Assembly (NCBI GenBank): GCA_030835085.1
Contig: JAUQWQ010000187.1
Coordinates: forward strand, 1 to 54,418
Length of the DNA: 54,418 nucleotides
Direction: 5' to 3'
Source of the DNA: Ignavibacteria bacterium
Lineage (GTDB): Bacteria > Bacteroidota > Ignavibacteria > Tepidaquicellales > OLB5
The translations under genes were made by a program, and so were the position numbers. Positions 1 to 54,418 of the stretch are shown here, in pieces. The notes beneath the pieces were generated by a model that ran no database searches, was not told the origin of the DNA, and saw nothing but the letters and a program-made list of their open reading frames with translations. Numbering within the stretch: position 1 is the stretch's first letter; every line of letters starts with the position of its first letter.

Positions 1-1
1 A

Positions 2-148
2 AATTACAGTCTAAATAAAAATATAAACAAACCCGAGATATCTTCATTAATGGCGAGCATGCATTTTATTCTGGAAGATGATGAAGTTATAAAAAGTGAC
101 CGAATCAAACTTGGATTTGTTGACAGAATAGAAATATGTAAGAGATAA
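2..148 (+). CDS. C-terminal fragment of an unidentified protein
   Basis: An open plus-strand frame enters from outside the window and stops with TAA at 146-148, giving about 48 residues ending in DRIEICKR. No domain can be recognised. The stop lies 47 bases before the permease at 196, in the same direction, so it may be the first gene of the arsenic-type operon, where a regulator would be usual; that is a guess from position only. An internal ATG at 50 could also start a 32-residue peptide. Confidence 0.35.
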   Translation, partial: NYSLNKNINKPEISSLMASMHFILEDDEVIKSDRIKLGFVDRIEICKR

Positions 149-195
149 ATCGTAAATAAAAACATTTTATACTTTACAATTATTAGCACAATTTA

Positions 196-1173
196 ATGTT
201 CGACTGGCTGCAAAATATTTCTGACTGGTTAATATATAATATAATTGGCTTAAGTGAACAAAGTCAATTAGGTTCAGCACTTAATTTTTTTATATACGAT
301 ACAATTAAGATACTCATCTTACTTTTCATAATTACCTTCATTATGGGAATAGTAAACTCATACTTCCCTATTGAACGGATCCGCAATTTCCTTTCCCGCA
401 ACAAATTATATGGTTTGGAATATCTCTTCGCATCAATTTTCGGTGCAGTAACCCCATTTTGTTCATGTTCATCTGTTCCGTTATTTATCGGATTTGTCAA
501 AGGCGGAATTCCTTTAGGTGTCACATTTGCTTTCCTGGTAACATCACCATTAATTAACGAAGTAGCTGTTGCTGTATTCATAGGTACATTCGGTATAAAA
601 GTAACGGTGATATATGTAATTAGCGGAATTCTGCTTGGGGTAACCAGCGGAATAATTCTGGGTAAGCTGAAACTTGAATACCTGTTAACTGACTGGGTAA
701 AAAAAGTGTGGCAGGATGCAGAAAAAGAAAATGAAAAATTCAGAGCTGAAAAACTCCCGTTTATCAAACGGGTTCCGTATATAATTAACGATGCGTGGGG
801 AATAATTAAAAGTGTAGCGTTATATGTTGTAATTGGTATTGCAATCGGTGCAGGAATGCACGGCTACATACCCGAAGGCTTTTTTGAGCAGTACATCGGC
901 AGAGATACATGGTATACAGTTCCGCTGGCTGTAATACTGGGCGTACCGATGTACGCAAATGCTGCGGGGATAATTCCGGTAATTCAGGTATTTGTAGCTA
1001 AGGGTATCCCAATAGGCACTTCACTTTCTTTTATGATGGCAGTAGTTGGACTTTCAATTCCCGAGGCAATTTTATTAAAAAAGGTAATGACAGGAAAGCT
1101 TATCGCTATTTTTTTCAGTGTAGTTACAGTCTGTATAATAATATCAGGTTATATGTTTAACTTATTCTTTTAA
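196..1173 (+). CDS. arsP: ArsP-type permease (DUF318/COG0701)
   Basis: A 325-residue integral membrane protein with about eight hydrophobic segments. The motif TPFCSCSSVPLFIGF at about residues 90-104 is the signature of the ArsP_1/DUF318 permeases; a second conserved half carries GVPMYANAAGIIPV. Family members such as Campylobacter ArsP export trivalent organoarsenicals, while other members are linked to other metals. The charged stretch between the two halves (about residues 170-195) is a cytoplasmic loop. It heads a tight run of genes to 3142 that all fit arsenical redox handling and export. Family membership is clear; the substrate is inferred from the neighbours. Confidence 0.88.
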   Translation: MFDWLQNISDWLIYNIIGLSEQSQLGSALNFFIYDTIKILILLFIITFIMGIVNSYFPIERIRNFLSRNKLYGLEYLFASIFGAVTPFCSCSSVPLFIGFVKGGIPLGVTFAFLVTSPLINEVAVAVFIGTFGIKVTVIYVISGILLGVTSGIILGKLKLEYLLTDWVKKVWQDAEKENEKFRAEKLPFIKRVPYIINDAWGIIKSVALYVVIGIAIGAGMHGYIPEGFFEQYIGRDTWYTVPLAVILGVPMYANAAGIIPVIQVFVAKGIPIGTSLSFMMAVVGLSIPEAILLKKVMTGKLIAIFFSVVTVCIIISGYMFNLFF

Positions 1174-1182
1174 AATTATAAA

Positions 1183-1782
1183 ATGTTAACAGGCAGAATA
1201 ATATATTCAGTTACTTGTACGATATTTGTTTTACTGTTGTTTGGGTGCAAAGAAGTAACTCAGAAACAAAGTACAATCGATTCTTCTTCACAAGTTTCAG
1301 AAAATACTGTTATAAAAACTGACTCCTTAAAACCTGAAATACAGAAGGACAGTATAATAACAGAGCAAAACCGTACAAATAAGGAAACGAATAACTCAGT
1401 TGCCAATAAGAAAGTAAAAAAGGATTCAACACTCAGCAAAAAGGAAGATAATCAGAAAATTCTGGCTTATTACTTCCACCCTACTGCCAGGTGTGTAACA
1501 TGCAGGAATATTGAAGCATATTCCCTTGAGGCAATAAATGAGTGGGAGAAAAAAAACGGGAGAAAAATTATTTGGCAGGAGCTGAATATTGAGGACTCGG
1601 TTAACGAGCACTATGTAAGCGAGTATAACCTTGAATTCAGTTCACTGGTGATAGCAAGATATACTGAAGGCAGGAAAGATAAATGGAAAAATCTAGAAGA
1701 TACGTGGAAATTGGTAAACGATAAGGAATCTTTTAAAAAGTATGTAACATTTGAATTGAATCAATTTGTAAAAAATAACTGA
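1183..1782 (+). CDS. ArsF-like lipoprotein (nitrophenyl compound nitroreductase subunit family)
   Basis: A 199-residue protein with an N-terminal hydrophobic segment ending in LLLFGC, a lipobox, so it is probably a lipoprotein. A low-complexity Ser/Thr/Lys linker (residues 25-95) is followed by a thioredoxin-like domain with YYFHPTARCVTCRNIE, where CVTC is a likely redox pair. This pattern matches proteins annotated as nitrophenyl compound nitroreductase subunit ArsF family. It starts 9 bases after the permease and is followed closely by two more thioredoxin-fold genes. ArsEFG systems are reported to reduce nitro-aromatic arsenicals and export the amino product; the role here is inferred from that. 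No flavin-binding motif is seen. Confidence 0.7.
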   Translation: MLTGRIIYSVTCTIFVLLLFGCKEVTQKQSTIDSSSQVSENTVIKTDSLKPEIQKDSIITEQNRTNKETNNSVANKKVKKDSTLSKKEDNQKILAYYFHPTARCVTCRNIEAYSLEAINEWEKKNGRKIIWQELNIEDSVNEHYVSEYNLEFSSLVIARYTEGRKDKWKNLEDTWKLVNDKESFKKYVTFELNQFVKNN

Positions 1783-1795
1783 AAGGTCTTAAACA

Positions 1796-2032
1796 ATGAA
1801 GGTAAAAATACTTGGCACAGGGTGCGCAAAATGCAAAAGGCTGGAAGAAAAAGTGAAGGCCGTAGTGATCCTCAATTCTGTTGATGCGGAAGTTGAAAAG
1901 GTAACAGAGCTTGAAGAAATAATGAAATTCAACATTATGAGAACACCGGGTCTTGTAATAAATGACAAAGTGGTTTCAAGCGGAGTTATTCCCAAAGATG
2001 AGGACATTTTAAAATGGCTTAAAGAGGCTTAG
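1796..2032 (+). CDS. Small thioredoxin-fold protein with CAKC site
   Basis: A 78-residue protein of the small redox-active disulfide (TM0996/MTH895) type. It starts MKVKILGTGCAKCKRLEE, with the CxxC pair at residues 10-13, and keeps the cis-proline loop (MRTPGLVINDKVV). Length and layout fit the family. It sits between the ArsF-like gene and a thioredoxin lipoprotein, in the place of an ArsE-like electron carrier. Its job is likely thiol-disulfide exchange in the cytoplasm on behalf of the membrane proteins beside it. Confidence 0.8.
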   Translation: MKVKILGTGCAKCKRLEEKVKAVVILNSVDAEVEKVTELEEIMKFNIMRTPGLVINDKVVSSGVIPKDEDILKWLKEA

Positions 2033-2034
2033 CT

Positions 2035-2439
2035 ATGAAATCAGTAATCATTTATTTATTATTATCAGTTCTCTTCATTTCCTGCGGGAAAAAAGGCACA
2101 ACTGAAAATACTAATGCTGATAAACTTTCCGGAAGCAGTGAATCGGGCAAAGCAAAGATAACATTTGTTGAGCTGGGCTCGGTAAACTGCATACCCTGCC
2201 GGCAAATGCAGCCTGTGATGAAGTCAATTGAAGAGAAATTCGGTGAGCAGGTAAAAGTGGTTTTTCATGATGTGTGGAAAGATAAAGCACCGGCACAGAA
2301 ATACGGGATACAGCTTATACCAACACAGGTTTTTCTGGATGAGAACGGCAAAGAATTTTTCAGGCATGAAGGATTTTATTCTGAAGAAGAGATAATAAAG
2401 CTCTTTGAGACCAGGAATGTAAAACCATTGAACAATTGA
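2035..2439 (+). CDS. Thioredoxin-family lipoprotein with CIPC site
   Basis: A 134-residue protein with a signal peptide ending in the lipobox LFISC at residues 13-17, so it is predicted to be anchored facing the periplasm. The thioredoxin domain carries NCIPCRQMQPVM (active CIPC) and the cis-proline loop IQLIPTQVF. It begins 2 bases after the preceding stop and is followed after 1 base by a CcdA-like membrane protein, the usual reducing partner for such periplasmic thioredoxins. It probably passes electrons in the arsenical-handling operon; the partner is inferred. Confidence 0.82.
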   Translation: MKSVIIYLLLSVLFISCGKKGTTENTNADKLSGSSESGKAKITFVELGSVNCIPCRQMQPVMKSIEEKFGEQVKVVFHDVWKDKAPAQKYGIQLIPTQVFLDENGKEFFRHEGFYSEEEIIKLFETRNVKPLNN

Positions 2440-2440
2440 T

Positions 2441-3142
2441 ATGATAAACGGAATATTTGAATGGCTGAACTATACCCTTGAGCAGAATATATATTTTGCC
2501 GTAACAGCATCATTTATATGGGGAGTGCTGAGCGTAGTTCTGAGTCCATGCCACATTGCAAGCCTGCCGCTTATAATAGGTTATATAAACAGGAAAGGTA
2601 TACCCGCTGTAAAGACAGCTTTTTTGAATTCACTTTTATTTGCCTTAGGTATATTAATAACAATTGCTGTAATTGGCTTAGTTACGGGTCTACTTGGCGG
2701 ATTAATTGGTGATATAGGCAGTATAGGTAATTACATTGTTGCAATTGTATTCTTTGCCGCAGGACTTTACCTGCTTGATGTAATAAATCCGGATTGGAAC
2801 TTCATACATCCTGAACGCATAAACTCAAAAGGATATATGCTGGCATTTTTGCTTGGTTTATTGTTTGGTGCGGGATTGGGTCCATGTACATTTGCATTTA
2901 TGGCACCTGTTTTGGGAGTTGTGTTCAGGTATTCAGCTACTAACTATACATATTCGATTTTGTTAATAGCGGCATTTGCATTAGGGCATGTACTGGTAAT
3001 AGCAGCAGCGGGCACAATGAGTGCAAAGATAGGTAAATATTTAAATTGGGCAGATGGCTCTAAGGCAATAAAGATAGTTAAGAAGATATGCGGTGTGCTG
3101 GTTATACTTGGCGGGGTTTATTTTATATTTACTACATTATGA
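2441..3142 (+). CDS. CcdA/DsbD-like membrane protein, ArsG-like
   Basis: A 233-residue polytopic protein of about six membrane segments in two similar halves. Each half carries a conserved Pro-Cys or Cys-containing segment (VLSPCHIASLPLI near residue 35 and GLGPCTFAFMAPV near residue 147), the paired transmembrane cysteines of the CcdA/DsbD-beta family. Proteins of this shape beside ArsF-like genes are annotated as ArsG, the reported efflux permease for aminobenzyl arsenicals. It could therefore either move electrons to the lipoprotein thioredoxin or export the arsenical; the sequence alone does not decide. Confidence 0.75.
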   Translation: MINGIFEWLNYTLEQNIYFAVTASFIWGVLSVVLSPCHIASLPLIIGYINRKGIPAVKTAFLNSLLFALGILITIAVIGLVTGLLGGLIGDIGSIGNYIVAIVFFAAGLYLLDVINPDWNFIHPERINSKGYMLAFLLGLLFGAGLGPCTFAFMAPVLGVVFRYSATNYTYSILLIAAFALGHVLVIAAAGTMSAKIGKYLNWADGSKAIKIVKKICGVLVILGGVYFIFTTL

Positions 3143-3149
3143 ATATTTT

Positions 3150-3362
3150 TCAGCTTTTACAGCAATCTCTCCTCTTTTGAATTGGCGGACATTTAACTGT
3201 GCCATAGCTGCAGAATACACAGCAATCACCTGCCTTTGGTTTTAATATTGTTTTACAATTGGTGCATTCATAGAAGAACAGGCAGGAATCTTCTGGCATT
3301 GTTTCCTGTTTTTGGAGTCCACAGTTGGGACAGGTTATGGTTGATTCTAAGATTATTTGCAT
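3150..3362 (-). CDS. GDCCVxC-motif zinc-ribbon protein
   Basis: A 70-residue cysteine-rich protein. An N-terminal CPNCG and a second CTNC give a zinc-ribbon-like pair, followed by GDCCVFCSYGTVKCPPIQ. That last motif defines the GDCCVxC family, which in my recollection often sits beside mercury or arsenic resistance genes. It runs opposite to the arsenic-type operon, whose last stop is 8 bases away, so the two transcripts converge. Metal binding or thiol transfer is likely; no role is proven. Confidence 0.75.
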   Translation of the reverse strand: MQIILESTITCPNCGLQKQETMPEDSCLFFYECTNCKTILKPKAGDCCVFCSYGTVKCPPIQKRRDCCKS

Positions 3363-3370
3363 GGCATAAA

Positions 3371-4987
3371 TTACTTTATCAAAATCATTTTTTTTGTTTG
3401 TAACATTTTATTATTTGCCTCTAGTTTATAGAAATAAATCCCGGAAGGAAAATTATTCATTTCAATTATATTGCTGTAGTTTCCAGCATCCTGACTTCTG
3501 TTAACTAATACTTTTACTAATTTGCCACTAACATCAAAAATACTTAATCTAATAAAGCTTTTTATTGGTAATTGGTAGGTTAATATAGTAGAAGCATTAA
3601 ATGGATTCGGATAGTTCTGGTTTAATTTAAACTCAACTGGAATTTCGTTATTGTTATTTACGATACCAATTGTTTGATCATATTTAATCGTAACTGCATC
3701 ATAACCACTATTGTTAGATTTTCTGCTCATACCAGTAACATATAAACTTGAATTAGAATCTAAAATCAAATCAGCTCCATATTCTCCTCCATTTATTAAA
3801 ACACCTGAGTATTTAACACTCCAATTTAATATTCCAGATGGTGAATATTTTAATGAGACTATGTCATCACCGGTAGTTGCAAAATATGCAGTTCCTACTA
3901 CATAAATATTCTCAAATCTATCGAATTTAATATTTGCAGGAATATTAACACCATTTATCAAACCACCATTATAAATTCTTGACCATTGAAATACACCGGT
4001 AGAATTTACTTTTATTGTCGCAATATTATAACCTGTAGCAACTGTATCATGTACTGATGCAGTGTAATAAACAGAATTACCATCTGAAGTTATTAATGGA
4101 CCCCATAATGAATTATTTCCTGTACCATATCCCGGATATGGATAATCCCATTGGATTTGACCGGAATTATTTAATTTCAGCAAATAAGCATCATATTGAG
4201 ATTGAGGTTTTGCCTGAGTACCAATTATATAAACATTTCCAAGTAAATCAACCGAGATTCCACGGCCTAAATTTGATCTTGATACATCATATGTAAATGT
4301 ATTAAACCATAACTGATTTCCATTTATATCATATTTAGATATTAAACACTTTCCAATATTTGAAATATTTCCTTCAACATATATATTATTGAGATTATCT
4401 AAAGTAATCTTTCTATAGCTTGCAGTATTCAGGTTATTATTAAAATACCTGGTCCAAATGGTATCACCAAATTGATTATAGTGTATCAATAAGGCATATC
4501 CTTGGGAATTAATTACTGCAGCTCCGATAACGTTTACATTCCCTAGTTTGTCAATATTAATATCATTTACTAAGTTATAAATATCAGTTCTGAAAACCTT
4601 TGACCATTGAAGGACTCCTGCAGAATTATACTTAGCAGTAAATATATAATAATTAGGGGTTAAATAGAGGCTTCCTGTAACACAAACATCCCCATTTTTA
4701 GAAACATCAAAGTATTCCCCCCACCCACTTTCATATCCGCCAGGCCAAAAAGAAGTTGTATATAATATGTTCCCATTCGAATCATATTTAATGTATCCAA
4801 AACTATTACCCGTGTCAGCCAAAACATAAATGAAACCAAGACTATCCGTTTTAATGGACCTGCCTTGTGATTGATTAGGAGAATTAACAGGATACCTCTT
4901 TACCCATTCGACAGCAGGCTGTTGAGCAAATAAAGCAATAGTAAAAAGGCAAAAGTAAAAAATAACAAATGTGTATTCTCTTTTCAT
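3371..4987 (-). CDS. Secreted beta-propeller repeat protein with T9SS sorting domain
   Basis: A 538-residue protein with a signal peptide cleaved near FAQQPAVEW. The body is made of repeats of about 50-60 residues of the kind D(x)LGNxYVxG...ALLIHYNxxGDTIWTR, typical of SBBP/beta-propeller surface proteins. The end is a type A T9SS sorting domain: NYPNPFNASTILTYQL, then SGIYFYKLEANN and a final KKMILIK. The product is predicted to be exported by the type IX system and kept on or released from the surface. No catalytic motif is seen. It lies 8 bases upstream of the GDCCVxC gene on the same strand, probably by chance. Confidence 0.85.
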   Translation of the reverse strand: MKREYTFVIFYFCLFTIALFAQQPAVEWVKRYPVNSPNQSQGRSIKTDSLGFIYVLADTGNSFGYIKYDSNGNILYTTSFWPGGYESGWGEYFDVSKNGDVCVTGSLYLTPNYYIFTAKYNSAGVLQWSKVFRTDIYNLVNDINIDKLGNVNVIGAAVINSQGYALLIHYNQFGDTIWTRYFNNNLNTASYRKITLDNLNNIYVEGNISNIGKCLISKYDINGNQLWFNTFTYDVSRSNLGRGISVDLLGNVYIIGTQAKPQSQYDAYLLKLNNSGQIQWDYPYPGYGTGNNSLWGPLITSDGNSVYYTASVHDTVATGYNIATIKVNSTGVFQWSRIYNGGLINGVNIPANIKFDRFENIYVVGTAYFATTGDDIVSLKYSPSGILNWSVKYSGVLINGGEYGADLILDSNSSLYVTGMSRKSNNSGYDAVTIKYDQTIGIVNNNNEIPVEFKLNQNYPNPFNASTILTYQLPIKSFIRLSIFDVSGKLVKVLVNRSQDAGNYSNIIEMNNFPSGIYFYKLEANNKMLQTKKMILIK

Positions 4988-5136
4988 TATACTTATATAA
5001 ATTTCACATCATTTGTTTAATCACCAAGGCAAAGGTGGTTATGGGTAGTCGTAAAGCATTTAATTACATAATCATAGACAAAAAAGCAAAAAATGATAAT
5101 AATTTCAAGTATAAATGAGTGGGTGAAATTGATTTG

Positions 5137-5170
5137 TTTGCAGAGTCCTGCTTCACAGAGACTCTGCAAA
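5137..5170. terminator. 11-bp hairpin downstream of arsC
   Basis: TTTGCAGAGTC (5137-5147) pairs perfectly with GACTCTGCAAA (5160-5170) around a 12-base loop. It lies in the 250-base gap between the propeller gene and arsC, about 70 bases downstream of the arsC stop. There is no long T run, so a processing or regulatory hairpin is as likely as a terminator. A short palindromic stretch of GTACGTA-type repeats follows at 5171-5189. Confidence 0.4.
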
Positions 5171-5237
5171 GTACGTAGTACGTAAGTACATTGTGGAAAA
5201 ATTTAAGTGGTTAAAATTATGTTGCAAATTTATTAGC

Positions 5238-5663
5238 CTAAATGGATTTTACCCACTGGTCAATTTTTTCTTTTATCTGGTCTCTTACATTTTCAGCAAA
5301 CAGTTTTTTATCTTCATCCCTGCCTTTGAAAGCTGAAGGGTCAGGGAAAGACCAGTGAATTGTTTTGCATACACCGGGGAAAATGGGACAGCGTTCGGCA
5401 TTTGATTCATCACATACGGTAATTACGTAGCTGTAAATTCTACCCTGCTTAAAGAATTCAAAAACTTCATCAGTTTTATTTTGTGATATATCAATTCCCA
5501 GCTCCGCCATTGCTTCAACTGCGAAGGGATTGAGGGTTCCGGCTTCAAATCCCGCTGATTCAGCGAAAAATCTATTGCCATAATAATGATTTAAGATGGC
5601 TTCAGCCATCTGGCTGCGTGCACTGTTATGAATGCAGACGAATAATACTTTAATTTTATCCAT
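5238..5663 (-). CDS. arsC: Arsenate reductase, thioredoxin-coupled (ArsC)
   Basis: A 141-residue protein of the low-molecular-weight tyrosine phosphatase fold. The P-loop CIHNSARS (CX5R) is at residues 10-17; the second redox cysteine is in VITVCDESN and a third in ERCPIFPG, the arrangement of the pI258 ArsC family that uses thioredoxin to reduce arsenate to arsenite. The conserved WSFPDPSAF gives the general acid Asp. It stands alone on the minus strand, a few kilobases from the arsenical export operon, to which it is functionally related. Confidence 0.93.
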
Positions 5664-5767
5664 ATCTGCAAAAATAAAAATTTATTGTTAGGAAAGTGTT
5701 AAGGGGAAGGATCAAAAGAAAATTTATGTGCACTGACACAGTCAGTGCACTCCAAAATATTTCTAAA

Positions 5768-6697
5768 TTATTTCTTTCCTTTTAAATGCGAAAGTTTTGC
5801 GATGTATAGTGGATTTGTTCCGCAGCAGCCACCGATTAATCTGACACCCAATGATTTCCACTTCTGCGCGTACTTCAGGTATTCATCCGGAGTTACAGTA
5901 CGTTTCATGGGATCGTTTTCTTTATGCTTGGGGTCAGCTTTGTAATTTGGGTCACCTATATTTGCGTTAACTCCTAAAGGAATCTCCGTCATTGTTTTTA
6001 GTTGAGCTATAACAGGCTCAACCATATGCGGGTGAATGCAGTTTATGCATAAAACATCAGGGGTATATTTATTGATAATGCTTACAGCTTCCGTGATCGG
6101 TTCGCCCGAGAAAAGTTCATGGTCGTTGCGGGGAGTAATGCTTAAAACGGAATCAAGTCCGAATTTATGTATCTGGTTCAGCACTGCAGAAATTTCCCTG
6201 ATACTTGTCAGAGTTTCAGCAATAAAAATATCAACGCCGGCATCGGCAAGATTTTTCATGTGTTCATAGTGCTCAGTGCAAAGAGTATCTGTATCGGGGG
6301 TAAGATCGGGGCGGTAGCTGTCTTCCAACGGGGCAATGCATCCCGCGACAATTACTTCATTTTCTTCAGCGGCAATCATTACGGCATCTTTTGCCAGGTC
6401 AACAGCATCAGCTGTAAAATGCTTAGCAGTTTCCGGGAAGTCGTATTCTTTGTAATGATAATCTGCTTTCCGGTATGTTCTGCGCTGAGTGCGGAAAGTA
6501 TTGGTGGTAATAATATCAGCGCCTGTATCGATATTATCGATATGGATATGGCGAACGGTATCAGGTTTATCTATCAGCGCCTGCGCGCTCCAAAGAGGAA
6601 GCTTTACACTCACTCCCCTTGCCTGAAGTTCGGTACCCATTGCGCTATCAAGTATGATAGTTCTGCCAGTTGCGAGAAGTTCTTTTAGTGCGCCCAT
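5768..6697 (-). CDS. Homocysteine S-methyltransferase family protein
   Basis: A 309-residue protein spanning one homocysteine S-methyltransferase barrel. ILDSAMGTEL near the N terminus, TNTFRTQRR, ETLTSIREI, and the zinc ligands in CINC and GGCCGTNP near the C terminus are all present. The enzyme transfers a methyl group to homocysteine to make methionine; the donor (S-methylmethionine, betaine or another) cannot be read from the sequence. No cobalamin or folate domain is attached, so it is not full-length MetH. It may be co-transcribed with the nucleoside phosphorylases upstream. Confidence 0.88.
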   Translation of the reverse strand: MGALKELLATGRTIILDSAMGTELQARGVSVKLPLWSAQALIDKPDTVRHIHIDNIDTGADIITTNTFRTQRRTYRKADYHYKEYDFPETAKHFTADAVDLAKDAVMIAAEENEVIVAGCIAPLEDSYRPDLTPDTDTLCTEHYEHMKNLADAGVDIFIAETLTSIREISAVLNQIHKFGLDSVLSITPRNDHELFSGEPITEAVSIINKYTPDVLCINCIHPHMVEPVIAQLKTMTEIPLGVNANIGDPNYKADPKHKENDPMKRTVTPDEYLKYAQKWKSLGVRLIGGCCGTNPLYIAKLSHLKGKK

Positions 6698-6712
6698 GAT
6701 AATATTTTTAAT

Positions 6713-6773
6713 TGGGACTAAAGTCCCTTTTTTTTGGGGAATCTTTAATCCCCGCTCTAAAGAGCGGGGCTAA
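6713..6773. repeat. Dispersed intergenic palindromic repeat, copy 1
   Basis: GGGACTAAAGTCCC is followed by a near-perfect palindrome of CCCCGCTCT and AGAGCGGGG and then CTAAT. A second copy of the same two-part layout lies at 9323-9385. Both are intergenic. This looks like a short dispersed extragenic repeat of this genome. Confidence 0.6.
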
Positions 6774-6879
6774 TAAATATCTTTTAATTCAGCTCTCTTA
6801 GGAGCTTTGTGTTTGCAGAACCAGAATAAAAACGATTTAAGCTCCGGAGGAGCGGTATGTAAAAATTTTGTTGAAAGAA

Positions 6880-7710
6880 TTATCTAACCAAATTGATCAG
6901 ATCAGCCAATATTGGCGCAAAAGCTTTTTCAGCTTTTGCCCTGTTCTTATTTTTTTCTTCGGTTGAAATTTCCGCAAGCCTGTCGGCAACAAGCTCACGG
7001 GTGAGCATACAAAATGCCGCGCATTTCATACCGGCGTGAACCATTGCGATGTTTTCAGGCACCAGCGAGTAACCCAGAATATCAGCGCCGATCTCACGGT
7101 AAAACCTGCATTCAGCTTCTGTTTCTGTTTCGGGTCCCGTAACACCTAAATATACCGAATGATAATACTCAAATCTCTTTTCTCTCAAAAAAGCAGTAAT
7201 ATTATCATACCACTTTTCATCATAGGGATTACTCATATCCGGGAATCTTGTACCAATAGTATCATCATTTTCACCGATCAACGGGTTATCACCCATTAAG
7301 TTGATGTGATCATATACAAGGGCTACTCCACCGTTTTTATGGCGCGGATTCAGGAATCCTGCTTCATCAATTATAATAACATTCTTAACCCCAAGCTCGT
7401 TCAGTACATAAACAGGATGCGCAGCTTCGCGCATTTTATATCCGCTGTAAAAATTCAGGTGTCCGTTTAGGATATAAAAATTCTTTTTACCGTTTTTAGT
7501 TTGCGCAAAAATGAATTCCCCTGAACAATCTTCATCAGCATTGAAGGAAGGCGGAATATCAGAATATTTTAATCTTTTTACAATTTTGTAATCTTTTAAA
7601 AAAGAGGGGTCTTTATATGTGATAACAGCAAAACTGACTTTACCTTTAAAGGGTGAATTTACCTTTATAAAATCTGCGGATAGTTTAATTTGATTTTTCT
7701 GATCTGTCAT
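6880..7710 (-). CDS. Diverged purine nucleoside phosphorylase paralogue
   Basis: A 276-residue protein colinear with the PunA neighbour at 7735-8559 and clearly of the PNP_UDP_1 fold. The positions of the signature motifs are altered: where PunA has SNACGGLNP this has IDEAGFLNP, where PunA has GPALETKAEY this has TGPETETEAE, and MSTIPE becomes YSLVPE. It has kept the overall length and the acidic residue of the base-binding region, so it may still be a phosphorylase with another substrate, or a degenerate duplicate. It begins 25 bases after the end of PunA on the same strand. Confidence 0.75.
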   Translation of the reverse strand: MTDQKNQIKLSADFIKVNSPFKGKVSFAVITYKDPSFLKDYKIVKRLKYSDIPPSFNADEDCSGEFIFAQTKNGKKNFYILNGHLNFYSGYKMREAAHPVYVLNELGVKNVIIIDEAGFLNPRHKNGGVALVYDHINLMGDNPLIGENDDTIGTRFPDMSNPYDEKWYDNITAFLREKRFEYYHSVYLGVTGPETETEAECRFYREIGADILGYSLVPENIAMVHAGMKCAAFCMLTRELVADRLAEISTEEKNKNRAKAEKAFAPILADLINLVR

Positions 7711-7734
7711 TAAAATTATTGTAAACTGTATAAA

Positions 7735-8559
7735 TTAATTAAACGATAGCATTTCAATTGTTCTGCGCGTAAGAAGTGTCATTTTAGGTTCAGCTTCAGC
7801 TGCAGCTTCCAAAATATGCGCAAGTACTGCAGGTTTAAGTGTATCAGGCAGTCCCATATCAGTGATAATTGAAAGACCCAGAGTTTTTATCCCGAGATTT
7901 GAAGCAACTGTGGCTTCGGGTATTGTAGACATTCCAACGGCGTCCGCCCCGAACTTCCTTACCATTGCATATTCAGCCTTCGTTTCAAGCGCGGGTCCGT
8001 GCAATGATAGATAAACACCTTTTCGTACACTTATCTCATTCATAAGCGCAGCTTTTTCGGCAAGCGCTATTAAGGTTTTATCATAAAGCGGCTTATTGTA
8101 TGAGCTGAATTTATAATTCTTAAGCGGTGTATCATAATGAAAATTAATATGGTCACGCATTATCATCAGGTCAGCTTTTTTGTAAATCGGGTTGAGACCC
8201 CCGCATGCGTTGGAAACAATTAAAGCTTTTACTCCCATAGCTTTCATTACCTGAACCGGGTAAGTAATTTCTTCGTGGGAATAATTCTCATAATAATGGA
8301 ACCTTCCCTGCATTACAACTGCATTCTTTCCGCTTATTTCACCCAGAATTAAATTCCCGTGGTGTGATTCAACTGTTGAAACGGGGAAATACGGAATTTC
8401 TTTATAATCTATCCTGTGGTGTATGTTGATATCTTTTACAAGTCCGCCCAATCCCGTACCGAGTATAATACCAATATCGGCAGAATACCCTCCGGAATGA
8501 TTTTGTAAGAAATCATTAGTGGTATTTAAGAGGTCATCTGTTCTTAAAACTTTTCTCAA
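7735..8559 (-). CDS. punA: Purine nucleoside phosphorylase (class I, trimeric type)
   Basis: A 274-residue enzyme that cleaves purine nucleosides with phosphate to base and ribose-1-phosphate. Visible family motifs are GIILGTGLGGL (phosphate loop), VESHHGNL, QGRFHYYENY, SNACGGLNP (base pocket), GPALETKAEY and GMSTIPEATVA. Length fits the family of 270-290 residues. It leads a two-gene run with the diverged paralogue and is preceded by DivIVA on the same strand. Confidence 0.93.
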   Translation of the reverse strand: MRKVLRTDDLLNTTNDFLQNHSGGYSADIGIILGTGLGGLVKDINIHHRIDYKEIPYFPVSTVESHHGNLILGEISGKNAVVMQGRFHYYENYSHEEITYPVQVMKAMGVKALIVSNACGGLNPIYKKADLMIMRDHINFHYDTPLKNYKFSSYNKPLYDKTLIALAEKAALMNEISVRKGVYLSLHGPALETKAEYAMVRKFGADAVGMSTIPEATVASNLGIKTLGLSIITDMGLPDTLKPAVLAHILEAAAEAEPKMTLLTRRTIEMLSFN

Positions 8560-8652
8560 CGGCAGGAAGTGTTTTGTTTAAGTTTAAATATTGTTGTTGG
8601 TCACAAACTGTCAAAGCAGTTCAGGACCAACAACACGGGAAATATATTTTTT

Positions 8653-9267
8653 TTATTTACTGCTTTGGTCATCCAGACCCATATTTAAACTGCCAAGATT
8701 GAGTCCGAATGTATTTGAGGGCCGGTCTTCCTTAGAGTTATCATGAACACTGACCTGTTCCATTGAAGCGATATTGTTTTCAAGTTTGAATATCTTGCGG
8801 TTTCGCTGGTACTCTTCTATGGAATTGAGTTTTTCGGCCAGGTAATTCTTAATATCATCAATTATAGCTTCATTTTTATTTTTAAGCTCTTCAAGCTCCT
8901 GCCTTAAGTTCAGGAATTCTTCCTGAGCCTGTATCTTTGTTTTGCTTGAAAGAATTTCAGCTTCTTTTATGATAAGCTCAGCCCGTTTTTTGGCATTTTC
9001 CAGAATATCCTCAGCCATATCCTGGGATTTCACGATGGCTTTCTGGAATGTCTTTTCGTTTTCGCGGTAAACGCTTATTTCAGTTATGAGCTCTTCTTTT
9101 TCTTCCTGGAGCTTCATTACCTGTTCCCGGGTCATCTCAAATTCCCTGAAGAGGTTTTCGAACGTATTGCCAACAGTATCAAGATATGCTTCAACTTCAC
9201 TGACATCGTATCCTCTCATGGATTTTTTGAATTCCTGCTTTTTGATGTCGATTGCTGATAGTCTCAT
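8653..9267 (-). CDS. divIVA: DivIVA-domain protein
   Basis: A 204-residue protein starting with MRLSAIDIKKQEFKKSMRG and then YDVSEVEAYL, the DivIVA N-terminal lipid-binding domain. It is followed by a long charged coiled coil (about residues 35-165) and a low-complexity tail. DivIVA proteins mark curved membranes and guide division or envelope growth. The neighbours YggS and PunA are common companions in this part of bacterial genomes. Confidence 0.88.
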   Translation of the reverse strand: MRLSAIDIKKQEFKKSMRGYDVSEVEAYLDTVGNTFENLFREFEMTREQVMKLQEEKEELITEISVYRENEKTFQKAIVKSQDMAEDILENAKKRAELIIKEAEILSSKTKIQAQEEFLNLRQELEELKNKNEAIIDDIKNYLAEKLNSIEEYQRNRKIFKLENNIASMEQVSVHDNSKEDRPSNTFGLNLGSLNMGLDDQSSK

Positions 9268-9322
9268 TTTTTTATTCCCTTATGTTATATGTTGTTGCTG
9301 ATAGTTTAAATTGAAATTCATA

Positions 9323-9385
9323 ACCGGGGCTAAAGTCCCGTAATTATGCGAATCAGTAATCCACGATCTAAAGAGCGTGGCTAAT
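9323..9385. repeat. Dispersed intergenic palindromic repeat, copy 2
   Basis: Second copy of the repeat at 6713-6773: a GGGGCTAAAGTCCC half followed by CCACGATCT/AGAGCGTGG and CTAAT. The two copies share layout and the CTAAAG core but differ in stem bases, with partly compensating changes, as expected of a structure kept as a hairpin. Confidence 0.6.
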
Positions 9386-9423
9386 CAAAAAACTGATAAA
9401 TTTAATAATGTTTCAATAAATCA

Positions 9424-10146
9424 CTAATCCCTTTTACCGAATATGGCTGAGCCGATGCGAAGCATGTTTGAGCCTTCTTCAATAGCAATATCGTAATCTG
9501 ATGTCATCCCCATGGAAAGATACTTCATATCAACCCCGGGAATGCTGTGACCCTTTATTTCTTCAAAAAGACTTTTCAGCTGCCTGAAGTTACCTCTTAC
9601 AATTTCACGCTCTGCGGAATCCTTTTCATTTTCCATCATCTTCCCTACCGTCATCAAACCTTTCACCTTAATATTTTCAAACTGGGAAATTTCTTTAACC
9701 AGCTTCAATGTGTATTTAGGGTCACAGCCTGATTTTTGATCTTCACCGGAAGTGTTCACCTGTATCAAACATTTGATCTTCTTATCTGCCTTAGCGGCTT
9801 CAGTCTGAATCTTTTGTGCAAGTTTTAAACTATCCAGTGAATGTACAAGAAATACAAATGGAACTATGAACTTTACCTTATTTGTCTGCAGATGTCCAAT
9901 TAAATGCCAGTGCATTATCCTGTCACGGAAAGCAGGTTCTTTATCGAGTAATTCCTGCACACGGTTTTCCCCAAAATCCAGCTGGTTGTAATCCAGCGCG
10001 GACGCTATCGCATCTGCAGGGAAAGTCTTGCTTACAGCAATAAGATAAATATCTTTCGGGTCGCGCTCACACTGTGAGCATACCCTGGATATCTTCTGTT
10101 TTATCTTTAACAGATTATTTTCAATATAGTCGTATTGCCCTGCCAA
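9424..10146 (-). CDS. yggS: YggS-family PLP homeostasis protein
   Basis: A 240-residue PLP-binding barrel protein. The lysine of LIAVSKTFPAD, the GENRVQEL motif, WHLIGHLQTNK, CLIQVNTSGEDQKSG and the C-terminal YLSMGMTSDYDIAIEEGSN and LRIGSAIFG are all present. YggS/PLPBP proteins control free pyridoxal phosphate and have no known enzyme activity. It is the upstream gene of the minus-strand run YggS-DivIVA-PunA and is divergent from the deiminase-like gene at 10324. Confidence 0.93.
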   Translation of the reverse strand: MAGQYDYIENNLLKIKQKISRVCSQCERDPKDIYLIAVSKTFPADAIASALDYNQLDFGENRVQELLDKEPAFRDRIMHWHLIGHLQTNKVKFIVPFVFLVHSLDSLKLAQKIQTEAAKADKKIKCLIQVNTSGEDQKSGCDPKYTLKLVKEISQFENIKVKGLMTVGKMMENEKDSAEREIVRGNFRQLKSLFEEIKGHSIPGVDMKYLSMGMTSDYDIAIEEGSNMLRIGSAIFGKRD

Positions 10147-10323
10147 AAATTTCGGTTATATTTTCAGAATTCATGTAAAAATATCATTTACACAGGCAAT
10201 ATTCAAGATAAATAGTTATTTGCGGTATAAAATACAAATTACCTGGGTTTGTTAAATCTTAATTAAATTCGTTGTAACACAGAACAAATATTAGTATTAT
10301 TAAGGTTAATATCACAAAATTAT

Positions 10324-12087
10324 ATGAAGAATTTATTACTATTTATTGTAATTCTGTTTACAATTACAGCCTTCGCACAGGAAAATTTTCTGCCTCACTA
10401 TCCAACTGCACTTGAATTGCAGCAGATGAAATACCTGAAGAATAATCCTTTTCCCCCCGTATTAATGGATCCTAATCCCCCGCCGGGACCCGTAAGGACC
10501 ATGGCTGAATGGGAAGAACTGCAGGCATTGCAGATAACATGGACATCGCAGCTGCCCATTTTGCGGCAGATAGTTGACTACGCCCAGGATGAGTGTATGG
10601 TTTATATAATCTGCAGTGACTCAAACAGCGTTAAGACCTATTTGACAAATGGCGGTGTTCCGCTTACTAATTTAAAATTCCTGATAACTTCATTTAACAG
10701 TATCTGGTGCAGAGATTACGGTCCGTGGACTGTATATTCCCAAAATATTGATACTTTGAGAATAATTGACTGGAAATATAACCGGACAACCAGACCGCAG
10801 GATGATGCAACTCCTGTATTTATTGCCAACACAATGGGAGTTCCTATTCACCAGACACTTATTTCACCGAACGACCTAGTTAACACCGGCGGAAATTTTA
10901 TGACAGACGGACACGGCACGGCATTCGCATCTGAGCTGATACTTTCTGAAAATGGTCCGGGTAATCCATACGGCGTATCTGTAAAATCAGAAGCACAGAT
11001 AAACCAGATAATGAACTCATACATGGGAATAAGCAGGTACATAAAAATGGATGTACTGCCATATGACCAGATACATCATATAGATATGCACATAAAACTG
11101 CTTGATGAAGAAACATTACTTGTGGGTCAGTACCCTGCAGGAATTGCTGACGGTCCGCAGATAGAATTGAACCTGCAGTACGTACTTAATAACTTCCAGA
11201 CATGTTTTGGTAAGCCGTATAAAGTTGTCAGAATTCCAATGCCTCCGGGTCCGAACGGTCAGTATCCCAATAATGGCGGGGATTACAGGACATATACGAA
11301 TTCAGTGTTTGTAAATAAAACAGTCATAGTGCCAACATATGCTCCTCAATATGATACGACTGCGCTGAGGATATACAGAGAAAATCTTCCGGGTTACAGA
11401 ATAGTTGGAATAGACTGCAATGCGATCATTCCCTCACTCGGAGCAATCCACTGCATCACAAAGGAAATCGGAGTAAATGAACCTGTATTCATTTCACACT
11501 CAGCTTTACGAAATACTAACAATACTTCACAGCCTTATGAAGTTAAGGCATATATAAGGTCCAAAAGCGGGATATCATCAGCAAGGATGTACTGGACACT
11601 GGATACAACAGGCGGATTTACGCAGGTTAATATGACAAATATTAGTGATACATTCAGAGCAAGCATACCTGCACAGCCTCTTAATACAAGAATTTACTAT
11701 TATATATCAGCAACATCGGTTAGCGGCAGAACTGTTGCAAAACCCCTGCCTGCTCCATCGGCAAATTTCAGGTTCCTGGTCACAAATACTGTTGGTATCG
11801 AGCCAATTGCAGCAGGAATTCCGGGCAAATTTTCACTTCACCAGAATTACCCAAATCCGTTTAACCCCGTAACAAAGATAAAATTTGATATCGCAAAGAA
11901 TTCGAACGTAAAGCTTATAATTTATGATGTAACGGGCCGGGAAGTTCTGAAAATCACCGACGCTTATATGACAGCTGGCACATACAGTTACCAGTGGAAT
12001 GCTTCAGCTTTCGCCAGCGGTATATATTTCTATAAACTGGAAACTGAAAGTTATTCAGATGTAAAGAAAATGATTTTGGTAAAATAA
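10324..12087 (+). CDS. Secreted agmatine/peptidyl-arginine deiminase-like protein with T9SS sorting domain
   Basis: A 587-residue protein with a signal peptide ending near AFAQENF. Residues about 40-390 form a PAD_porph/agmatine deiminase domain: WCRDYGPW, TGGNFMTDGHGTA, HIDMHIKLLDE, NGGDYRTYTNSV, and the likely catalytic cysteine in GAIHCITKE. A beta-sandwich linker follows, then a T9SS type A sorting domain starting at NYPNPFNPVTKIKFDI and ending KKMILVK. The closest well-known relative in layout is the T9SS-exported deiminase of Porphyromonas gingivalis, which citrullinates arginine. The substrate here (free agmatine or protein arginine) is open. Confidence 0.87.
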   Translation: MKNLLLFIVILFTITAFAQENFLPHYPTALELQQMKYLKNNPFPPVLMDPNPPPGPVRTMAEWEELQALQITWTSQLPILRQIVDYAQDECMVYIICSDSNSVKTYLTNGGVPLTNLKFLITSFNSIWCRDYGPWTVYSQNIDTLRIIDWKYNRTTRPQDDATPVFIANTMGVPIHQTLISPNDLVNTGGNFMTDGHGTAFASELILSENGPGNPYGVSVKSEAQINQIMNSYMGISRYIKMDVLPYDQIHHIDMHIKLLDEETLLVGQYPAGIADGPQIELNLQYVLNNFQTCFGKPYKVVRIPMPPGPNGQYPNNGGDYRTYTNSVFVNKTVIVPTYAPQYDTTALRIYRENLPGYRIVGIDCNAIIPSLGAIHCITKEIGVNEPVFISHSALRNTNNTSQPYEVKAYIRSKSGISSARMYWTLDTTGGFTQVNMTNISDTFRASIPAQPLNTRIYYYISATSVSGRTVAKPLPAPSANFRFLVTNTVGIEPIAAGIPGKFSLHQNYPNPFNPVTKIKFDIAKNSNVKLIIYDVTGREVLKITDAYMTAGTYSYQWNASAFASGIYFYKLETESYSDVKKMILVK

Positions 12088-12136
12088 TTCATGAAATTTT
12101 TTATAATATTAATTCATAAATCTAATCAATCACAAA

Positions 12137-14584
12137 TTGAAAAAAGCATTCTTCATTCTTCTTCTTTTTTATACTGCGAATTTATTGGCGCAGTATTCAG
12201 AGCAGCAAAGCATTGCAATTCAGCCGCCGTTTCAGAATGTCTCACCTAACGGCACTCAAAGTTCAGTAGTTATTACAAACGGATTTGATAACATATTCCT
12301 TGGCACAGATTTTGGTGAACCGTATATAGCAACAAATCCACGGGACCCGTTAAACAGTATTTGTGCATTCAACATTAACAACCTTTATTATACTCTTGAT
12401 GGATATAACTGGGTAAAGAATAATCCTCTTTTCCCTGGTTTTACCGTAATTGGAGACCCGGTGATGGCATATGACAGCCTTGGTACATGTTATTATGCGC
12501 AGTTATATCAGAATGGTGCAACGTACGGTATAACTGTCATTAAATCGACTAACAAAGGTATTAACTGGTTCGGGGCATCAAGTGTTTACAGTACAACAGT
12601 AGGCCTATCAGATAAAGAATGGATAACCGCTGACCAAACCGCAGGTCCATTCAGTAATTATGTTTATGTCGGCTGGAGACAGTTCGGCGCAACCGATATG
12701 CGTTTTTCAAGAAGTACAGACCAGGGTACAACATGGTCAGCCCCGCAGACTTTTTTTGGCGGACAGGGAGCATATGTAGCAGTTGGACCTAACGGGAATA
12801 CCCAGGGAGGTAGTGTTTATTTTGCGGCAACAAGCGGCGGCGGAATGTATGTAAACCGCTCAACAGATGGCGGAGCAACATTTTCTCCGCAGGTTATTGC
12901 TGCTACTATAGTACCCCCGGGGGTTACGTGTGCAGGAAGATATACAGTTAAAAGCTGTATCAGGAATAATGAATTCCCCAGGATGGCAGCTGATAACAGC
13001 TTTACTTCAACAAGAGGAAATGTATATCTTGTTTTTGCAGCAAACCCTATTGGTCCTGATAATGCTGATGTTTTCCTGGTCAGGTCAACTGACTATGGTG
13101 TAACATGGAGCTCACCGATGAGAATTAATGATGACGCTACTTTTACTGATCAATGGCTGCCTTCAGTATCTGTTGATAACAGAACAGGCAAAGTTTTTGT
13201 CTGCTGGTATGACTCAAGAGTTGATGCAGCAAGCAACATACAGACCAGATTATACGCTGCAGTTTCTACAAACGGCGGAACAAGTTTCCAGTCTAATGAA
13301 AATGTTTCGGATGTAAGTTTTAATCCCAATTCAATGGCAGTAGGACAGCCGGGCGGAGAAAATTATATCGGCGATTATATTGGCAACTCAGCAATAGGCA
13401 ATACAAGCTATAATGTTTGGATGGATGGCAGGAATAATAATCTTGGAAGTTACGTTTCATATTATCCTGATTACGCAATGACAGTAAATCCTTCAATACG
13501 AAATATTGTAAACGGCGACAGTACAACTTTCACAACAGTTATCCCCGCAATTAAGGGTCAGTTTACTGACAGGGTAAAATTCACAGTAACAGTGGATACC
13601 CTGCCTCAAACAGGTTCACTACAGATCACTTTTGCCGGCGGTAAAGATACAATTTCTGCATACCCGGATTCAGTAACAGTAAAAATTAAGGCTGTAGGCA
13701 GCGTAACACCAAGGTTATACAGGCTGAATATTAAAGGAAGAAGCTCAATTACCGGAACGAACATTCATATAAGGACTGTTGACCTGCTCGTAAACTCATC
13801 GCAGCTTTCAATTGGCACAAACAGGAACAATATCTGTGAGTTTAAAGTGAACGGAGTTCAGTACAATACATTTCAGAACCTTATCTTCCCGAACGGTTCA
13901 AATGTTACAGTACAGGCTATCAGTCCTAAAACTGTAGGATTTAACAGGTATATTTTTGTAAATTGGTCTGATAACGGTGATACGACACACCCGATAACTA
14001 TAAACAGTAATACAACCTTAACTGCAAATTACAAACTGCAGTGCAGGCTAGCTGTAAATTCTTCGGTTGGCAATACTTTTGGTGATAGCTACATTGACTC
14101 AGGAACCACAGCAACATTCGGGGTATTATATAGAAACGTACTTTTCAACGGTACATGGTATGTATTCCGCGGATGGAACGGTTCAGGCAACGGTTCATAT
14201 ACAAGCGCTGACAGCACAGGTAATGACACCTCTGTTACGGTTAATATAAATAATCCAATAGTACAAACAGCAAGATGGACCGTTATGATCGGTATCCAGA
14301 ACATAAGTTCTGAAATTCCTAAGGAATATAAATTATACCAGAACTTCCCCAATCCTTTTAACCCGACTACAAATATCAATTTTGATATAATAAGAAGCGG
14401 GAACGTCAGAATAATTGTGTATGACCTGCTTGGGCGGGAAGTTGAAACACTTGTTAACCAGGATATGTCACCCGGCAGATACAAATTTGATTTTAACGCT
14501 AAGGACTATGCAAGCGGAATGTACATTTACAAAATTGTAACACATGATTTTGTAGATGTAAAAAAGATGTTGATAATCAAATAA
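12137..14584 (+). CDS. Secreted BNR-repeat (sialidase-like) protein with T9SS sorting domain
   Basis: An 815-residue protein. The start is TTG at 12137 because it is followed directly by a good signal peptide (MKKAFFILLLFYTANLLAQ). The first half contains BNR/Asp-box-like repeats (STDGGATFS, STDYGVTWSS, STNGGTSFQ) that form a propeller as in sialidases; no sialidase Arg triad was confirmed, so enzyme activity is unsure. Residues about 560-730 hold two divergent InlB-type beta repeats, and the end is a T9SS sorting domain (NFPNPFNPTTNINFDI ... KKMLIIK). It is 49 bases downstream of the deiminase-like gene and may share its transcript. Confidence 0.82.
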   Translation: MKKAFFILLLFYTANLLAQYSEQQSIAIQPPFQNVSPNGTQSSVVITNGFDNIFLGTDFGEPYIATNPRDPLNSICAFNINNLYYTLDGYNWVKNNPLFPGFTVIGDPVMAYDSLGTCYYAQLYQNGATYGITVIKSTNKGINWFGASSVYSTTVGLSDKEWITADQTAGPFSNYVYVGWRQFGATDMRFSRSTDQGTTWSAPQTFFGGQGAYVAVGPNGNTQGGSVYFAATSGGGMYVNRSTDGGATFSPQVIAATIVPPGVTCAGRYTVKSCIRNNEFPRMAADNSFTSTRGNVYLVFAANPIGPDNADVFLVRSTDYGVTWSSPMRINDDATFTDQWLPSVSVDNRTGKVFVCWYDSRVDAASNIQTRLYAAVSTNGGTSFQSNENVSDVSFNPNSMAVGQPGGENYIGDYIGNSAIGNTSYNVWMDGRNNNLGSYVSYYPDYAMTVNPSIRNIVNGDSTTFTTVIPAIKGQFTDRVKFTVTVDTLPQTGSLQITFAGGKDTISAYPDSVTVKIKAVGSVTPRLYRLNIKGRSSITGTNIHIRTVDLLVNSSQLSIGTNRNNICEFKVNGVQYNTFQNLIFPNGSNVTVQAISPKTVGFNRYIFVNWSDNGDTTHPITINSNTTLTANYKLQCRLAVNSSVGNTFGDSYIDSGTTATFGVLYRNVLFNGTWYVFRGWNGSGNGSYTSADSTGNDTSVTVNINNPIVQTARWTVMIGIQNISSEIPKEYKLYQNFPNPFNPTTNINFDIIRSGNVRIIVYDLLGREVETLVNQDMSPGRYKFDFNAKDYASGMYIYKIVTHDFVDVKKMLIIK

Positions 14585-14602
14585 TTTATTATTTGAATAG
14601 AA

Positions 14603-14656
14603 ATCCCGCCCCGCGGGACTGATAGTGAAGTAATTTTTATCCCGCCAAGGCGGGAC
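14603..14656. repeat. Short GC-rich palindromes between genes
   Basis: The gap after the BNR-repeat gene contains CCCGCCCCGCGGGA and, at about 14640-14655, TCCCGCCAAGGCGGGA, each able to form a hairpin. A similar piece occurs near 15440 (CCCGCAGAAGCGGG). They look like copies of a short extragenic palindrome. Confidence 0.45.
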
Positions 14657-14704
14657 TGCGAAAATGTCTGAAGACATTTTCTTGAAAGCAAAAAATTAAT
14701 AACA

Positions 14705-14733
14705 GAGGCAGCTGTATTGGCTGCCTCTTTTTT
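14705..14733 (+). terminator. Rho-independent terminator
   Basis: GAGGCAGC (14705-14712) pairs with GCTGCCTC (14720-14727) around a 7-base loop and is followed directly by six T. It lies about 120 bases after the BNR-repeat gene and probably ends the deiminase/BNR transcript. Confidence 0.85.
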
Positions 14734-14809
14734 ATGTTTCAATTTAATATTTGGGTTAATATTTTCGAATTCTTAAAAATCAATAAAAAATAAAGGGGTA
14801 AATATATTT

Positions 14810-15172
14810 ATGCAGGATACAAAAAAATGGCTGGAATCAATAGGCAAAGTAATTGACGCAAAGGATGCAAAAGGATTCAGTGAATTCTGTACTGATGGCG
14901 GTGAGTTCAGGTTTGGAAATGCTGAACCGGTTTTTGGCAGAAAGAACATTGAAGATTACGTTGCGGCTTTTTTTGGCATGATTGGGTCAAGCCAACATGA
15001 AGTTCCGAACTGCTGGAATACAGGCGATAATATTATCTGGGAAGGGAAAGTAACATATACCAGGCTTGATGGCAAGGTTGTTCCGGTGAATTTCACGAAT
15101 ATCTTCTACATGGAAGGTGATTTGATAAAGAGGTATTTAATATTTATTGATAATACGCCATTGTTTGCGTAA
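14810..15172 (+). CDS. SnoaL/NTF2-like small protein
   Basis: A 120-residue single-domain protein with the layout of the NTF2/SnoaL fold: an N-terminal helix (KWLESIGKVIDAKDAKGFSEF), FRFGNAEPVFGRKNIEDYVAAFF, and C-terminal strands ending in LIKRYLIFIDNTPL. A run AAAGGGG lies 10 bases before the ATG. Members include isomerases, hydrolases and proteins with no known activity, so no reaction is proposed. It stands alone after a terminator. Confidence 0.7.
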   Translation: MQDTKKWLESIGKVIDAKDAKGFSEFCTDGGEFRFGNAEPVFGRKNIEDYVAAFFGMIGSSQHEVPNCWNTGDNIIWEGKVTYTRLDGKVVPVNFTNIFYMEGDLIKRYLIFIDNTPLFA

Positions 15173-15469
15173 TTAGTTTTGACCTCACCCTTCTACTGAA
15201 TGATGGATGAAATGATAAAAATCCCCATTGTAAATTAATTATGGATAAAAATCCTGATCATTTGAAGTTCATATTATTCCTCGAACAATGCTCCCCTTTT
15301 TAAGGGGGATTTTATATTGTTTAGGGATAATAACCGGGATCATTTATTCTGTGCAATAAAAAATAAACCTGTCAGGATTTTAAATCCGGACAGGTTTTGA
15401 GTTTAAAACAAATAGTCGTACTATCTATGAGATCCTTCGCCCGCAGAAGCGGGACTCAGGATTAAGAAA
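15173..15469. other. Intergenic stretch with palindromic repeats
   Basis: These 297 bases hold no convincing gene. At about 15290-15310 there is a CCCCTTTTTAAGGGGG palindrome resembling the core of the repeats inside the prophage, then a terminator at 15366-15396 and a short CCCGCAGAAGCGGG palindrome near 15440. Confidence 0.5.
15366..15396 (-). terminator. Terminator of the AraC-VOC transcript
   Basis: A nearly perfect palindrome (AACCTGTC...GACAGGTT, with an inner AGGATTT/AAATCC pair) lies about 75 bases downstream of the VOC stop. Read on the minus strand it is followed by a T-rich run, TTTATTTTTTATT. Confidence 0.75.
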
Positions 15470-15847
15470 CTACTTCCTTGGCGGTGGTGTGTGTAAGGCA
15501 ACTTTATTACCTTCGGTATCCAGAAATATTGCGAAGTCACCTATCTCAGGTGTAATTGGAGTTCTTGGAACTACAACATTTCCTCCCGCTTTGCCTATTC
15601 TTGCAATAACTTCATCAATGATTCCGTCAGCATTCAGGTAAACCATTGCGCCTTTATCACTGGGCACATATCCGTCACCGTGAACAATAGCGCCGCTTAC
15701 GCCCTGCTGGTCACCGGGGAAAAAGCCCATACGGTAGGGCCCCATCATCTGGTCATCCATTTTGACCTCAAAAATTGCTTCATAAAATTTTTTAGCCCTG
15801 TCAAAATCAGTTACGGGCAGCTCAAACCAGTTTATTGTGTTTCTCAT
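15470..15847 (-). CDS. VOC (glyoxalase/bleomycin resistance) family protein
   Basis: A 125-residue protein beginning INWFELPVTDFDRAKKFYEAIF and ending EIGDFAIFLDTEGNKVALH, the standard first and last strands of a VOC domain. The usual metal-ligand positions (a residue in NWFELP and the Glu in DTEGN) are present or close. VOC proteins cover lyases, dioxygenases and binding proteins. It follows an AraC-type gene by 65 bases on the same strand and is probably controlled by it. Confidence 0.82.
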   Translation of the reverse strand: MRNTINWFELPVTDFDRAKKFYEAIFEVKMDDQMMGPYRMGFFPGDQQGVSGAIVHGDGYVPSDKGAMVYLNADGIIDEVIARIGKAGGNVVVPRTPITPEIGDFAIFLDTEGNKVALHTPPPRK

Positions 15848-15912
15848 TATAAGTAAAACCTTTCTATGAATAATTGTTATTGTGATACAAATCTAATTCA
15901 ATATATGGTAAC

Positions 15913-16869
15913 TCACTTCTTTATTCCTGCTAATTTGTGCTCAAAGGTGCTGTACCCGCTTCGCATAGTATCAGGTGAAATACCATACTTCTGTTTAAAC
16001 AGCCAGCTGAATGAGCTTAAGCTCTGGAATCCTACTTCAAAACAAATATCAGTAATTGGCATATCAGTTTTCATAATAAGCCTTGATGCTTTTGCAAGTC
16101 TTTTAAATGTAATGTACTGGTATGGTGTATCATTGAATACTTTTTTGAAGAGTCTGAGGAAATGAAAACTTGACATACAGGCGGCTTTAGCCGCGTCTTC
16201 TATCTTAATTTCATTGCAGAAATTATCGTCAATGTAGTCCTTTGCGTTGTTAATGCGTTTATACACTTCTATTTTTGTTGAGCGTTTTACGGCGGGTATA
16301 CTTTGAATTTCTTCACCTACCTGCTTATGGATCTCAAAAAGTACTTTAAGCATCAGGAAGAATTCATCATCCAGCCACTGATTATCATCAAATCCGGTTT
16401 TTGCTGCCAGGCAAAACTTATAGATGTACGGCATAAGTCTTCCGTCAAAGGGGTAGATCATTTCCATAAATGTTAAGGGCTGATCTGAAATAACAGTATT
16501 ATTGTGGGCATTATCAAGTATGTTTTCATCTGATTCTATCAGGCTAGTGAGCACATTTTCGGCAAAAGATGCACGGAAAAACACCGAGAGTGTTTCGCAT
16601 TCAGTATCTGACTGAATGCGGGCTGAATATCTTTGCCCCGAATTGAATATAAGGTAATTATACGGCTGTACCCGGTAGCTTCGCTGTTTTGTTGCGAAGT
16701 ATTCTTCTCCCTTAATTGTAAATTTTAAAGTCAATGGTCCCGTATGCAGCGGATAATACGCTGAATTGGTTTTATTATAAATAATCATGTTGGGCCATTT
16801 GTACTTTGGGCATGGCGCATTAATATCAAAACCTGGTTTTGTATAATCGGGGTAACCTTTTAGTATCAT
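15913..16869 (-). CDS. AraC-family transcriptional regulator
   Basis: A 318-residue protein. The C-terminal 100 residues contain two helix-turn-helix motifs (KIEDAAKAACMSSFHFLRLF and ITDICFEVGFQSLSSFSWLF) with the family ending KYGISPDTMRSG. The N-terminal part (about residues 30-200) is a cupin-like sensor of unknown ligand. It is upstream of the VOC gene in the same direction, which suggests local control of that gene. Confidence 0.88.
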   Translation of the reverse strand: MILKGYPDYTKPGFDINAPCPKYKWPNMIIYNKTNSAYYPLHTGPLTLKFTIKGEEYFATKQRSYRVQPYNYLIFNSGQRYSARIQSDTECETLSVFFRASFAENVLTSLIESDENILDNAHNNTVISDQPLTFMEMIYPFDGRLMPYIYKFCLAAKTGFDDNQWLDDEFFLMLKVLFEIHKQVGEEIQSIPAVKRSTKIEVYKRINNAKDYIDDNFCNEIKIEDAAKAACMSSFHFLRLFKKVFNDTPYQYITFKRLAKASRLIMKTDMPITDICFEVGFQSLSSFSWLFKQKYGISPDTMRSGYSTFEHKLAGIKK

Positions 16870-17009
16870 TTTAAATTGAGTTTACCGGGGGCTGGCAATT
16901 TTATAGATAAATGAACAATTAAACAACTGAAAAATGGAGGTTCTTTATCCCTGAATGCACTATTTCCCATTTATTTCAGCAAAAAATAGAAAAAAATATA
17001 AAAATTAAG

Positions 17010-17084
17010 ATACCACCGCCACAAATTTTTGCACTTTATCTCACAAATTTTTGCACAAGTGTCATTTTTAATCCATTTTTGCAC
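17010..17084. repeat. Prophage left end with transposase-binding repeats
   Basis: The terminal 25-bp inverted repeat (17010-17034) contains the core CACAAATTTTTGCAC (17020-17034). The same core recurs at 17042-17056, exactly 22 bases on, and a partial copy (ATTTTTGCAC) at 17075-17084. The right end carries the reverse complement. Repeated sites about 22 bp apart at the termini are the expected layout for MuA-type transposase binding. Confidence 0.85.
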
Positions 17085-17144
17085 TGACATTTTGCCACTT
17101 TTACCCGCTCTACCGGCCGCTTTGCGGCACGGTTTCGCTTAATT

Positions 17145-17183
17145 TTTGCGCCGCCGGCGCTATGAATTTAACGGGGTAAGCTT
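17145..17183. repeat. Subterminal inverted repeat, left copy
   Basis: TTTTTGCGCCG followed by AACGGGGTAAGCTT (17170-17183) matches, in inverse orientation, the right-end segment with AAGCTTACCCCGTT (53097-53110) and CGGCGCAAAAAG. The left copy is about 160 bases from its end, the right copy about 67. It may be an additional transposase or host-factor site. Confidence 0.65.
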
Positions 17184-17244
17184 AAAAACTGACTAAACCC
17201 ACCCACCACCCGGGAGCATCACCCGTCGTGGTGAACCGCTCCAT

Positions 17245-18597
17245 CTACCTCACAAGTGTTGCCACTATCTTGCCGCGCTTAACACTGGCTGTAGGGCCCA
17301 AACTCAACGCGGTAGAAAGCGCATTAGCTACATACTTCCCATACAAATACACATACTTTGGTGTACTATAGACTGTATGCACCGCGCTCCACTGCAATAC
17401 AGAGCCATCAAAATTATTGGCATCAACATACATATGTATATCTCGTACATTCGTTATAATATATGCATTAGGCGCGGAACTTTGTTCTTTCAGCGCAACT
17501 ATCATGGTATCTGATATGCCGACCTGTGCCACATTGTTATGATCAGGGCGTTCCCACATTATCGCAAAATCTATCATATACTTACCAGGGGGCAGTAACA
17601 ATGAATCGATCTTATGATAAGTACCGTCATACTGCAACGAGACACTCACCTCATTATCCACACTTGTCACCTCATTGATCGCCATCATCGAATCCATTGC
17701 CTGCAGCGTTCCGTTCTCATCAAATGACGTATATACCCACTTCCAGTCAGGCACACTGTATGAGTTATACCAAAAGCCCTTCTTTAAACTCAGGAACCGA
17801 AACTTGGTAACACCCTCACCAAGCACAGTCCATGTTGTATCCTTGCCAACAGTCAAATTCTTATGCTTTATACTATCGGCATTAAGGACTGAACTGTTCA
17901 AGCTCAGCTGGTCACCGGAGTATGCAAAGTGTGACGTATTGATCGGTATCGGGCTTGTTGTGTTTGTTCGGCCATAGATCTTATATCCTGTAATAAGCCT
18001 TATCTTATCACTGCCATCATAATACCAGGGCTTCACCCCGTATACACTGTCACCATATCCGCGCCATACCAATGAATAACCAGAGCCCTCCGAGTAATTT
18101 GTGCTCCAGCTGGAGCCTGAATAAATATACGGCTTACTCCATGTCTCAGTACCTGCAAGCTTAAGCCAGTCACCCGTGGTGATGGTATAATTCCCGCTGG
18201 ATATAGTTTTATTTCCTGATATGCCGGTTTGCGCTGCGTTGGTACGCCAGTAATTCGCATTCAAATGTGTTAACAGGTCACCGGTTGGGATGCTGTCAAA
18301 TTCAGTTCTCACAACCCCGCCAAGCCACATCTTGGCAAATTGGAAGGTTGTAAACCCCTTGGCATTATAGCTCCCCTGAGTGCCTATCTCAGTAACCGTG
18401 ATGCCGCTTATAACATCATCCGGGTATGTATGCGGATACTTGGTAAACTTTACATTTGCACTCTGCCCGGTCAGCGGGTCGCCATTATCATCAACAAGCG
18501 TGAACGGAAAGCTCACCCATTGCGCATATGAATTCTGAGCGCAAGCGAAGAATCCCATCAGTAACGCCATCAATATTAATACTCTTGTTTGTTTCAT
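17245..18597 (-). CDS. Signal-peptide protein at the end of the tail operon (possible tail fibre or surface protein)
   Basis: A 450-residue protein of no recognised family. It starts with a strong Sec signal peptide (MKQTRVLILMALLMGFFACA, with cleavage likely at SYAQW), and a GGAG site precedes the ATG. The rest is Ser/Thr/Tyr-rich, predicted to be beta structure, with VDDNGDPLTGQSANVKFTK near the start, as in tail fibre or spike N-terminal sandwich domains. It is the last gene of the leftward late operon, where fibre genes usually sit. A signal peptide on a virion protein would be odd, so it may instead be exported and act on the cell surface. Confidence 0.6.
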   Translation of the reverse strand: MKQTRVLILMALLMGFFACAQNSYAQWVSFPFTLVDDNGDPLTGQSANVKFTKYPHTYPDDVISGITVTEIGTQGSYNAKGFTTFQFAKMWLGGVVRTEFDSIPTGDLLTHLNANYWRTNAAQTGISGNKTISSGNYTITTGDWLKLAGTETWSKPYIYSGSSWSTNYSEGSGYSLVWRGYGDSVYGVKPWYYDGSDKIRLITGYKIYGRTNTTSPIPINTSHFAYSGDQLSLNSSVLNADSIKHKNLTVGKDTTWTVLGEGVTKFRFLSLKKGFWYNSYSVPDWKWVYTSFDENGTLQAMDSMMAINEVTSVDNEVSVSLQYDGTYHKIDSLLLPPGKYMIDFAIMWERPDHNNVAQVGISDTMIVALKEQSSAPNAYIITNVRDIHMYVDANNFDGSVLQWSAVHTVYSTPKYVYLYGKYVANALSTALSLGPTASVKRGKIVATLVR

Positions 18598-18647
18598 TTT
18601 TTACTCCTCTATTTTTGCCTTTTGCTTTTTTACTTTTGCCTTCTTAA

Positions 18648-19175
18648 TTACCCTGTTATTTTTACCGGATTCACCTTTACATTTGCATTACCAATGTATG
18701 TATTCATGTTCACAAACTGCAGCGCAGTTATTGGCTCTGTGTTCTCAAATGCTATCTTGTAGCCCTTATGCGCTGTGCTCTTTTTGCCGCGGTGATGATA
18801 GTTTAATCCGTATTCCCTGCGCTCATCAATTATCTGTACATCAAATTTCCTGTCCTTAACATCAATGTGCGGTATCAGCTGCAGCTTGTAGCCAAGAAGC
18901 TCAAGCGTCTCTATCCTGGCGAAGTTCTCAAGGTCACCCGCTTCAATGTAATTGCCGTAGTCAACATCCCAGCGCATATTAAAGTAAAACGGCTTCTTGC
19001 TCTTCCTGCCGTTCAGGTACTCCCTGCGTATGCCGGCCTTCTCATATGACTCGATCAGCCCGCCATTTTTAAATGTAAAATTGAACGTCTCAGTGTTGCC
19101 GGGTGCATCACCCTCACTTGCGCGGGTTGCTATGATCCTGAAATTCTTCCATCCGTTTAGAAATTTATATGCCAT
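18648..19175 (-). CDS. Tail tip/fibre-proximal protein of unknown family
   Basis: A 175-residue protein in the tail operon. It begins MAYKFLNGWKNFRII with an ATG that overlaps the stop of the 500-residue tail protein, which shows translational coupling. It contains mixed beta-type sequence (FNFTFKNGGLIESYEKAG, FENTEPITALQFVN) and no known motif. Position after the tape measure and tip protein suggests a tail tip or receptor-binding component. Confidence 0.55.
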   Translation of the reverse strand: MAYKFLNGWKNFRIIATRASEGDAPGNTETFNFTFKNGGLIESYEKAGIRREYLNGRKSKKPFYFNMRWDVDYGNYIEAGDLENFARIETLELLGYKLQLIPHIDVKDRKFDVQIIDERREYGLNYHHRGKKSTAHKGYKIAFENTEPITALQFVNMNTYIGNANVKVNPVKITG

Positions 19176-20677
19176 TAGATCTCCGTCATCTCAATAGTGA
19201 TTTTTTGATCCTTTATGTCAAAGTTGAACATCCGCTCCACCCGGTAATCCTTATTCTCAAACGTAACCTTACTGCCAACATCTATAGTCGCATCAGGTTC
19301 AAAATCAATGCTAAGTATCAGCTTCTCTTTGAACTCACCGCATAAATACTTATATATCTTCTCAGTTGTCATTCTTACTATATCGCTGAATCCGCTATCT
19401 TCATATGGGAAGTGCGGCAGCGCAAATGTTTCATAATCCTTTACCAATATTCTGCAGTATGCGTAATCAATAATCGGATTCTCACCATTTTCAGATCTCG
19501 AAAAATAATTACTGCTTGGATAAACAACATCAAGCACGTATGTATCTTTTACCCAGGTACTAAAGCCCAGCTGCAAGATTTCATATCTGTCAGCGAGGTT
19601 TGAACCTGATGTCCATTTCAATATTTCATTATTAAAACTTCCGCGCGGCATTATATCACCAAACGCTATAGTTTCCCCTTCTGCACTCATAAACAGACCC
19701 AGGTAATATTCACTAACACCCTGTCGGGGTTGTCCCGTCAACTTCCAGAAAGGTATAATTATATGCTGATTATTGTACCACTTCACTCCACGTCTGTGTA
19801 CACGCGCATTTTCAATTATCTCATGCGTGATGCCATCAAGCTCAAAAAAATATGTCAGTTTGAACGGTCGGGTCTCTATGGGAAATTCACCATTATCATC
19901 CACACTTCTCAGCCTGAACAAAATACCTAAGCCGCGTGAAAACGAAAGTGTCGCATCATATACCCTGTAATTACTATCACGTTCAATTATTTTGGACTGC
20001 AGGAATCCGGATATTATCGGCTTCGTTGCATCAGGTCCCCATACCGGTTGAAGCTTCGCCAGCAGTTCAAGCCTGTCCTCAAAATATGCTATCGAACCAT
20101 TATTAAAAAACTCTACAAAATGATGGTCCCTGAAATATTCATCATACGGCATCTTGGAATCAACAGGCAGCTTGCCCATAGGCGCTGATTGCTCCATTCC
20201 ATCCATGAAGTGCAGCATAGGATCATCCACCGCAAACTCAATGTCGTTTTTGCCGTCTAACCAGGTGAAGTCCCAATCAATGCTTGGTATATCAATAAAT
20301 CCTTCAAATTTCCTTGTGCCGTAAAATATCCTGCAGTGTACCTGCTTTTTCTTAAGCAGGTCAAAGGTAAAAAATTCACTTATACTGTGATTCAGTATTG
20401 TGCTGCGTGCCTGATTTTCAAGATCAAGCTTAACTGTAAATCTGGCCATTTCATATACACGTACATCTTTCCTATCTCTCAAGGCAAGATCAGCATCGCT
20501 TATACAGTCAGGCAGAAGGTCTAGTATTTCAATGCAGTCAACCAGCTCAGCACCGTTTCTGCCTTCTCCTCCGGGTGGATCTGAATACTTACCATCAGCG
20601 AAGAAATTAAACTGCCTCCCATCCTCTGAAGCAATTCTGCTGGTATACCTGTATTTATATAATTGCGCCTTTATCAT
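19175..20677 (-). CDS. Distal tail/tail tip protein
   Basis: A 500-residue protein directly after the tape measure; its ATG overlaps the tape measure stop. No signal peptide. The N-terminal part has paired segments (CRIFYGTRKFEGFIDIPSI, DGKNDIEFAVDDPML) that resemble the strands of distal-tail or hub proteins, and the C-terminal part (IDVGSKVTFENKDYRVERM ... IKDQKITIEMTEI) looks like a small beta domain seen in hub or minor tail proteins. Function is inferred from gene order. Confidence 0.6.
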   Translation of the reverse strand: MIKAQLYKYRYTSRIASEDGRQFNFFADGKYSDPPGGEGRNGAELVDCIEILDLLPDCISDADLALRDRKDVRVYEMARFTVKLDLENQARSTILNHSISEFFTFDLLKKKQVHCRIFYGTRKFEGFIDIPSIDWDFTWLDGKNDIEFAVDDPMLHFMDGMEQSAPMGKLPVDSKMPYDEYFRDHHFVEFFNNGSIAYFEDRLELLAKLQPVWGPDATKPIISGFLQSKIIERDSNYRVYDATLSFSRGLGILFRLRSVDDNGEFPIETRPFKLTYFFELDGITHEIIENARVHRRGVKWYNNQHIIIPFWKLTGQPRQGVSEYYLGLFMSAEGETIAFGDIMPRGSFNNEILKWTSGSNLADRYEILQLGFSTWVKDTYVLDVVYPSSNYFSRSENGENPIIDYAYCRILVKDYETFALPHFPYEDSGFSDIVRMTTEKIYKYLCGEFKEKLILSIDFEPDATIDVGSKVTFENKDYRVERMFNFDIKDQKITIEMTEI

Positions 20678-22605
20678 GATTTACTTCTTTTCCTAGAATG
20701 AAAATCTTTCAGTATCATTCCATCTGTCACAACTTCTTTTTTGAATTTACCATCTACCGGCCTGCCGTTGATGTATATATCAGTACCCATGTTCATGTTG
20801 CTTGTCATGCCTGCGCCGCTTGTGAACTCACGCGGTAAATTATATATACTTCCGGTCTGCCTGTAATTATTTATCATACCTGCCATACGCTGCATGTTAC
20901 CGCTTCCACCCCCTGAACCTGATCTTCTGCTGAAACCAAACAACCCGCCGAATATACTGCCAACTAGTCCTATACCCATTCCAATAGGCCCAAGGAAGCT
21001 CAGGGCACCGCCTGCAGCACCGCCTGCGCCGCCAAGCAGGCTTCCTATCTGCATCGCTATCTGAAGCATCGCCTGCATCACCTTAAAAGGATTATCCAGC
21101 GGCTGATTAAGTATGTTGTGTATATTCTGAGCTGCCTGTATCATCTGCTCGAAACTTACTCCGGCAGTTTGGCCCGCCTGGCCGGCACGCTCTTTTTTAT
21201 TCGGCTCAATGGCTGTACCATACTTATTATCATCCTTCCCGCCAAACACCAGGTCACGCAGCACATCAAGATCACCCGTTTTTCCGCTCACATCTAAAGG
21301 CATATTCCCGCGTGCCGCATTAAGCTCATTCTGTACACGGGTCAGCTCAGCCAGTAATGCGGTCTGTTCATATATCGTAAGGTTCTCAGTCTGCAGCTGT
21401 TCAGTCAATGATTTTTCGTCAGCTTCAAGCTGCTTTATCTTCTTCCTGAACTCATCCAAAAATGTAAGCTGCTCTTCCGGAGTTTTATCACTGCCTTTGT
21501 TGCTTCCCGTGCCGTCCTTTTTCTTCTTAACAAAATCGCTGTTGTACATCTTGCCTCTGTCGCCTTCGCCCGTACCAACAACACCATTTACACCAGTCTG
21601 ACTATCAGCGCCTGTGGTCCTGAAATCATCAAGATTAATATCGCTTATGCCGGGTAAATATTTGAATACCGGGTTGCCCTGCAGGAATGCCACAAAGTCT
21701 ACCACTTTCTGCTGGATGCCGTTCAATGTATCGCTGTATTTTTCCTCCAGCCATCCAAGCAGATCAACAACATTCATTATAGGGCCTATCAAAGCCTTGC
21801 TGATGATATATCCCAGGTCATTAAAACTGATACCTGTTTTTTTATTTACATCAATTATCCTGCCCAGCGCATCAACACCTTTATTTACACTCTCAACCAG
21901 CCCTTTGCCAAAACCCTCTTTAAACTCATCAACCCTGTTTGCCAGTATCTTCATCTGGCTTGCTGTATCATCAACCTGGAATGCAATATCCCCGAAACGC
22001 TTGGTCATTATTTCAGTAAGCAGATTTATCCTGTCCATGCCGTCGGCATTTTTCAGCATCTGCTTTTCGTTTTCCGTCAGCGGTCCTATCAGCATTTCAA
22101 GCCTTGGTCCAAGCTCCTCACCGGTCGATCTTGCGAGTGTTTTAGTGATAGCTGTCAGGTTTGCGGTCCCATTGCCGGTTCTTTCCTGTGCCGCGCCGAG
22201 GTTCAATACCAGGGGAATAAGCTTTTTTATCTCCTCTGAATTTTTGCCCATGAACCCGAACATCGCCTGCGCGCCCATGATCTGCTCATCACTGAATATT
22301 GTTTTTGTCTGAAGGTCGCTGGCTTCATCACTGAGCTCTTTAAATGCCTGCTGGTTACCTTTAAGTGCAGCAAGAAGTGTTTTGCTTGCGGTCTCACTTT
22401 CGAGGTATGCTTTCACTGATTCATTGGTAAACTGTTTTATTGCCGGCACCAGCGCAAAGTACCCGGCAGTCAGCTGCCCGATAGTTTTTATCTGGTTCAA
22501 AGTCGCATTATTGACCTTGCCAAGCTCGTTTACAACAGTATTTGCTCCCTGCTTTACACCGCTGGTTTCAATTACTGCCGAAACTTCAAGTTTACCTAGG
22601 TTCAT
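20674..22605 (-). CDS. Tail length tape measure protein
   Basis: A 643-residue protein, helical and repetitive over residues 1-430, starting MNLGKLEVSAVIETSGVKQG and followed by long coiled stretches (KQFTNESVKAYLESETASKT), a region of charged coiled coil around 370-430, and a Gly/Ala-rich hydrophobic stretch (about 545-580) followed by a SGSGGGSG linker. This is the usual composition of tape measure proteins. It comes immediately after the frameshifted chaperone gene, with the stop of the latter abutting its ATG. The length predicts a short to medium tail. Confidence 0.85.
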   Translation of the reverse strand: MNLGKLEVSAVIETSGVKQGANTVVNELGKVNNATLNQIKTIGQLTAGYFALVPAIKQFTNESVKAYLESETASKTLLAALKGNQQAFKELSDEASDLQTKTIFSDEQIMGAQAMFGFMGKNSEEIKKLIPLVLNLGAAQERTGNGTANLTAITKTLARSTGEELGPRLEMLIGPLTENEKQMLKNADGMDRINLLTEIMTKRFGDIAFQVDDTASQMKILANRVDEFKEGFGKGLVESVNKGVDALGRIIDVNKKTGISFNDLGYIISKALIGPIMNVVDLLGWLEEKYSDTLNGIQQKVVDFVAFLQGNPVFKYLPGISDINLDDFRTTGADSQTGVNGVVGTGEGDRGKMYNSDFVKKKKDGTGSNKGSDKTPEEQLTFLDEFRKKIKQLEADEKSLTEQLQTENLTIYEQTALLAELTRVQNELNAARGNMPLDVSGKTGDLDVLRDLVFGGKDDNKYGTAIEPNKKERAGQAGQTAGVSFEQMIQAAQNIHNILNQPLDNPFKVMQAMLQIAMQIGSLLGGAGGAAGGALSFLGPIGMGIGLVGSIFGGLFGFSRRSGSGGGSGNMQRMAGMINNYRQTGSIYNLPREFTSGAGMTSNMNMGTDIYINGRPVDGKFKKEVVTDGMILKDFHSRKRSKS

Positions 22606-23351
22606 TTATTTTGTTTCTGGTTTGGTTTTTTCGTAGCTGTACCACTGTATATAATCATCAACATATTTCATGAATACCAGCTTATGTATCTTTTCCATTT
22701 TCATACTGCCAAGCTTATCATCATCGTATCCATCCTTCACCAGCTGCCGCCTCATGTTCTCAACGGTACCTCTTATAAATTTTGGCTGCCTGCTTTTAAC
22801 ATCATGGTCAAATGCAAGTGTACTCAGCCTGCCTTCTTCTATGTTCCATCCGGTTTCGTCGGTGTCATCAGTGACCGGGAAACCGCTGCGGCCTTTAAAA
22901 GATCGAAGAGCGCTTTCTTCTTCGGATTTAAAATAAAAAAATCATTCAGCACGTCTTCCACCTCATCTTCCTTAAGCTTGTTGGCCAGCAATGCCTGAGC
23001 TTCGGTTAAATGCGCCCCATCAGGATTAATAAGGATGATGCAAAGCAGCTCACGCATACCGCCATCACCATAAAGCATCTTATTCAGAAGCTCCATTGTC
23101 AGCTCTTCATTCTCACCCTTTACAGCGCGCTCAAGCAGCACTGCAAACTCTTCATTTTGGTCAAGCCCTAATTGTTCCTGGCATGCCACAAGTCCGTTGT
23201 GGAACCTGTAATATTTTCTGGTGAATTTGTTCTGGTAACTTTTAAATTCCGTCTTACTGCCTTTGCCTTTTCTTAACTGCCTGAAAATTAAAAATAGCCA
23301 TACACCGATGACTATCAATATTCCTGAATTTATAATTATGCTTGTTTCCAT
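22606..23351 (-). CDS. Tail assembly chaperone, long product by -1 frameshift (gpGT-type)
   Basis: The 170-residue chaperone frame (22839-23351) overlaps a second minus-strand frame, -1 relative to it, that is open from about 22941 to its TAA at 22606-22608. This second frame codes for about 98 residues if entered at the slippery site at 22893-22899 (reading on through GRSGFPVTDDTDETGWN to YEKTKPETK) and has no good start of its own. The stop abuts the tape measure ATG. This is the layout of lambda G-GT: a short and a long product used to build the tail around the tape measure. The fusion is inferred; the two frames and slippery heptamers are directly visible. Confidence 0.75.
22839..23351 (-). 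CDS. Tail assembly chaperone, short product (gpG-type)
   Basis: A 170-residue protein between the tail tube and tape measure genes, the usual position of gpG. The first 22 residues (METSIIINSGILIVIGVWLFLIF) form an unusual N-terminal membrane segment; the rest is helical and acidic (DQNEEFAVLLERAVKGENEE). The shape of the rest fits tail chaperones, but the membrane helix does not, and a later start cannot be excluded, though no internal Met suits before about residue 85. The frame ends at the TAG 22839-22841 after the frameshift region. Confidence 0.65.
   Translation of the reverse strand: METSIIINSGILIVIGVWLFLIFRQLRKGKGSKTEFKSYQNKFTRKYYRFHNGLVACQEQLGLDQNEEFAVLLERAVKGENEELTMELLNKMLYGDGGMRELLCIILINPDGAHLTEAQALLANKLKEDEVEDVLNDFFILNPKKKALFDLLKAAAVSRSLMTPTKPDGT
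22893..22941 (-). promoter_or_regulatory. Programmed -1 frameshift region with three slippery heptamers
   Basis: Read on the minus strand and in the chaperone frame there are T-TTT-TTT (22935-22941), T-TTA-AAT (22926-22932) and T-TTA-AAG (22893-22899). All fit X-XXY-YYZ. The -1 frame opens just after a TGA located immediately before the T7 run, so any of the three could act; the last is the most canonical. A GC-rich segment follows that could stimulate slippage. Confidence 0.7.
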
Positions 23352-23399
23352 TTGCCTTATCTTTATTTTTTTTCTTTGTTTTTTTGTTTCTTAAAAATC

Positions 23400-23424
23400 A
23401 GCGCGGGTTGCTCATGCCCGCGCT
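23400..23424 (-). terminator. Hairpin between tail tube and chaperone genes
   Basis: AGCGCGGG (23400-23407) pairs with CCCGCGCT (23417-23424); on the minus strand the stem is followed by GATTTTT. It lies in the 154-base gap after the tail tube gene and can act as a partial terminator that lowers expression of the chaperone and tape measure relative to the tube protein. Confidence 0.65.
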
Positions 23425-23505
23425 ATCCTTGGAGGTACAGCTTTGCGTGATTTCGGTGGGCACGCTAGAAGCTCTTATGCCGGCCGGTACGCCTGCTATT
23501 ACTTT

Positions 23506-24036
23506 TTAAGCGGGCTCTTTTTCAGCCAGCAGGTAATACGGACTGTTACTGGTCTGCGGGTCTGTTACAGTTTTTGTCGGGAAGTCATCAGGCATAACAT
23601 CCGATGGCGCCACATTTACATCACTGCTCTGAGGCGCGCAGCTTCCGGTAATAACTATGGTCTGAAGTTCACCCGGCTTCATTGTGATCTCCTTTGAACC
23701 GGTGATCATGAGCTCAGGTATATAAATATCCATTTCAGTTCCGCCCACATTCTTGCCGTTCATATAAAAAGCTTTTCTAAGCTCACCCTTAAGCGTGTTT
23801 ATCTGCTTTACATTCTCATTTGTCAGCTGGGCAATTGTTACTTCAAAATCACATTCACCCGGACCCAAACCTTTAAAGCTGGTACCATCGCCAAATGTAG
23901 CCTTTACGGTATCCTCCTTTTCAAGAAGCCTGCCGCCCAGCACCTTGCCGAAAAAATGCACAGTGTCATCATCCTTTGTGATGCCGAATGCATTCCCTGA
24001 ATTGAACCTCAAAAGCGCGTTATCATGTTCAAACAT
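23506..24036 (-). CDS. Major tail tube protein (probable)
   Basis: A 176-residue protein. It begins MFEHDNALLRFNSGNAFGIT, followed by strand-rich sequence with LGPGECDFEVTIAQLTNENV and MDIYIPELMITGSKEITMKP, a pattern typical of tube proteins that carry a polarised beta sandwich. A GGGAG site precedes the ATG. It lies immediately before the chaperone/tape measure genes and after the lysis block, and is followed by an attenuating hairpin, which suits the highly expressed tube subunit. No sheath gene is seen, so the tail is probably of the non-contractile type. Confidence 0.65.
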   Translation of the reverse strand: MFEHDNALLRFNSGNAFGITKDDDTVHFFGKVLGGRLLEKEDTVKATFGDGTSFKGLGPGECDFEVTIAQLTNENVKQINTLKGELRKAFYMNGKNVGGTEMDIYIPELMITGSKEITMKPGELQTIVITGSCAPQSSDVNVAPSDVMPDDFPTKTVTDPQTSNSPYYLLAEKEPA

Positions 24037-24091
24037 TTTTCTATACTCCCTCCGCCATAGCGGTTATTTTTTTATTTGTTTATATACCTTA

Positions 24092-24724
24092 TTACACTAG
24101 CTCAATTTCAGGCTGGTAACCGGCCTGCGCAAACTCTGCCTCAACATGCTTTATGCATCTTAAGAATTTATATCCATATCCCTCAATAAGCTTTGCGCGG
24201 TCAGTGCCGTTTATACATCTGCGGAAATTGTAAAGATCAGTCTTTGTTCGGGTCAGATAATCATTGATCTTCTTACCGGTATACAGTCCTTTCCACAAAC
24301 CAATCTCTGTTGTTATCCAGCTGACATTTGGGTCTGTGATCTTTTCGGGATTTTTAACAATATCAATATCCGGATACTTAGCCTGAACAAAAGGGTTCAT
24401 CATTATGTAATTGCTTTTGCCGGTTGTCTGTATAAATCCGCCACCTCTGTAATCATAAGCTTCCTTATGATTACGATTGCCAAGCCTGCCGATGAGGTAC
24501 CTGAAATAACTGTATGGTCCGCGCTCACGGATTGGCTCAAAAGTCCATGCCGTTTCATGTCCAATATTGGCAAGCGTGCCTGCCTGCTGGTTTTCAAGTG
24601 AAATGAATTCACTTTCATCCAGCCGGTCAAGCAGAAAGTTCAATGCATTCACAAGCTTTTGTGAAAGCCTGCCAAACTCATTCCTGTAATTATCGTAGAA
24701 ATATTTTCTATCAATTACCAGCAT
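24092..24724 (-). CDS. Endolysin, GH19 chitinase/lysozyme-like
   Basis: About 210 residues from the ATG at 24724 (MLVIDRKYFYDNYRNEFG); an upstream in-frame ATG at 24790 would add 22 unlikely residues inside the holin gene. The motifs ANIGHETAWTFEPIRERG (catalytic Glu in GHET), YDYRGGGFIQTTGKSNY and CINGTD match the GH19-like phage endolysins that cut peptidoglycan. It overlaps the end of the holin gene by 14 bases, so the two are translated together. There is no signal peptide, hence the need for the holin. Confidence 0.85.
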   Translation of the reverse strand: MLVIDRKYFYDNYRNEFGRLSQKLVNALNFLLDRLDESEFISLENQQAGTLANIGHETAWTFEPIRERGPYSYFRYLIGRLGNRNHKEAYDYRGGGFIQTTGKSNYIMMNPFVQAKYPDIDIVKNPEKITDPNVSWITTEIGLWKGLYTGKKINDYLTRTKTDLYNFRRCINGTDRAKLIEGYGYKFLRCIKHVEAEFAQAGYQPEIELV

Positions 24725-24926
24725 TGATATTCTCCAGCTTCTTCGCATTAGTTTTTGAAAGCCTGCTGAAATACCCCAGCAATGCAGCAACTATTACCCC
24801 AAGCGAGATGGTCACAGCCTCGGGTACCATTATGCCGAACTGAGCCAGTATAAAAACAACAACAACAACAATAGCGCCTGCTAATGCTGTTATACTTGCT
24901 TTCGGATTTTCTGATATTAATTTCAT
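24711..24926 (-). CDS. Holin-like small membrane protein
   Basis: 71 residues from the ATG at 24926 (MKLISENPKASITALAGA), which has an AAAGGAAAA site ahead; the longer frame to 24983 would add an unlikely Arg-rich leader. Two membrane segments (about 14-33 and 36-53) and a charged C terminus (RLSKTNAKKLENINAGN) are typical of class II holins. It directly precedes the endolysin. Confidence 0.75.
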   Translation of the reverse strand: MKLISENPKASITALAGAIVVVVVFILAQFGIMVPEAVTISLGVIVAALLGYFSRLSKTNAKKLENINAGN

Positions 24927-24987
24927 TTTATTTTTCCTTTTTTGAAAAACCTTACGCCTCCGGTGGAGGCGAAAGGTCATCATTAAT

Positions 24988-25461
24988 TTATTTATTGAAC
25001 AGCGCTATGATCTGCTTCGCTATTTTTATCGCTTCTTCCATTGCCGTGATGACAAATTTCAGTTCGCGCATCTTCGTTTTTTCATAAAGGATCTTTACGG
25101 CATCAAGTGTTTTTTCAGCCCAGCCTAAATACTTCTTTGCAGTCCAGTAACTTGCGTCATGCACCACATACTTCGCGCCTGTGCGTGTCTGATAGTCAAG
25201 TTCCGCTGCCCATTTCTGCAACTGATTTTCCGCGCGGGTTACCATGTTCAGGCATATCACTTTCGTTTCCGGAGTGAAGTAATCATTCGCTTTTTCCTTC
25301 TCACCGGTCCAGTAATTGATACCATCTTCCGCAGCTGTGATACCCTGCATAATTACAGGTGAATCTTCCGGCGCATCAATATCCTGTGCCTGAATACCAA
25401 CTGAACCAAGCAGCATCACTGCCATGATCAGCATGTATAATTTTGCTCTTATGTTTGCCAT
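24988..25461 (-). CDS. Signal-peptide helical protein in the lysis block
   Basis: A 157-residue protein with a strong AAAGGAGG site before its ATG and a Sec signal peptide cleaved near VGIQAQDID. The mature part is helical, Lys/Glu-rich, with ENQLQKWAAELDYQTRTGAK and a C-terminal hydrophobic stretch (AIKIAKQIIALFNK). No family was recognised. Its place next to the holin and endolysin suggests a periplasmic helper of lysis, such as a spanin-like or inhibitor function; this is a guess. Confidence 0.6.
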   Translation of the reverse strand: MANIRAKLYMLIMAVMLLGSVGIQAQDIDAPEDSPVIMQGITAAEDGINYWTGEKEKANDYFTPETKVICLNMVTRAENQLQKWAAELDYQTRTGAKYVVHDASYWTAKKYLGWAEKTLDAVKILYEKTKMRELKFVITAMEEAIKIAKQIIALFNK

Positions 25462-25497
25462 TTTGTACCGCCTCCTTTAGCGGTGTAAATTTGTTAT

Positions 25498-25752
25498 TTA
25501 AAGTATCTTCACTATCAACGCTACAATGCCGCCTGCAAGTAAACTTATGACTGATGAGTACACCACAACCTTTGTGCGTATCTCAGTCTTGAACTCTTCG
25601 ATTGTGCGCAGCCTGTTTTCATGGTCAGCAAATTTTTCGTTACCTGATTTCAGTTCCTTCTGTACATTATTTACTTTCTCATCCATCCTGATAATAAGGT
25701 CCCTCAGTTCGCGCATTTCTTTTTTAAATTCCTCTGTCTCTGCTTTAGTCAT
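25498..25752 (-). CDS. Coiled-coil protein with C-terminal membrane anchor (XhlA/spanin-like)
   Basis: About 84 residues from MTKAETEEFKKEMRELRDLI (ATG 25752; an ATG at 25776 adds eight residues and would overlap the upstream gene by 17 bases). A charged coiled coil of 55 residues is followed by one membrane segment, VYSSVISLLAGGIVALIVKI, at the end. This shape is shared by hemolysin XhlA-type and holin-accessory proteins. The neighbours are the lysis genes. Confidence 0.65.
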   Translation of the reverse strand: MTKAETEEFKKEMRELRDLIIRMDEKVNNVQKELKSGNEKFADHENRLRTIEEFKTEIRTKVVVYSSVISLLAGGIVALIVKIL

Positions 25753-25759
25753 ATCTGTT

Positions 25760-27790
25760 TTATCTTGGTGGTACAAGTTCGTAAAAGTAGCTTACATTTA
25801 ATCCATATACACTCTCTTGGTCACCCATAAAAAAGTACCTTATATCAGGTGTTCCGTTTCCGGTAAACACCATTCCCTCAGGTCGCATATCATCAGGTGG
25901 CAAAGCAACGAAACCAGTTTCGTTCATCACTACACCACACGAAGCTACTTTACCGTTAAATCGGCTGAACTGACCTTTTATGTATAATTGATTATATGTT
26001 TCATCTACTTTCATTTCAATTACACTTGAACCCTGCTGACCTCTGGTTATAGAAGTTCCTACTGCCGTAAAAGTAGTGCCATCAAATTTGAATAAGTTAC
26101 TGCAAGCGATACCGTTTATTGTATCGAACTCACCACCCGCATATAGTTCATCATTGTAAATCGCAAAGCAATATAAATATCCCCTTGAACCCGTATTCTG
26201 CTGAACACCTCTGCCATAAGCAACAAATGTACTACCGTTCCATTTTGCGAAACCATTACAGGTAACTCCGTTTGCAGATTCAAAATCACCGCCTATATAG
26301 ATTTCATTTTTATATTTGATAATATCAAATACTGTTCCTGTAGTACCTGTTCCGAATTTACGCCATTCACCATTACGTGCAATCTTACCAATACCATTTA
26401 ATACTGTAGAACCTGAATTTGGGAATACTCCACCTGCATATAATGTATCATCATATACCCTTACCCTTAAACCATCACTTGTGAAACCACTATCCAAGCT
26501 AACCCAATTACTGCCATCCCATCGGGCTATTCCCTTTGTTCTTGCTACTCCATTAAAACCTGTTTGAGCGCCAACAACAATTAACGAAGTATCCCACTGG
26601 CAAGCACCATAAATACTTGCATCGGGATATTGACTATTCTTAAACGAACTCCACCTACCAGTGACAATATTGTATTTACCTATCCTTAAAAGAGAATCAG
26701 CGTAAGTTCTTGTGCTTGTTATATTAGTTTCATTGATTTGACCAGTAACAACAACCCATGTACTGTCGCCATAAACATATTCTGTTTCCCCGTTGGTATA
26801 CCCCTCTTTAACAAGATTGTTTTGAGCCGTAAAATCAAACATTCTTATTTCGCCATGCCTTATCAAATAAGATGGCACAGAACCTACAGGATTCACCCAC
26901 ACGGGATCTTTAGTATCGGGTGCAGGTGATATACCCAATTCCATATGAGGAGATAAGGGTAATGCATCTGTGTAATCTGCTCTATCGTAATCATACCATC
27001 CATTTACATAACTTCCGCCACTCGTTATTGTACAGTATAGGTGTTGACCGTAACCTATAAAATTATATGTATAAGTGGTATCTACTGCACCTTGATACCT
27101 TTGGATAGAAAAGGCTTTTAAACCGCCTTTCATATAATTATTGTCAGTTGCTTGCTGTGAGGTATCTGCTGTTGAATTGTAGCTATACCAAGTACCAACA
27201 GATAAAGCCCAACTACTGCTTGCTACAGTGTATGGATAAGAAGTATTATTAACCGTTCTAACTCCATCAAACCAACACTGCAATGTCGTAGAGGCTTTAT
27301 TATATTTAATTATTACATCGTGCCAAGCTGTATCTGAAAGTGTAGCTATATTTACATATCCGCCACCACCTGACATTGCAAATCCAAGTATGTTAGCACC
27401 AGGCGTACCGCCTCTCGTTACTACCCAATTCGCCTTACCGAGTATCGTGTGATTATCGGAATTTGAATAAAAACTAAAAGCGATAGTAAAACTATCGGTA
27501 GTTGAAGCAGGTAACCCAACTCCATACTGCCCATCTGCGCTTGCTAACAATCTTGCAAATTGCCCTCTTGTTGCAGGTGCTCCCGCAAAGTACAGCCAAC
27601 TTCCGCTATATGGCGTAGGTGGTATTTGAGTTGTGTCTATAGCAAAGTTTGGAAGCGATACGTAGCTGTTTTTAACCACACTCCTTTGCATGTAATTGCC
27701 AAACCCAAACGGGTCCCACTGCGCATTCACACTTTGAACGCATACAAGCAGGATGAACACTAATAATATTTTTGCTTTTTGACTTTTCAC
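25760..27790 (-). CDS. Large secreted LamG plus propeller protein encoded by the prophage
   Basis: A 676-residue protein with a signal peptide (LLVFILLVCVQSVNAQWDP). Residues about 60-240 resemble a concanavalin-like LamG domain (WHDVIIKYNKASTTLQCWFD), and residues about 340-640 have propeller repeats such as DDTLYAGGVF, KNEIYIGGDFESANG and NDELYAGGEFDTING. Such domains occur in host surface proteins but there is no T9SS sorting domain here. It sits inside the late operon between the tail terminator and lysis genes. It may be a secreted or surface-displayed protein made late, or a fibre-like adhesin. Confidence 0.65.
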   Translation of the reverse strand: MKSQKAKILLVFILLVCVQSVNAQWDPFGFGNYMQRSVVKNSYVSLPNFAIDTTQIPPTPYSGSWLYFAGAPATRGQFARLLASADGQYGVGLPASTTDSFTIAFSFYSNSDNHTILGKANWVVTRGGTPGANILGFAMSGGGGYVNIATLSDTAWHDVIIKYNKASTTLQCWFDGVRTVNNTSYPYTVASSSWALSVGTWYSYNSTADTSQQATDNNYMKGGLKAFSIQRYQGAVDTTYTYNFIGYGQHLYCTITSGGSYVNGWYDYDRADYTDALPLSPHMELGISPAPDTKDPVWVNPVGSVPSYLIRHGEIRMFDFTAQNNLVKEGYTNGETEYVYGDSTWVVVTGQINETNITSTRTYADSLLRIGKYNIVTGRWSSFKNSQYPDASIYGACQWDTSLIVVGAQTGFNGVARTKGIARWDGSNWVSLDSGFTSDGLRVRVYDDTLYAGGVFPNSGSTVLNGIGKIARNGEWRKFGTGTTGTVFDIIKYKNEIYIGGDFESANGVTCNGFAKWNGSTFVAYGRGVQQNTGSRGYLYCFAIYNDELYAGGEFDTINGIACSNLFKFDGTTFTAVGTSITRGQQGSSVIEMKVDETYNQLYIKGQFSRFNGKVASCGVVMNETGFVALPPDDMRPEGMVFTGNGTPDIRYFFMGDQESVYGLNVSYFYELVPPR

Positions 27791-27798
27791 TTTTTCGC

Positions 27799-28275
27799 TT
27801 ACCGTCTGAATCCTCTTATCTTTAAATACGCTTTTCTGCCTGTGTTGTATACAGCATTCACAACTGCAAAGTACAGGTTATCCGGGTTAGGATAATAAAC
27901 ATACAGGTCCCTTGTCTCGAGCGGCGGTATTATTATCAGGTGATACATTGTATCATTCTGTATAGCCTTGGCTGTATCACTCAGCAGCTTGCCTCTTATG
28001 CCCGTGGTATCAGCCTTAACGGTATCGCTGTTGTATATCAGCTCGTTTGATATGTGGAAGATCTTAATTGAGTCAGTAAGTGTTGCATGCGGATTCTCAA
28101 TTGATATTCTCCATACATCATAAAATCCCGCGCTCAAACTGAACTTGGTTTTATAAGTGCTGTCACCGGCTTCAAGTATCTTCGCGTCACTGAACTGATC
28201 CTGCGCAAATATCCCCGCTCCATTCAGAACGGGGATCAGCATTGCTATCAGTATTAATATTTTATGTAATTTCAT
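27799..28275 (-). CDS. Signal-peptide protein of unknown function
   Basis: A 158-residue protein with a signal peptide cleaved near GAGIFAQDQF. The mature part is beta-rich (YDVWRISIENPHATLTDSIK, TMYHLIIIPPLETRDLYVYY) and ends KAYLKIRGFRR. It lies 8 bases upstream of the large LamG/propeller gene and after a similar small secreted protein (28356-28859). No known family. Confidence 0.55.
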   Translation of the reverse strand: MKLHKILILIAMLIPVLNGAGIFAQDQFSDAKILEAGDSTYKTKFSLSAGFYDVWRISIENPHATLTDSIKIFHISNELIYNSDTVKADTTGIRGKLLSDTAKAIQNDTMYHLIIIPPLETRDLYVYYPNPDNLYFAVVNAVYNTGRKAYLKIRGFRR

Positions 28276-28293
28276 TTTTGCCTTATATAAATT

Positions 28294-28346
28294 CTCCCCC
28301 TTTACAAGGGGGAGTGTCCGCGCCTTATGCGGACGAGGGGGTCTTA
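28294..28346. repeat. Palindromic repeat, copy A (intergenic)
   Basis: CTCCCCCTTTACAAGGGGGAG forms a hairpin, followed by a second small stem (GTCCGCG/CGGAC) and the ending AGGGGGTCTTA. It lies between two secreted-protein genes. Copies B (35694-35738) and C (47858-47902) have the same ends but a shorter middle. Confidence 0.8.
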
Positions 28347-28355
28347 CTCACTTAA

Positions 28356-28859
28356 CTACGGTTTCCTGTAAAGTACAGCCCTGAAATATATTCTCACATC
28401 TTCGCGGTTGCCTGTCAGCCCCTGTATGATCACGCCAAGGAATCTCGTCGGCAGTCCGTTCCATTTGATTGTTACAGTATCATTCACCGGCTTATCTGTA
28501 TAGACCCCTGTGGTATCCCACTGCTGCGATAGATTCCAGTACGTTGTGTCTTTGGTATTGAAATTTGTGAGGTATGTATTCACCCTGAAATTTCTCACTG
28601 TACCGGTTGCTTTCCATGTTACCATTGCCAGGTAATCAGCGTAAGGCAGAATATTTATCAGCCCAAGCTGGTACTTTGCCAGCGAATCACTTGCAAAGCT
28701 TATGGTCCCTTCAACCACACTGCAGCTGTTGACAGTTGGTGTTACCTGGTTGATACTCACCTGCGTCTGCGCTTCCGTTTCCTTCGGCTGGAACATAAAT
28801 GCTGCGGCTATTGCGAACAGCATGAACACTCTAAAGATGTTTGCATTTTTTAGTTTCAT
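28356..28859 (-). CDS. Signal-peptide protein of unknown function
   Basis: A 167-residue protein with a GGAG site and a signal peptide (VFMLFAIAAAFMFQ, cleavage near TEAQTQ). The mature part is beta-rich with YLAMVTWKATGTVRNFRVNT and ends VRIYFRAVLYRKP. It is the first of the secreted-protein block in the late operon, right after the tail terminator gene. Its layout resembles the 158-residue protein that follows, but the two sequences are not clearly related. Confidence 0.55.
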   Translation of the reverse strand: MKLKNANIFRVFMLFAIAAAFMFQPKETEAQTQVSINQVTPTVNSCSVVEGTISFASDSLAKYQLGLINILPYADYLAMVTWKATGTVRNFRVNTYLTNFNTKDTTYWNLSQQWDTTGVYTDKPVNDTVTIKWNGLPTRFLGVIIQGLTGNREDVRIYFRAVLYRKP

Positions 28860-28903
28860 TTTTTTCTCCTGTTGATTTATGTTTTGAATATTGTTTTTTA
28901 ATC

Positions 28904-29377
28904 TTAACTGATCACATACTTCGCTTCAACCGGCATCTGCATCACCAGCGCAGGCTGTGAATCTATTTCAAGCCAACCCAGATCCGCTTTGCCTATACTG
29001 AGTGTTACCACTGTCACCGTAACACCGTCCTCTTCAAGGCTTGCACTTGCATGCCAGCACTCAGCTATGAATCCCTGCAGTTCTTCCACGTACCCAACCG
29101 CAAGCTTCTTCGCTGCGCGGTAATTTTCACGCGTCATATCTTTCAGGTTGTCGGTCGCAACTATCAGCGAGATCGTATATTCACCCACCCGCGTCATATA
29201 AGTACCGTCACCGGCCATATCTTCTGTGCCGTATGGCTTTTCATCTTCTATTAAAAGAGCGGGATAACTTTCAACCTTCAGCATGCTTGTTTCACTGATG
29301 AACTTCAGCCAGGGGAATCTTCCCGTTTCATTCATCTCAGGCTCTATCTTCGCAATTAAATATCTCTGTGGATCCAT
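28904..29377 (-). CDS. Tail terminator/completion-type protein (Mu gp37-like position)
   Basis: A 157-residue protein starting MDPQRYLIAKIEPEMNETG. Mixed alpha/beta pattern with YTISLIVATDNLKDMTREN and KKLAVGYVEELQGFIAECW, and a long C-terminal strand. It follows the connector and HK97 gp10-like genes, where the tail terminator normally is. No specific motif was matched. Confidence 0.55.
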   Translation of the reverse strand: MDPQRYLIAKIEPEMNETGRFPWLKFISETSMLKVESYPALLIEDEKPYGTEDMAGDGTYMTRVGEYTISLIVATDNLKDMTRENYRAAKKLAVGYVEELQGFIAECWHASASLEEDGVTVTVVTLSIGKADLGWLEIDSQPALVMQMPVEAKYVIS

Positions 29378-29472
29378 CGTTTACCCTGAGCGCAGCGAAT
29401 GAGTTTCATTCGGTACGCCTTAATTTATCTTTTGATTTTTCGTTTCACATTTGACATTTCACGTCTCACGTT

Positions 29473-30036
29473 TTATATCTTTATCTTCGCCATTTCGGCC
29501 ATCAAAAAATCTTTATTCAAATTGAACGCGGTTCTTAAAAACGGCAGACCCGTTGTACCTTTTGATGCTATCTTCCGGGCTATCGCCAGGGCAATGCCTC
29601 TGCTTTCTGCCCATCTGTCCATCGCTTTTCTTCTGCCCGGTCCACCTGTAATTTTTATCGTATTGCGCAGCGCTTTTATTCTTACGCCGCCTTTTGTTCC
29701 TTCGCGGTTACTGGTCAGCCCCTTTAAGAGCACCCATTTCTGCAGCGGTTCTATCGGCGGGAAGTGCGGCTTGGTTCCTTCATGCCTGCATATCGCATAA
29801 GGCACATTCGCGCCTACACCAACTACGCCAATCATCCTGCCAACTTCTTTGGTCACCGTGTAACGCAGGTTCTTAAGCATTTCCATTGTTGCGTATGCTT
29901 TGCCTTTTCTTATTTCGGCATCTGCGTCGGTCCGGACTTTTTCAAGGAACGTTCTTAATTTCTTATCTATCTCATCTTCCAAAGCTTTTGTAGCCTTGCC
30001 AAGATTCAACTTTATTTGGTCTATTCCTTTTGCCAC
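29473..30036 (-). CDS. HK97 gp10-like head-tail protein
   Basis: A 187-residue protein. The middle part GVGANVPYAICRHEGTKPHF, then PPIEPLQKWV and the C-terminal GTTGLPFLRTAFN match the conserved pattern of HK97 gp10-family neck proteins (VxYAxxxExGT...PFLRPAF). It probably joins the head connector to the tail. A coiled stretch near the N terminus (ALEDEIDKKLRTFLEKVRTD) is usual for the family. Confidence 0.75.
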   Translation of the reverse strand: MAKGIDQIKLNLGKATKALEDEIDKKLRTFLEKVRTDADAEIRKGKAYATMEMLKNLRYTVTKEVGRMIGVVGVGANVPYAICRHEGTKPHFPPIEPLQKWVLLKGLTSNREGTKGGVRIKALRNTIKITGGPGRRKAMDRWAESRGIALAIARKIASKGTTGLPFLRTAFNLNKDFLMAEMAKIKI

Positions 30037-30085
30037 GTTTCACTTTTCATTTTTACTTTTTGCCTTTTCACTTTTGCTTTTTTAC

Positions 30086-30551
30086 TTATTCATCATTATC
30101 CGAATCAATCGCCGCAAAACTTAATCCCGGCGTGATCAATATATCGGGTGAATCATCCGCATCATTATCAACTGTTTTTGCATACGGCTTTAAAAGTTTT
30201 TCTGCCTGTTCTTTATGCCTCTGTATGATGGTGTCAATATCAAGCTCACTTATATTCTCTTTTCTGCCGTCACCAATACCGCGCGCTTTTGTGATCCCGT
30301 CACCGCTGGTTGATATGTTCAGCCCCGGCACCAGGTAGTATAATACAAACCTTGCTTCGGCAGTCTTTATGATCTTGTAATCTTCATCATCAGCGCCTTT
30401 GGCATATATCTCATCATACTTCGCCGTACCGATCCTGTCGATAACATCAGCCTTTGCCTCAGGAAAGAACGGCTCAATTACAGCCTGCTTAACCTTATCG
30501 CCAAGGAGCCCGATCTGCTGCACATCTTCGTATGTTATAAAGTAACTCATT
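30086..30551 (-). CDS. Head-tail connector/adaptor protein (Mu gp36-like)
   Basis: About 154 residues from MSYFITYEDVQQIGLLGDKV. The ATG at 30551 is preferred to the one at 30580 because the extra sequence belongs to the tRNA-like element just upstream. A helical domain with KYDEIYAKGADDEDYKIIKT, then AEARFVLYYLVPGLN, matches DUF1320-type adaptor proteins in layout. It follows the capsid gene and precedes the gp10-like gene, as expected of an adaptor. Confidence 0.65.
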
Positions 30552-30555
30552 TGCT

Positions 30556-30629
30556 GCGGGAGGAAGAATCGAACTTCCACGCTATCCTGTATCTCTACAA
30601 GATCGGGATACCTTATCCCGGTCCCGCAA
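30556..30629 (-). tRNA. tRNA-like 74-mer with an atypical anticodon arm
   Basis: Read on the minus strand, TGCGGGA and TCCCGCA form a perfect 7-bp acceptor stem at the two ends. A D arm (GGGA/TCCC with a GG-containing loop) and a perfect T arm (GGAAG/CTTCC with loop TTCGATT) are in order. The anticodon arm is irregular: the best fold is a 6-bp stem (ATCTTG/CAGGAT) with an 8-base loop TAGAGATA and no U33, so no anticodon can be assigned. The encoded 3' end continues GCAA, not CCA. It fills the gap between the capsid terminator and the connector ATG, which is 4 bases away. It could be a degenerate phage tRNA, a quadruplet-type tRNA, or a tRNA-like RNA element. Confidence 0.5.
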
Positions 30630-30668
30630 TATCACCCGCCGGAGCCAGACTTCCGGCAGGTTAACAAA

Positions 30669-30702
30669 GAAAGGCAAGCCGGAGGCGTTGGCCTGCCTTT
30701 CT
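30669..30702 (-). terminator. Terminator downstream of the capsid gene
   Basis: On the minus strand GAAAGGCAGGCC pairs with GGCTTGCCTTTC around a 10-base loop, followed by TTTGTT. It starts about 22 bases after the capsid stop and precedes the tRNA-like element, probably setting capsid mRNA above the downstream genes. Confidence 0.75.
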
Positions 30703-30724
30703 GATTTAATGATTATTCAAAGAA

Positions 30725-31627
30725 CTAGTTTCTTGTTGCGATAACCAATGACTTCGAGAAGCCATAGTTTGCGTCAAGTTCACTCTTCGGTGTATACTCG
30801 ATGCATCCGCCTTTTTTTCTTTCCTGCACCTGGCGACCGATGTACATATTCAGTCCAAAGCCAAGCGTTAAGTTTTTGGGCGGTGTCAGAACAATCTCTG
30901 TGCTTGGCACAGCAAATAAAGGCCTAACTGCAACGCCGTTTGAAACAAGCGGCTGAGTTGAAAGCATATCGCCAAGACCTGTAGCCTTGCCGGTTAACTC
31001 CCTGCGGTACTTTGTATAATTAGCATGTGAAAGGTAGTACTTCAGGTTCGTAACATCAGCCTTGTATTTATCAGGCAAAGTATCCCACATAAGATCGAGC
31101 ACATCAGTGATCTTATCATCCACAGCAAAGTTTGGTGCTTTGTTGGTATCGGCATCAGCCTTGGCTCTTACTAGATAGCCATCAACAAGCTTGAGGAACG
31201 GGTCAGCCACAAGCGACTTGTCACCATTCCATGCAATATCAATTACGTCACGTTTAAACAAATTCATAAATTTGGAAGTAATTTTTTCTTCCGCATTGCC
31301 TTTAGCAATGTTTTTTCTTAAGAACTTCATTGTTATATCAAACGGCCTTGATACTTCAACAGGGATTAAAGACCTGCGGGGTATCGTAACGTCATTTGAT
31401 GATTCAATATCAGTTCCTTCGTCAACACCCCTGAGGCCCCTTACGTCGGCATCAAGTGCATCTATGTTTAGCTGTGTTACAATATCGGTCTCAACTGTGA
31501 TTTCCTGAAGGAAGTCATCGCTGTCGCTCATTGTGTCGATGAAATCATTCAGTTCCTGCGGGGATACCTGTCCGCCGGTACCGGTTGTGATTGTCTTCAT
31601 CAACTCAAGTATTTCTGTGTTCTGCAT
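30725..31627 (-). CDS. Major capsid protein (HK97 fold, P2-like N terminus)
   Basis: A 300-residue protein with no cysteine-rich or signal features. FLRKNIAKGNAEEKITSKFM, the DGYLVRAKADA segment, KYYLSHANYTKYRRELTGKA and VPSTEIVLTPPKNLTLGFGL match the layout of P2/HK97-type capsid proteins of Mu-like phages. It lies after the protease/scaffold gene, has a clear GGAG site, and is followed by a terminator. The length is normal. Confidence 0.8.
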   Translation of the reverse strand: MQNTEILELMKTITTGTGGQVSPQELNDFIDTMSDSDDFLQEITVETDIVTQLNIDALDADVRGLRGVDEGTDIESSNDVTIPRRSLIPVEVSRPFDITMKFLRKNIAKGNAEEKITSKFMNLFKRDVIDIAWNGDKSLVADPFLKLVDGYLVRAKADADTNKAPNFAVDDKITDVLDLMWDTLPDKYKADVTNLKYYLSHANYTKYRRELTGKATGLGDMLSTQPLVSNGVAVRPLFAVPSTEIVLTPPKNLTLGFGLNMYIGRQVQERKKGGCIEYTPKSELDANYGFSKSLVIATRN

Positions 31628-31689
31628 TTTTGTAATCTCCGTAGGTTATTTTAACCTGTTTGGTTTTTATTTTTTTTACTTATAAAAGC

Positions 31690-32688
31690 TTAGCTTAAAA
31701 ACGGTAAGCTCTTCTTAACAACTTCGGTTTCAGGCTTCGTGTCATCCACCTGCTGGCTGCCCGGACTTGCTTTCTCAAGCTTCTCCTTTGTTTCGGCAAG
31801 CTCATCCTGCACTTTTTTCAAAGCGTCAGCCTGCTCTTTTTTAAGATCTTCAATTGCTTTGTCGTGCGCTTCTTTTGTGATTGTATCCATAGTCGTTTTA
31901 TTTTTTATTTGTTTATTGATTTCTGCCCGTTTACTTTCCGCTGTTCCTGCTGAATCCATCAACGACTGCATTGCATCCATTGCAGCCTGTAACTTCTTCA
32001 TGTTGCTGTCACTTATTACCTCCCATACTGCGGATGATAAAGCATCAGCCATTGTGCGCAGCTGCATCCTGCGGTAAACATCATCGAAACTTTTTACCAC
32101 TTCATTGCTTTCAGCCTGCCCTTCTTCTTCATCAAACCACTTTTCAATTCTCTGCATGAGGCTCGAAAACTTTTTGCCTTTTGCTTTTTCGCTTTTAGCT
32201 TCCCCGGCTCTTTCCGCAAACCCGTACAATGAGTAGCCCGTATAAGTACCATCCTTAACGGATTTCCATATCTCTTCATTTTCGATCTTGGTCACAATAA
32301 ACCATGTGCCGTCAGGCTCACCCTTTAATATGCTGTGCTCACCTTTTATGATGGCGCACTCAACAATTGTCACGCCTTCAACCGGCTCCAGGTTATGCTG
32401 CGTATCAACAGCTTTGGAAGTATTGCTCTTTGCAAGGAAATTATGACAGGCTTTTTCTATCTCTTCAACTGTGGCAAAATCACCATGTGCATCTTCATCA
32501 TTCGGGGCGTAAACAACGCCGTACACCAAATGCTTTTCTTCATCAACCTTGGTTATCTTTACTTCTTTGCGCAGTGTGAATTTATCATCTTCTTTTACAC
32601 CCGCACCCTTGCAGATAACCTGGCGTTTGTTCGCGCCCTTATCAACAAGCGAGATCAGATGTACGTCAATGTTCTTAAGTTCTTTCAT
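31690..32688 (-). CDS. Prohead protease (XkdF-like) fused to a scaffold-like C terminus
   Basis: A 332-residue protein. Residues 1-175 carry the XkdF-type phage serine protease pattern: LISLVDKGANKRQVI, VYGVVYAPNDEDAHGD, the likely catalytic His and Ser in DTQHNLEP and GYSLYGFAE. Residues 175-310 are charged and coiled (KEQADALKKVQDELAETKEK) as in scaffold proteins. It is the first gene of the leftward head operon. Fusion of protease and scaffold in one frame is known in several phages. Confidence 0.8.
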   Translation of the reverse strand: MKELKNIDVHLISLVDKGANKRQVICKGAGVKEDDKFTLRKEVKITKVDEEKHLVYGVVYAPNDEDAHGDFATVEEIEKACHNFLAKSNTSKAVDTQHNLEPVEGVTIVECAIIKGEHSILKGEPDGTWFIVTKIENEEIWKSVKDGTYTGYSLYGFAERAGEAKSEKAKGKKFSSLMQRIEKWFDEEEGQAESNEVVKSFDDVYRRMQLRTMADALSSAVWEVISDSNMKKLQAAMDAMQSLMDSAGTAESKRAEINKQIKNKTTMDTITKEAHDKAIEDLKKEQADALKKVQDELAETKEKLEKASPGSQQVDDTKPETEVVKKSLPFLS

Positions 32689-32744
32689 TACACTTTTACT
32701 TTGCCTTTATTGTTTTCTCTATAATAGAGTTTCAATTTATTGCC

Positions 32745-32752
32745 CAAATATA
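32745..32752 (-). promoter_or_regulatory. Putative -7 element of the leftward late promoter
   Basis: TATATTTG on the minus strand fits the TAnnTTTG consensus and lies about 57 bases before the protease ATG. No TTG is found at the expected -33 place, which would suit a late promoter that needs an activator such as the Mor-like protein at 48137. The 204-base gap to the lipoprotein gene holds only this and a terminator. Confidence 0.45.
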
Positions 32753-32820
32753 AGTGTGTCTATACATGTAATGTTAGCTTGATTTTGCAATCCAAAACAA
32801 AACCGTTCACTTCACCCCAT

Positions 32821-32850
32821 AAAAAAAGCGGCCATCGCTGGTCGCTTTAA
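32821..32850 (-). terminator. Terminator of the repressor/moron transcript
   Basis: On the minus strand AAAGCGACCA pairs with TGGCCGCTTT (one mismatch) around a 4-base loop and runs into seven T. It lies 43 bases after the lipoprotein stop and separates the lysogenic transcript from the late head operon. Confidence 0.8.
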
Positions 32851-32892
32851 AAAACTATCCCCGTGTAAACGGGGATCTCTCATGTCAATTTT

Positions 32893-33360
32893 CTAATCGT
32901 TGTAATCTATAGTATATATTTTAAAATTCCGCAGAGCAATAAACTGCCCCGCAGTTAAACCGAAATCATACAAGTTCCATGCAATCCCAGGTCCCGTTCC
33001 CCAGCTCCTACTGTCCAGGATAAATTCATAATTCCCGTTGGTACTATCACTACCCTGATGTGTTTTATAAAAGTAAATCGTATCACCTGCTAAATTGTAA
33101 AGTGAATAACCGAATACTGTACTGTCTGTACTGCTCGTTAAAGTGTAAGTGATCTTGTATCCCTCATCCCTTGTCAAGCTTCCCGATAATTGACCGCCGG
33201 TAGTATCACCATCAACTGAATCATCGTCAATACTATAAACCATAGCGCCAATAGTATAATTCGGATTCCCCGTATTATTATTTGTAACATTATCATCACC
33301 GCACCCGGCAGAAAATAATGCAAACAGCATCACACTTAAAATTACTATTGTTGTTTTCAT
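32893..33360 (-). CDS. Lipoprotein near the repressor (moron candidate)
   Basis: About 155 residues from the ATG at 33360 (MKTTIVILSVMLFALFSAGC), with the lipobox FSAGC giving a lipidated cysteine at about residue 20. The mature part is Asp/Thr/Ser-rich (DDDSVDGDTTGGQLSG) with beta structure. It follows the small membrane protein at 33387 and comes from the lysogenic side. Lipoproteins in this place often give superinfection exclusion or change the lysogen surface; that is only an inference here. Confidence 0.6.
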   Translation of the reverse strand: MKTTIVILSVMLFALFSAGCGDDNVTNNNTGNPNYTIGAMVYSIDDDSVDGDTTGGQLSGSLTRDEGYKITYTLTSSTDSTVFGYSLYNLAGDTIYFYKTHQGSDSTNGNYEFILDSRSWGTGPGIAWNLYDFGLTAGQFIALRNFKIYTIDYND

Positions 33361-33386
33361 ATTTTTATTTTTAATTTTTATTCTAT

Positions 33387-33884
33387 TCAATCAACTGTTT
33401 CCATACTTATTACATCGCCATCATCGGAAACCAGAAATAAAACCGTGCTTATTACATATCCGCCGAAACCATTCTTCGCCCTGTACTTATGCCGCACTAA
33501 ATAATTTCCATTCTTTCCCTGTACCGGTTTGCTCCATTCAATTGATTCGTAACTATCCGGATCCCTTATCCTGTCCATTAAATAAGTTTTGCATTGCTTG
33601 ACTGAACCATCCCACTCTGAATTTTTCACGCTGCCGCTGTCATCACCTTTGAAAACCGCAAGCACTATGAACATAAAAATAATTACTCCAATACTACCCG
33701 CTACTATCCACCCGAAATTCTTTTTTTTCCTTTTTTCAATTTCATTCCTGCGTTTAATATCCTGTTCAAAAAACTCTTTGTAATACTCAACATCATGTAC
33801 GTAAAAATATCTTGCATGGTCATAATAAGATTTGGCGTCTGTTTGTTTCAGCCGCTCTATTTGTTCTCTGGTAAGTTTTTCCAT
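33387..33884 (-). CDS. Single-span membrane protein (moron candidate)
   Basis: A 165-residue protein with a very strong AAGGAGG site. Residues 1-55 are charged (LTREQIERLKQTDAKSYYDH), a membrane segment follows (GWIVAGSIGVIIFMFIVLAV), then a domain of about 80 residues (CKTYLMDRIRDPDSYESIEW, HKYRAKNGFGGYV). It resembles small host proteins of the DUF with RDPDSYE motifs. Transcribed together with the repressor, so it may act in the lysogen. Confidence 0.55.
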   Translation of the reverse strand: MEKLTREQIERLKQTDAKSYYDHARYFYVHDVEYYKEFFEQDIKRRNEIEKRKKKNFGWIVAGSIGVIIFMFIVLAVFKGDDSGSVKNSEWDGSVKQCKTYLMDRIRDPDSYESIEWSKPVQGKNGNYLVRHKYRAKNGFGGYVISTVLFLVSDDGDVISMETVD

Positions 33885-33898
33885 GATGCGGTACCTCC

Positions 33899-34012
33899 TT
33901 AGAATATTTTTTCTATGATATATTTTATAAGAGCAATCAGTACTATAGTAATCAACACAAATCCAATTACTCTGTTTTTAGCTGTTGGCTTAGGTCCCAA
34001 ATATTTAGTCAC
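33899..34012 (-). CDS. 37-residue membrane peptide coupled to the repressor
   Basis: A GTG start overlaps the repressor stop (GTGA). The product ends in a clear hydrophobic helix (RVIGFVLITIVLIALIKYII), and its TAA stop overlaps the AAGGAGG site of the next gene. The tight spacing on both sides supports translation. Function unknown. Confidence 0.5.
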   Translation of the reverse strand: MTKYLGPKPTAKNRVIGFVLITIVLIALIKYIIEKIF

Positions 34013-34659
34013 GCCACATCACGAATAATTTTTACAACCTTATATATCTTCTGTACTCTCTCAAGCGGCACATCTTCCGGATGATACTTTGTATTTACGC
34101 TGTATATTGTTATCACTCCATCATCCTTTTTATTCCTGTAAAATAACTTCACGCTTGCCTCTGTTGTCCCGGGTCCTGATTTATACAACAACAATATTGC
34201 GGTGTAATCCTTTATGTTTTCAAATGGTACTTCCGCACAGACAATGTGATCATTCTTTTCAATGTAAGGCTTCATAGAATCACCCGCTGCCTTAACAGCA
34301 AATACAAACCTGTAATGCTTTAGCCCATCCACTATAATAAAATTCTTTTCATTGTACTCCCACTGCGTTGCCGGTAGTCCGCAATCCGCCATAGCAAGTT
34401 CACTCACTCTCCGGAAGTTCTTCCCGTAACGATCAATGATTTCCTTCGGCTGGTCCGTCTCATACATCTCCGCTTTGTCATCAAAAAACCAATTAATATT
34501 TATTCCAAGCTTCTTGCGGGAAGTTTGAAAAAATTCGGGGAGCGGTTTTGTTCCGTTTTCATACCTCGAAATATTCTGATAGCTGGTTTCCATTATATCT
34601 GCAAACTCCTTCAAGGTGTAACTACCTCTTAGTAATTTTACTTTTGAGCTTAAGTCCAA
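34009..34659 (-). CDS. CI-type phage repressor (HTH plus S24 peptidase)
   Basis: A 216-residue protein. Residues 1-60 form an XRE HTH (LKEFADIMETSYQNISRYEN), and residues about 100-205 an S24/LexA-like domain with the catalytic Ser in AAGDSMKPYI and the Lys in EASVKLFYRN. It should keep the prophage silent and be cleaved after DNA damage with RecA, so induction is likely SOS-linked, in contrast with Mu's own repressor. It is transcribed from the leftward promoter of the switch region. Confidence 0.88.
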   Translation of the reverse strand: MDLSSKVKLLRGSYTLKEFADIMETSYQNISRYENGTKPLPEFFQTSRKKLGININWFFDDKAEMYETDQPKEIIDRYGKNFRRVSELAMADCGLPATQWEYNEKNFIIVDGLKHYRFVFAVKAAGDSMKPYIEKNDHIVCAEVPFENIKDYTAILLLYKSGPGTTEASVKLFYRNKKDDGVITIYSVNTKYHPEDVPLERVQKIYKVVKIIRDVA

Positions 34660-34678
34660 TTCACTAGTTAGTGTATTA

Positions 34679-34709
34679 CAAACATAACCAAGTCACTTTG
34701 TAATGTCAA
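34679..34709 (-). promoter_or_regulatory. Leftward repressor promoter
   Basis: On the minus strand TTGAC (34705-34709) is followed after 20 bases by TATGTTTG (34679-34686), a full -33/-7 promoter of the Bacteroidota type, 20 bases before the repressor ATG region. CACTAGTTAGTG (about 34662-34673) and GTGATAGAA direct repeats (about 34717-34735) flank it and may be operators. Confidence 0.75.
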
Positions 34710-34766
34710 TAGAGAAGTGATAGAAACGTGATAGAATTTAATAGAATACCCGAGAGCCGTGACTTA

Positions 34767-34799
34767 CCTGTAAGCGCCACTCACGTTCAACCTTACAGG
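34767..34799. promoter_or_regulatory. Inverted repeat in the switch region
   Basis: CCTGTAAG (34767-34774) and CTTACAGG (34792-34799) form a perfect 8-bp inverted repeat with a 17-base spacer midway between the two divergent promoters. It could bind a repressor dimer or form a short hairpin. Confidence 0.5.
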
Positions 34800-34861
34800 G
34801 TTTCCGTGCTTAACTGCAATATATCATTATTAATCAATGCTTTATGCAAATAAATTCACAA

Positions 34862-34908
34862 GTTTGTATATTCGCTATTGACAATTCGCTAGTTTGTGTG
34901 TAATTTTG
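34862..34908 (+). promoter_or_regulatory. Rightward early promoter with repeated operators
   Basis: TTGAC (34878-34882) is followed after a 20-base spacer by TAATTTTG (34901-34908), matching -33/-7. The region carries two copies each of AGTTTGT (34861 and 34891) and TTCGCTA (34871 and 34885) that overlap the promoter, as operators would. Confidence 0.75.
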
Positions 34909-34945
34909 TTGTATTAAAGTTAAACAATCTGGTAGGGGGTACCAA

Positions 34946-35311
34946 TTGAAGCTAATCAATCTTAACACTATGGAGCCAAGCAGGCTTAAAGCCATTCTAA
35001 AAGAACGTAACATAAGCTTTAGGGATATTTCAATATCAATGGATATAAGTCAGCCAGTAGTTTCCGATGTGATCAATCAGAAGTATAAGGGCGCAGAAGA
35101 AATGAAGAGCAGGGTATATGCTCAGATCTCCAAGATGCTCGAAGGCCGCGAAGACTTAAGCGATGATATTTACACCAACATTAATACAGTAGATAAGCTT
35201 CTTCAAGTTGGCATCAACTCAGCAAAGTTCACTATTCCTGAAAAAGAATTTCTGATCGCGCTGCACAAAAAACTGAATGCTTATAAATTAAATCAATTAA
35301 ATCATGCGTGA
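34946..35311 (+). CDS. Cro/Ner-like HTH regulator
   Basis: 121 residues from TTG at 34946, chosen because AGGGGG lies 8 bases ahead; an ATG at 34970 is the alternative. Residues 10-60 form an XRE-type HTH (SFRDISISMDISQPVVSDVI). First gene of the rightward early operon and divergent from the repressor, the place of Ner in Mu and Cro in lambda. Probably turns down the repressor or early promoters. Confidence 0.75.
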   Translation: MKLINLNTMEPSRLKAILKERNISFRDISISMDISQPVVSDVINQKYKGAEEMKSRVYAQISKMLEGREDLSDDIYTNINTVDKLLQVGINSAKFTIPEKEFLIALHKKLNAYKLNQLNHA

Positions 35312-35378
35312 TATAATTTACCCACTTGTCGGTCTGCTGTTAACGGCAGTAATATTTTTAGCCATGATATTTCAATGA
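35304..35378 (+). CDS. 24-residue membrane peptide
   Basis: MRDIIYPLVGLLLTAVIFLA begins inside the end of the preceding gene and its TGA overlaps the ATG of the next (ATGA). The central helix is fully hydrophobic. The double overlap suggests it is translated. Function unknown. Confidence 0.4.
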   Translation: MRDIIYPLVGLLLTAVIFLAMIFQ

Positions 35379-35677
35379 AAATTATTCTGACCAAAATACC
35401 GGTTGAGCTTATTAAAGGTTTGTGCGAACCGCTCAAAGCTTACGGCGTGATAAACGAAACCGCTATCCGTGATATGGAAATTTACAACGAATATCTTGAG
35501 CGTACTTTTTCGGGTCCGCAATACGGTAAATATAATGCCGCTTCACTTGCAGCTAATTTTAATATTTCAGAGATACAGGTTAAAAGAATAATTGCCAAGT
35601 ATAGAAGACTTCACCCGGCACGCATCATTAAAGATAATTCATTAACCGTTGATTATAAACTCGAACATGCAGCATGA
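35375..35677 (+). CDS. Early HTH-like protein
   Basis: A 100-residue protein. The stretch NAASLAANFNISEIQVKRII (about residues 53-72) reads as a helix-turn-helix, with a preceding helical region (NETAIRDMEIYNEYLERTF). It is in the early operon before the transposase. It may regulate early genes; no family was recognised. Confidence 0.5.
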   Translation: MKIILTKIPVELIKGLCEPLKAYGVINETAIRDMEIYNEYLERTFSGPQYGKYNAASLAANFNISEIQVKRIIAKYRRLHPARIIKDNSLTVDYKLEHAA

Positions 35678-35954
35678 GACGAATATAAATAGTCTCCCCC
35701 TTACCAAGGGGGAGTGCCCGCAGGGCGAGGGGGTCTTATATACCGAAGAGTATAATACCAACAGGTATAATGAGCCCAAGCTTGAGTGCTTCATCTGCGG
35801 CAGGCATGAATCAAAGTCAAACAAACTCCGCAGCATCCGCAGATGGAAAACAGTTTCACGCAAAGTCATTTTAATTATCGATTCAGTTTGCAGCGTATGT
35901 GATGATAAACATAAATTAATTTCAAGTAAGCCAAATGCACATAATCAGAAATAA
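35667..35954 (+). CDS. Small zinc-finger-like protein carrying an in-frame repeat
   Basis: About 95 residues from MQHETNIN (an earlier ATG at 35649 is possible). CFIC and CSVC pairs, spaced about 36 residues apart, could bind a metal. Residues about 9-23 (LPLTKGECPQGEGVL) are encoded by copy B of the 45-nt palindromic repeat, which has been inserted without breaking the frame. Confidence 0.5.
   Translation: MQHETNINSLPLTKGECPQGEGVLYTEEYNTNRYNEPKLECFICGRHESKSNKLRSIRRWKTVSRKVILIIDSVCSVCDDKHKLISSKPNAHNQK
35694..35738. repeat. Palindromic repeat, copy B (inside a gene)
   Basis: 45 bases: CTCCCCCTTACCAAGGGGGAG, a short GC-rich middle (GCCCGCAGGGC), then GAGGGGGTCTTA. It equals exactly 15 codons and is read in the same frame as copy C. 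Confidence 0.85.
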
Positions 35955-36186
35955 CAATACAACTCATCAGGCCAAAAACAATATGGTTCTCGACCATGAG
36001 CTCCAGTACCTGGTCACAATATCGGGCTTGAAAGAAAGCCATATCGCCGAGCAGAACGGTATCACACCGCAATATTTTTCCATGCTCAAATTATCCGAAC
36101 GCAAAGCTGTCGCCACACGGCTTAAGATAAAGCTGTGGCTTATAAACTACATCAGGCATTTTCTGAACTTTAAATTAGCCGCATAA
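35935..36186 (+). CDS. Small early protein, HTH-like
   Basis: An 83-residue protein starting inside the previous gene. The stretch LKESHIAEQNGITPQYFSML (about residues 32-51) resembles an HTH with a basic C-terminal helix (ERKAVATRLKIKLW). A second ATG (MVLDHELQYL, 35983) is a possible shorter start. Role in early regulation is inferred from position. Confidence 0.45.
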   Translation: MHIIRNNNTTHQAKNNMVLDHELQYLVTISGLKESHIAEQNGITPQYFSMLKLSERKAVATRLKIKLWLINYIRHFLNFKLAA

Positions 36187-36189
36187 ACA

Positions 36190-36426
36190 TTGATCAATAA
36201 TACTAACATAAAACCCGTTTTAAATCATAAGTCACTGCAGGTCATAATGCCGTATGAACTCTTTGAAGTGCAGAACGCTTCAACAAATGAAGTGCTCTGG
36301 TATGAAGTGACATTTAAGGACCCAAAGACTTTTGATGAATACGCGCACCGGGTATTTAACACCGAAACACTTGCGCGCGATTATATCATTGGGCAGATAA
36401 CAAATAAAAATAATTCATCACACTGA
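36190..36426 (+). CDS. Unknown early protein
   Basis: 78 residues from TTG 36190 or about 59 from ATG 36247 (MPYELFEVQNAST). Contains YEVTFKDPKTFDEYAHRVF, a small alpha/beta pattern. No family. Immediately upstream of the transposase gene. Confidence 0.45.
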   Translation: MINNTNIKPVLNHKSLQVIMPYELFEVQNASTNEVLWYEVTFKDPKTFDEYAHRVFNTETLARDYIIGQITNKNNSSH

Positions 36427-36457
36427 TCCGCTATTATAAATTTTTCTTTTCAATCAA

Positions 36458-38446
36458 TTGAATACACAAAAATCATACATGACCGAAACCACTGACGCGC
36501 CAAAGGCAAACCCTGAGGCAACTGAAAACGGTGGAGTGCTTACAGCTGCTCATTTTACGCTCGAACGGTTCTGCAAAGAAGCCATTGAAACAAACTCCAG
36601 GGGTAACATGCTCATTACCCTTGCTCAAAAACACGGCATCAAAAAGTCTTACCGGTCACTTGCGCACATTCTCAAAAAATATAATAACGGCGGGCTTGAG
36701 TCACTCAAGCGCAAAGCTTATTCCGGCAAAGGCGATACCCGTTCTTTCTCGCACGGCACATTGCAGATCCTGCAGCAGAATTATGTAAGCTGCCTGGTTA
36801 TGAAAAACGCCTATGAAGATACGCATAAAAAGTTAAGGGAGCTCTCAGCCTGCTTTATTGATATTTCTACAGGTGAGGAATTTATCATTAAAGATAAACT
36901 GCTTTATGAATCAGGCGCCGATGGTATCTTCTCAGCGCACTCGACAAAATTTATTGAAGGCGTTTACCGCCTGCCAGGCTACGATGAATCGCGGGTTGAT
37001 AACAGTATGTTTGAATACCGCATCGGGTCCTACAAGTCAGCGTGCCGCTATTTGGGTTCGCTTAAGACAAATAAAGATACCCTGCATTACGCGCGTTACG
37101 GTGTTCATGATTTCCGCAACAAGCGTCAGCATACCATGAAGCTGAACTACTCGCACCTGGCGCCAAACTATATACTTTCCGGTGACGGTAAACAGCTTGA
37201 TGTGATCGTGATCTCCGAGGACTGGCGCCGTGTGTACCGCCCCTGGCTTATGGGTTGGTATGATATGACTACCCGGCGTTACTGTTACGAGCTTGCGCTG
37301 CATGAAGATTCTGAATCAATTGCAAATTCACTTGCTGTCGCGATTCAAAGCTGGGGTGTGCCTGAAAAAGTAAAAACTGATAATGGCAGTTCTTATAAGT
37401 CAGGCAGGTTTGAAGAAATGTGCCGCTTCTTTAATATCACACAGCAGCACGCAACTGTAAAGCTTGCGCGCGCAAAGCCTATCGAATCCGTGCATAACAT
37501 CATTGATAACCTGCTTAAATCTACCATTGGTTTTACGGGCAACAAGTATGTTGAAATGCCGCTTGATACACGCGAGCGGATCAAGCTTGCCCTTGGCGCG
37601 CAGCGTGACGCGAAAAAGTATGCGAAGCTTATAAAAGAAAATGCCGGTTTCTCATTCACCATTGGCGACCCTGATGCGCGGCTCAAAAAATCCAAACGCC
37701 GCTTAATGCATATCAGCGAGCTCAAAGAAAAACTTCTTGAAGTGTTTGACGAATACCACGAAAGAATTCACGGCGGCCTTAAAGATGATAAGCTTGGGCG
37801 CATGGTTTACAATCTCAACTGTAAAGATGAGCAGGTAAATGAAATGGGGGAGAAGCTTAATTCACCGCGCGGCAGGTACCTGTATTATGTTAACCAGGGT
37901 TTTAAACCGGTAACCGCTGACCCCGCCATCATTGCGCTGTATACTACAAATTTTGAGCTTCGCACAGTGCAGATAAAAAAAGGGATCAACCTGGCAAACG
38001 GTGAATACTTCCATGCTAAACTTGCTTCCATTGCCGGGCAAAGAGTTCTCATCCGCTATACTTCCGTAGGCAACCAGAATATTTACGTATTCCACTCCGA
38101 GGAACTGCAGCGGGTAAGTAAACGCGATCAGCTTACCGCGGAAATTCACAAGTCCTTAAAATACATCTGCATTGCTGAAAGGCAAAACCTCATTGATTAT
38201 GACGACCCGTCATACAAAGATGAGCTTATCATTCAGCGCGCCGAAGAGAACGCTATCCGCAATACTCTTGGCATGAACAGGAACGTAGCCGGCGTGGCTT
38301 GCCCGCCGAACGGGGGGGTCACCTCAAATATAATCCCGCTTACCGGCAGTGAAAATATGATAGAAGAAATAAAGCAATCAGAAACTGAAATATCCGTAAA
38401 CAAAAAACCATCAGTAAATAAATATAAGGACGTGGATTTATTCTAA
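36458..38446 (+). CDS. Mu-type transposase A (DDE recombinase)
   Basis: 662 residues from TTG 36458, or 655 from the ATG at 36479. An N-terminal DNA-binding region (HGIKKSYRSLAHILKKYNNG, Mu-type winged helix) is followed by an RNase H fold core with the three acidic residues in LSGDGKQLDV, KTDNGSSYKSG and KPIESVHNIID, then a beta barrel (about 480-560). Catalyses cutting of the phage ends and strand transfer into new target DNA. It is followed by the MuB-type gene with overlap TAATG. The C-terminal tail (about residues 610-662) is low in complexity and may hold the MuB contact. Confidence 0.92.
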   Translation: MNTQKSYMTETTDAPKANPEATENGGVLTAAHFTLERFCKEAIETNSRGNMLITLAQKHGIKKSYRSLAHILKKYNNGGLESLKRKAYSGKGDTRSFSHGTLQILQQNYVSCLVMKNAYEDTHKKLRELSACFIDISTGEEFIIKDKLLYESGADGIFSAHSTKFIEGVYRLPGYDESRVDNSMFEYRIGSYKSACRYLGSLKTNKDTLHYARYGVHDFRNKRQHTMKLNYSHLAPNYILSGDGKQLDVIVISEDWRRVYRPWLMGWYDMTTRRYCYELALHEDSESIANSLAVAIQSWGVPEKVKTDNGSSYKSGRFEEMCRFFNITQQHATVKLARAKPIESVHNIIDNLLKSTIGFTGNKYVEMPLDTRERIKLALGAQRDAKKYAKLIKENAGFSFTIGDPDARLKKSKRRLMHISELKEKLLEVFDEYHERIHGGLKDDKLGRMVYNLNCKDEQVNEMGEKLNSPRGRYLYYVNQGFKPVTADPAIIALYTTNFELRTVQIKKGINLANGEYFHAKLASIAGQRVLIRYTSVGNQNIYVFHSEELQRVSKRDQLTAEIHKSLKYICIAERQNLIDYDDPSYKDELIIQRAEENAIRNTLGMNRNVAGVACPPNGGVTSNIIPLTGSENMIEEIKQSETEISVNKKPSVNKYKDVDLF

Positions 38447-39333
38447 TGAAAGAACTACTTAATAAACTCAATACAATTCAGGAGCAGTACGAGCTAGCCG
38501 ACCAGCAGCTTTGCTCTAAGATAGGTATCACCCCTGATGAACTCCACCAGCTGCGCGCAAACCGGTCAATTGACCCGCTGCGCCTCCAGTTCGTTCAGCG
38601 CTTTGTTGATATGATGTCCGAGAACATCTTTCCTACAAAGCTTTTAAGCAAAATGGAAAACCTTTTTATACTCACTTTCAAGGAGCTGGCTATTACGATA
38701 ATCGGCTCTATTTCAGGCGGAGGAAAGACACTCGCCTCTGAACGCTTTGCCAATCAGAACACATTCGCAGTGTATATCTACATTCCTGAAATTATTACAC
38801 CGCGCCACCTGTTAAGTCTCATTTGCCAGAAGCTTGGGCTGCCGTATTCGGGCTTGAACCTGCAGCAGATGTTCGAGCAGATCATGGGCGCCCTGGCTCA
38901 GGAAAAGAAACTTCTCATTTTTGATGAAGCCGACAGGCTGAATAAGAAGATGTTCGAGATCCTGCGCGATATATGGTCCGACGGCAAGGGTAACGTTGGA
39001 CTTGTATTTGTTGGTGATGAAAACCTCATGAATAAGATCAAACGCCCGGGCACGCTCCGCGAAAATCTTATCCGCTTAATGCGCCGTGTGAAGTATAACG
39101 AGATCCTTAACCCGCTGCATCCCGAAGATGTTAAGATGGTATTTAAAGCCGAACTTGGCAAACATAAAATTACCGATAAGATGATAGATCATATTTTCGG
39201 CAAGTATTGCAAGCTTGGCGGATTTGGTTCAATACTCAATTTAACCGATAAGATACAAAAGCTTAGCCGAAATTCAGGTGATACACCTAATAATGAAATG
39301 GTTGAAGAAGCCATGAAACGTTTAAAGATCTAA
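38446..39333 (+). CDS. MuB-type target-selecting AAA+ ATPase
   Basis: A 295-residue protein. An N-terminal HTH-like part (LCSKIGITPDELHQLRANRS) is followed by an AAA domain with Walker A GSISGGGKTLAS and Walker B KLLIFDEADRLN and a sensor region FVGDENLMNKIK. In Mu, MuB coats target DNA, brings it to the transposome and gives target immunity. Coupled to the transposase gene by a one-base overlap. Confidence 0.92.
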   Translation: MKELLNKLNTIQEQYELADQQLCSKIGITPDELHQLRANRSIDPLRLQFVQRFVDMMSENIFPTKLLSKMENLFILTFKELAITIIGSISGGGKTLASERFANQNTFAVYIYIPEIITPRHLLSLICQKLGLPYSGLNLQQMFEQIMGALAQEKKLLIFDEADRLNKKMFEILRDIWSDGKGNVGLVFVGDENLMNKIKRPGTLRENLIRLMRRVKYNEILNPLHPEDVKMVFKAELGKHKITDKMIDHIFGKYCKLGGFGSILNLTDKIQKLSRNSGDTPNNEMVEEAMKRLKI

Positions 39334-39337
39334 ATTA

Positions 39338-39697
39338 ATGAACACAAAAAACAGACAGCATTCCATTTACATCGATTACAGTGACTGCCTTGCGCTCAAG
39401 CGCGCCGGCTATCCGCAGCTTAACTCTTCCGCTTACTGGTCAAATTCAGATCAGCAGGTCCACCAGGCGGATCGCGTTACCAAGTTCAAAGGATGGGAAA
39501 AACATTTCACAGCCGCGGTCACCGGTGAAGAGTTAAGCGCATACATTCCCGTTTTCACGCTGATCGAAAGGCCTGATGCAATGCAGTGGCGCATCTCAAA
39601 CCCGCGGCACAAAGTAACAGCCTACGCATATACCGAAGCCGAAGCAAAAGTTAAGTTCATAATTCAGCTTGTAAAAAATAAAGCTATCAAACTGTAA
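39338..39697 (+). CDS. Unknown early protein
   Basis: A 119-residue protein starting MNTKNRQHSIYIDYSDCLAL with AWRISN-type alpha/beta character (MQWRISNPRHKVTAYAYTEAEA). No motif recognised. It follows MuB by 4 bases and belongs to the early operon. Confidence 0.55.
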   Translation: MNTKNRQHSIYIDYSDCLALKRAGYPQLNSSAYWSNSDQQVHQADRVTKFKGWEKHFTAAVTGEELSAYIPVFTLIERPDAMQWRISNPRHKVTAYAYTEAEAKVKFIIQLVKNKAIKL

Positions 39698-39707
39698 AAC
39701 TTCTCAC

Positions 39708-39971
39708 ATGAAAAAATTAAAACAATTCAGGGAATTCATAAAAAGACTTTATTCCGTATTCACCGTCGCTTCATCAGATGAGTATGTGACATTCACATAC
39801 AACCATACAGAAGGGGGCAAGTATGATTTTGAATACCGCTCAAGCTTTCCGATGGGCAACGATCTTGTTACCGATATGAATCACGCTATTTTCACCTGGC
39901 TTGCTGAGCATCATCACCGTAAACAGCTTAAAGCCAACGAAGAAACCATTGAAAAATTATTAAAACCATGA
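39708..39971 (+). CDS. Unknown small early protein
   Basis: An 87-residue basic protein (LKQFREFIKRLYSVFTVASS) with no known motif. Its TGA overlaps the ATG of the next gene (ATGA), which supports translation as part of the early run. Confidence 0.5.
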   Translation: MKKLKQFREFIKRLYSVFTVASSDEYVTFTYNHTEGGKYDFEYRSSFPMGNDLVTDMNHAIFTWLAEHHHRKQLKANEETIEKLLKP

Positions 39972-40237
39972 TCACAAGAAAAGATTTAATCACAGAAAAG
40001 CAGCTTATAAAGGATATAAAGGAACTGTCTAAAAATTACAACTCAGGCAGATCAAAAGCTATGGCGGGTGTGTTCAGCCTGAACGATAGAGGCAGGCGCA
40101 AGCGCATCCAGTGGGTGATAGCCGGCAAAAAACGCAGAGCGCAAAGCCCGAAAGCTATTTCTTCGGGCAGCACAAACGGAATCAGAATAAGCAACCTCAA
40201 ATTAAAGCATCAGATTGAAAGTATGAAAGCGAAATAA
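39968..40237 (+). CDS. Unknown small basic early protein
   Basis: An 89-residue, very basic protein (RSKAMAGVFSLNDRGRRKRI, GKKRRAQSPK). It could bind nucleic acid. Overlaps the genes on both sides by 1-4 bases. Confidence 0.5.
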   Translation: MITRKDLITEKQLIKDIKELSKNYNSGRSKAMAGVFSLNDRGRRKRIQWVIAGKKRRAQSPKAISSGSTNGIRISNLKLKHQIESMKAK

Positions 40238-40503
40238 TGAAAGCCAAAGCTCACAACATACAATATTTCGAAAGCATCAAAGATCCTTTTCTCCGCAGGT
40301 ATGCGCTGTGGCTTATTGGTTCACCCGGTTACGGTTATTCGATATTCGAAGGGATGGACAAAGCCCTGCGGGCAGGTGATGATGATGATATGTTGGATTA
40401 TGAATCAGCTTATCCAAATGAATCCGCCTGGTTCAAAAAGCATCTCGAAAAACATGCTGACGCTTTAGACGTACAAAAACAATTATTCAATATACATAAC
40501 TAA
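40237..40503 (+). CDS. Unknown small acidic early protein
   Basis: An 88-residue protein with a Tyr/Gly-rich segment (GSPGYGYSIFEGMDKALRAG) and an acidic DDDDMLDYES run. No family recognised. It is the last gene before the first DGR target. Confidence 0.5.
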   Translation: MKAKAHNIQYFESIKDPFLRRYALWLIGSPGYGYSIFEGMDKALRAGDDDDMLDYESAYPNESAWFKKHLEKHADALDVQKQLFNIHN

Positions 40504-40518
40504 AGAAAGGAATTTATA

Positions 40519-40959
40519 ATGCAGGAATCAAAAGCTACAATTAACGTTGATGGAATCGAATATATCCGCAAGGATTTAGCGCCTGTTGATAACAGGCCGG
40601 TCACTGAACGCATAAAAACATACGAAGATGCGTACTGTGCTTTAGGCAGCCCGGCATTTATCAGCTTAGATGATACATTCCAGGATGATCGCGCCAAGTC
40701 AATCATTGCTTACTCTAAGCTTCTGGTAATTGCCGAGGCATTGAATGAAGGATGGAAGCCGGACTGGACTAATAGCAGCGAATACAAATATTATCCCTGG
40801 TTTAAAAAGAACACCTCGGGCTCCGGCTTGTCGTGCTTCGGCTACGCTAGCTGGTGTGCGCGTTCGTTTGTGCCGGCTCGCCTTTGCTTTAAATCTTCTG
40901 AGCTCGCTGAATATGCAGGAAAGCAGTTCATAGATCTGTATTCTGAATACATGCTTTAA
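40519..40959 (+). CDS. DGR target protein 1
   Basis: A 146-residue protein with an AAAGAAAGGAA site ahead of ATG. Layout: a basic/acidic N-terminal helix pair (RIKTYEDAYCALGSPAF, KSIIAYSKLLVIAEALNEGW), a conserved SSEYKYYPWF segment, the variable repeat (about residues 100-123), and a conserved end LCFKSSELAEYAGKQFIDLY. The same frame parts occur in target 3. Similar proteins are, from memory, common as hypothetical proteins in Bacteroidota phages. The variable part SCFGYASWCARSF sits between fixed SGSGL and VPARLC, as in lectin-like DGR targets such as Mtd. Binding of diverse ligands is inferred. Confidence 0.85.
   Translation: MQESKATINVDGIEYIRKDLAPVDNRPVTERIKTYEDAYCALGSPAFISLDDTFQDDRAKSIIAYSKLLVIAEALNEGWKPDWTNSSEYKYYPWFKKNTSGSGLSCFGYASWCARSFVPARLCFKSSELAEYAGKQFIDLYSEYML
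40815..40887 (+). repeat. DGR variable repeat VR1
   Basis: 73 bases aligned without gaps to the template repeat 44180-44252. 17 of 19 template adenines are replaced and none of the 54 other bases, the signature of adenine mutagenesis by a DGR reverse transcriptase. Confidence 0.96.
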
Positions 40960-41019
40960 ATAATTTACCAACTTTCCGCAGCTTGCGCTGCACCAAGTCA
41001 GGAAGAAAGGATATAAATA

Positions 41020-41385
41020 ATGGAAGATGGATTATTTCCTCAAAAGGAGCCAAACTACAAACCTCATCTCAGACAGTCAGGCGTCATTACTGACTTCAAA
41101 ACATTCGAGAAGTCACTGCAGGAATTACGTTTCTGCAAAAATAAACTTGCCGAGTTGAGAGTCAAAAAAGGCAGAGCCATACAAATTGCCGTAGAGCCGT
41201 TTATTTCTGAAGAAAAGCTGCTTGTAAAACAGGTCGAAGATATGCAGGGTAACATCGATGTATACCTTAACCTCAACATGGAAGAGCAGGCGGAGCTCAT
41301 CAGCAAACTGCCAGATGTCAAGATCGAAGAAATACATAAATTCAAAATTAAATTTACAAAGGAGAATAAAAAAAATGCCGCTTAA
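41020..41385 (+). CDS. Helical early protein, Gam-like position
   Basis: A 121-residue protein, mostly helical and charged (TFEKSLQELRFCKNKLAELR, EEKLLVKQVEDMQGNIDVYL). It lies before a DUF3164-type gene. Helical shape and size would also fit a DGR accessory protein (Avd), but no Avd motif can be named. Gene order in Mu relatives suggests a nucleic acid-binding role. Overlaps the next gene by 11 bases. Confidence 0.45.
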   Translation: MEDGLFPQKEPNYKPHLRQSGVITDFKTFEKSLQELRFCKNKLAELRVKKGRAIQIAVEPFISEEKLLVKQVEDMQGNIDVYLNLNMEEQAELISKLPDVKIEEIHKFKIKFTKENKKNAA

Positions 41386-41989
41386 AGATGAACAGGGTAA
41401 CTGGCTAAACCGCAACGGCAGACCGATACCCGAAGCAAATATAGATCCCATTGCAAAACGCAGGGATGAAGCCGTTTCCAGAATGGTGGCTAAAGCCTTA
41501 AAGCTGGAAGCCGAAATGAAAAAAGTCAAAGAAGAAATTCTCGCTGAAGTTATGCAGTATATTGGCCACCTGCAGAAATTAAACGGAATAAAAAAACAGG
41601 CTACCAAGGGTAATTACACCTTGTCTGACTACGCGAATCTGCAGCAGGTTCAGGTTTCAATGAGCAATGTGATTGAATTCGATGAACGCCTTAATTTGGC
41701 GAAAACGCTTATCGATAAGTGCCTTATTAAATGGACCAAGCGCGGCAACCAGAATGTAAGAGCCATTATTACCGATGCGTTTGATGTTGATAAAAAGGGC
41801 AATGTTAATAAAATGCGCATTATAGGTTTGCTCGCACTGCAGATCTCCGATAAAGAATGGAAGCAGGCAATGGAACTGATACGCTCAAGCATGCAGGTAT
41901 CCGACACAAGACAGTATCTAAACATAAGAACCCGCAAAAACGTTATTAATAAATGGGAATTTGTAAACTTAAACTTTTCAAGCCTGTAA
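41375..41989 (+). CDS. DUF3164-family phage protein
   Basis: 204 residues from the ATG at 41375, chosen for its AAAGGAG site; a longer frame upstream is not needed. DEQGNWLNRNGRPIPEANID at the start and AIITDAFDVDKKGNVNKMRI followed by ILGLL-type sequence and the final VSDTRQYLNIRTR match the DUF3164 family of Mu-like phages. Function unknown; members lie in the early region near host-nuclease inhibitors. Confidence 0.8.
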   Translation: MPLKDEQGNWLNRNGRPIPEANIDPIAKRRDEAVSRMVAKALKLEAEMKKVKEEILAEVMQYIGHLQKLNGIKKQATKGNYTLSDYANLQQVQVSMSNVIEFDERLNLAKTLIDKCLIKWTKRGNQNVRAIITDAFDVDKKGNVNKMRIIGLLALQISDKEWKQAMELIRSSMQVSDTRQYLNIRTRKNVINKWEFVNLNFSSL

Positions 41990-41991
41990 AT

Positions 41992-42579
41992 ATGAGCGAC
42001 AAAACCACAGACTGGATCCAAACATATACCGGCAAAAAGTTCTACCCGCTTGAGCCCGATATTGAAGATATTAATATCGCCGATATTGCCAAAGCTCTCT
42101 CGCACATTTGCCGGTTCAACGGTCACTGTGACCGCTTCTACAGCGTGGCGGAACATTCCCTAGGATGCCTGGGTATCGCAAGGCGTATGGGTTTGAGTTA
42201 TCAGGACCGCTACGCAGCCCTCATGCATGATGCTGCGGAAGCTTATCTTTCTGATGTAGTTAGACCTGTAAAAAGATTTCTGCAGGGTTACTCGTTTTAC
42301 GAGTACCGGCTTGAAGAACTTATCGCAAAAAAGTATGGGTTGATCTTTCCGTTCAGCCAGGTGGTGATCAAAATTGATAACATCATGCTTGCAACCGAGC
42401 GGAGAGATCTTTTTCACAACCCGCACCCATGGGGCAGTCTTACAGAAGAGCCGACAGACATATTCAATGTATCTAAGCCCATAGCTCACGGTGCAATAAA
42501 TATTATGCAGGCTTTCCTGGCTGAATTTATGAACCTGCGCAAAGCGCTCAGACTGCCGGTGAACCATGAAGATCTCTGA
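41992..42579 (+). CDS. HD-domain phosphohydrolase (YfbR-like 5'-nucleotidase)
   Basis: 195 residues from MSDKTTDWIQTYTGKKFYPL (ATG 41992; the 13 residues before are from the upstream gene). HD-type ligands are visible in GHCDRFYSVAEHS and LMHDAAEAYLSDVVRPVK, plus a later Asp in IKIDNIMLATERRD. Related proteins remove phosphate from deoxynucleoside monophosphates; a phage one could tune nucleotide pools for replication or for reverse transcription by the DGR (the latter is speculation). Confidence 0.8.
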   Translation: MSDKTTDWIQTYTGKKFYPLEPDIEDINIADIAKALSHICRFNGHCDRFYSVAEHSLGCLGIARRMGLSYQDRYAALMHDAAEAYLSDVVRPVKRFLQGYSFYEYRLEELIAKKYGLIFPFSQVVIKIDNIMLATERRDLFHNPHPWGSLTEEPTDIFNVSKPIAHGAINIMQAFLAEFMNLRKALRLPVNHEDL

Positions 42580-42739
42580 TACTGCCGATAATATGTTTAA
42601 GGATATGCTGAATATTGATGGCAAGGAAATTGTCTCAATAACATTCGCAGGCATTACATGGAAGATGCAGCTTTCATCACTAATAAAAATATTTGAATAT
42701 GCAAACAAATACTTTGAATCAAACAAACCGCAAAGCTAG
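42566..42739 (+). CDS. 57-residue protein
   Basis: Starts 14 bases before the end of the HD gene (MKISDTADNMFKDMLNIDGK) and is open to the TAG at 42737-42739, overlapping the next gene. Pattern with FAGITWKMQLSSLIKIFEYA is a plausible small domain. No family. Confidence 0.5.
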   Translation: MKISDTADNMFKDMLNIDGKEIVSITFAGITWKMQLSSLIKIFEYANKYFESNKPQS

Positions 42740-43028
42740 AGCCGGCTATTACAGTGAGGTCACCCGCGATAATGCATTCGCATTATCAATGGATTCGCAC
42801 CAGCCGCAAAAGCTTCGCATATATGCACTGCTCTCAAGGTACGGCAAATTTACAAGGCACCAAATATCCAAGCTTTTGAAAATGCCATTGCACACAGTCT
42901 GCGCCAGAGTAAATGGTTTAATGAAAGATGGACTCGTAATTGATACACAGGAAGAAGAAATGAATATCCAAACAAACACACCAAACAACCTGGTAAAAGC
43001 GGTTGTGAAACAACCGGAATTATTCTAA
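42699..43028 (+). CDS. Winged-helix DNA-binding protein
   Basis: About 109 residues from ATG 42699 (a TTG at 42693 adds two). RIYALLSRYGKFTRHQISKL and the following LKMPLHTVCARVNGLMKDG make a winged helix of the kind seen in phage regulators of cell-state genes. A short repeat occurs at both ends (MQTNTLNQTN and IQTNTPNN). Overlaps the 57-residue gene. May regulate middle genes, including the DGR cluster that follows. Confidence 0.65.
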   Translation: MQTNTLNQTNRKARAGYYSEVTRDNAFALSMDSHQPQKLRIYALLSRYGKFTRHQISKLLKMPLHTVCARVNGLMKDGLVIDTQEEEMNIQTNTPNNLVKAVVKQPELF

Positions 43029-43276
43029 GAACATAAAAACAGCAAATGTCAATATTGCAAACACAAGTTTCCCCGGGTTGCGGGCTGGATTAGAGATGTC
43101 ATTTGGAAACATCTTCGAACGCTTCCTCCCGCTGCGCCCCCGCCGTTCCCAAGGATACCTACTCACGGCAGCGCATTTAAGGGCAAAAGTGGCCCGCGTA
43201 ATTATAATAACACTTAAGGGAGCGATTCCAAAATTTTTGAGAATAAACTGCAGCAAACCAAAGAAAGGAATTAACC
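43029..43276. other. Gap of 248 bases ahead of DGR target 2
   Basis: No convincing gene. A plus-strand frame from TTG 43078 (RPRRSQGYLLTAAHLRAKVA) runs into target 2, and a minus-strand frame covers the same DNA. Base composition is GC-richer than the neighbours (CCCGCTGCGCCCCCGCCG). It may be a remnant of another element or hold regulatory RNA. The last bases carry the AAAGAAAGGAATT ribosome site of target 2. Confidence 0.35.
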
Positions 43277-43669
43277 ATGAAACAAACTGAGACAAAACGG
43301 GTAACATTTGATTACCCTGCAGCATTAAAGCTTTACACTGATTTCTGCACCGAAAATAATATGGAAGTCAAGCTCCCATATCCTGAACCGGCAACCGAAG
43401 ATGAAATGAATACCAATGCATTTGTAATGGTAAAGAACATCAAGCTTGCAGGTAATAAAGGCGAAGTACCGAATCCGCTTGATACCAATCTGTCCAAATA
43501 TTACCCATGGTTTGTACCATCAGACTCGGGCTCCGGCTTGTCGTACGACGACTTCGGGTACTGGTGTACGTATTCGGATGTGCCGGCTCGCCTTTGCAGT
43601 TTAGATTCTGATAATGTAGAACCGGATGCAGAGAAGTATCAGCCAATTTACGATATTTTACAAAGCTAA
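43277..43669 (+). CDS. DGR target protein 2
   Basis: A 130-residue protein with the AAAGAAAGGAATTAACC site, like that of target 1. Its N-terminal part (FDYPAALKLYTDFCTENNME) is unlike targets 1 and 3, but LSKYYPWF just before the variable repeat and VPARLC after it are the same. The variable part reads SYDDFGYWCTYSD. The end (SLDSDNVEPDAEKYQPIYDI) differs from SELAEYAGKQF of target 1. So the variable module has been placed on a different N-terminal scaffold. Confidence 0.8.
   Translation: MKQTETKRVTFDYPAALKLYTDFCTENNMEVKLPYPEPATEDEMNTNAFVMVKNIKLAGNKGEVPNPLDTNLSKYYPWFVPSDSGSGLSYDDFGYWCTYSDVPARLCSLDSDNVEPDAEKYQPIYDILQS
43525..43597 (+). repeat. DGR variable repeat VR2
   Basis: 73 bases aligned to the template. 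12 of 19 template adenines are replaced, and there is one change elsewhere (template T at its position 34, read as G). Confidence 0.95.
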
Positions 43670-43681
43670 ATTTAAAACAAA

Positions 43682-44143
43682 ATGAAAAAGAAATCACAGA
43701 AGTTTCTATCACTCTGTAAAGAGTACGACGTAAGTCCCGACAATGTTCGGGAAGTATTAAGCGTTAAACAGGCATTCAAGATTCGCGGCGTTGATATTCT
43801 GAAAATGCCAGGCGTTTCAAAGCTGCCTAAAAGATTCAGGCTCTGGCTTGAATGGCTTTATAAAATGGCCGTTGTTGCGGAAGCTTTCAATACAGACGAA
43901 AGCGGAAAGCTTTGGATCCCGAATTACAACGATTCCAATGAGTATAAATATGAGATCTGGTGGGATGTAAAAGCTGATTCTAAACACACCTCGGGCTCCG
44001 GCTTGTCGTGCGACGGCTGCGTTGGCTGGAGTGCGGCTTCGGATGTGCCGGCTCGCCTTTGCTTTAAAAATCGGGATACGGCGATTTTTGTTGGTAAGCA
44101 TTTTGCCAAAGAATTCAAATATGTTCAGCTTCATTTTGAATAA
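43682..44143 (+). CDS. DGR target protein 3
   Basis: A 153-residue protein. N-terminal helices (KSQKFLSLCKEYDVSPDNVR, WLEWLYKMAVVAEAFNTDES), a segment DSNEYKYEIWW like SSEYKYYPWF of target 1, then the variable repeat reading SCDGCVGWSAASD between SGSGL and VPARLC, and an end with LCFKNRDTAIFVGKHFAKEF parallel to LCFKSSELAEYAGKQF. It is the nearest target to the template (117 bases from end of VR3 to the template start). Confidence 0.85.
   Translation: MKKKSQKFLSLCKEYDVSPDNVREVLSVKQAFKIRGVDILKMPGVSKLPKRFRLWLEWLYKMAVVAEAFNTDESGKLWIPNYNDSNEYKYEIWWDVKADSKHTSGSGLSCDGCVGWSAASDVPARLCFKNRDTAIFVGKHFAKEFKYVQLHFE
43990..44062 (+). repeat. DGR variable repeat VR3
   Basis: 73 bases aligned to the template. 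16 of 19 template adenines are replaced, no other change. Compared with VR1 and VR2 the replaced bases differ at the inner positions, so the three have diversified independently. Confidence 0.96.
44066..44089 (+). other. Hairpin just downstream of VR3
   Basis: AAAAATCG (44066-44073) and CGATTTTT (44082-44089) form a perfect 8-bp stem with an 8-base loop, starting 4 bases after VR3. Hairpin or cruciform structures at this place increase mutagenic retrohoming in known DGRs. No comparable stem was seen after VR1 or VR2. Confidence 0.55.
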
Positions 44144-44362
44144 GATTTAAAGGTTGTGTTCTCAAGATAGCTGTAGTTCCTCGGGCTCCAGCTTGTCGTA
44201 CAACGACTACGATAACTGGAATACGAATTCGAATGTGCCAGCTCACCTATGCAGAAGTAAAACACTGAGAACAAACCCTGCCTCTTGGCAAAAGATTACG
44301 CTTCAAACACAAAGGGCGCTGGTACCGCAAGAGAACGCGACCTTTAGACCAAGCAAAGCACA
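44144..44362 (+). ncRNA. DGR template RNA region (TR plus spacer)
   Basis: The region between target 3 and the reverse transcriptase. It contains the template repeat (44180-44252) and a 110-base spacer that in known systems takes part in priming cDNA synthesis. An open frame runs through it (from ATG 44154 into the RT start), because the template keeps the reading frame of the targets, but it is most likely untranslated template RNA. Confidence 0.8.
44180..44252 (+). repeat. DGR template repeat TR
   Basis: 73 bases with 19 adenines. In the reading frame of the targets the inner part is rich in AAC/AAT codons (YNDYDNWNTNSN), and none of the codons can mutate at A to a stop. The fixed Trp codon TGG splits the variable block. 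Confidence 0.96.
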
Positions 44363-45316
44363 ATGAAAAGAATAAACAATCTATACAGTAAAATTTGCAG
44401 CATTGAAAACCTGAACCTGGCTGATGAAAAAGCCAGGAAGGGCAAGGCATACCAGTATGGTGTGATGCAGCATGATAAAAACAGGGAATTCAATATCCTG
44501 AAGCTGCGGCAAATGCTGCTTGTTAAATCATATCGCACTTCGGCATACAAGAAATTCACCATACACGATCCCAAAGAGCGTGAAATATTCTGCCTGCCGT
44601 ATTACCCGGACAGGATCGTTCATCATGCTATTATGAATATTCTTGAACCTGTATTCATATCAAAATTTACGGCTGATACATACAGCTGTATAAAAGGCAA
44701 AGGAATTCACGGTGCTTTGCGGAATATAAAATCAGCATTGCGCGATAAGCCAAATACTCAATACTGCTTAAAGCTGGATATTCAGAAATTTTATCCAAGT
44801 ATAGATCATGATATTTTAAAACAATTATTGCGCAGGATCATAAAAGATACTGACCTGCTGGCATTGCTTTATGAGATTATTGAGAGCGCAGCCGGTGTAC
44901 CAATTGGCAATTATCTGAGCCAGTACTTTGCCAACTTCTATATGGCATACTTTGATCACTGGATAAAGGAAGCGAAGCGGGTAAAGTATTATTTCAGATA
45001 TGCGGATGATTTGGTGATATTCTCAGGCAGCAAAGAGTACCTGCATGAGCTTCTGGCTGAGATCCGCGCATATCTAACCAATAATTTAAAGCTGACCGTT
45101 AAAAACAATTACCAGATTTTCCCCGTTGCGGCCAGAGGTCTTGATTTTGTTGGTTACAGGTTCTTTCATGCCCACATCTTGTTAAGGAAAAGAATCAAAA
45201 AAAGATTTATCCGTATGCTGAAAAACAGAAGGAATGACAAATCAATTGCTTCGTATTATGGCTGGATCAAACATTGCAACGGTAAACATTTATTAAAAAA
45301 ACTATTACATGAATGA
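44363..45316 (+). CDS. DGR reverse transcriptase
   Basis: A 317-residue retron/group II-like RT without extra domains. Visible motifs: LPYYPDRIVHHAIMNILEPV, the catalytic Asp in CLKLDIQKFYPSID, PIGNYLSQYFANFYM (the SQ motif usual in DGR RTs), YFRYADDLVIFS with the YADD pair, and ARGLDFVGYRFF. It copies template RNA with errors at adenine; the cDNA then replaces variable repeats. It lies 110 bases after the template. A four-base overlap joins it to the next gene. Confidence 0.94.
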   Translation: MKRINNLYSKICSIENLNLADEKARKGKAYQYGVMQHDKNREFNILKLRQMLLVKSYRTSAYKKFTIHDPKEREIFCLPYYPDRIVHHAIMNILEPVFISKFTADTYSCIKGKGIHGALRNIKSALRDKPNTQYCLKLDIQKFYPSIDHDILKQLLRRIIKDTDLLALLYEIIESAAGVPIGNYLSQYFANFYMAYFDHWIKEAKRVKYYFRYADDLVIFSGSKEYLHELLAEIRAYLTNNLKLTVKNNYQIFPVAARGLDFVGYRFFHAHILLRKRIKKRFIRMLKNRRNDKSIASYYGWIKHCNGKHLLKKLLHE

Positions 45317-45612
45317 AAAATTTTAAAGACTTCGGTATCAAAGCTGAGACAACAAGTTTCACCGGTGACAAGATCAAGATCAAACGCATCATTGATAAAG
45401 AAATAACAGTACTTAATTACAGGATCGAAGATTCAGTTTATGGCGATGGCAAAAAGTGCCTGCATCTGCAGATCGAATTTGACAATGAAAAAAGAGTAGT
45501 ATTTGTAGGTTCAGTTGTATTAATAAGCATGATACAATCCGTGCCAAGAGAAACGGGCTTTCCATTCAAAACAAAGATCATCAATAATGATGGCCGGTAT
45601 GAATTTAGTTAA
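45313..45612 (+). CDS. Small protein coupled to the DGR reverse transcriptase
   Basis: A 99-residue protein; its ATG overlaps the RT stop (ATGA), so it is translated with the RT. Beta-rich pattern with TVLNYRIEDSVYGDGKKCLH, VVFVGSVVLISMI and FPFKTKIINNDGRYEF reminds of an OB-fold or similar nucleic acid-binding domain. No Avd gene was found, so this is the best candidate for a DGR accessory protein; it might equally be an independent phage protein. Confidence 0.55.
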   Translation: MKNFKDFGIKAETTSFTGDKIKIKRIIDKEITVLNYRIEDSVYGDGKKCLHLQIEFDNEKRVVFVGSVVLISMIQSVPRETGFPFKTKIINNDGRYEFS

Positions 45613-45637
45613 ATAGTAAATTAACCAGGAACAATAG

Positions 45638-47446
45638 ATGATAGAAGTAATTGACTTATTTTGTGGTGCAGGTGGCGTGACTACCGGTATAGAAAAAGCG
45701 AGATACAAAGGTCTGAAATGCGCGAAAGTAATAGCCTGTATAAATCATGATCCCGTTGCGATAGCTTCTCATGAAGCTAATCACAAAGGCGTGCTGCACT
45801 TCACCGAGGATATAAAGACATTTGATGTTACAAAATTTCCTACTTGGTCTTCTGATGCAATAAAAATATTATGGGCTTCGCTTGAATGCACTAATTTTTC
45901 AAATGCAAAAGGCGGCTTGCCCCGTGATGCCGATAGCCGTACGCTTGCGGAACATTTATTCAGATACATCAAACACCTCAAGCCTGATTATATTCTCATT
46001 GAAAATGTTCGTGAGTTTATGTCGTGGGGTCCGCTGGATAAGCAGGGCAAGCCCATTTCAAAAGATAAAGGTATAGACTATACCAAATGGATAAAAAAGG
46101 TTATGCGTTATGGCTACAAATATGAACATCGCATTTTGAATTGCGCTGATTATGGCGCCCACACTTCACGCAAGCGATTGTTTATCTGCTTCGCTAAAGA
46201 TACATTGCCCGTTATATTTCCGCTGCCAACTCATGCAAAAAAGGCAGGCCGTGGTTTTAAGAAATGGAAAGCTGTTAAGCAGGTTCTGGATTTTACCGAT
46301 GAAGGCGAAAGCATTTTTACCCGCAAAAAACCCCTGTCAGAAAAAACACTTGAAAGAATTTATGCAGGGCTGGTTAAGTATGTTGCCAACGGCGATAATA
46401 AATGGATAGTCAAATATAATTCTGCTTGCAACAATACCTCTGTAAATAAAGGCTCCTCCGTCAATGAACCATCGCCTACAATTACCACAATGCCGGGTGT
46501 TGGTGTCGCATCAGTTGATAAAGCTTTTATCCTGAAATACAACTCAACCAATCAAGATACAGGCAAACATATTCCGCCCAGCATCGAAGATCCTGCTCCC
46601 GTCATAAGCACTCAGGTACGCATGGGCTTAGTAAATGTTAACAAAGCTTTCCTGGCACAGTATAATTCAGGCAGCGATAAGAATAGGGTCACCGGCATTG
46701 ATGAACCATGTAACGTCATTCCAACCAATAATCGTTTTGCATTAGTGCAGCCCCAGTTTCTTATTAAGTATCATAAAACAGGAAAGAATATAAGCAGTGT
46801 TGAAGAACCAAGCAGCACCATCACCACAAAAGACAGACAGGCTTTAATTCGTCCAAAATTTTTCATAGATGAGCAGTACACAAACAGCAAACCCGTAAGT
46901 GTTGAAAATCCGTCTAATGCAATTCTCGGTAACCCAAAACAGAAGCTTGTGCAGGTTGACCAGGCATTTATGCTTGATACTAATTTTAACAATACCGCCA
47001 ATTCAGTCGATTCCCCTGCACCCTCATTACTTGCATCACGCCATCACCGCTACTTGGTAAATCCGCAGTGGTTCAGCGAAGCCGCATACAGCGTTGATGA
47101 CCCATGCTTCACTCTCATTGCACGCATGGATAAAGCTCCACCGTATCTGGTGCAAACTGAAACCGGTGAAACTGTAATTGAAATATATGAAGATGATTCA
47201 GAGTGTACAAAAAGAATAAAACTTTTTATGGCGGCTTATGGCATAATTAATATAAAGCTGCGTATGCTTCGCATTCATGAACTGCTGGCCATTACAGGTT
47301 TACCCAAAAGATACAAACTCAAAGGCAATCAGTCAGATCAGAAGAAATTCATCGGCAACGCAGTGCCGCCAATTGTTCCGCAAAGATGGATTGAAGCAAT
47401 GTATCCTCTTTTACAACAATACAGGGAGTTAAAATATGCAGCCTGA
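45638..47446 (+). CDS. DNA cytosine-5 methyltransferase with repeated recognition region
   Basis: A 602-residue protein. C5-methylase motifs: DLFCGAGGVTTGIEKA (I), ASLECTNFSNAKGG (IV, with EC where PC is usual), IENVREFMSW (VI), HTSRKRLFICF (VIII) and, near the end, ITGLPKRYKLKG and IGNAVPP (IX/X). Between VIII and IX, residues about 250-505 hold about seven copies of a 33-40 residue unit (FLxxYNS ... SVxxPxxTIxTxxRxALVxxx). No restriction enzyme is beside it, so it likely protects phage DNA or marks sites. The missing proline of PC is unusual though the catalytic Cys remains. Confidence 0.85.
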   Translation: MIEVIDLFCGAGGVTTGIEKARYKGLKCAKVIACINHDPVAIASHEANHKGVLHFTEDIKTFDVTKFPTWSSDAIKILWASLECTNFSNAKGGLPRDADSRTLAEHLFRYIKHLKPDYILIENVREFMSWGPLDKQGKPISKDKGIDYTKWIKKVMRYGYKYEHRILNCADYGAHTSRKRLFICFAKDTLPVIFPLPTHAKKAGRGFKKWKAVKQVLDFTDEGESIFTRKKPLSEKTLERIYAGLVKYVANGDNKWIVKYNSACNNTSVNKGSSVNEPSPTITTMPGVGVASVDKAFILKYNSTNQDTGKHIPPSIEDPAPVISTQVRMGLVNVNKAFLAQYNSGSDKNRVTGIDEPCNVIPTNNRFALVQPQFLIKYHKTGKNISSVEEPSSTITTKDRQALIRPKFFIDEQYTNSKPVSVENPSNAILGNPKQKLVQVDQAFMLDTNFNNTANSVDSPAPSLLASRHHRYLVNPQWFSEAAYSVDDPCFTLIARMDKAPPYLVQTETGETVIEIYEDDSECTKRIKLFMAAYGIINIKLRMLRIHELLAITGLPKRYKLKGNQSDQKKFIGNAVPPIVPQRWIEAMYPLLQQYRELKYAA

Positions 47447-47657
47447 AAATAAACTCAAACCCGCTGCAGGTCTTTACATCGTATGGAAATCGAATGGTTA
47501 CGCAATTCCTGGTTATGTAAAAGCTGTTACCCTTGCAGGCCATTGTTATGTTGATTATCCGGGGATAAACGGTACTATCAAATCATATCAGATTATTGAT
47601 GTTGTTGAAACGTATGAGGAATACAAAAAGAACAACCAGGAAGGTAAATACAGATAA
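47436..47657 (+). CDS. Small SH3-like phage protein
   Basis: A 73-residue protein starting inside the methylase gene (11-base overlap). Strand pattern GLYIVWKSNGYAIPGYVKAV and AGHCYVDYPGINGTIKSYQI resembles a small beta barrel. No role assigned. Confidence 0.5.
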   Translation: MQPENKLKPAAGLYIVWKSNGYAIPGYVKAVTLAGHCYVDYPGINGTIKSYQIIDVVETYEEYKKNNQEGKYR

Positions 47658-48094
47658 TGGAGCTTGTTAAACAACCAATATCGAACCAGCAGCGCGGCAT
47701 GATCTTCGGGCTCTGCAAAGATTGCAATCTATCCAATGACCAGCTGCACGATCTTATGCCTGCATGGGCAGGCACCGCTTCGCTGGGCAAAGATAACTGC
47801 TCATCCGCGCAGGCAAACAAGATCATCGAAGCCCTGCAGAAGATGAATAATAAACGTCTCCCCCTTACTAAGGGGGAGTCCGCGCAGCGGGAGGGGGTCT
47901 TAACCGGCAACATCGGCAAACCCGGTTTCATCACGCCAAAACAATTCAGCGCTATTAACAAAATATGCGCTGCCAAAAAATGGAATATCGAACACCTCAA
48001 CAATTTTATAAAGCATACAACCGGCACGCTGACCGCCGATGAACTCACCATGCGCGAGGCTTCTGCTGTTATCACCGGGTTAAAAAAAATATAA
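47657..48094 (+). CDS. GemA/gp16-like protein with two similar halves and an in-frame repeat
   Basis: A 145-residue protein. The N-terminal half (ISNQQRGMIFGLCKDCNLSN ... SSAQANKIIEALQK) and C-terminal half (ITPKQFSAINKICAAKKWNI ... MREASAVITGLKK) share the same pattern, Q-x-IxxLC...S-x-A-x-x-I-x-x-L, a GemA/Gp16-type region. Between them residues about 68-82 (LPLTKGESAQREGVL) are encoded by copy C of the palindromic repeat. In Mu, gp16 (GemA) lies just before mor, as here. Confidence 0.65.
   Translation: MELVKQPISNQQRGMIFGLCKDCNLSNDQLHDLMPAWAGTASLGKDNCSSAQANKIIEALQKMNNKRLPLTKGESAQREGVLTGNIGKPGFITPKQFSAINKICAAKKWNIEHLNNFIKHTTGTLTADELTMREASAVITGLKKI
47858..47902. repeat. Palindromic repeat, copy C (inside a gene)
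   Basis: 45 bases with CTCCCCCTTACTAAGGGGGAG, middle TCCGCGCAGCGG, end GAGGGGGTCTTA. Equals 15 codons; read in the same frame as copy B and lying between the two halves of the GemA-like protein, at a linker. Confidence 0.88.
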
Positions 48095-48136
48095 AAACAA
48101 ACTAACATTTTTCGGTAAACTTCAATATATTGTATT

Positions 48137-48385
48137 ATGGTACTTGATGCGAAAACAGAAAGCATTATATCAAAGGCTTCAAGCCTCGGAATAACTGATG
48201 AAACCAAAGTCAGGGATCTGCGTATCCGCTGCGCATTCAAATCAATGCGCTCCAACGGTATGAAATATGAAGATGCATTATTCAAATGTTCCATGCAGTT
48301 CTGCCTTTCCGAAGCGCGCATCAAAACAATAACTCACGGTATTAAATCAAATGGCAAAAAAAAACGAATCAATAAAGCAGCTTAA
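48137..48385 (+). CDS. Mor-like middle/late activator (candidate)
   Basis: An 82-residue protein. KVRDLRIRCAFKSMRSNGMK, then YEDALFKCSMQFCLSEARIKTI, reads as a Mor/C-type HTH with the second helix pair; ends in a basic tail. It follows the GemA-like gene, as mor does in Mu, and precedes the terminase. Activation of the late arms, including the -7-only promoter at 32745, would fit, but the family match is by pattern only. Confidence 0.45.
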   Translation: MVLDAKTESIISKASSLGITDETKVRDLRIRCAFKSMRSNGMKYEDALFKCSMQFCLSEARIKTITHGIKSNGKKKRINKAA

Positions 48386-48842
48386 ACCGTACATCAAAAA
48401 ACTGTACATTGAAGATGGCTGGGAAGTACCCGGCATAGCTGCCGCATTGAACCGGAACGCGAAGACAATTTACAACTGGGTTAAAAATGAACAGTGGGAT
48501 CAGCTTCGTGAAGAGCAGAATAAAAAATCTTCCAAGACACCTGAGATACTTACAAAAGCCCTGGAAGAGCAGATCGAAAAATTAAGCCAGGCAGGCGGCG
48601 CGGAAGCTGTCGCGCAAATTGCTGACAGCATTTCCAAGATCACAAAAACCATCAAGAGCCTGTACAAAGATCAGGACCGCCTTGGTTCAATTCTTTTCGT
48701 TACCGCCGATCTTGGCAAGTTCCTGCGCGATGAAGCACCCGCCAGTTCATTGCCTGTGGATTTCTTTACCAATCTCCGCATATTCTTAGATAAGTACATG
48801 GTCTACGCATTAAAAACATATGCACCCGGGATAAAAGCATAA
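48351..48842 (+). CDS. Terminase small subunit (Mu gp27/DUF1804-like)
   Basis: A 163-residue protein beginning with an HTH (WEVPGIAAALNRNAKTIYNW) that would bind packaging sites, then a helical oligomerisation part (EEQIEKLSQAGGAEAVAQIA). Overlaps the Mor-like gene by 35 bases and precedes the large terminase by two genes. Confidence 0.75.
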   Translation: MAKKNESIKQLKPYIKKLYIEDGWEVPGIAAALNRNAKTIYNWVKNEQWDQLREEQNKKSSKTPEILTKALEEQIEKLSQAGGAEAVAQIADSISKITKTIKSLYKDQDRLGSILFVTADLGKFLRDEAPASSLPVDFFTNLRIFLDKYMVYALKTYAPGIKA

Positions 48843-49087
48843 TGGAAATAATAGCAATTATCAATATTTTCCTGTTCATGGTTTTGTTAATTTTCTGCCT
48901 CGCGGCTTTACTGTATTTTAAAACCATTCCGCTTGATAAGCTGAAACAGGCAGCGCAAAAAGATGACGTATTATTTACAACGTCAAACATGAACAACTAT
49001 AAAGTTGGCGAGATATACAGTAAGCACTTAATAACGCGTATCGAAAAAGGGTTTTATTATTTTATAATTTACGGCAAGCCTCTTTAA
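48842..49087 (+). CDS. Small membrane protein between terminase genes
   Basis: An 81-residue protein with one N-terminal membrane segment (IINIFLFMVLLIFCLAALLY) and a small basic domain (YSKHLITRIEKGFYYFIIYG). Both ends overlap neighbours by one base (TAATG). Unknown function. Confidence 0.55.
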   Translation: MEIIAIINIFLFMVLLIFCLAALLYFKTIPLDKLKQAAQKDDVLFTTSNMNNYKVGEIYSKHLITRIEKGFYYFIIYGKPL

Positions 49088-50592
49088 TGATCACTCCGAG
49101 CCAATTTAAGAAATCATATCAGGAACTGCTTGACTTCATATGCGCAGGTGTTCCGGTATTTGGTGATAACGATCCCGTAAAACAGCGCGAAAGAGTAGCT
49201 GCTTGCAAAACCAATAAGCTCCTTTATGCGCAGACTTACTTTCCGCATTACTGCGAAAATGAATTTGCACCCATGCACGCCGATATGCTTAAGACTGCTT
49301 CAACAACAGGCATAGGCGTTTTGCTTTATGGCTTCCGCGGCTGCGGTAAATCTTCGCTTATCAGTTTGATCGATGTATGCCATGATATTTGTTATAATAC
49401 TTTTCGCTTTATTGGCTTTATCTCAGCATCAGAAGATAATGCATCTGAATACACGCTCCCTATCAAAGCGGAGCTCGAAGCCAATGCCAGGATAATAAAT
49501 GATTTTGGTGCCCTGTTGGAAGGCGCATCTAAAAAACGTGATACTGATTTTGTTACCAAAAATGGCGTGCGCGTACTGGGTCTGGGTCCCAAGATGTCAC
49601 CGAAAGGCAGAAGAAATGTACAGTACCGCTTCGACAAGATCATAGTTGAAGATATTGAAAGCCGTACAACACCAAACAGCCCGCGCGTCATCAAAAAAAT
49701 TATTAACTTCCTGCTGAAAGATGCATACAAGGCAATGAACCCCAACCATTTCAGCTTCTTATTCCTGGGTAACTACTTCAGTAAAAAATCCATACTGCAT
49801 AAACTGCTTACACATAATGAATGCAAACACTGGGTCAAGCGCGGCTATCCTGCGCTGGTTGATGACTCAAAAGGAAATTTAATTTCAGCATGGCCGCAAA
49901 GATTCCCGACCGCCAAGCTGCTGGATGACCTTGAAAAAATGCCGGATACTGAGCGCGTTGAAATGATGCAGAAACCCGAAGATGAAGATTCATATTTTAA
50001 CATGGATTGGTTTAGGCGCATCGATCCCCGTGATGTACCCGCGGGTGTAAAGACTGTTACCTATTGCGATCCCGCAGTAGGCGAAACCAAAAAACAATGC
50101 TTTCAGGCTCTTGTTGCTGTTTCGCTTCATGAAGTGAAGGATGAAAATAATGTCAGAACTGACTACAAGTATTATGTTCAGTTTTCATCGCTCCGCCGTG
50201 AGCCAAAGTCCGCAATGGTCAAACGTCACTTTGAAATTTCATCAGATTACGATTCAACCCATGATTGTGTTGAAGCATTTGGTTATCAGGAAACATTGAA
50301 AGATGATTACCAGCAGGAAGAAGTACGGCAGGGCAGGCGTCTTAATTTGCATATGGATAGGAATTCCCGCAGTAAAGAAACAAGGATTGAAAGCCTGCAG
50401 TCACCAATACTCCGCGGCAAGATCGTATTTGTGGAGCATGTTGGCTTAAATGCTTTGCTGGAGCAGTTCAACGATTACCCCGACGGGTTTGTAGATGGTC
50501 CGGATGCCATCGCATGCGCTATTGATTTTATCAATGCTAAGATTTTAAAAATTACCAAGAAAATTGGTTCAAGGATATTAGGTGGTTCATGA
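49087..50592 (+). CDS. Terminase large subunit
   Basis: A 501-residue protein. ATPase half: Walker A YGFRGCGKSSL, Walker B-like KIIVEDIESR; nuclease half: TYCDPAVGETKK (first Asp), and an Asp/Glu set toward DGPDAIACAIDF. Cuts and translocates phage DNA into heads; Mu-type terminases package by headful from the ends. It overlaps the portal gene by 4 bases. Confidence 0.88.
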   Translation: MITPSQFKKSYQELLDFICAGVPVFGDNDPVKQRERVAACKTNKLLYAQTYFPHYCENEFAPMHADMLKTASTTGIGVLLYGFRGCGKSSLISLIDVCHDICYNTFRFIGFISASEDNASEYTLPIKAELEANARIINDFGALLEGASKKRDTDFVTKNGVRVLGLGPKMSPKGRRNVQYRFDKIIVEDIESRTTPNSPRVIKKIINFLLKDAYKAMNPNHFSFLFLGNYFSKKSILHKLLTHNECKHWVKRGYPALVDDSKGNLISAWPQRFPTAKLLDDLEKMPDTERVEMMQKPEDEDSYFNMDWFRRIDPRDVPAGVKTVTYCDPAVGETKKQCFQALVAVSLHEVKDENNVRTDYKYYVQFSSLRREPKSAMVKRHFEISSDYDSTHDCVEAFGYQETLKDDYQQEEVRQGRRLNLHMDRNSRSKETRIESLQSPILRGKIVFVEHVGLNALLEQFNDYPDGFVDGPDAIACAIDFINAKILKITKKIGSRILGGS

Positions 50593-52034
50593 ATACAACC
50601 GTTAAAAAAGTAACCGCGGGTAAAGATAACATACACATCCACATTCATATGGATGAGGTACCGCAGTTTGCTAAAAATAAGAAGTTCCATGTTAAGCCGG
50701 GTAAGGTCACATCAAAATATGAATCATCTGTATTTGTTCCTGGTGTGAATTTCAATCAATCCGCCGCAGCTGCTGCTGCAGGCGATAGTAAATCCCGCAT
50801 ATCAAAAGCTTCATCACAGAAAGAGCAGAGCCAGTTTGAACAGTCAATTACTCCGCCCGTTGATCCTAAAACGCTGGTTGAAATGCGCGGATGGAATGCC
50901 TTTCATGATAGATCTATCAGGCTTAAAACAATTGCCACTGTTTACCAGGGCTACGATATACGGCCAAACGATGAAAAGGATAATGATACATATCAGGATC
51001 TTCCCAACTACCAAAAGCTTAAAGCTTTTCTGGATTCACCAAACCAGGCAGGCGAAGATTTCATTGATATACTTTATGGCTTCGGTGATGACTACTACAC
51101 AAACCGCTATGCTTACCTGGAGTGCGTCAGTAATTCCAAAGGTGAGCTTGCCGAAATATACAATCTCCGCGCTCCATCAGTCCGGGTGAAAAAAGAACGC
51201 GGCAATATTTTCTTCATTCAGAAGGATGGCTCAGCTGAGCAGAAATTTGCATTATATAATTTCAACCGCGCGAAGCGTCACAAAGAACTGAATGAAGTTC
51301 TGTGGCTTAGGGATTATTATTCCTTATCCCGCTATTATGCCGTACCTGATTATTACGGTGCTGTTGCAGATATTACTCTTGACCGCTCCAGCGTTGAATA
51401 TAACATCAGCCGCTTTAAAAATGGTTTGATGGTTGATTTTATTATTGTTGTTGAAGGCGGCGAAGTCGATTCAAAAGTACTTGAAGATATTAACAGCTTC
51501 CTTTCTAAAAATTATAAAGGCGTGCTGAATGCAGGCAAAGCTTTATACCTGAATTCAGATGATCCGAATGTGAAGATCCGCATTGAAAAGGTATCAGCTG
51601 AGATCAAAGATGCAAGCTTCCTCAAACAGCGTGAATTCTCACGCGAGGTTGTGATGGTGGCACACGGTATGAATGCAAAAATATGGGGTCTTGCCACAGC
51701 CGGGCAGCTTGGCTCAGGTGAAGGTGATATGATGTTCCGCTTATTCGAGGAAATGATCGGCAAGCCTGACCGTCAGAAATTCGAGCGCAAAATTAACAAG
51801 CTGATTAAGTATGGTTTACTCATTGATGACCTGCACCTTGAATTACGCTCCATGACTATCGAAGCATTCAAAGACCTGGTTGCCGGGCTTGCATTAGCGC
51901 CATACATTACAGATGATGAAAAGCGCATTGCTACAGGTTATGCGCCTCTTGGTGAAGAAGCAGCACGGCCAACCGAACAGCTGGCAAAAGTGCACCGCGA
52001 ATTATTGAATATTAAGAAACAATTAACTGCATAA
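50589..52034 (+). CDS. Portal protein (DUF935, Mu gp29-like)
   Basis: A 481-residue protein. An N-terminal extension with a beta segment, an Ala-rich linker (AAAAAAGDSKSR) and then the DUF935 core: WNAFHDRSIRLKTIATVYQG, DEDPTQAGEDFI-type region QAGEDFIDILYGFGDDYYTN, and FVEEMIGKPDR-type helix FEEMIGKPDRQKFERKINKL. Forms the dodecameric portal ring through which DNA enters. The N-terminal 90 residues (beginning DNIHIHIHMDEVPQFAK) are longer than in Mu. Confidence 0.82.
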   Translation: MNTTVKKVTAGKDNIHIHIHMDEVPQFAKNKKFHVKPGKVTSKYESSVFVPGVNFNQSAAAAAAGDSKSRISKASSQKEQSQFEQSITPPVDPKTLVEMRGWNAFHDRSIRLKTIATVYQGYDIRPNDEKDNDTYQDLPNYQKLKAFLDSPNQAGEDFIDILYGFGDDYYTNRYAYLECVSNSKGELAEIYNLRAPSVRVKKERGNIFFIQKDGSAEQKFALYNFNRAKRHKELNEVLWLRDYYSLSRYYAVPDYYGAVADITLDRSSVEYNISRFKNGLMVDFIIVVEGGEVDSKVLEDINSFLSKNYKGVLNAGKALYLNSDDPNVKIRIEKVSAEIKDASFLKQREFSREVVMVAHGMNAKIWGLATAGQLGSGEGDMMFRLFEEMIGKPDRQKFERKINKLIKYGLLIDDLHLELRSMTIEAFKDLVAGLALAPYITDDEKRIATGYAPLGEEAARPTEQLAKVHRELLNIKKQLTA

Positions 52035-52963
52035 TGAATACTTATCAGACACATTTGGACGAGTTAAGAATAAAGCAAATGATAGCTGATGTTGAAAATA
52101 TGCAGTTGATTGTTTTACTGAAAGATGATAAGGCTTACAACAAGCTTCTCAACAAGCTGCGCGATGCGATCGCCACCGCATATGATGAAGTGACCCGTGC
52201 TGCACTCAAAGAGTGCGTTGAATATCTGGTGAATAAAGGCAGCGCATCTTTCCTGCCCGGCGATGCAACCGCAATTGATGAAATACTGCAGAAGAAACTA
52301 GGCAAGGATTTTGAATCTGTTGTAACCGATGATATAAATAAGCTCACTCAGGATATTTTAAAGCTTGGAAAGGTCGAAGTTTTAAAGCCCATCGGCATGA
52401 AATTATCCTTTGATGTGAAAGATGTTGAAGCATCTAAAATACTTGCTGAGCAAAATCTGTTCTGGGTTGGCGGCCATTACAATGAAAACCTGAAGAAAAA
52501 ATTTGATGAGCTTACAGCCGGTTATTTTGATAGCGATAAAACCATCGAGCAGATTGCTGATGATTTTGAAAAGAACTTCGGCAAATTAACAGAGCAGGGC
52601 CAGCAGTATTTTTACGATCTTGCTGAGCATCAAACCAACACAGTCCGTGAGCTTGGCAAGGTAAACGGATTCGAGCAGGCAGGCGTGCGGTATTATGAAA
52701 TACGCGCCATTATTGATGATCGCACCAGTGAGATTTGCCAGCGCATGAACGGGACCATCTTCCCTGTTGAGCGCGCAGTCGAATATCGTGATAATATTCT
52801 CAGCCTCAAAGATCCCGAAGCCATTAAAGAAGCTTCGCCCTGGTTATCTCCGGAGGAAGTAAATGTACTGCCATCTGATGATGGCGAGCTTCCGCCCGGT
52901 CTATCATTGCCGCCGTATCATTTCCGCTGCCGCACAATATGCGTCGCCTACTTTGAACAATAA
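52034..52963 (+). CDS. Mu F-like minor head/morphogenesis protein
   Basis: A 309-residue protein. The C-terminal part YEIRAIIDDRTSEICQRMNG, followed by PPGLSLPPYHFRCRTICVAY, is the Phage_Mu_F signature (SPP1 gp7-like). The N-terminal 200 residues are helical. It overlaps the portal stop by one base (TAATG). It closes the rightward arm; in Mu the protease and capsid would follow here but they lie on the other arm. Confidence 0.87.
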   Translation: MNTYQTHLDELRIKQMIADVENMQLIVLLKDDKAYNKLLNKLRDAIATAYDEVTRAALKECVEYLVNKGSASFLPGDATAIDEILQKKLGKDFESVVTDDINKLTQDILKLGKVEVLKPIGMKLSFDVKDVEASKILAEQNLFWVGGHYNENLKKKFDELTAGYFDSDKTIEQIADDFEKNFGKLTEQGQQYFYDLAEHQTNTVRELGKVNGFEQAGVRYYEIRAIIDDRTSEICQRMNGTIFPVERAVEYRDNILSLKDPEAIKEASPWLSPEEVNVLPSDDGELPPGLSLPPYHFRCRTICVAYFEQ

Positions 52964-52978
52964 ATTTATTTTGTTTAT

Positions 52979-53095
52979 ATGAAAGAAATACTGCGTTTAT
53001 GTAAATCGATTTACAACTTAGGAGGTATGCCGCTAGCGGCGTTGTTGATACCATTTATTGTTTTTTTCTTATTCAAGAAACTTGAAGAAATATGA
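52979..53095 (+). CDS. 38-residue membrane peptide at the right end
   Basis: MKEILRLCKSIYNLGGMPLA followed by a hydrophobic stretch ALLIPFIVFFLFKK. It starts 15 bases after the F-like gene and ends 2 bases before the right subterminal repeat. No clear ribosome site (the AGGAGG inside the frame could instead serve the internal ATG at 53027). Confidence 0.35.
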   Translation: MKEILRLCKSIYNLGGMPLAALLIPFIVFFLFKKLEEI

Positions 53096-53096
53096 A

Positions 53097-53177
53097 AAGC
53101 TTACCCCGTTTTGGATATAGTGCCTGCGGCGCAAAAAGCAAAAATTTGTTCGGTGCAAAAATTTGTGGCGGTGGTAT
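53097..53177. repeat. Prophage right end with transposase-binding repeats
   Basis: AAGCTTACCCCGTT (53097-53110), a GC-rich CGGCGCAAAAAG segment, GCAAAAATTTGTT (53138-53150) and the terminal 25-bp repeat (53153-53177) with GTGCAAAAATTTGTG. The whole is an inverted and shortened version of the left end. Confidence 0.85.
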
Positions 53178-53280
53178 AATAAAAGCCGTCAAAAGTCAAA
53201 CGTAAAAAGGTAAAAAGTAAAATACACTTATTCTAAAATTGTTAATAATGCTTAAAAATATAAATAAATGTGCAATTTTA

Positions 53281-53900
53281 GAGGGGGGCGGTAAAATTCT
53301 GCACCTGCCCGCGCAGCAACTTATTCGGGGAATAAAGATAGCAACACTTAGTCCACAAATATTTGTTGCATTTTTGGTTATTATATGGGTGGTATTCGGA
53401 GGCTTTAATGCACTATTTGCCTGTAATGATAGTTTTCACTTCGCGGGTGCTTTTAAATGCACCCACTCCGTTCAGATTCAACAACACAGTGATGCTTCGG
53501 CAACATGCTCACTCGTGGGGGTTTTTGCATTCGCAAAAAGCACTTCATTCGCATTCCTGTTGCCTCAGCGCACCATGCCAGCCAAAAGCGCATTAAAACA
53601 GAAAGGCGCAATGGCTCCAGCTGGTTTCGTCAGCCTTGCTTTACCTCAACCGCTTCCGCCATTCCATACCACCCTCAACCTCGTGACAATTTGTCAAAAG
53701 GTCATTGTAAAATACCCTAATATCACACATGCCCATTTTGTTTCAAAAATGCAACATTGCAAAAATTTGTGTCAATCGGCGGTCTTATTTTTGCACACTT
53801 TTGTAAAAAGTGCAAATATTTGTGTCCTTACGTGATTGCTAACTGATTATATATAAATAAGTTGCTGCGCGGGCAGGTGCAGAATTTTACCGCCCCCCTC
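53281..53900. mobile_element. 620-bp element with 45-bp perfect terminal inverted repeats
   Basis: The first 45 bases (53281-53325) are the exact reverse complement of the last 45 (53856-53900), starting GAGGGGGGCGG. TTA flanks both sides (53278-53280 and 53901-53903), a possible 3-bp target duplication. The inside has three overlapping frames of odd composition (53239-53835 and two shorter) but no transposase, so it looks non-autonomous. Host or prophage origin is open; it starts 104 bases outside the prophage end. I have a vague, unverified memory of similar elements in other Bacteroidota genomes. Confidence 0.75.
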
Positions 53901-53955
53901 TTAAGGAATTATACATCCTAAATTAACTTGACAAATCAAGTTTGTTATATTATTT

Positions 53956-53985
53956 TGGAAACTAATAGAACGATAATCGTTTCCA
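53956..53985. promoter_or_regulatory. TetR promoter/operator region
   Basis: TGGAAAC (53956-53962) and GTTTCCA (53979-53985) form an inverted repeat around CGATAATCG-like sequence, just upstream of the TetR gene and just after TTGAC (53928-53932) and a TATATTATT stretch. This fits an operator for autoregulation. Confidence 0.55.
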
Positions 53986-54007
53986 CTGTACGCATAAGTT
54001 AATAGAA

Positions 54008-54418
54008 ATGATAACAGAAGAACTGATAAAACCGCAACTTAACCCCATACCCGAAGATAAACTAAAAGTATTGAACTACGCCCAGGATAGATTCTTCAAA
54101 GAAGGATTCTACAAGATAACAATGGATGAAATATCCAAAGAGCTTGGAATGAGCAAAAGCACATTATACAAATTTTTCCCGTCAAAGCTTGAAATGCTTG
54201 ATGAAGCTATATTTCTGCTTATATCAACTGTAAAAAGCAGGGTACAAAGTTCAATAGCCTCGGAAGAGAACGCTGTCGAAAAATTTGTAATGGTTATTAG
54301 AGTACTAACCGCAACCATAACAAAGTTTTCCGATAAATTCATGAATGACCTCGAGCATCACGCCCCGCAAATATGGGTAAAGGTTGATGAAACCAGGAAA
54401 TCTCTGTTGTATGAAAAT
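54008..54418 (+). CDS. TetR-family regulator, N-terminal part (cut by window end)
   Basis: 137 residues visible from the ATG at 54008. The HTH reads YKITMDEISKELGMSKSTLY, then KFFPSKLEMLDEAI, the classic TetR/AcrR start. The ligand-binding part is cut off. It belongs to the host chromosome beyond the small inverted-repeat element. Confidence 0.88.
   Translation, partial: MITEELIKPQLNPIPEDKLKVLNYAQDRFFKEGFYKITMDEISKELGMSKSTLYKFFPSKLEMLDEAIFLLISTVKSRVQSSIASEENAVEKFVMVIRVLTATITKFSDKFMNDLEHHAPQIWVKVDETRKSLLYEN

Follow-up and report, generated by a model that had tools for sequence, protein, structure and literature searches.

The question raised by this locus is whether a single template can keep three genes of one prophage variable, and what the varied proteins would serve. 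The DNA analysed, called the window here, is a stretch of 54,418 nucleotides from an Ignavibacteria bacterium. A sequence-only reading had described in it a diversity-generating retroelement (DGR) of a Mu-like prophage, with one template repeat (TR), a reverse transcriptase (RT) and three variable repeats (VRs) in three small genes. Judged from sequence, it is very probable that this is indeed the DGR of a Mu-like prophage, in which one TR is copied with adenine errors into three small targets. The Mu-like assignment holds, as genes for MuA (phrog_310, 1e-51), MuB (phrog_296, 3e-31), DUF3164 and, weakly, GemA were found. The minus strand carries protease, capsid and endolysin genes (15470-33884), while terminase, portal and head genes lie on the plus strand past the DGR (49087-52963) and a DNA methyltransferase gene lies directly 3' of the cassette (45638-47446). 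The features of the cassette are collected in Table 1.

Table 1. Features of the DGR cassette in the window.
Feature	Position	Strand	Details
Target gene 1	40519-40959	+	146 aa; phrog_11581; between MuB and DUF3164
VR1	40815-40887	+	ungapped TR copy; repeat finder and base count
Target gene 2	43277-43669	+	130 aa; ORF list and VR comparison
VR2	43525-43597	+	ungapped TR copy; sole non-A change opposite TR T44213
Target gene 3	43682-44143	+	153 aa; ORF list and VR comparison
VR3	43990-44062	+	ungapped TR copy; repeat finder and base count
P1 stem, 5' arm	44152-44164	+	covariation; long-range stem enclosing the TR
TR	44180-44252	+	73 nt, 19 A; diversified adenines between 44200 and 44233
P1 stem, 3' arm	44266-44277	+	covariation
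Structured spacer RNA	44274-44362	+	between TR and RT; hairpin 44279-44290, stem 44313-44343; RT-17-like, below cut-off
DGR RT	44363-45316	+	317 aa; PF00078, RYADD, GNYLSQ
OB-fold accessory protein (predicted)	45313-45612	+	99 aa; overlaps the RT gene by 4 nt (ATGA)

Recomputation returned exactly the repeat coordinates and the change counts claimed for each VR. Compared with the TR position by position, VR1, VR2 and VR3 have 17, 12 and 16 of the 19 adenines replaced, and 0, 1 and 0 of the 54 other bases. Of the mismatches, 17 of 17, 12 of 13 and 16 of 16 thus fall on adenine, a bias expected by chance with p = 1e-14, 3e-8 and 2e-13, respectively (hypergeometric). No further TR or VR copy beyond these four was found in the 4.05-Mb genome, which is 99% complete. 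Additional sub-threshold "VRs" from the repeat scan, with 3-6 adenine changes, resemble VR-VR matches and were left out of the target count.

Counting over all 19 adenines, as had been done earlier, gives correct numbers but mixes 15 diversified adenines with four fixed ones. A44190, A44240, A44245 and A44249 are replaced by G, G, G and T in each of the three VRs of the window, and the same four replacements recur in all three VRs of G012, a prophage from the same genus; both TRs retain A. Because the replacements are identical in six VRs of two prophages, these outer sites are read as fixed differences and not as diversification, and they place the limits of the exchange between TR positions 11 and 21 on the 5' side and between positions 54 and 61 on the 3' side. 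In sequence they behave like the fixed differences of an IMH/IMH* pair, the three 3' replacements forming the IMH/IMH*-like feature. Stem-loops like those of BPP-1 were also sought after the VRs; a hairpin follows VR3 only, in the window and in a relative, without a general signal, so that the IMH function is here a putative one. The diversified set therefore consists of 15 inner adenines, of which 13, 8 and 12 are changed in VR1, VR2 and VR3. Diversification over these sites could give each target 4^15 = 1.07e9 DNA variants, in none of which a stop codon arises, and 777.6 million different proteins, in agreement with the earlier estimate of about 1.07 and 0.78 billion.

The YADD and SQ motifs reported for the RT are present within RYADD and GNYLSQ, and its PF00078 match is the only one in the host genome. 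Its best match among solved structures is 8ub7 (3e-63), which we take to be the BPP-1 DGR RT complex, followed at a distance by group II intron RTs (2e-26). A tree of 120 RTs, made by a quick method and containing several long branches, splits the DGR RTs from the group II-like RTs with a support of 99. The window RT falls with the DGR RTs of BPP-1, ANMV-1, LMMB and Versailles, deep among RTs of Bacteroidota phages and prophages. By this placement it belongs to the DGR clade, which bears out the original interpretation.

All three targets of the window are also present in G012, whose TR departs from that of the window only at positions 1 and 4 (71 of 73 identical), while DNA identity to the window is about 80% over the target-RT block and 65-82% over most aligned blocks. 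The VRs of the two prophages differ at inner adenines and, besides these, only at TR positions 1 and 34. Target 1 has moved, being located between MuB and DUF3164 in the window and upstream of MuA in G012, and has nevertheless kept a VR of the same TR. The slot of target 1 (window 40504-41019) was compared with L079:12409-13208 and L079:6114-6563; the G012 slot holds two other ORFs.

Variation between nearly identical copies was seen in six IMG/VR metagenome contigs of one related element (L005-L010), whose RT is 68% identical to that of the window. The contigs are 99.1-99.99% identical to one another, and the complete ones have one TR and three VRs. Between L008 and L010, 12 of 45 template-adenine sites differ, all 12 within one VR, against none of the 130 other VR sites, none of the 90 TR sites and one of the 6596 remaining sites (p = 2e-26). 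When all pairs are pooled, each of the three VRs varies, mainly at template-adenine sites, and the TR is invariant; the exception is L007, with two or three VR differences at non-adenine template positions. The same bias appears in a pair from cultured species of Elizabethkingia, with differences at 23 of 40 VR-adenine sites and at none of the 211 remaining VR and TR sites, as well as in the pair L161/L162 (15 of 30 against 0 of 10671 other sites). Four near-identical contigs of a further element (L034, L035, L038 and L039) yielded no VR differences, which implies that diversification is not constant. The adenine-tied variation sought in related genomes is thus largely there, in G012 and in L005-L010, and the proposal that all three targets are active and served by one template receives comparative, rather than direct, support from these relatives.

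The template transcript appears to be a structured RNA. From 59 aligned TR-spacer regions a consensus of 22 base pairs was obtained, comprising P1 (11 pairs, with arms flanking the TR), a small hairpin and the spacer stem. Both sides change in 19 of the 22 pairs, and 97.5% of the cells are paired. None of 500 shuffles equalled this covariation, and versions of the alignment slid out of register, the control that covers kinship as the shuffles do not, had at most 46.5% of cells paired. As judged from its sequence, the covarying RNA is intact in the window. A pairing of the 3' end of the TR (GUGCCAGC) with the spacer (GCUGGUAC), suggested by the window's own fold, was rejected because covariation assigns that spacer arm to its own stem. 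Fold energy alone was likewise dropped as evidence, since the z of -3.5 in the window stands against a median of about -0.5 over 105 loci. Inspection of the alignment shows, at 44320-44337 in the spacer stem, an invariant GUA facing a near-invariant GAA, reminiscent of a loop E (bulged-G) motif.

A model of the spacer only (R1) has a match immediately before the RT in almost all loci outside its training set, including crAssphage LMMB, and also matches cr55_1; BPP-1, group II controls and Hankyphage gave no match. The spacer (44274-44377) aligns over the full length of the Rfam model RF03020 (RT-17) at 28.1 bits, below the cut-off of 40.4, and two related loci, L013 and L140, exceed this cut-off just upstream of their RT. 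These matches suggest that the RT-17-like RNA, at least here, forms the spacer in the template transcript of a DGR. The P1 stem falls mostly outside the RT-17 match.

The gene overlapping the 3' end of the RT gene is predicted to encode an OB-fold nucleic-acid-binding protein. Its structural model (pLDDT 89) matches RuvB-like domain II, SSB and PriB over 65-69 residues with moderate Z scores of 5.7-6.9. A profile of this protein was found in 120 loci, including some overlapping fetches and near-copies, and also behind the RT of the archaeal virus ANMV-1. In L012, L013, L046, L115 and L174:38743-40047 the OB domain is fused to the C-terminus of the RT, and residues 327-422 of the Hankyphage RT are an OB-type domain by profile (3e-13). 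Among annotated phages, plain tblastn for the OB gene was negative and the profile positive for ANMV-1 and the Hankyphage RT. The profile matches, ANMV-1 and the fusions together indicate that these RTs are regularly accompanied by an OB domain, which may hold the cDNA or the template RNA. A bAvd protein is required by the BPP-1 DGR. No bAvd (PF22296) was found in the tested neighbours, the 33 related records or the window's own genome, the genome-wide search having been run without a positive control; the BPP-1 Avd itself matches PF22296. In Hankyphage, the small ORF that follows the RT matches DUF4376 and not bAvd.

The element might have decayed, its VRs being now-fixed relics of former retrohoming, as the single non-adenine change in VR2 and the identical VRs of some relatives (the four contigs mentioned above) could indicate. 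The RT, target and OB genes are all open, the covarying RNA is preserved, and the TR of G012 is nearly the same despite flanks of about 80% identity while the VRs differ at inner adenines, which together make decay improbable. There is an equally low probability that just one or two targets still receive copies of the template and the remaining one is a passive relic: target 1 sits 2.7 kb off and has moved between relatives, and VR2 has fewer changes, but all three G012 VRs, the distant one included, differ from those of the window at inner adenines, and all three vary in L005-L010. The mutual homology of the targets would also be expected if the repeats had arisen by gene duplication with ordinary diversifying selection or recombination and without reverse transcription. 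This origin can practically be dismissed, given an adjacent RT of the DGR clade and differences confined almost solely to template adenines, even between near-identical contigs.

The cassette is a member of a common DGR type of Bacteroidota phages. Two VRs are present in most of the 127 related loci that have an RT. Three VRs with at least seven adenine changes each occur in about a dozen elements that are distinct from one another; the raw count was 25, inflated by near-copies and by some VR-VR matches that are spurious. The genes typically follow the order of two or three small targets, the TR, the RT and the OB gene, and 34 of the 47 viral contigs recovered with target 1 alone carry the phrog_1423 RT. 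From these counts it follows that several targets per template are the rule in this group.

The three targets are homologous to one another, and their family members are mostly 120-200 aa long. They had no notable match among Pfam and NCBIfam models, no PDB match for their fold was obtained with Foldseek, VIA or sequence comparison, the fold matches were confined to uncharacterised viral proteins, and their sequence relatives include phage proteins that are likewise uncharacterised (phrog_11581). Examined for a C-type lectin fold around the VR, the AF2 model of target 1 (pLDDT 81, but low inside the VR) had no PDB match. In the window and in five sampled loci (L021, L022, L026, L094 and L096), the neighbours of the targets are genes for a MuB-like ATPase, DUF3164/phrog_846, RecT-like or SbcC-like proteins or helicases, and tail genes are not adjacent. 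Gene position thus suggests that the targets are early, non-tail proteins.

The opposing view is that the targets are receptor-binding proteins associated with the virion or tail, so that the DGR would serve ordinary tropism switching. The viral targets of three DGR clades are mostly annotated as tail proteins (PMC8144416), a homologue in Bacteroides phage Versailles is labelled "tail protein", and the VR end is common to the Hankyphage target. This is rather unlikely in view of the gene neighbourhoods just described, the length of the proteins, mostly 120-200 aa, and the lack of a membrane stretch in the three targets of the window. In Versailles, moreover, the gene of the target family sits between recombination and replication genes, and the single TR also matches a separate tail protein beside the RT. 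The corresponding Versailles coordinates are L166:5863-6444 and L168:2919-3239, the two genes lying far apart. Tentatively, and with a confidence slightly below even, it is proposed that the window represents a DGR type widespread among phages, in which an OB-fold domain takes the place of bAvd, a P1-closed TR is followed by an RT-17-like spacer, and one template diversifies two or three small, early, non-virion proteins for hypervariable recognition inside the infected cell and not for switching of tail tropism.

In the DGR of the window, the transcript of TR and spacer would fold so that P1 brackets the TR and the structured spacer recruits the RT, probably together with the OB-fold partner. 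The RT would copy the TR, erring at adenines, and the cDNA would replace the matching stretch in any of the three targets, with the exchange ending inside the fixed flanks. As the TR and the outer VR bases remain unchanged, repeated rounds are possible. The products would be early, non-tail binding proteins. We infer in this scheme the retrohoming chemistry, the role of the OB-fold protein and the activity of the window's copy.

The BPP-1 DGR resembles that of the window in its adenine-limited TR/VR pair, the position of the TR beside the RT and a homologous RT. It differs in having a bAvd gene, one tail-protein target and no R1 spacer match, where the window has an OB-fold partner, no detected bAvd and three small targets in the early region. 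Hankyphage p00, a Bacteroides phage whose DGR is active in culture (PMC12135933), is likewise Mu-like and has the OB-type domain at the C-terminus of its RT; unlike the window, it has a single VR of 116 nt, located in a 2245-aa protein of the tail region, and again no R1 match. Quimbyvirus offers an earlier example of a phage DGR with a non-structural target: of its two targets, one is encoded away from the structural module, close to a methyltransferase and other conflict-related genes (PMC8008677). The likeness is one of position, and Quimbyvirus differs in its frameshifted RT and in having one target near tail genes.

DGRs with several targets are already known, including those with a single TR: according to the available part of the MetaCSST survey, 28.6% of 948 DGRs have multiple VRs and 79.9% of these a single TR (PMC6642488). 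That part of the survey does not describe the target family or the accessory protein of the window. New here are a target family that has neither a Pfam model nor a PDB match and lies among early DNA-metabolism genes, an OB-fold protein whose gene overlaps that of the RT, with bAvd not found, and a strongly covarying template RNA in which a TR-enclosing stem is followed by an RT-17-like spacer. No paper joining a DGR with an OB-fold protein or with RT-17 was found in the open-access literature, subscription journals lying mostly outside the search.

The locus offers a system for asking how phages use hypervariable proteins that are seemingly not tail fibres, and what replaces Avd in DGRs without it. 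It also assigns a likely role, as part of a DGR template transcript, to RNAs resembling the RT-associated family RT-17, and the service of several targets by one template may help the design of protein-diversification tools. Homologues of target 1 also occur on contigs without the phrog_1423 RT (L056, L057, L060 and L061; records G095, G096, G099 and G100, 16-78 kb). Incompleteness of the contigs could account for this, as could relic genes or service in trans; an Ala/Ser/Tyr/Asn-rich stretch is still present at their VR site.
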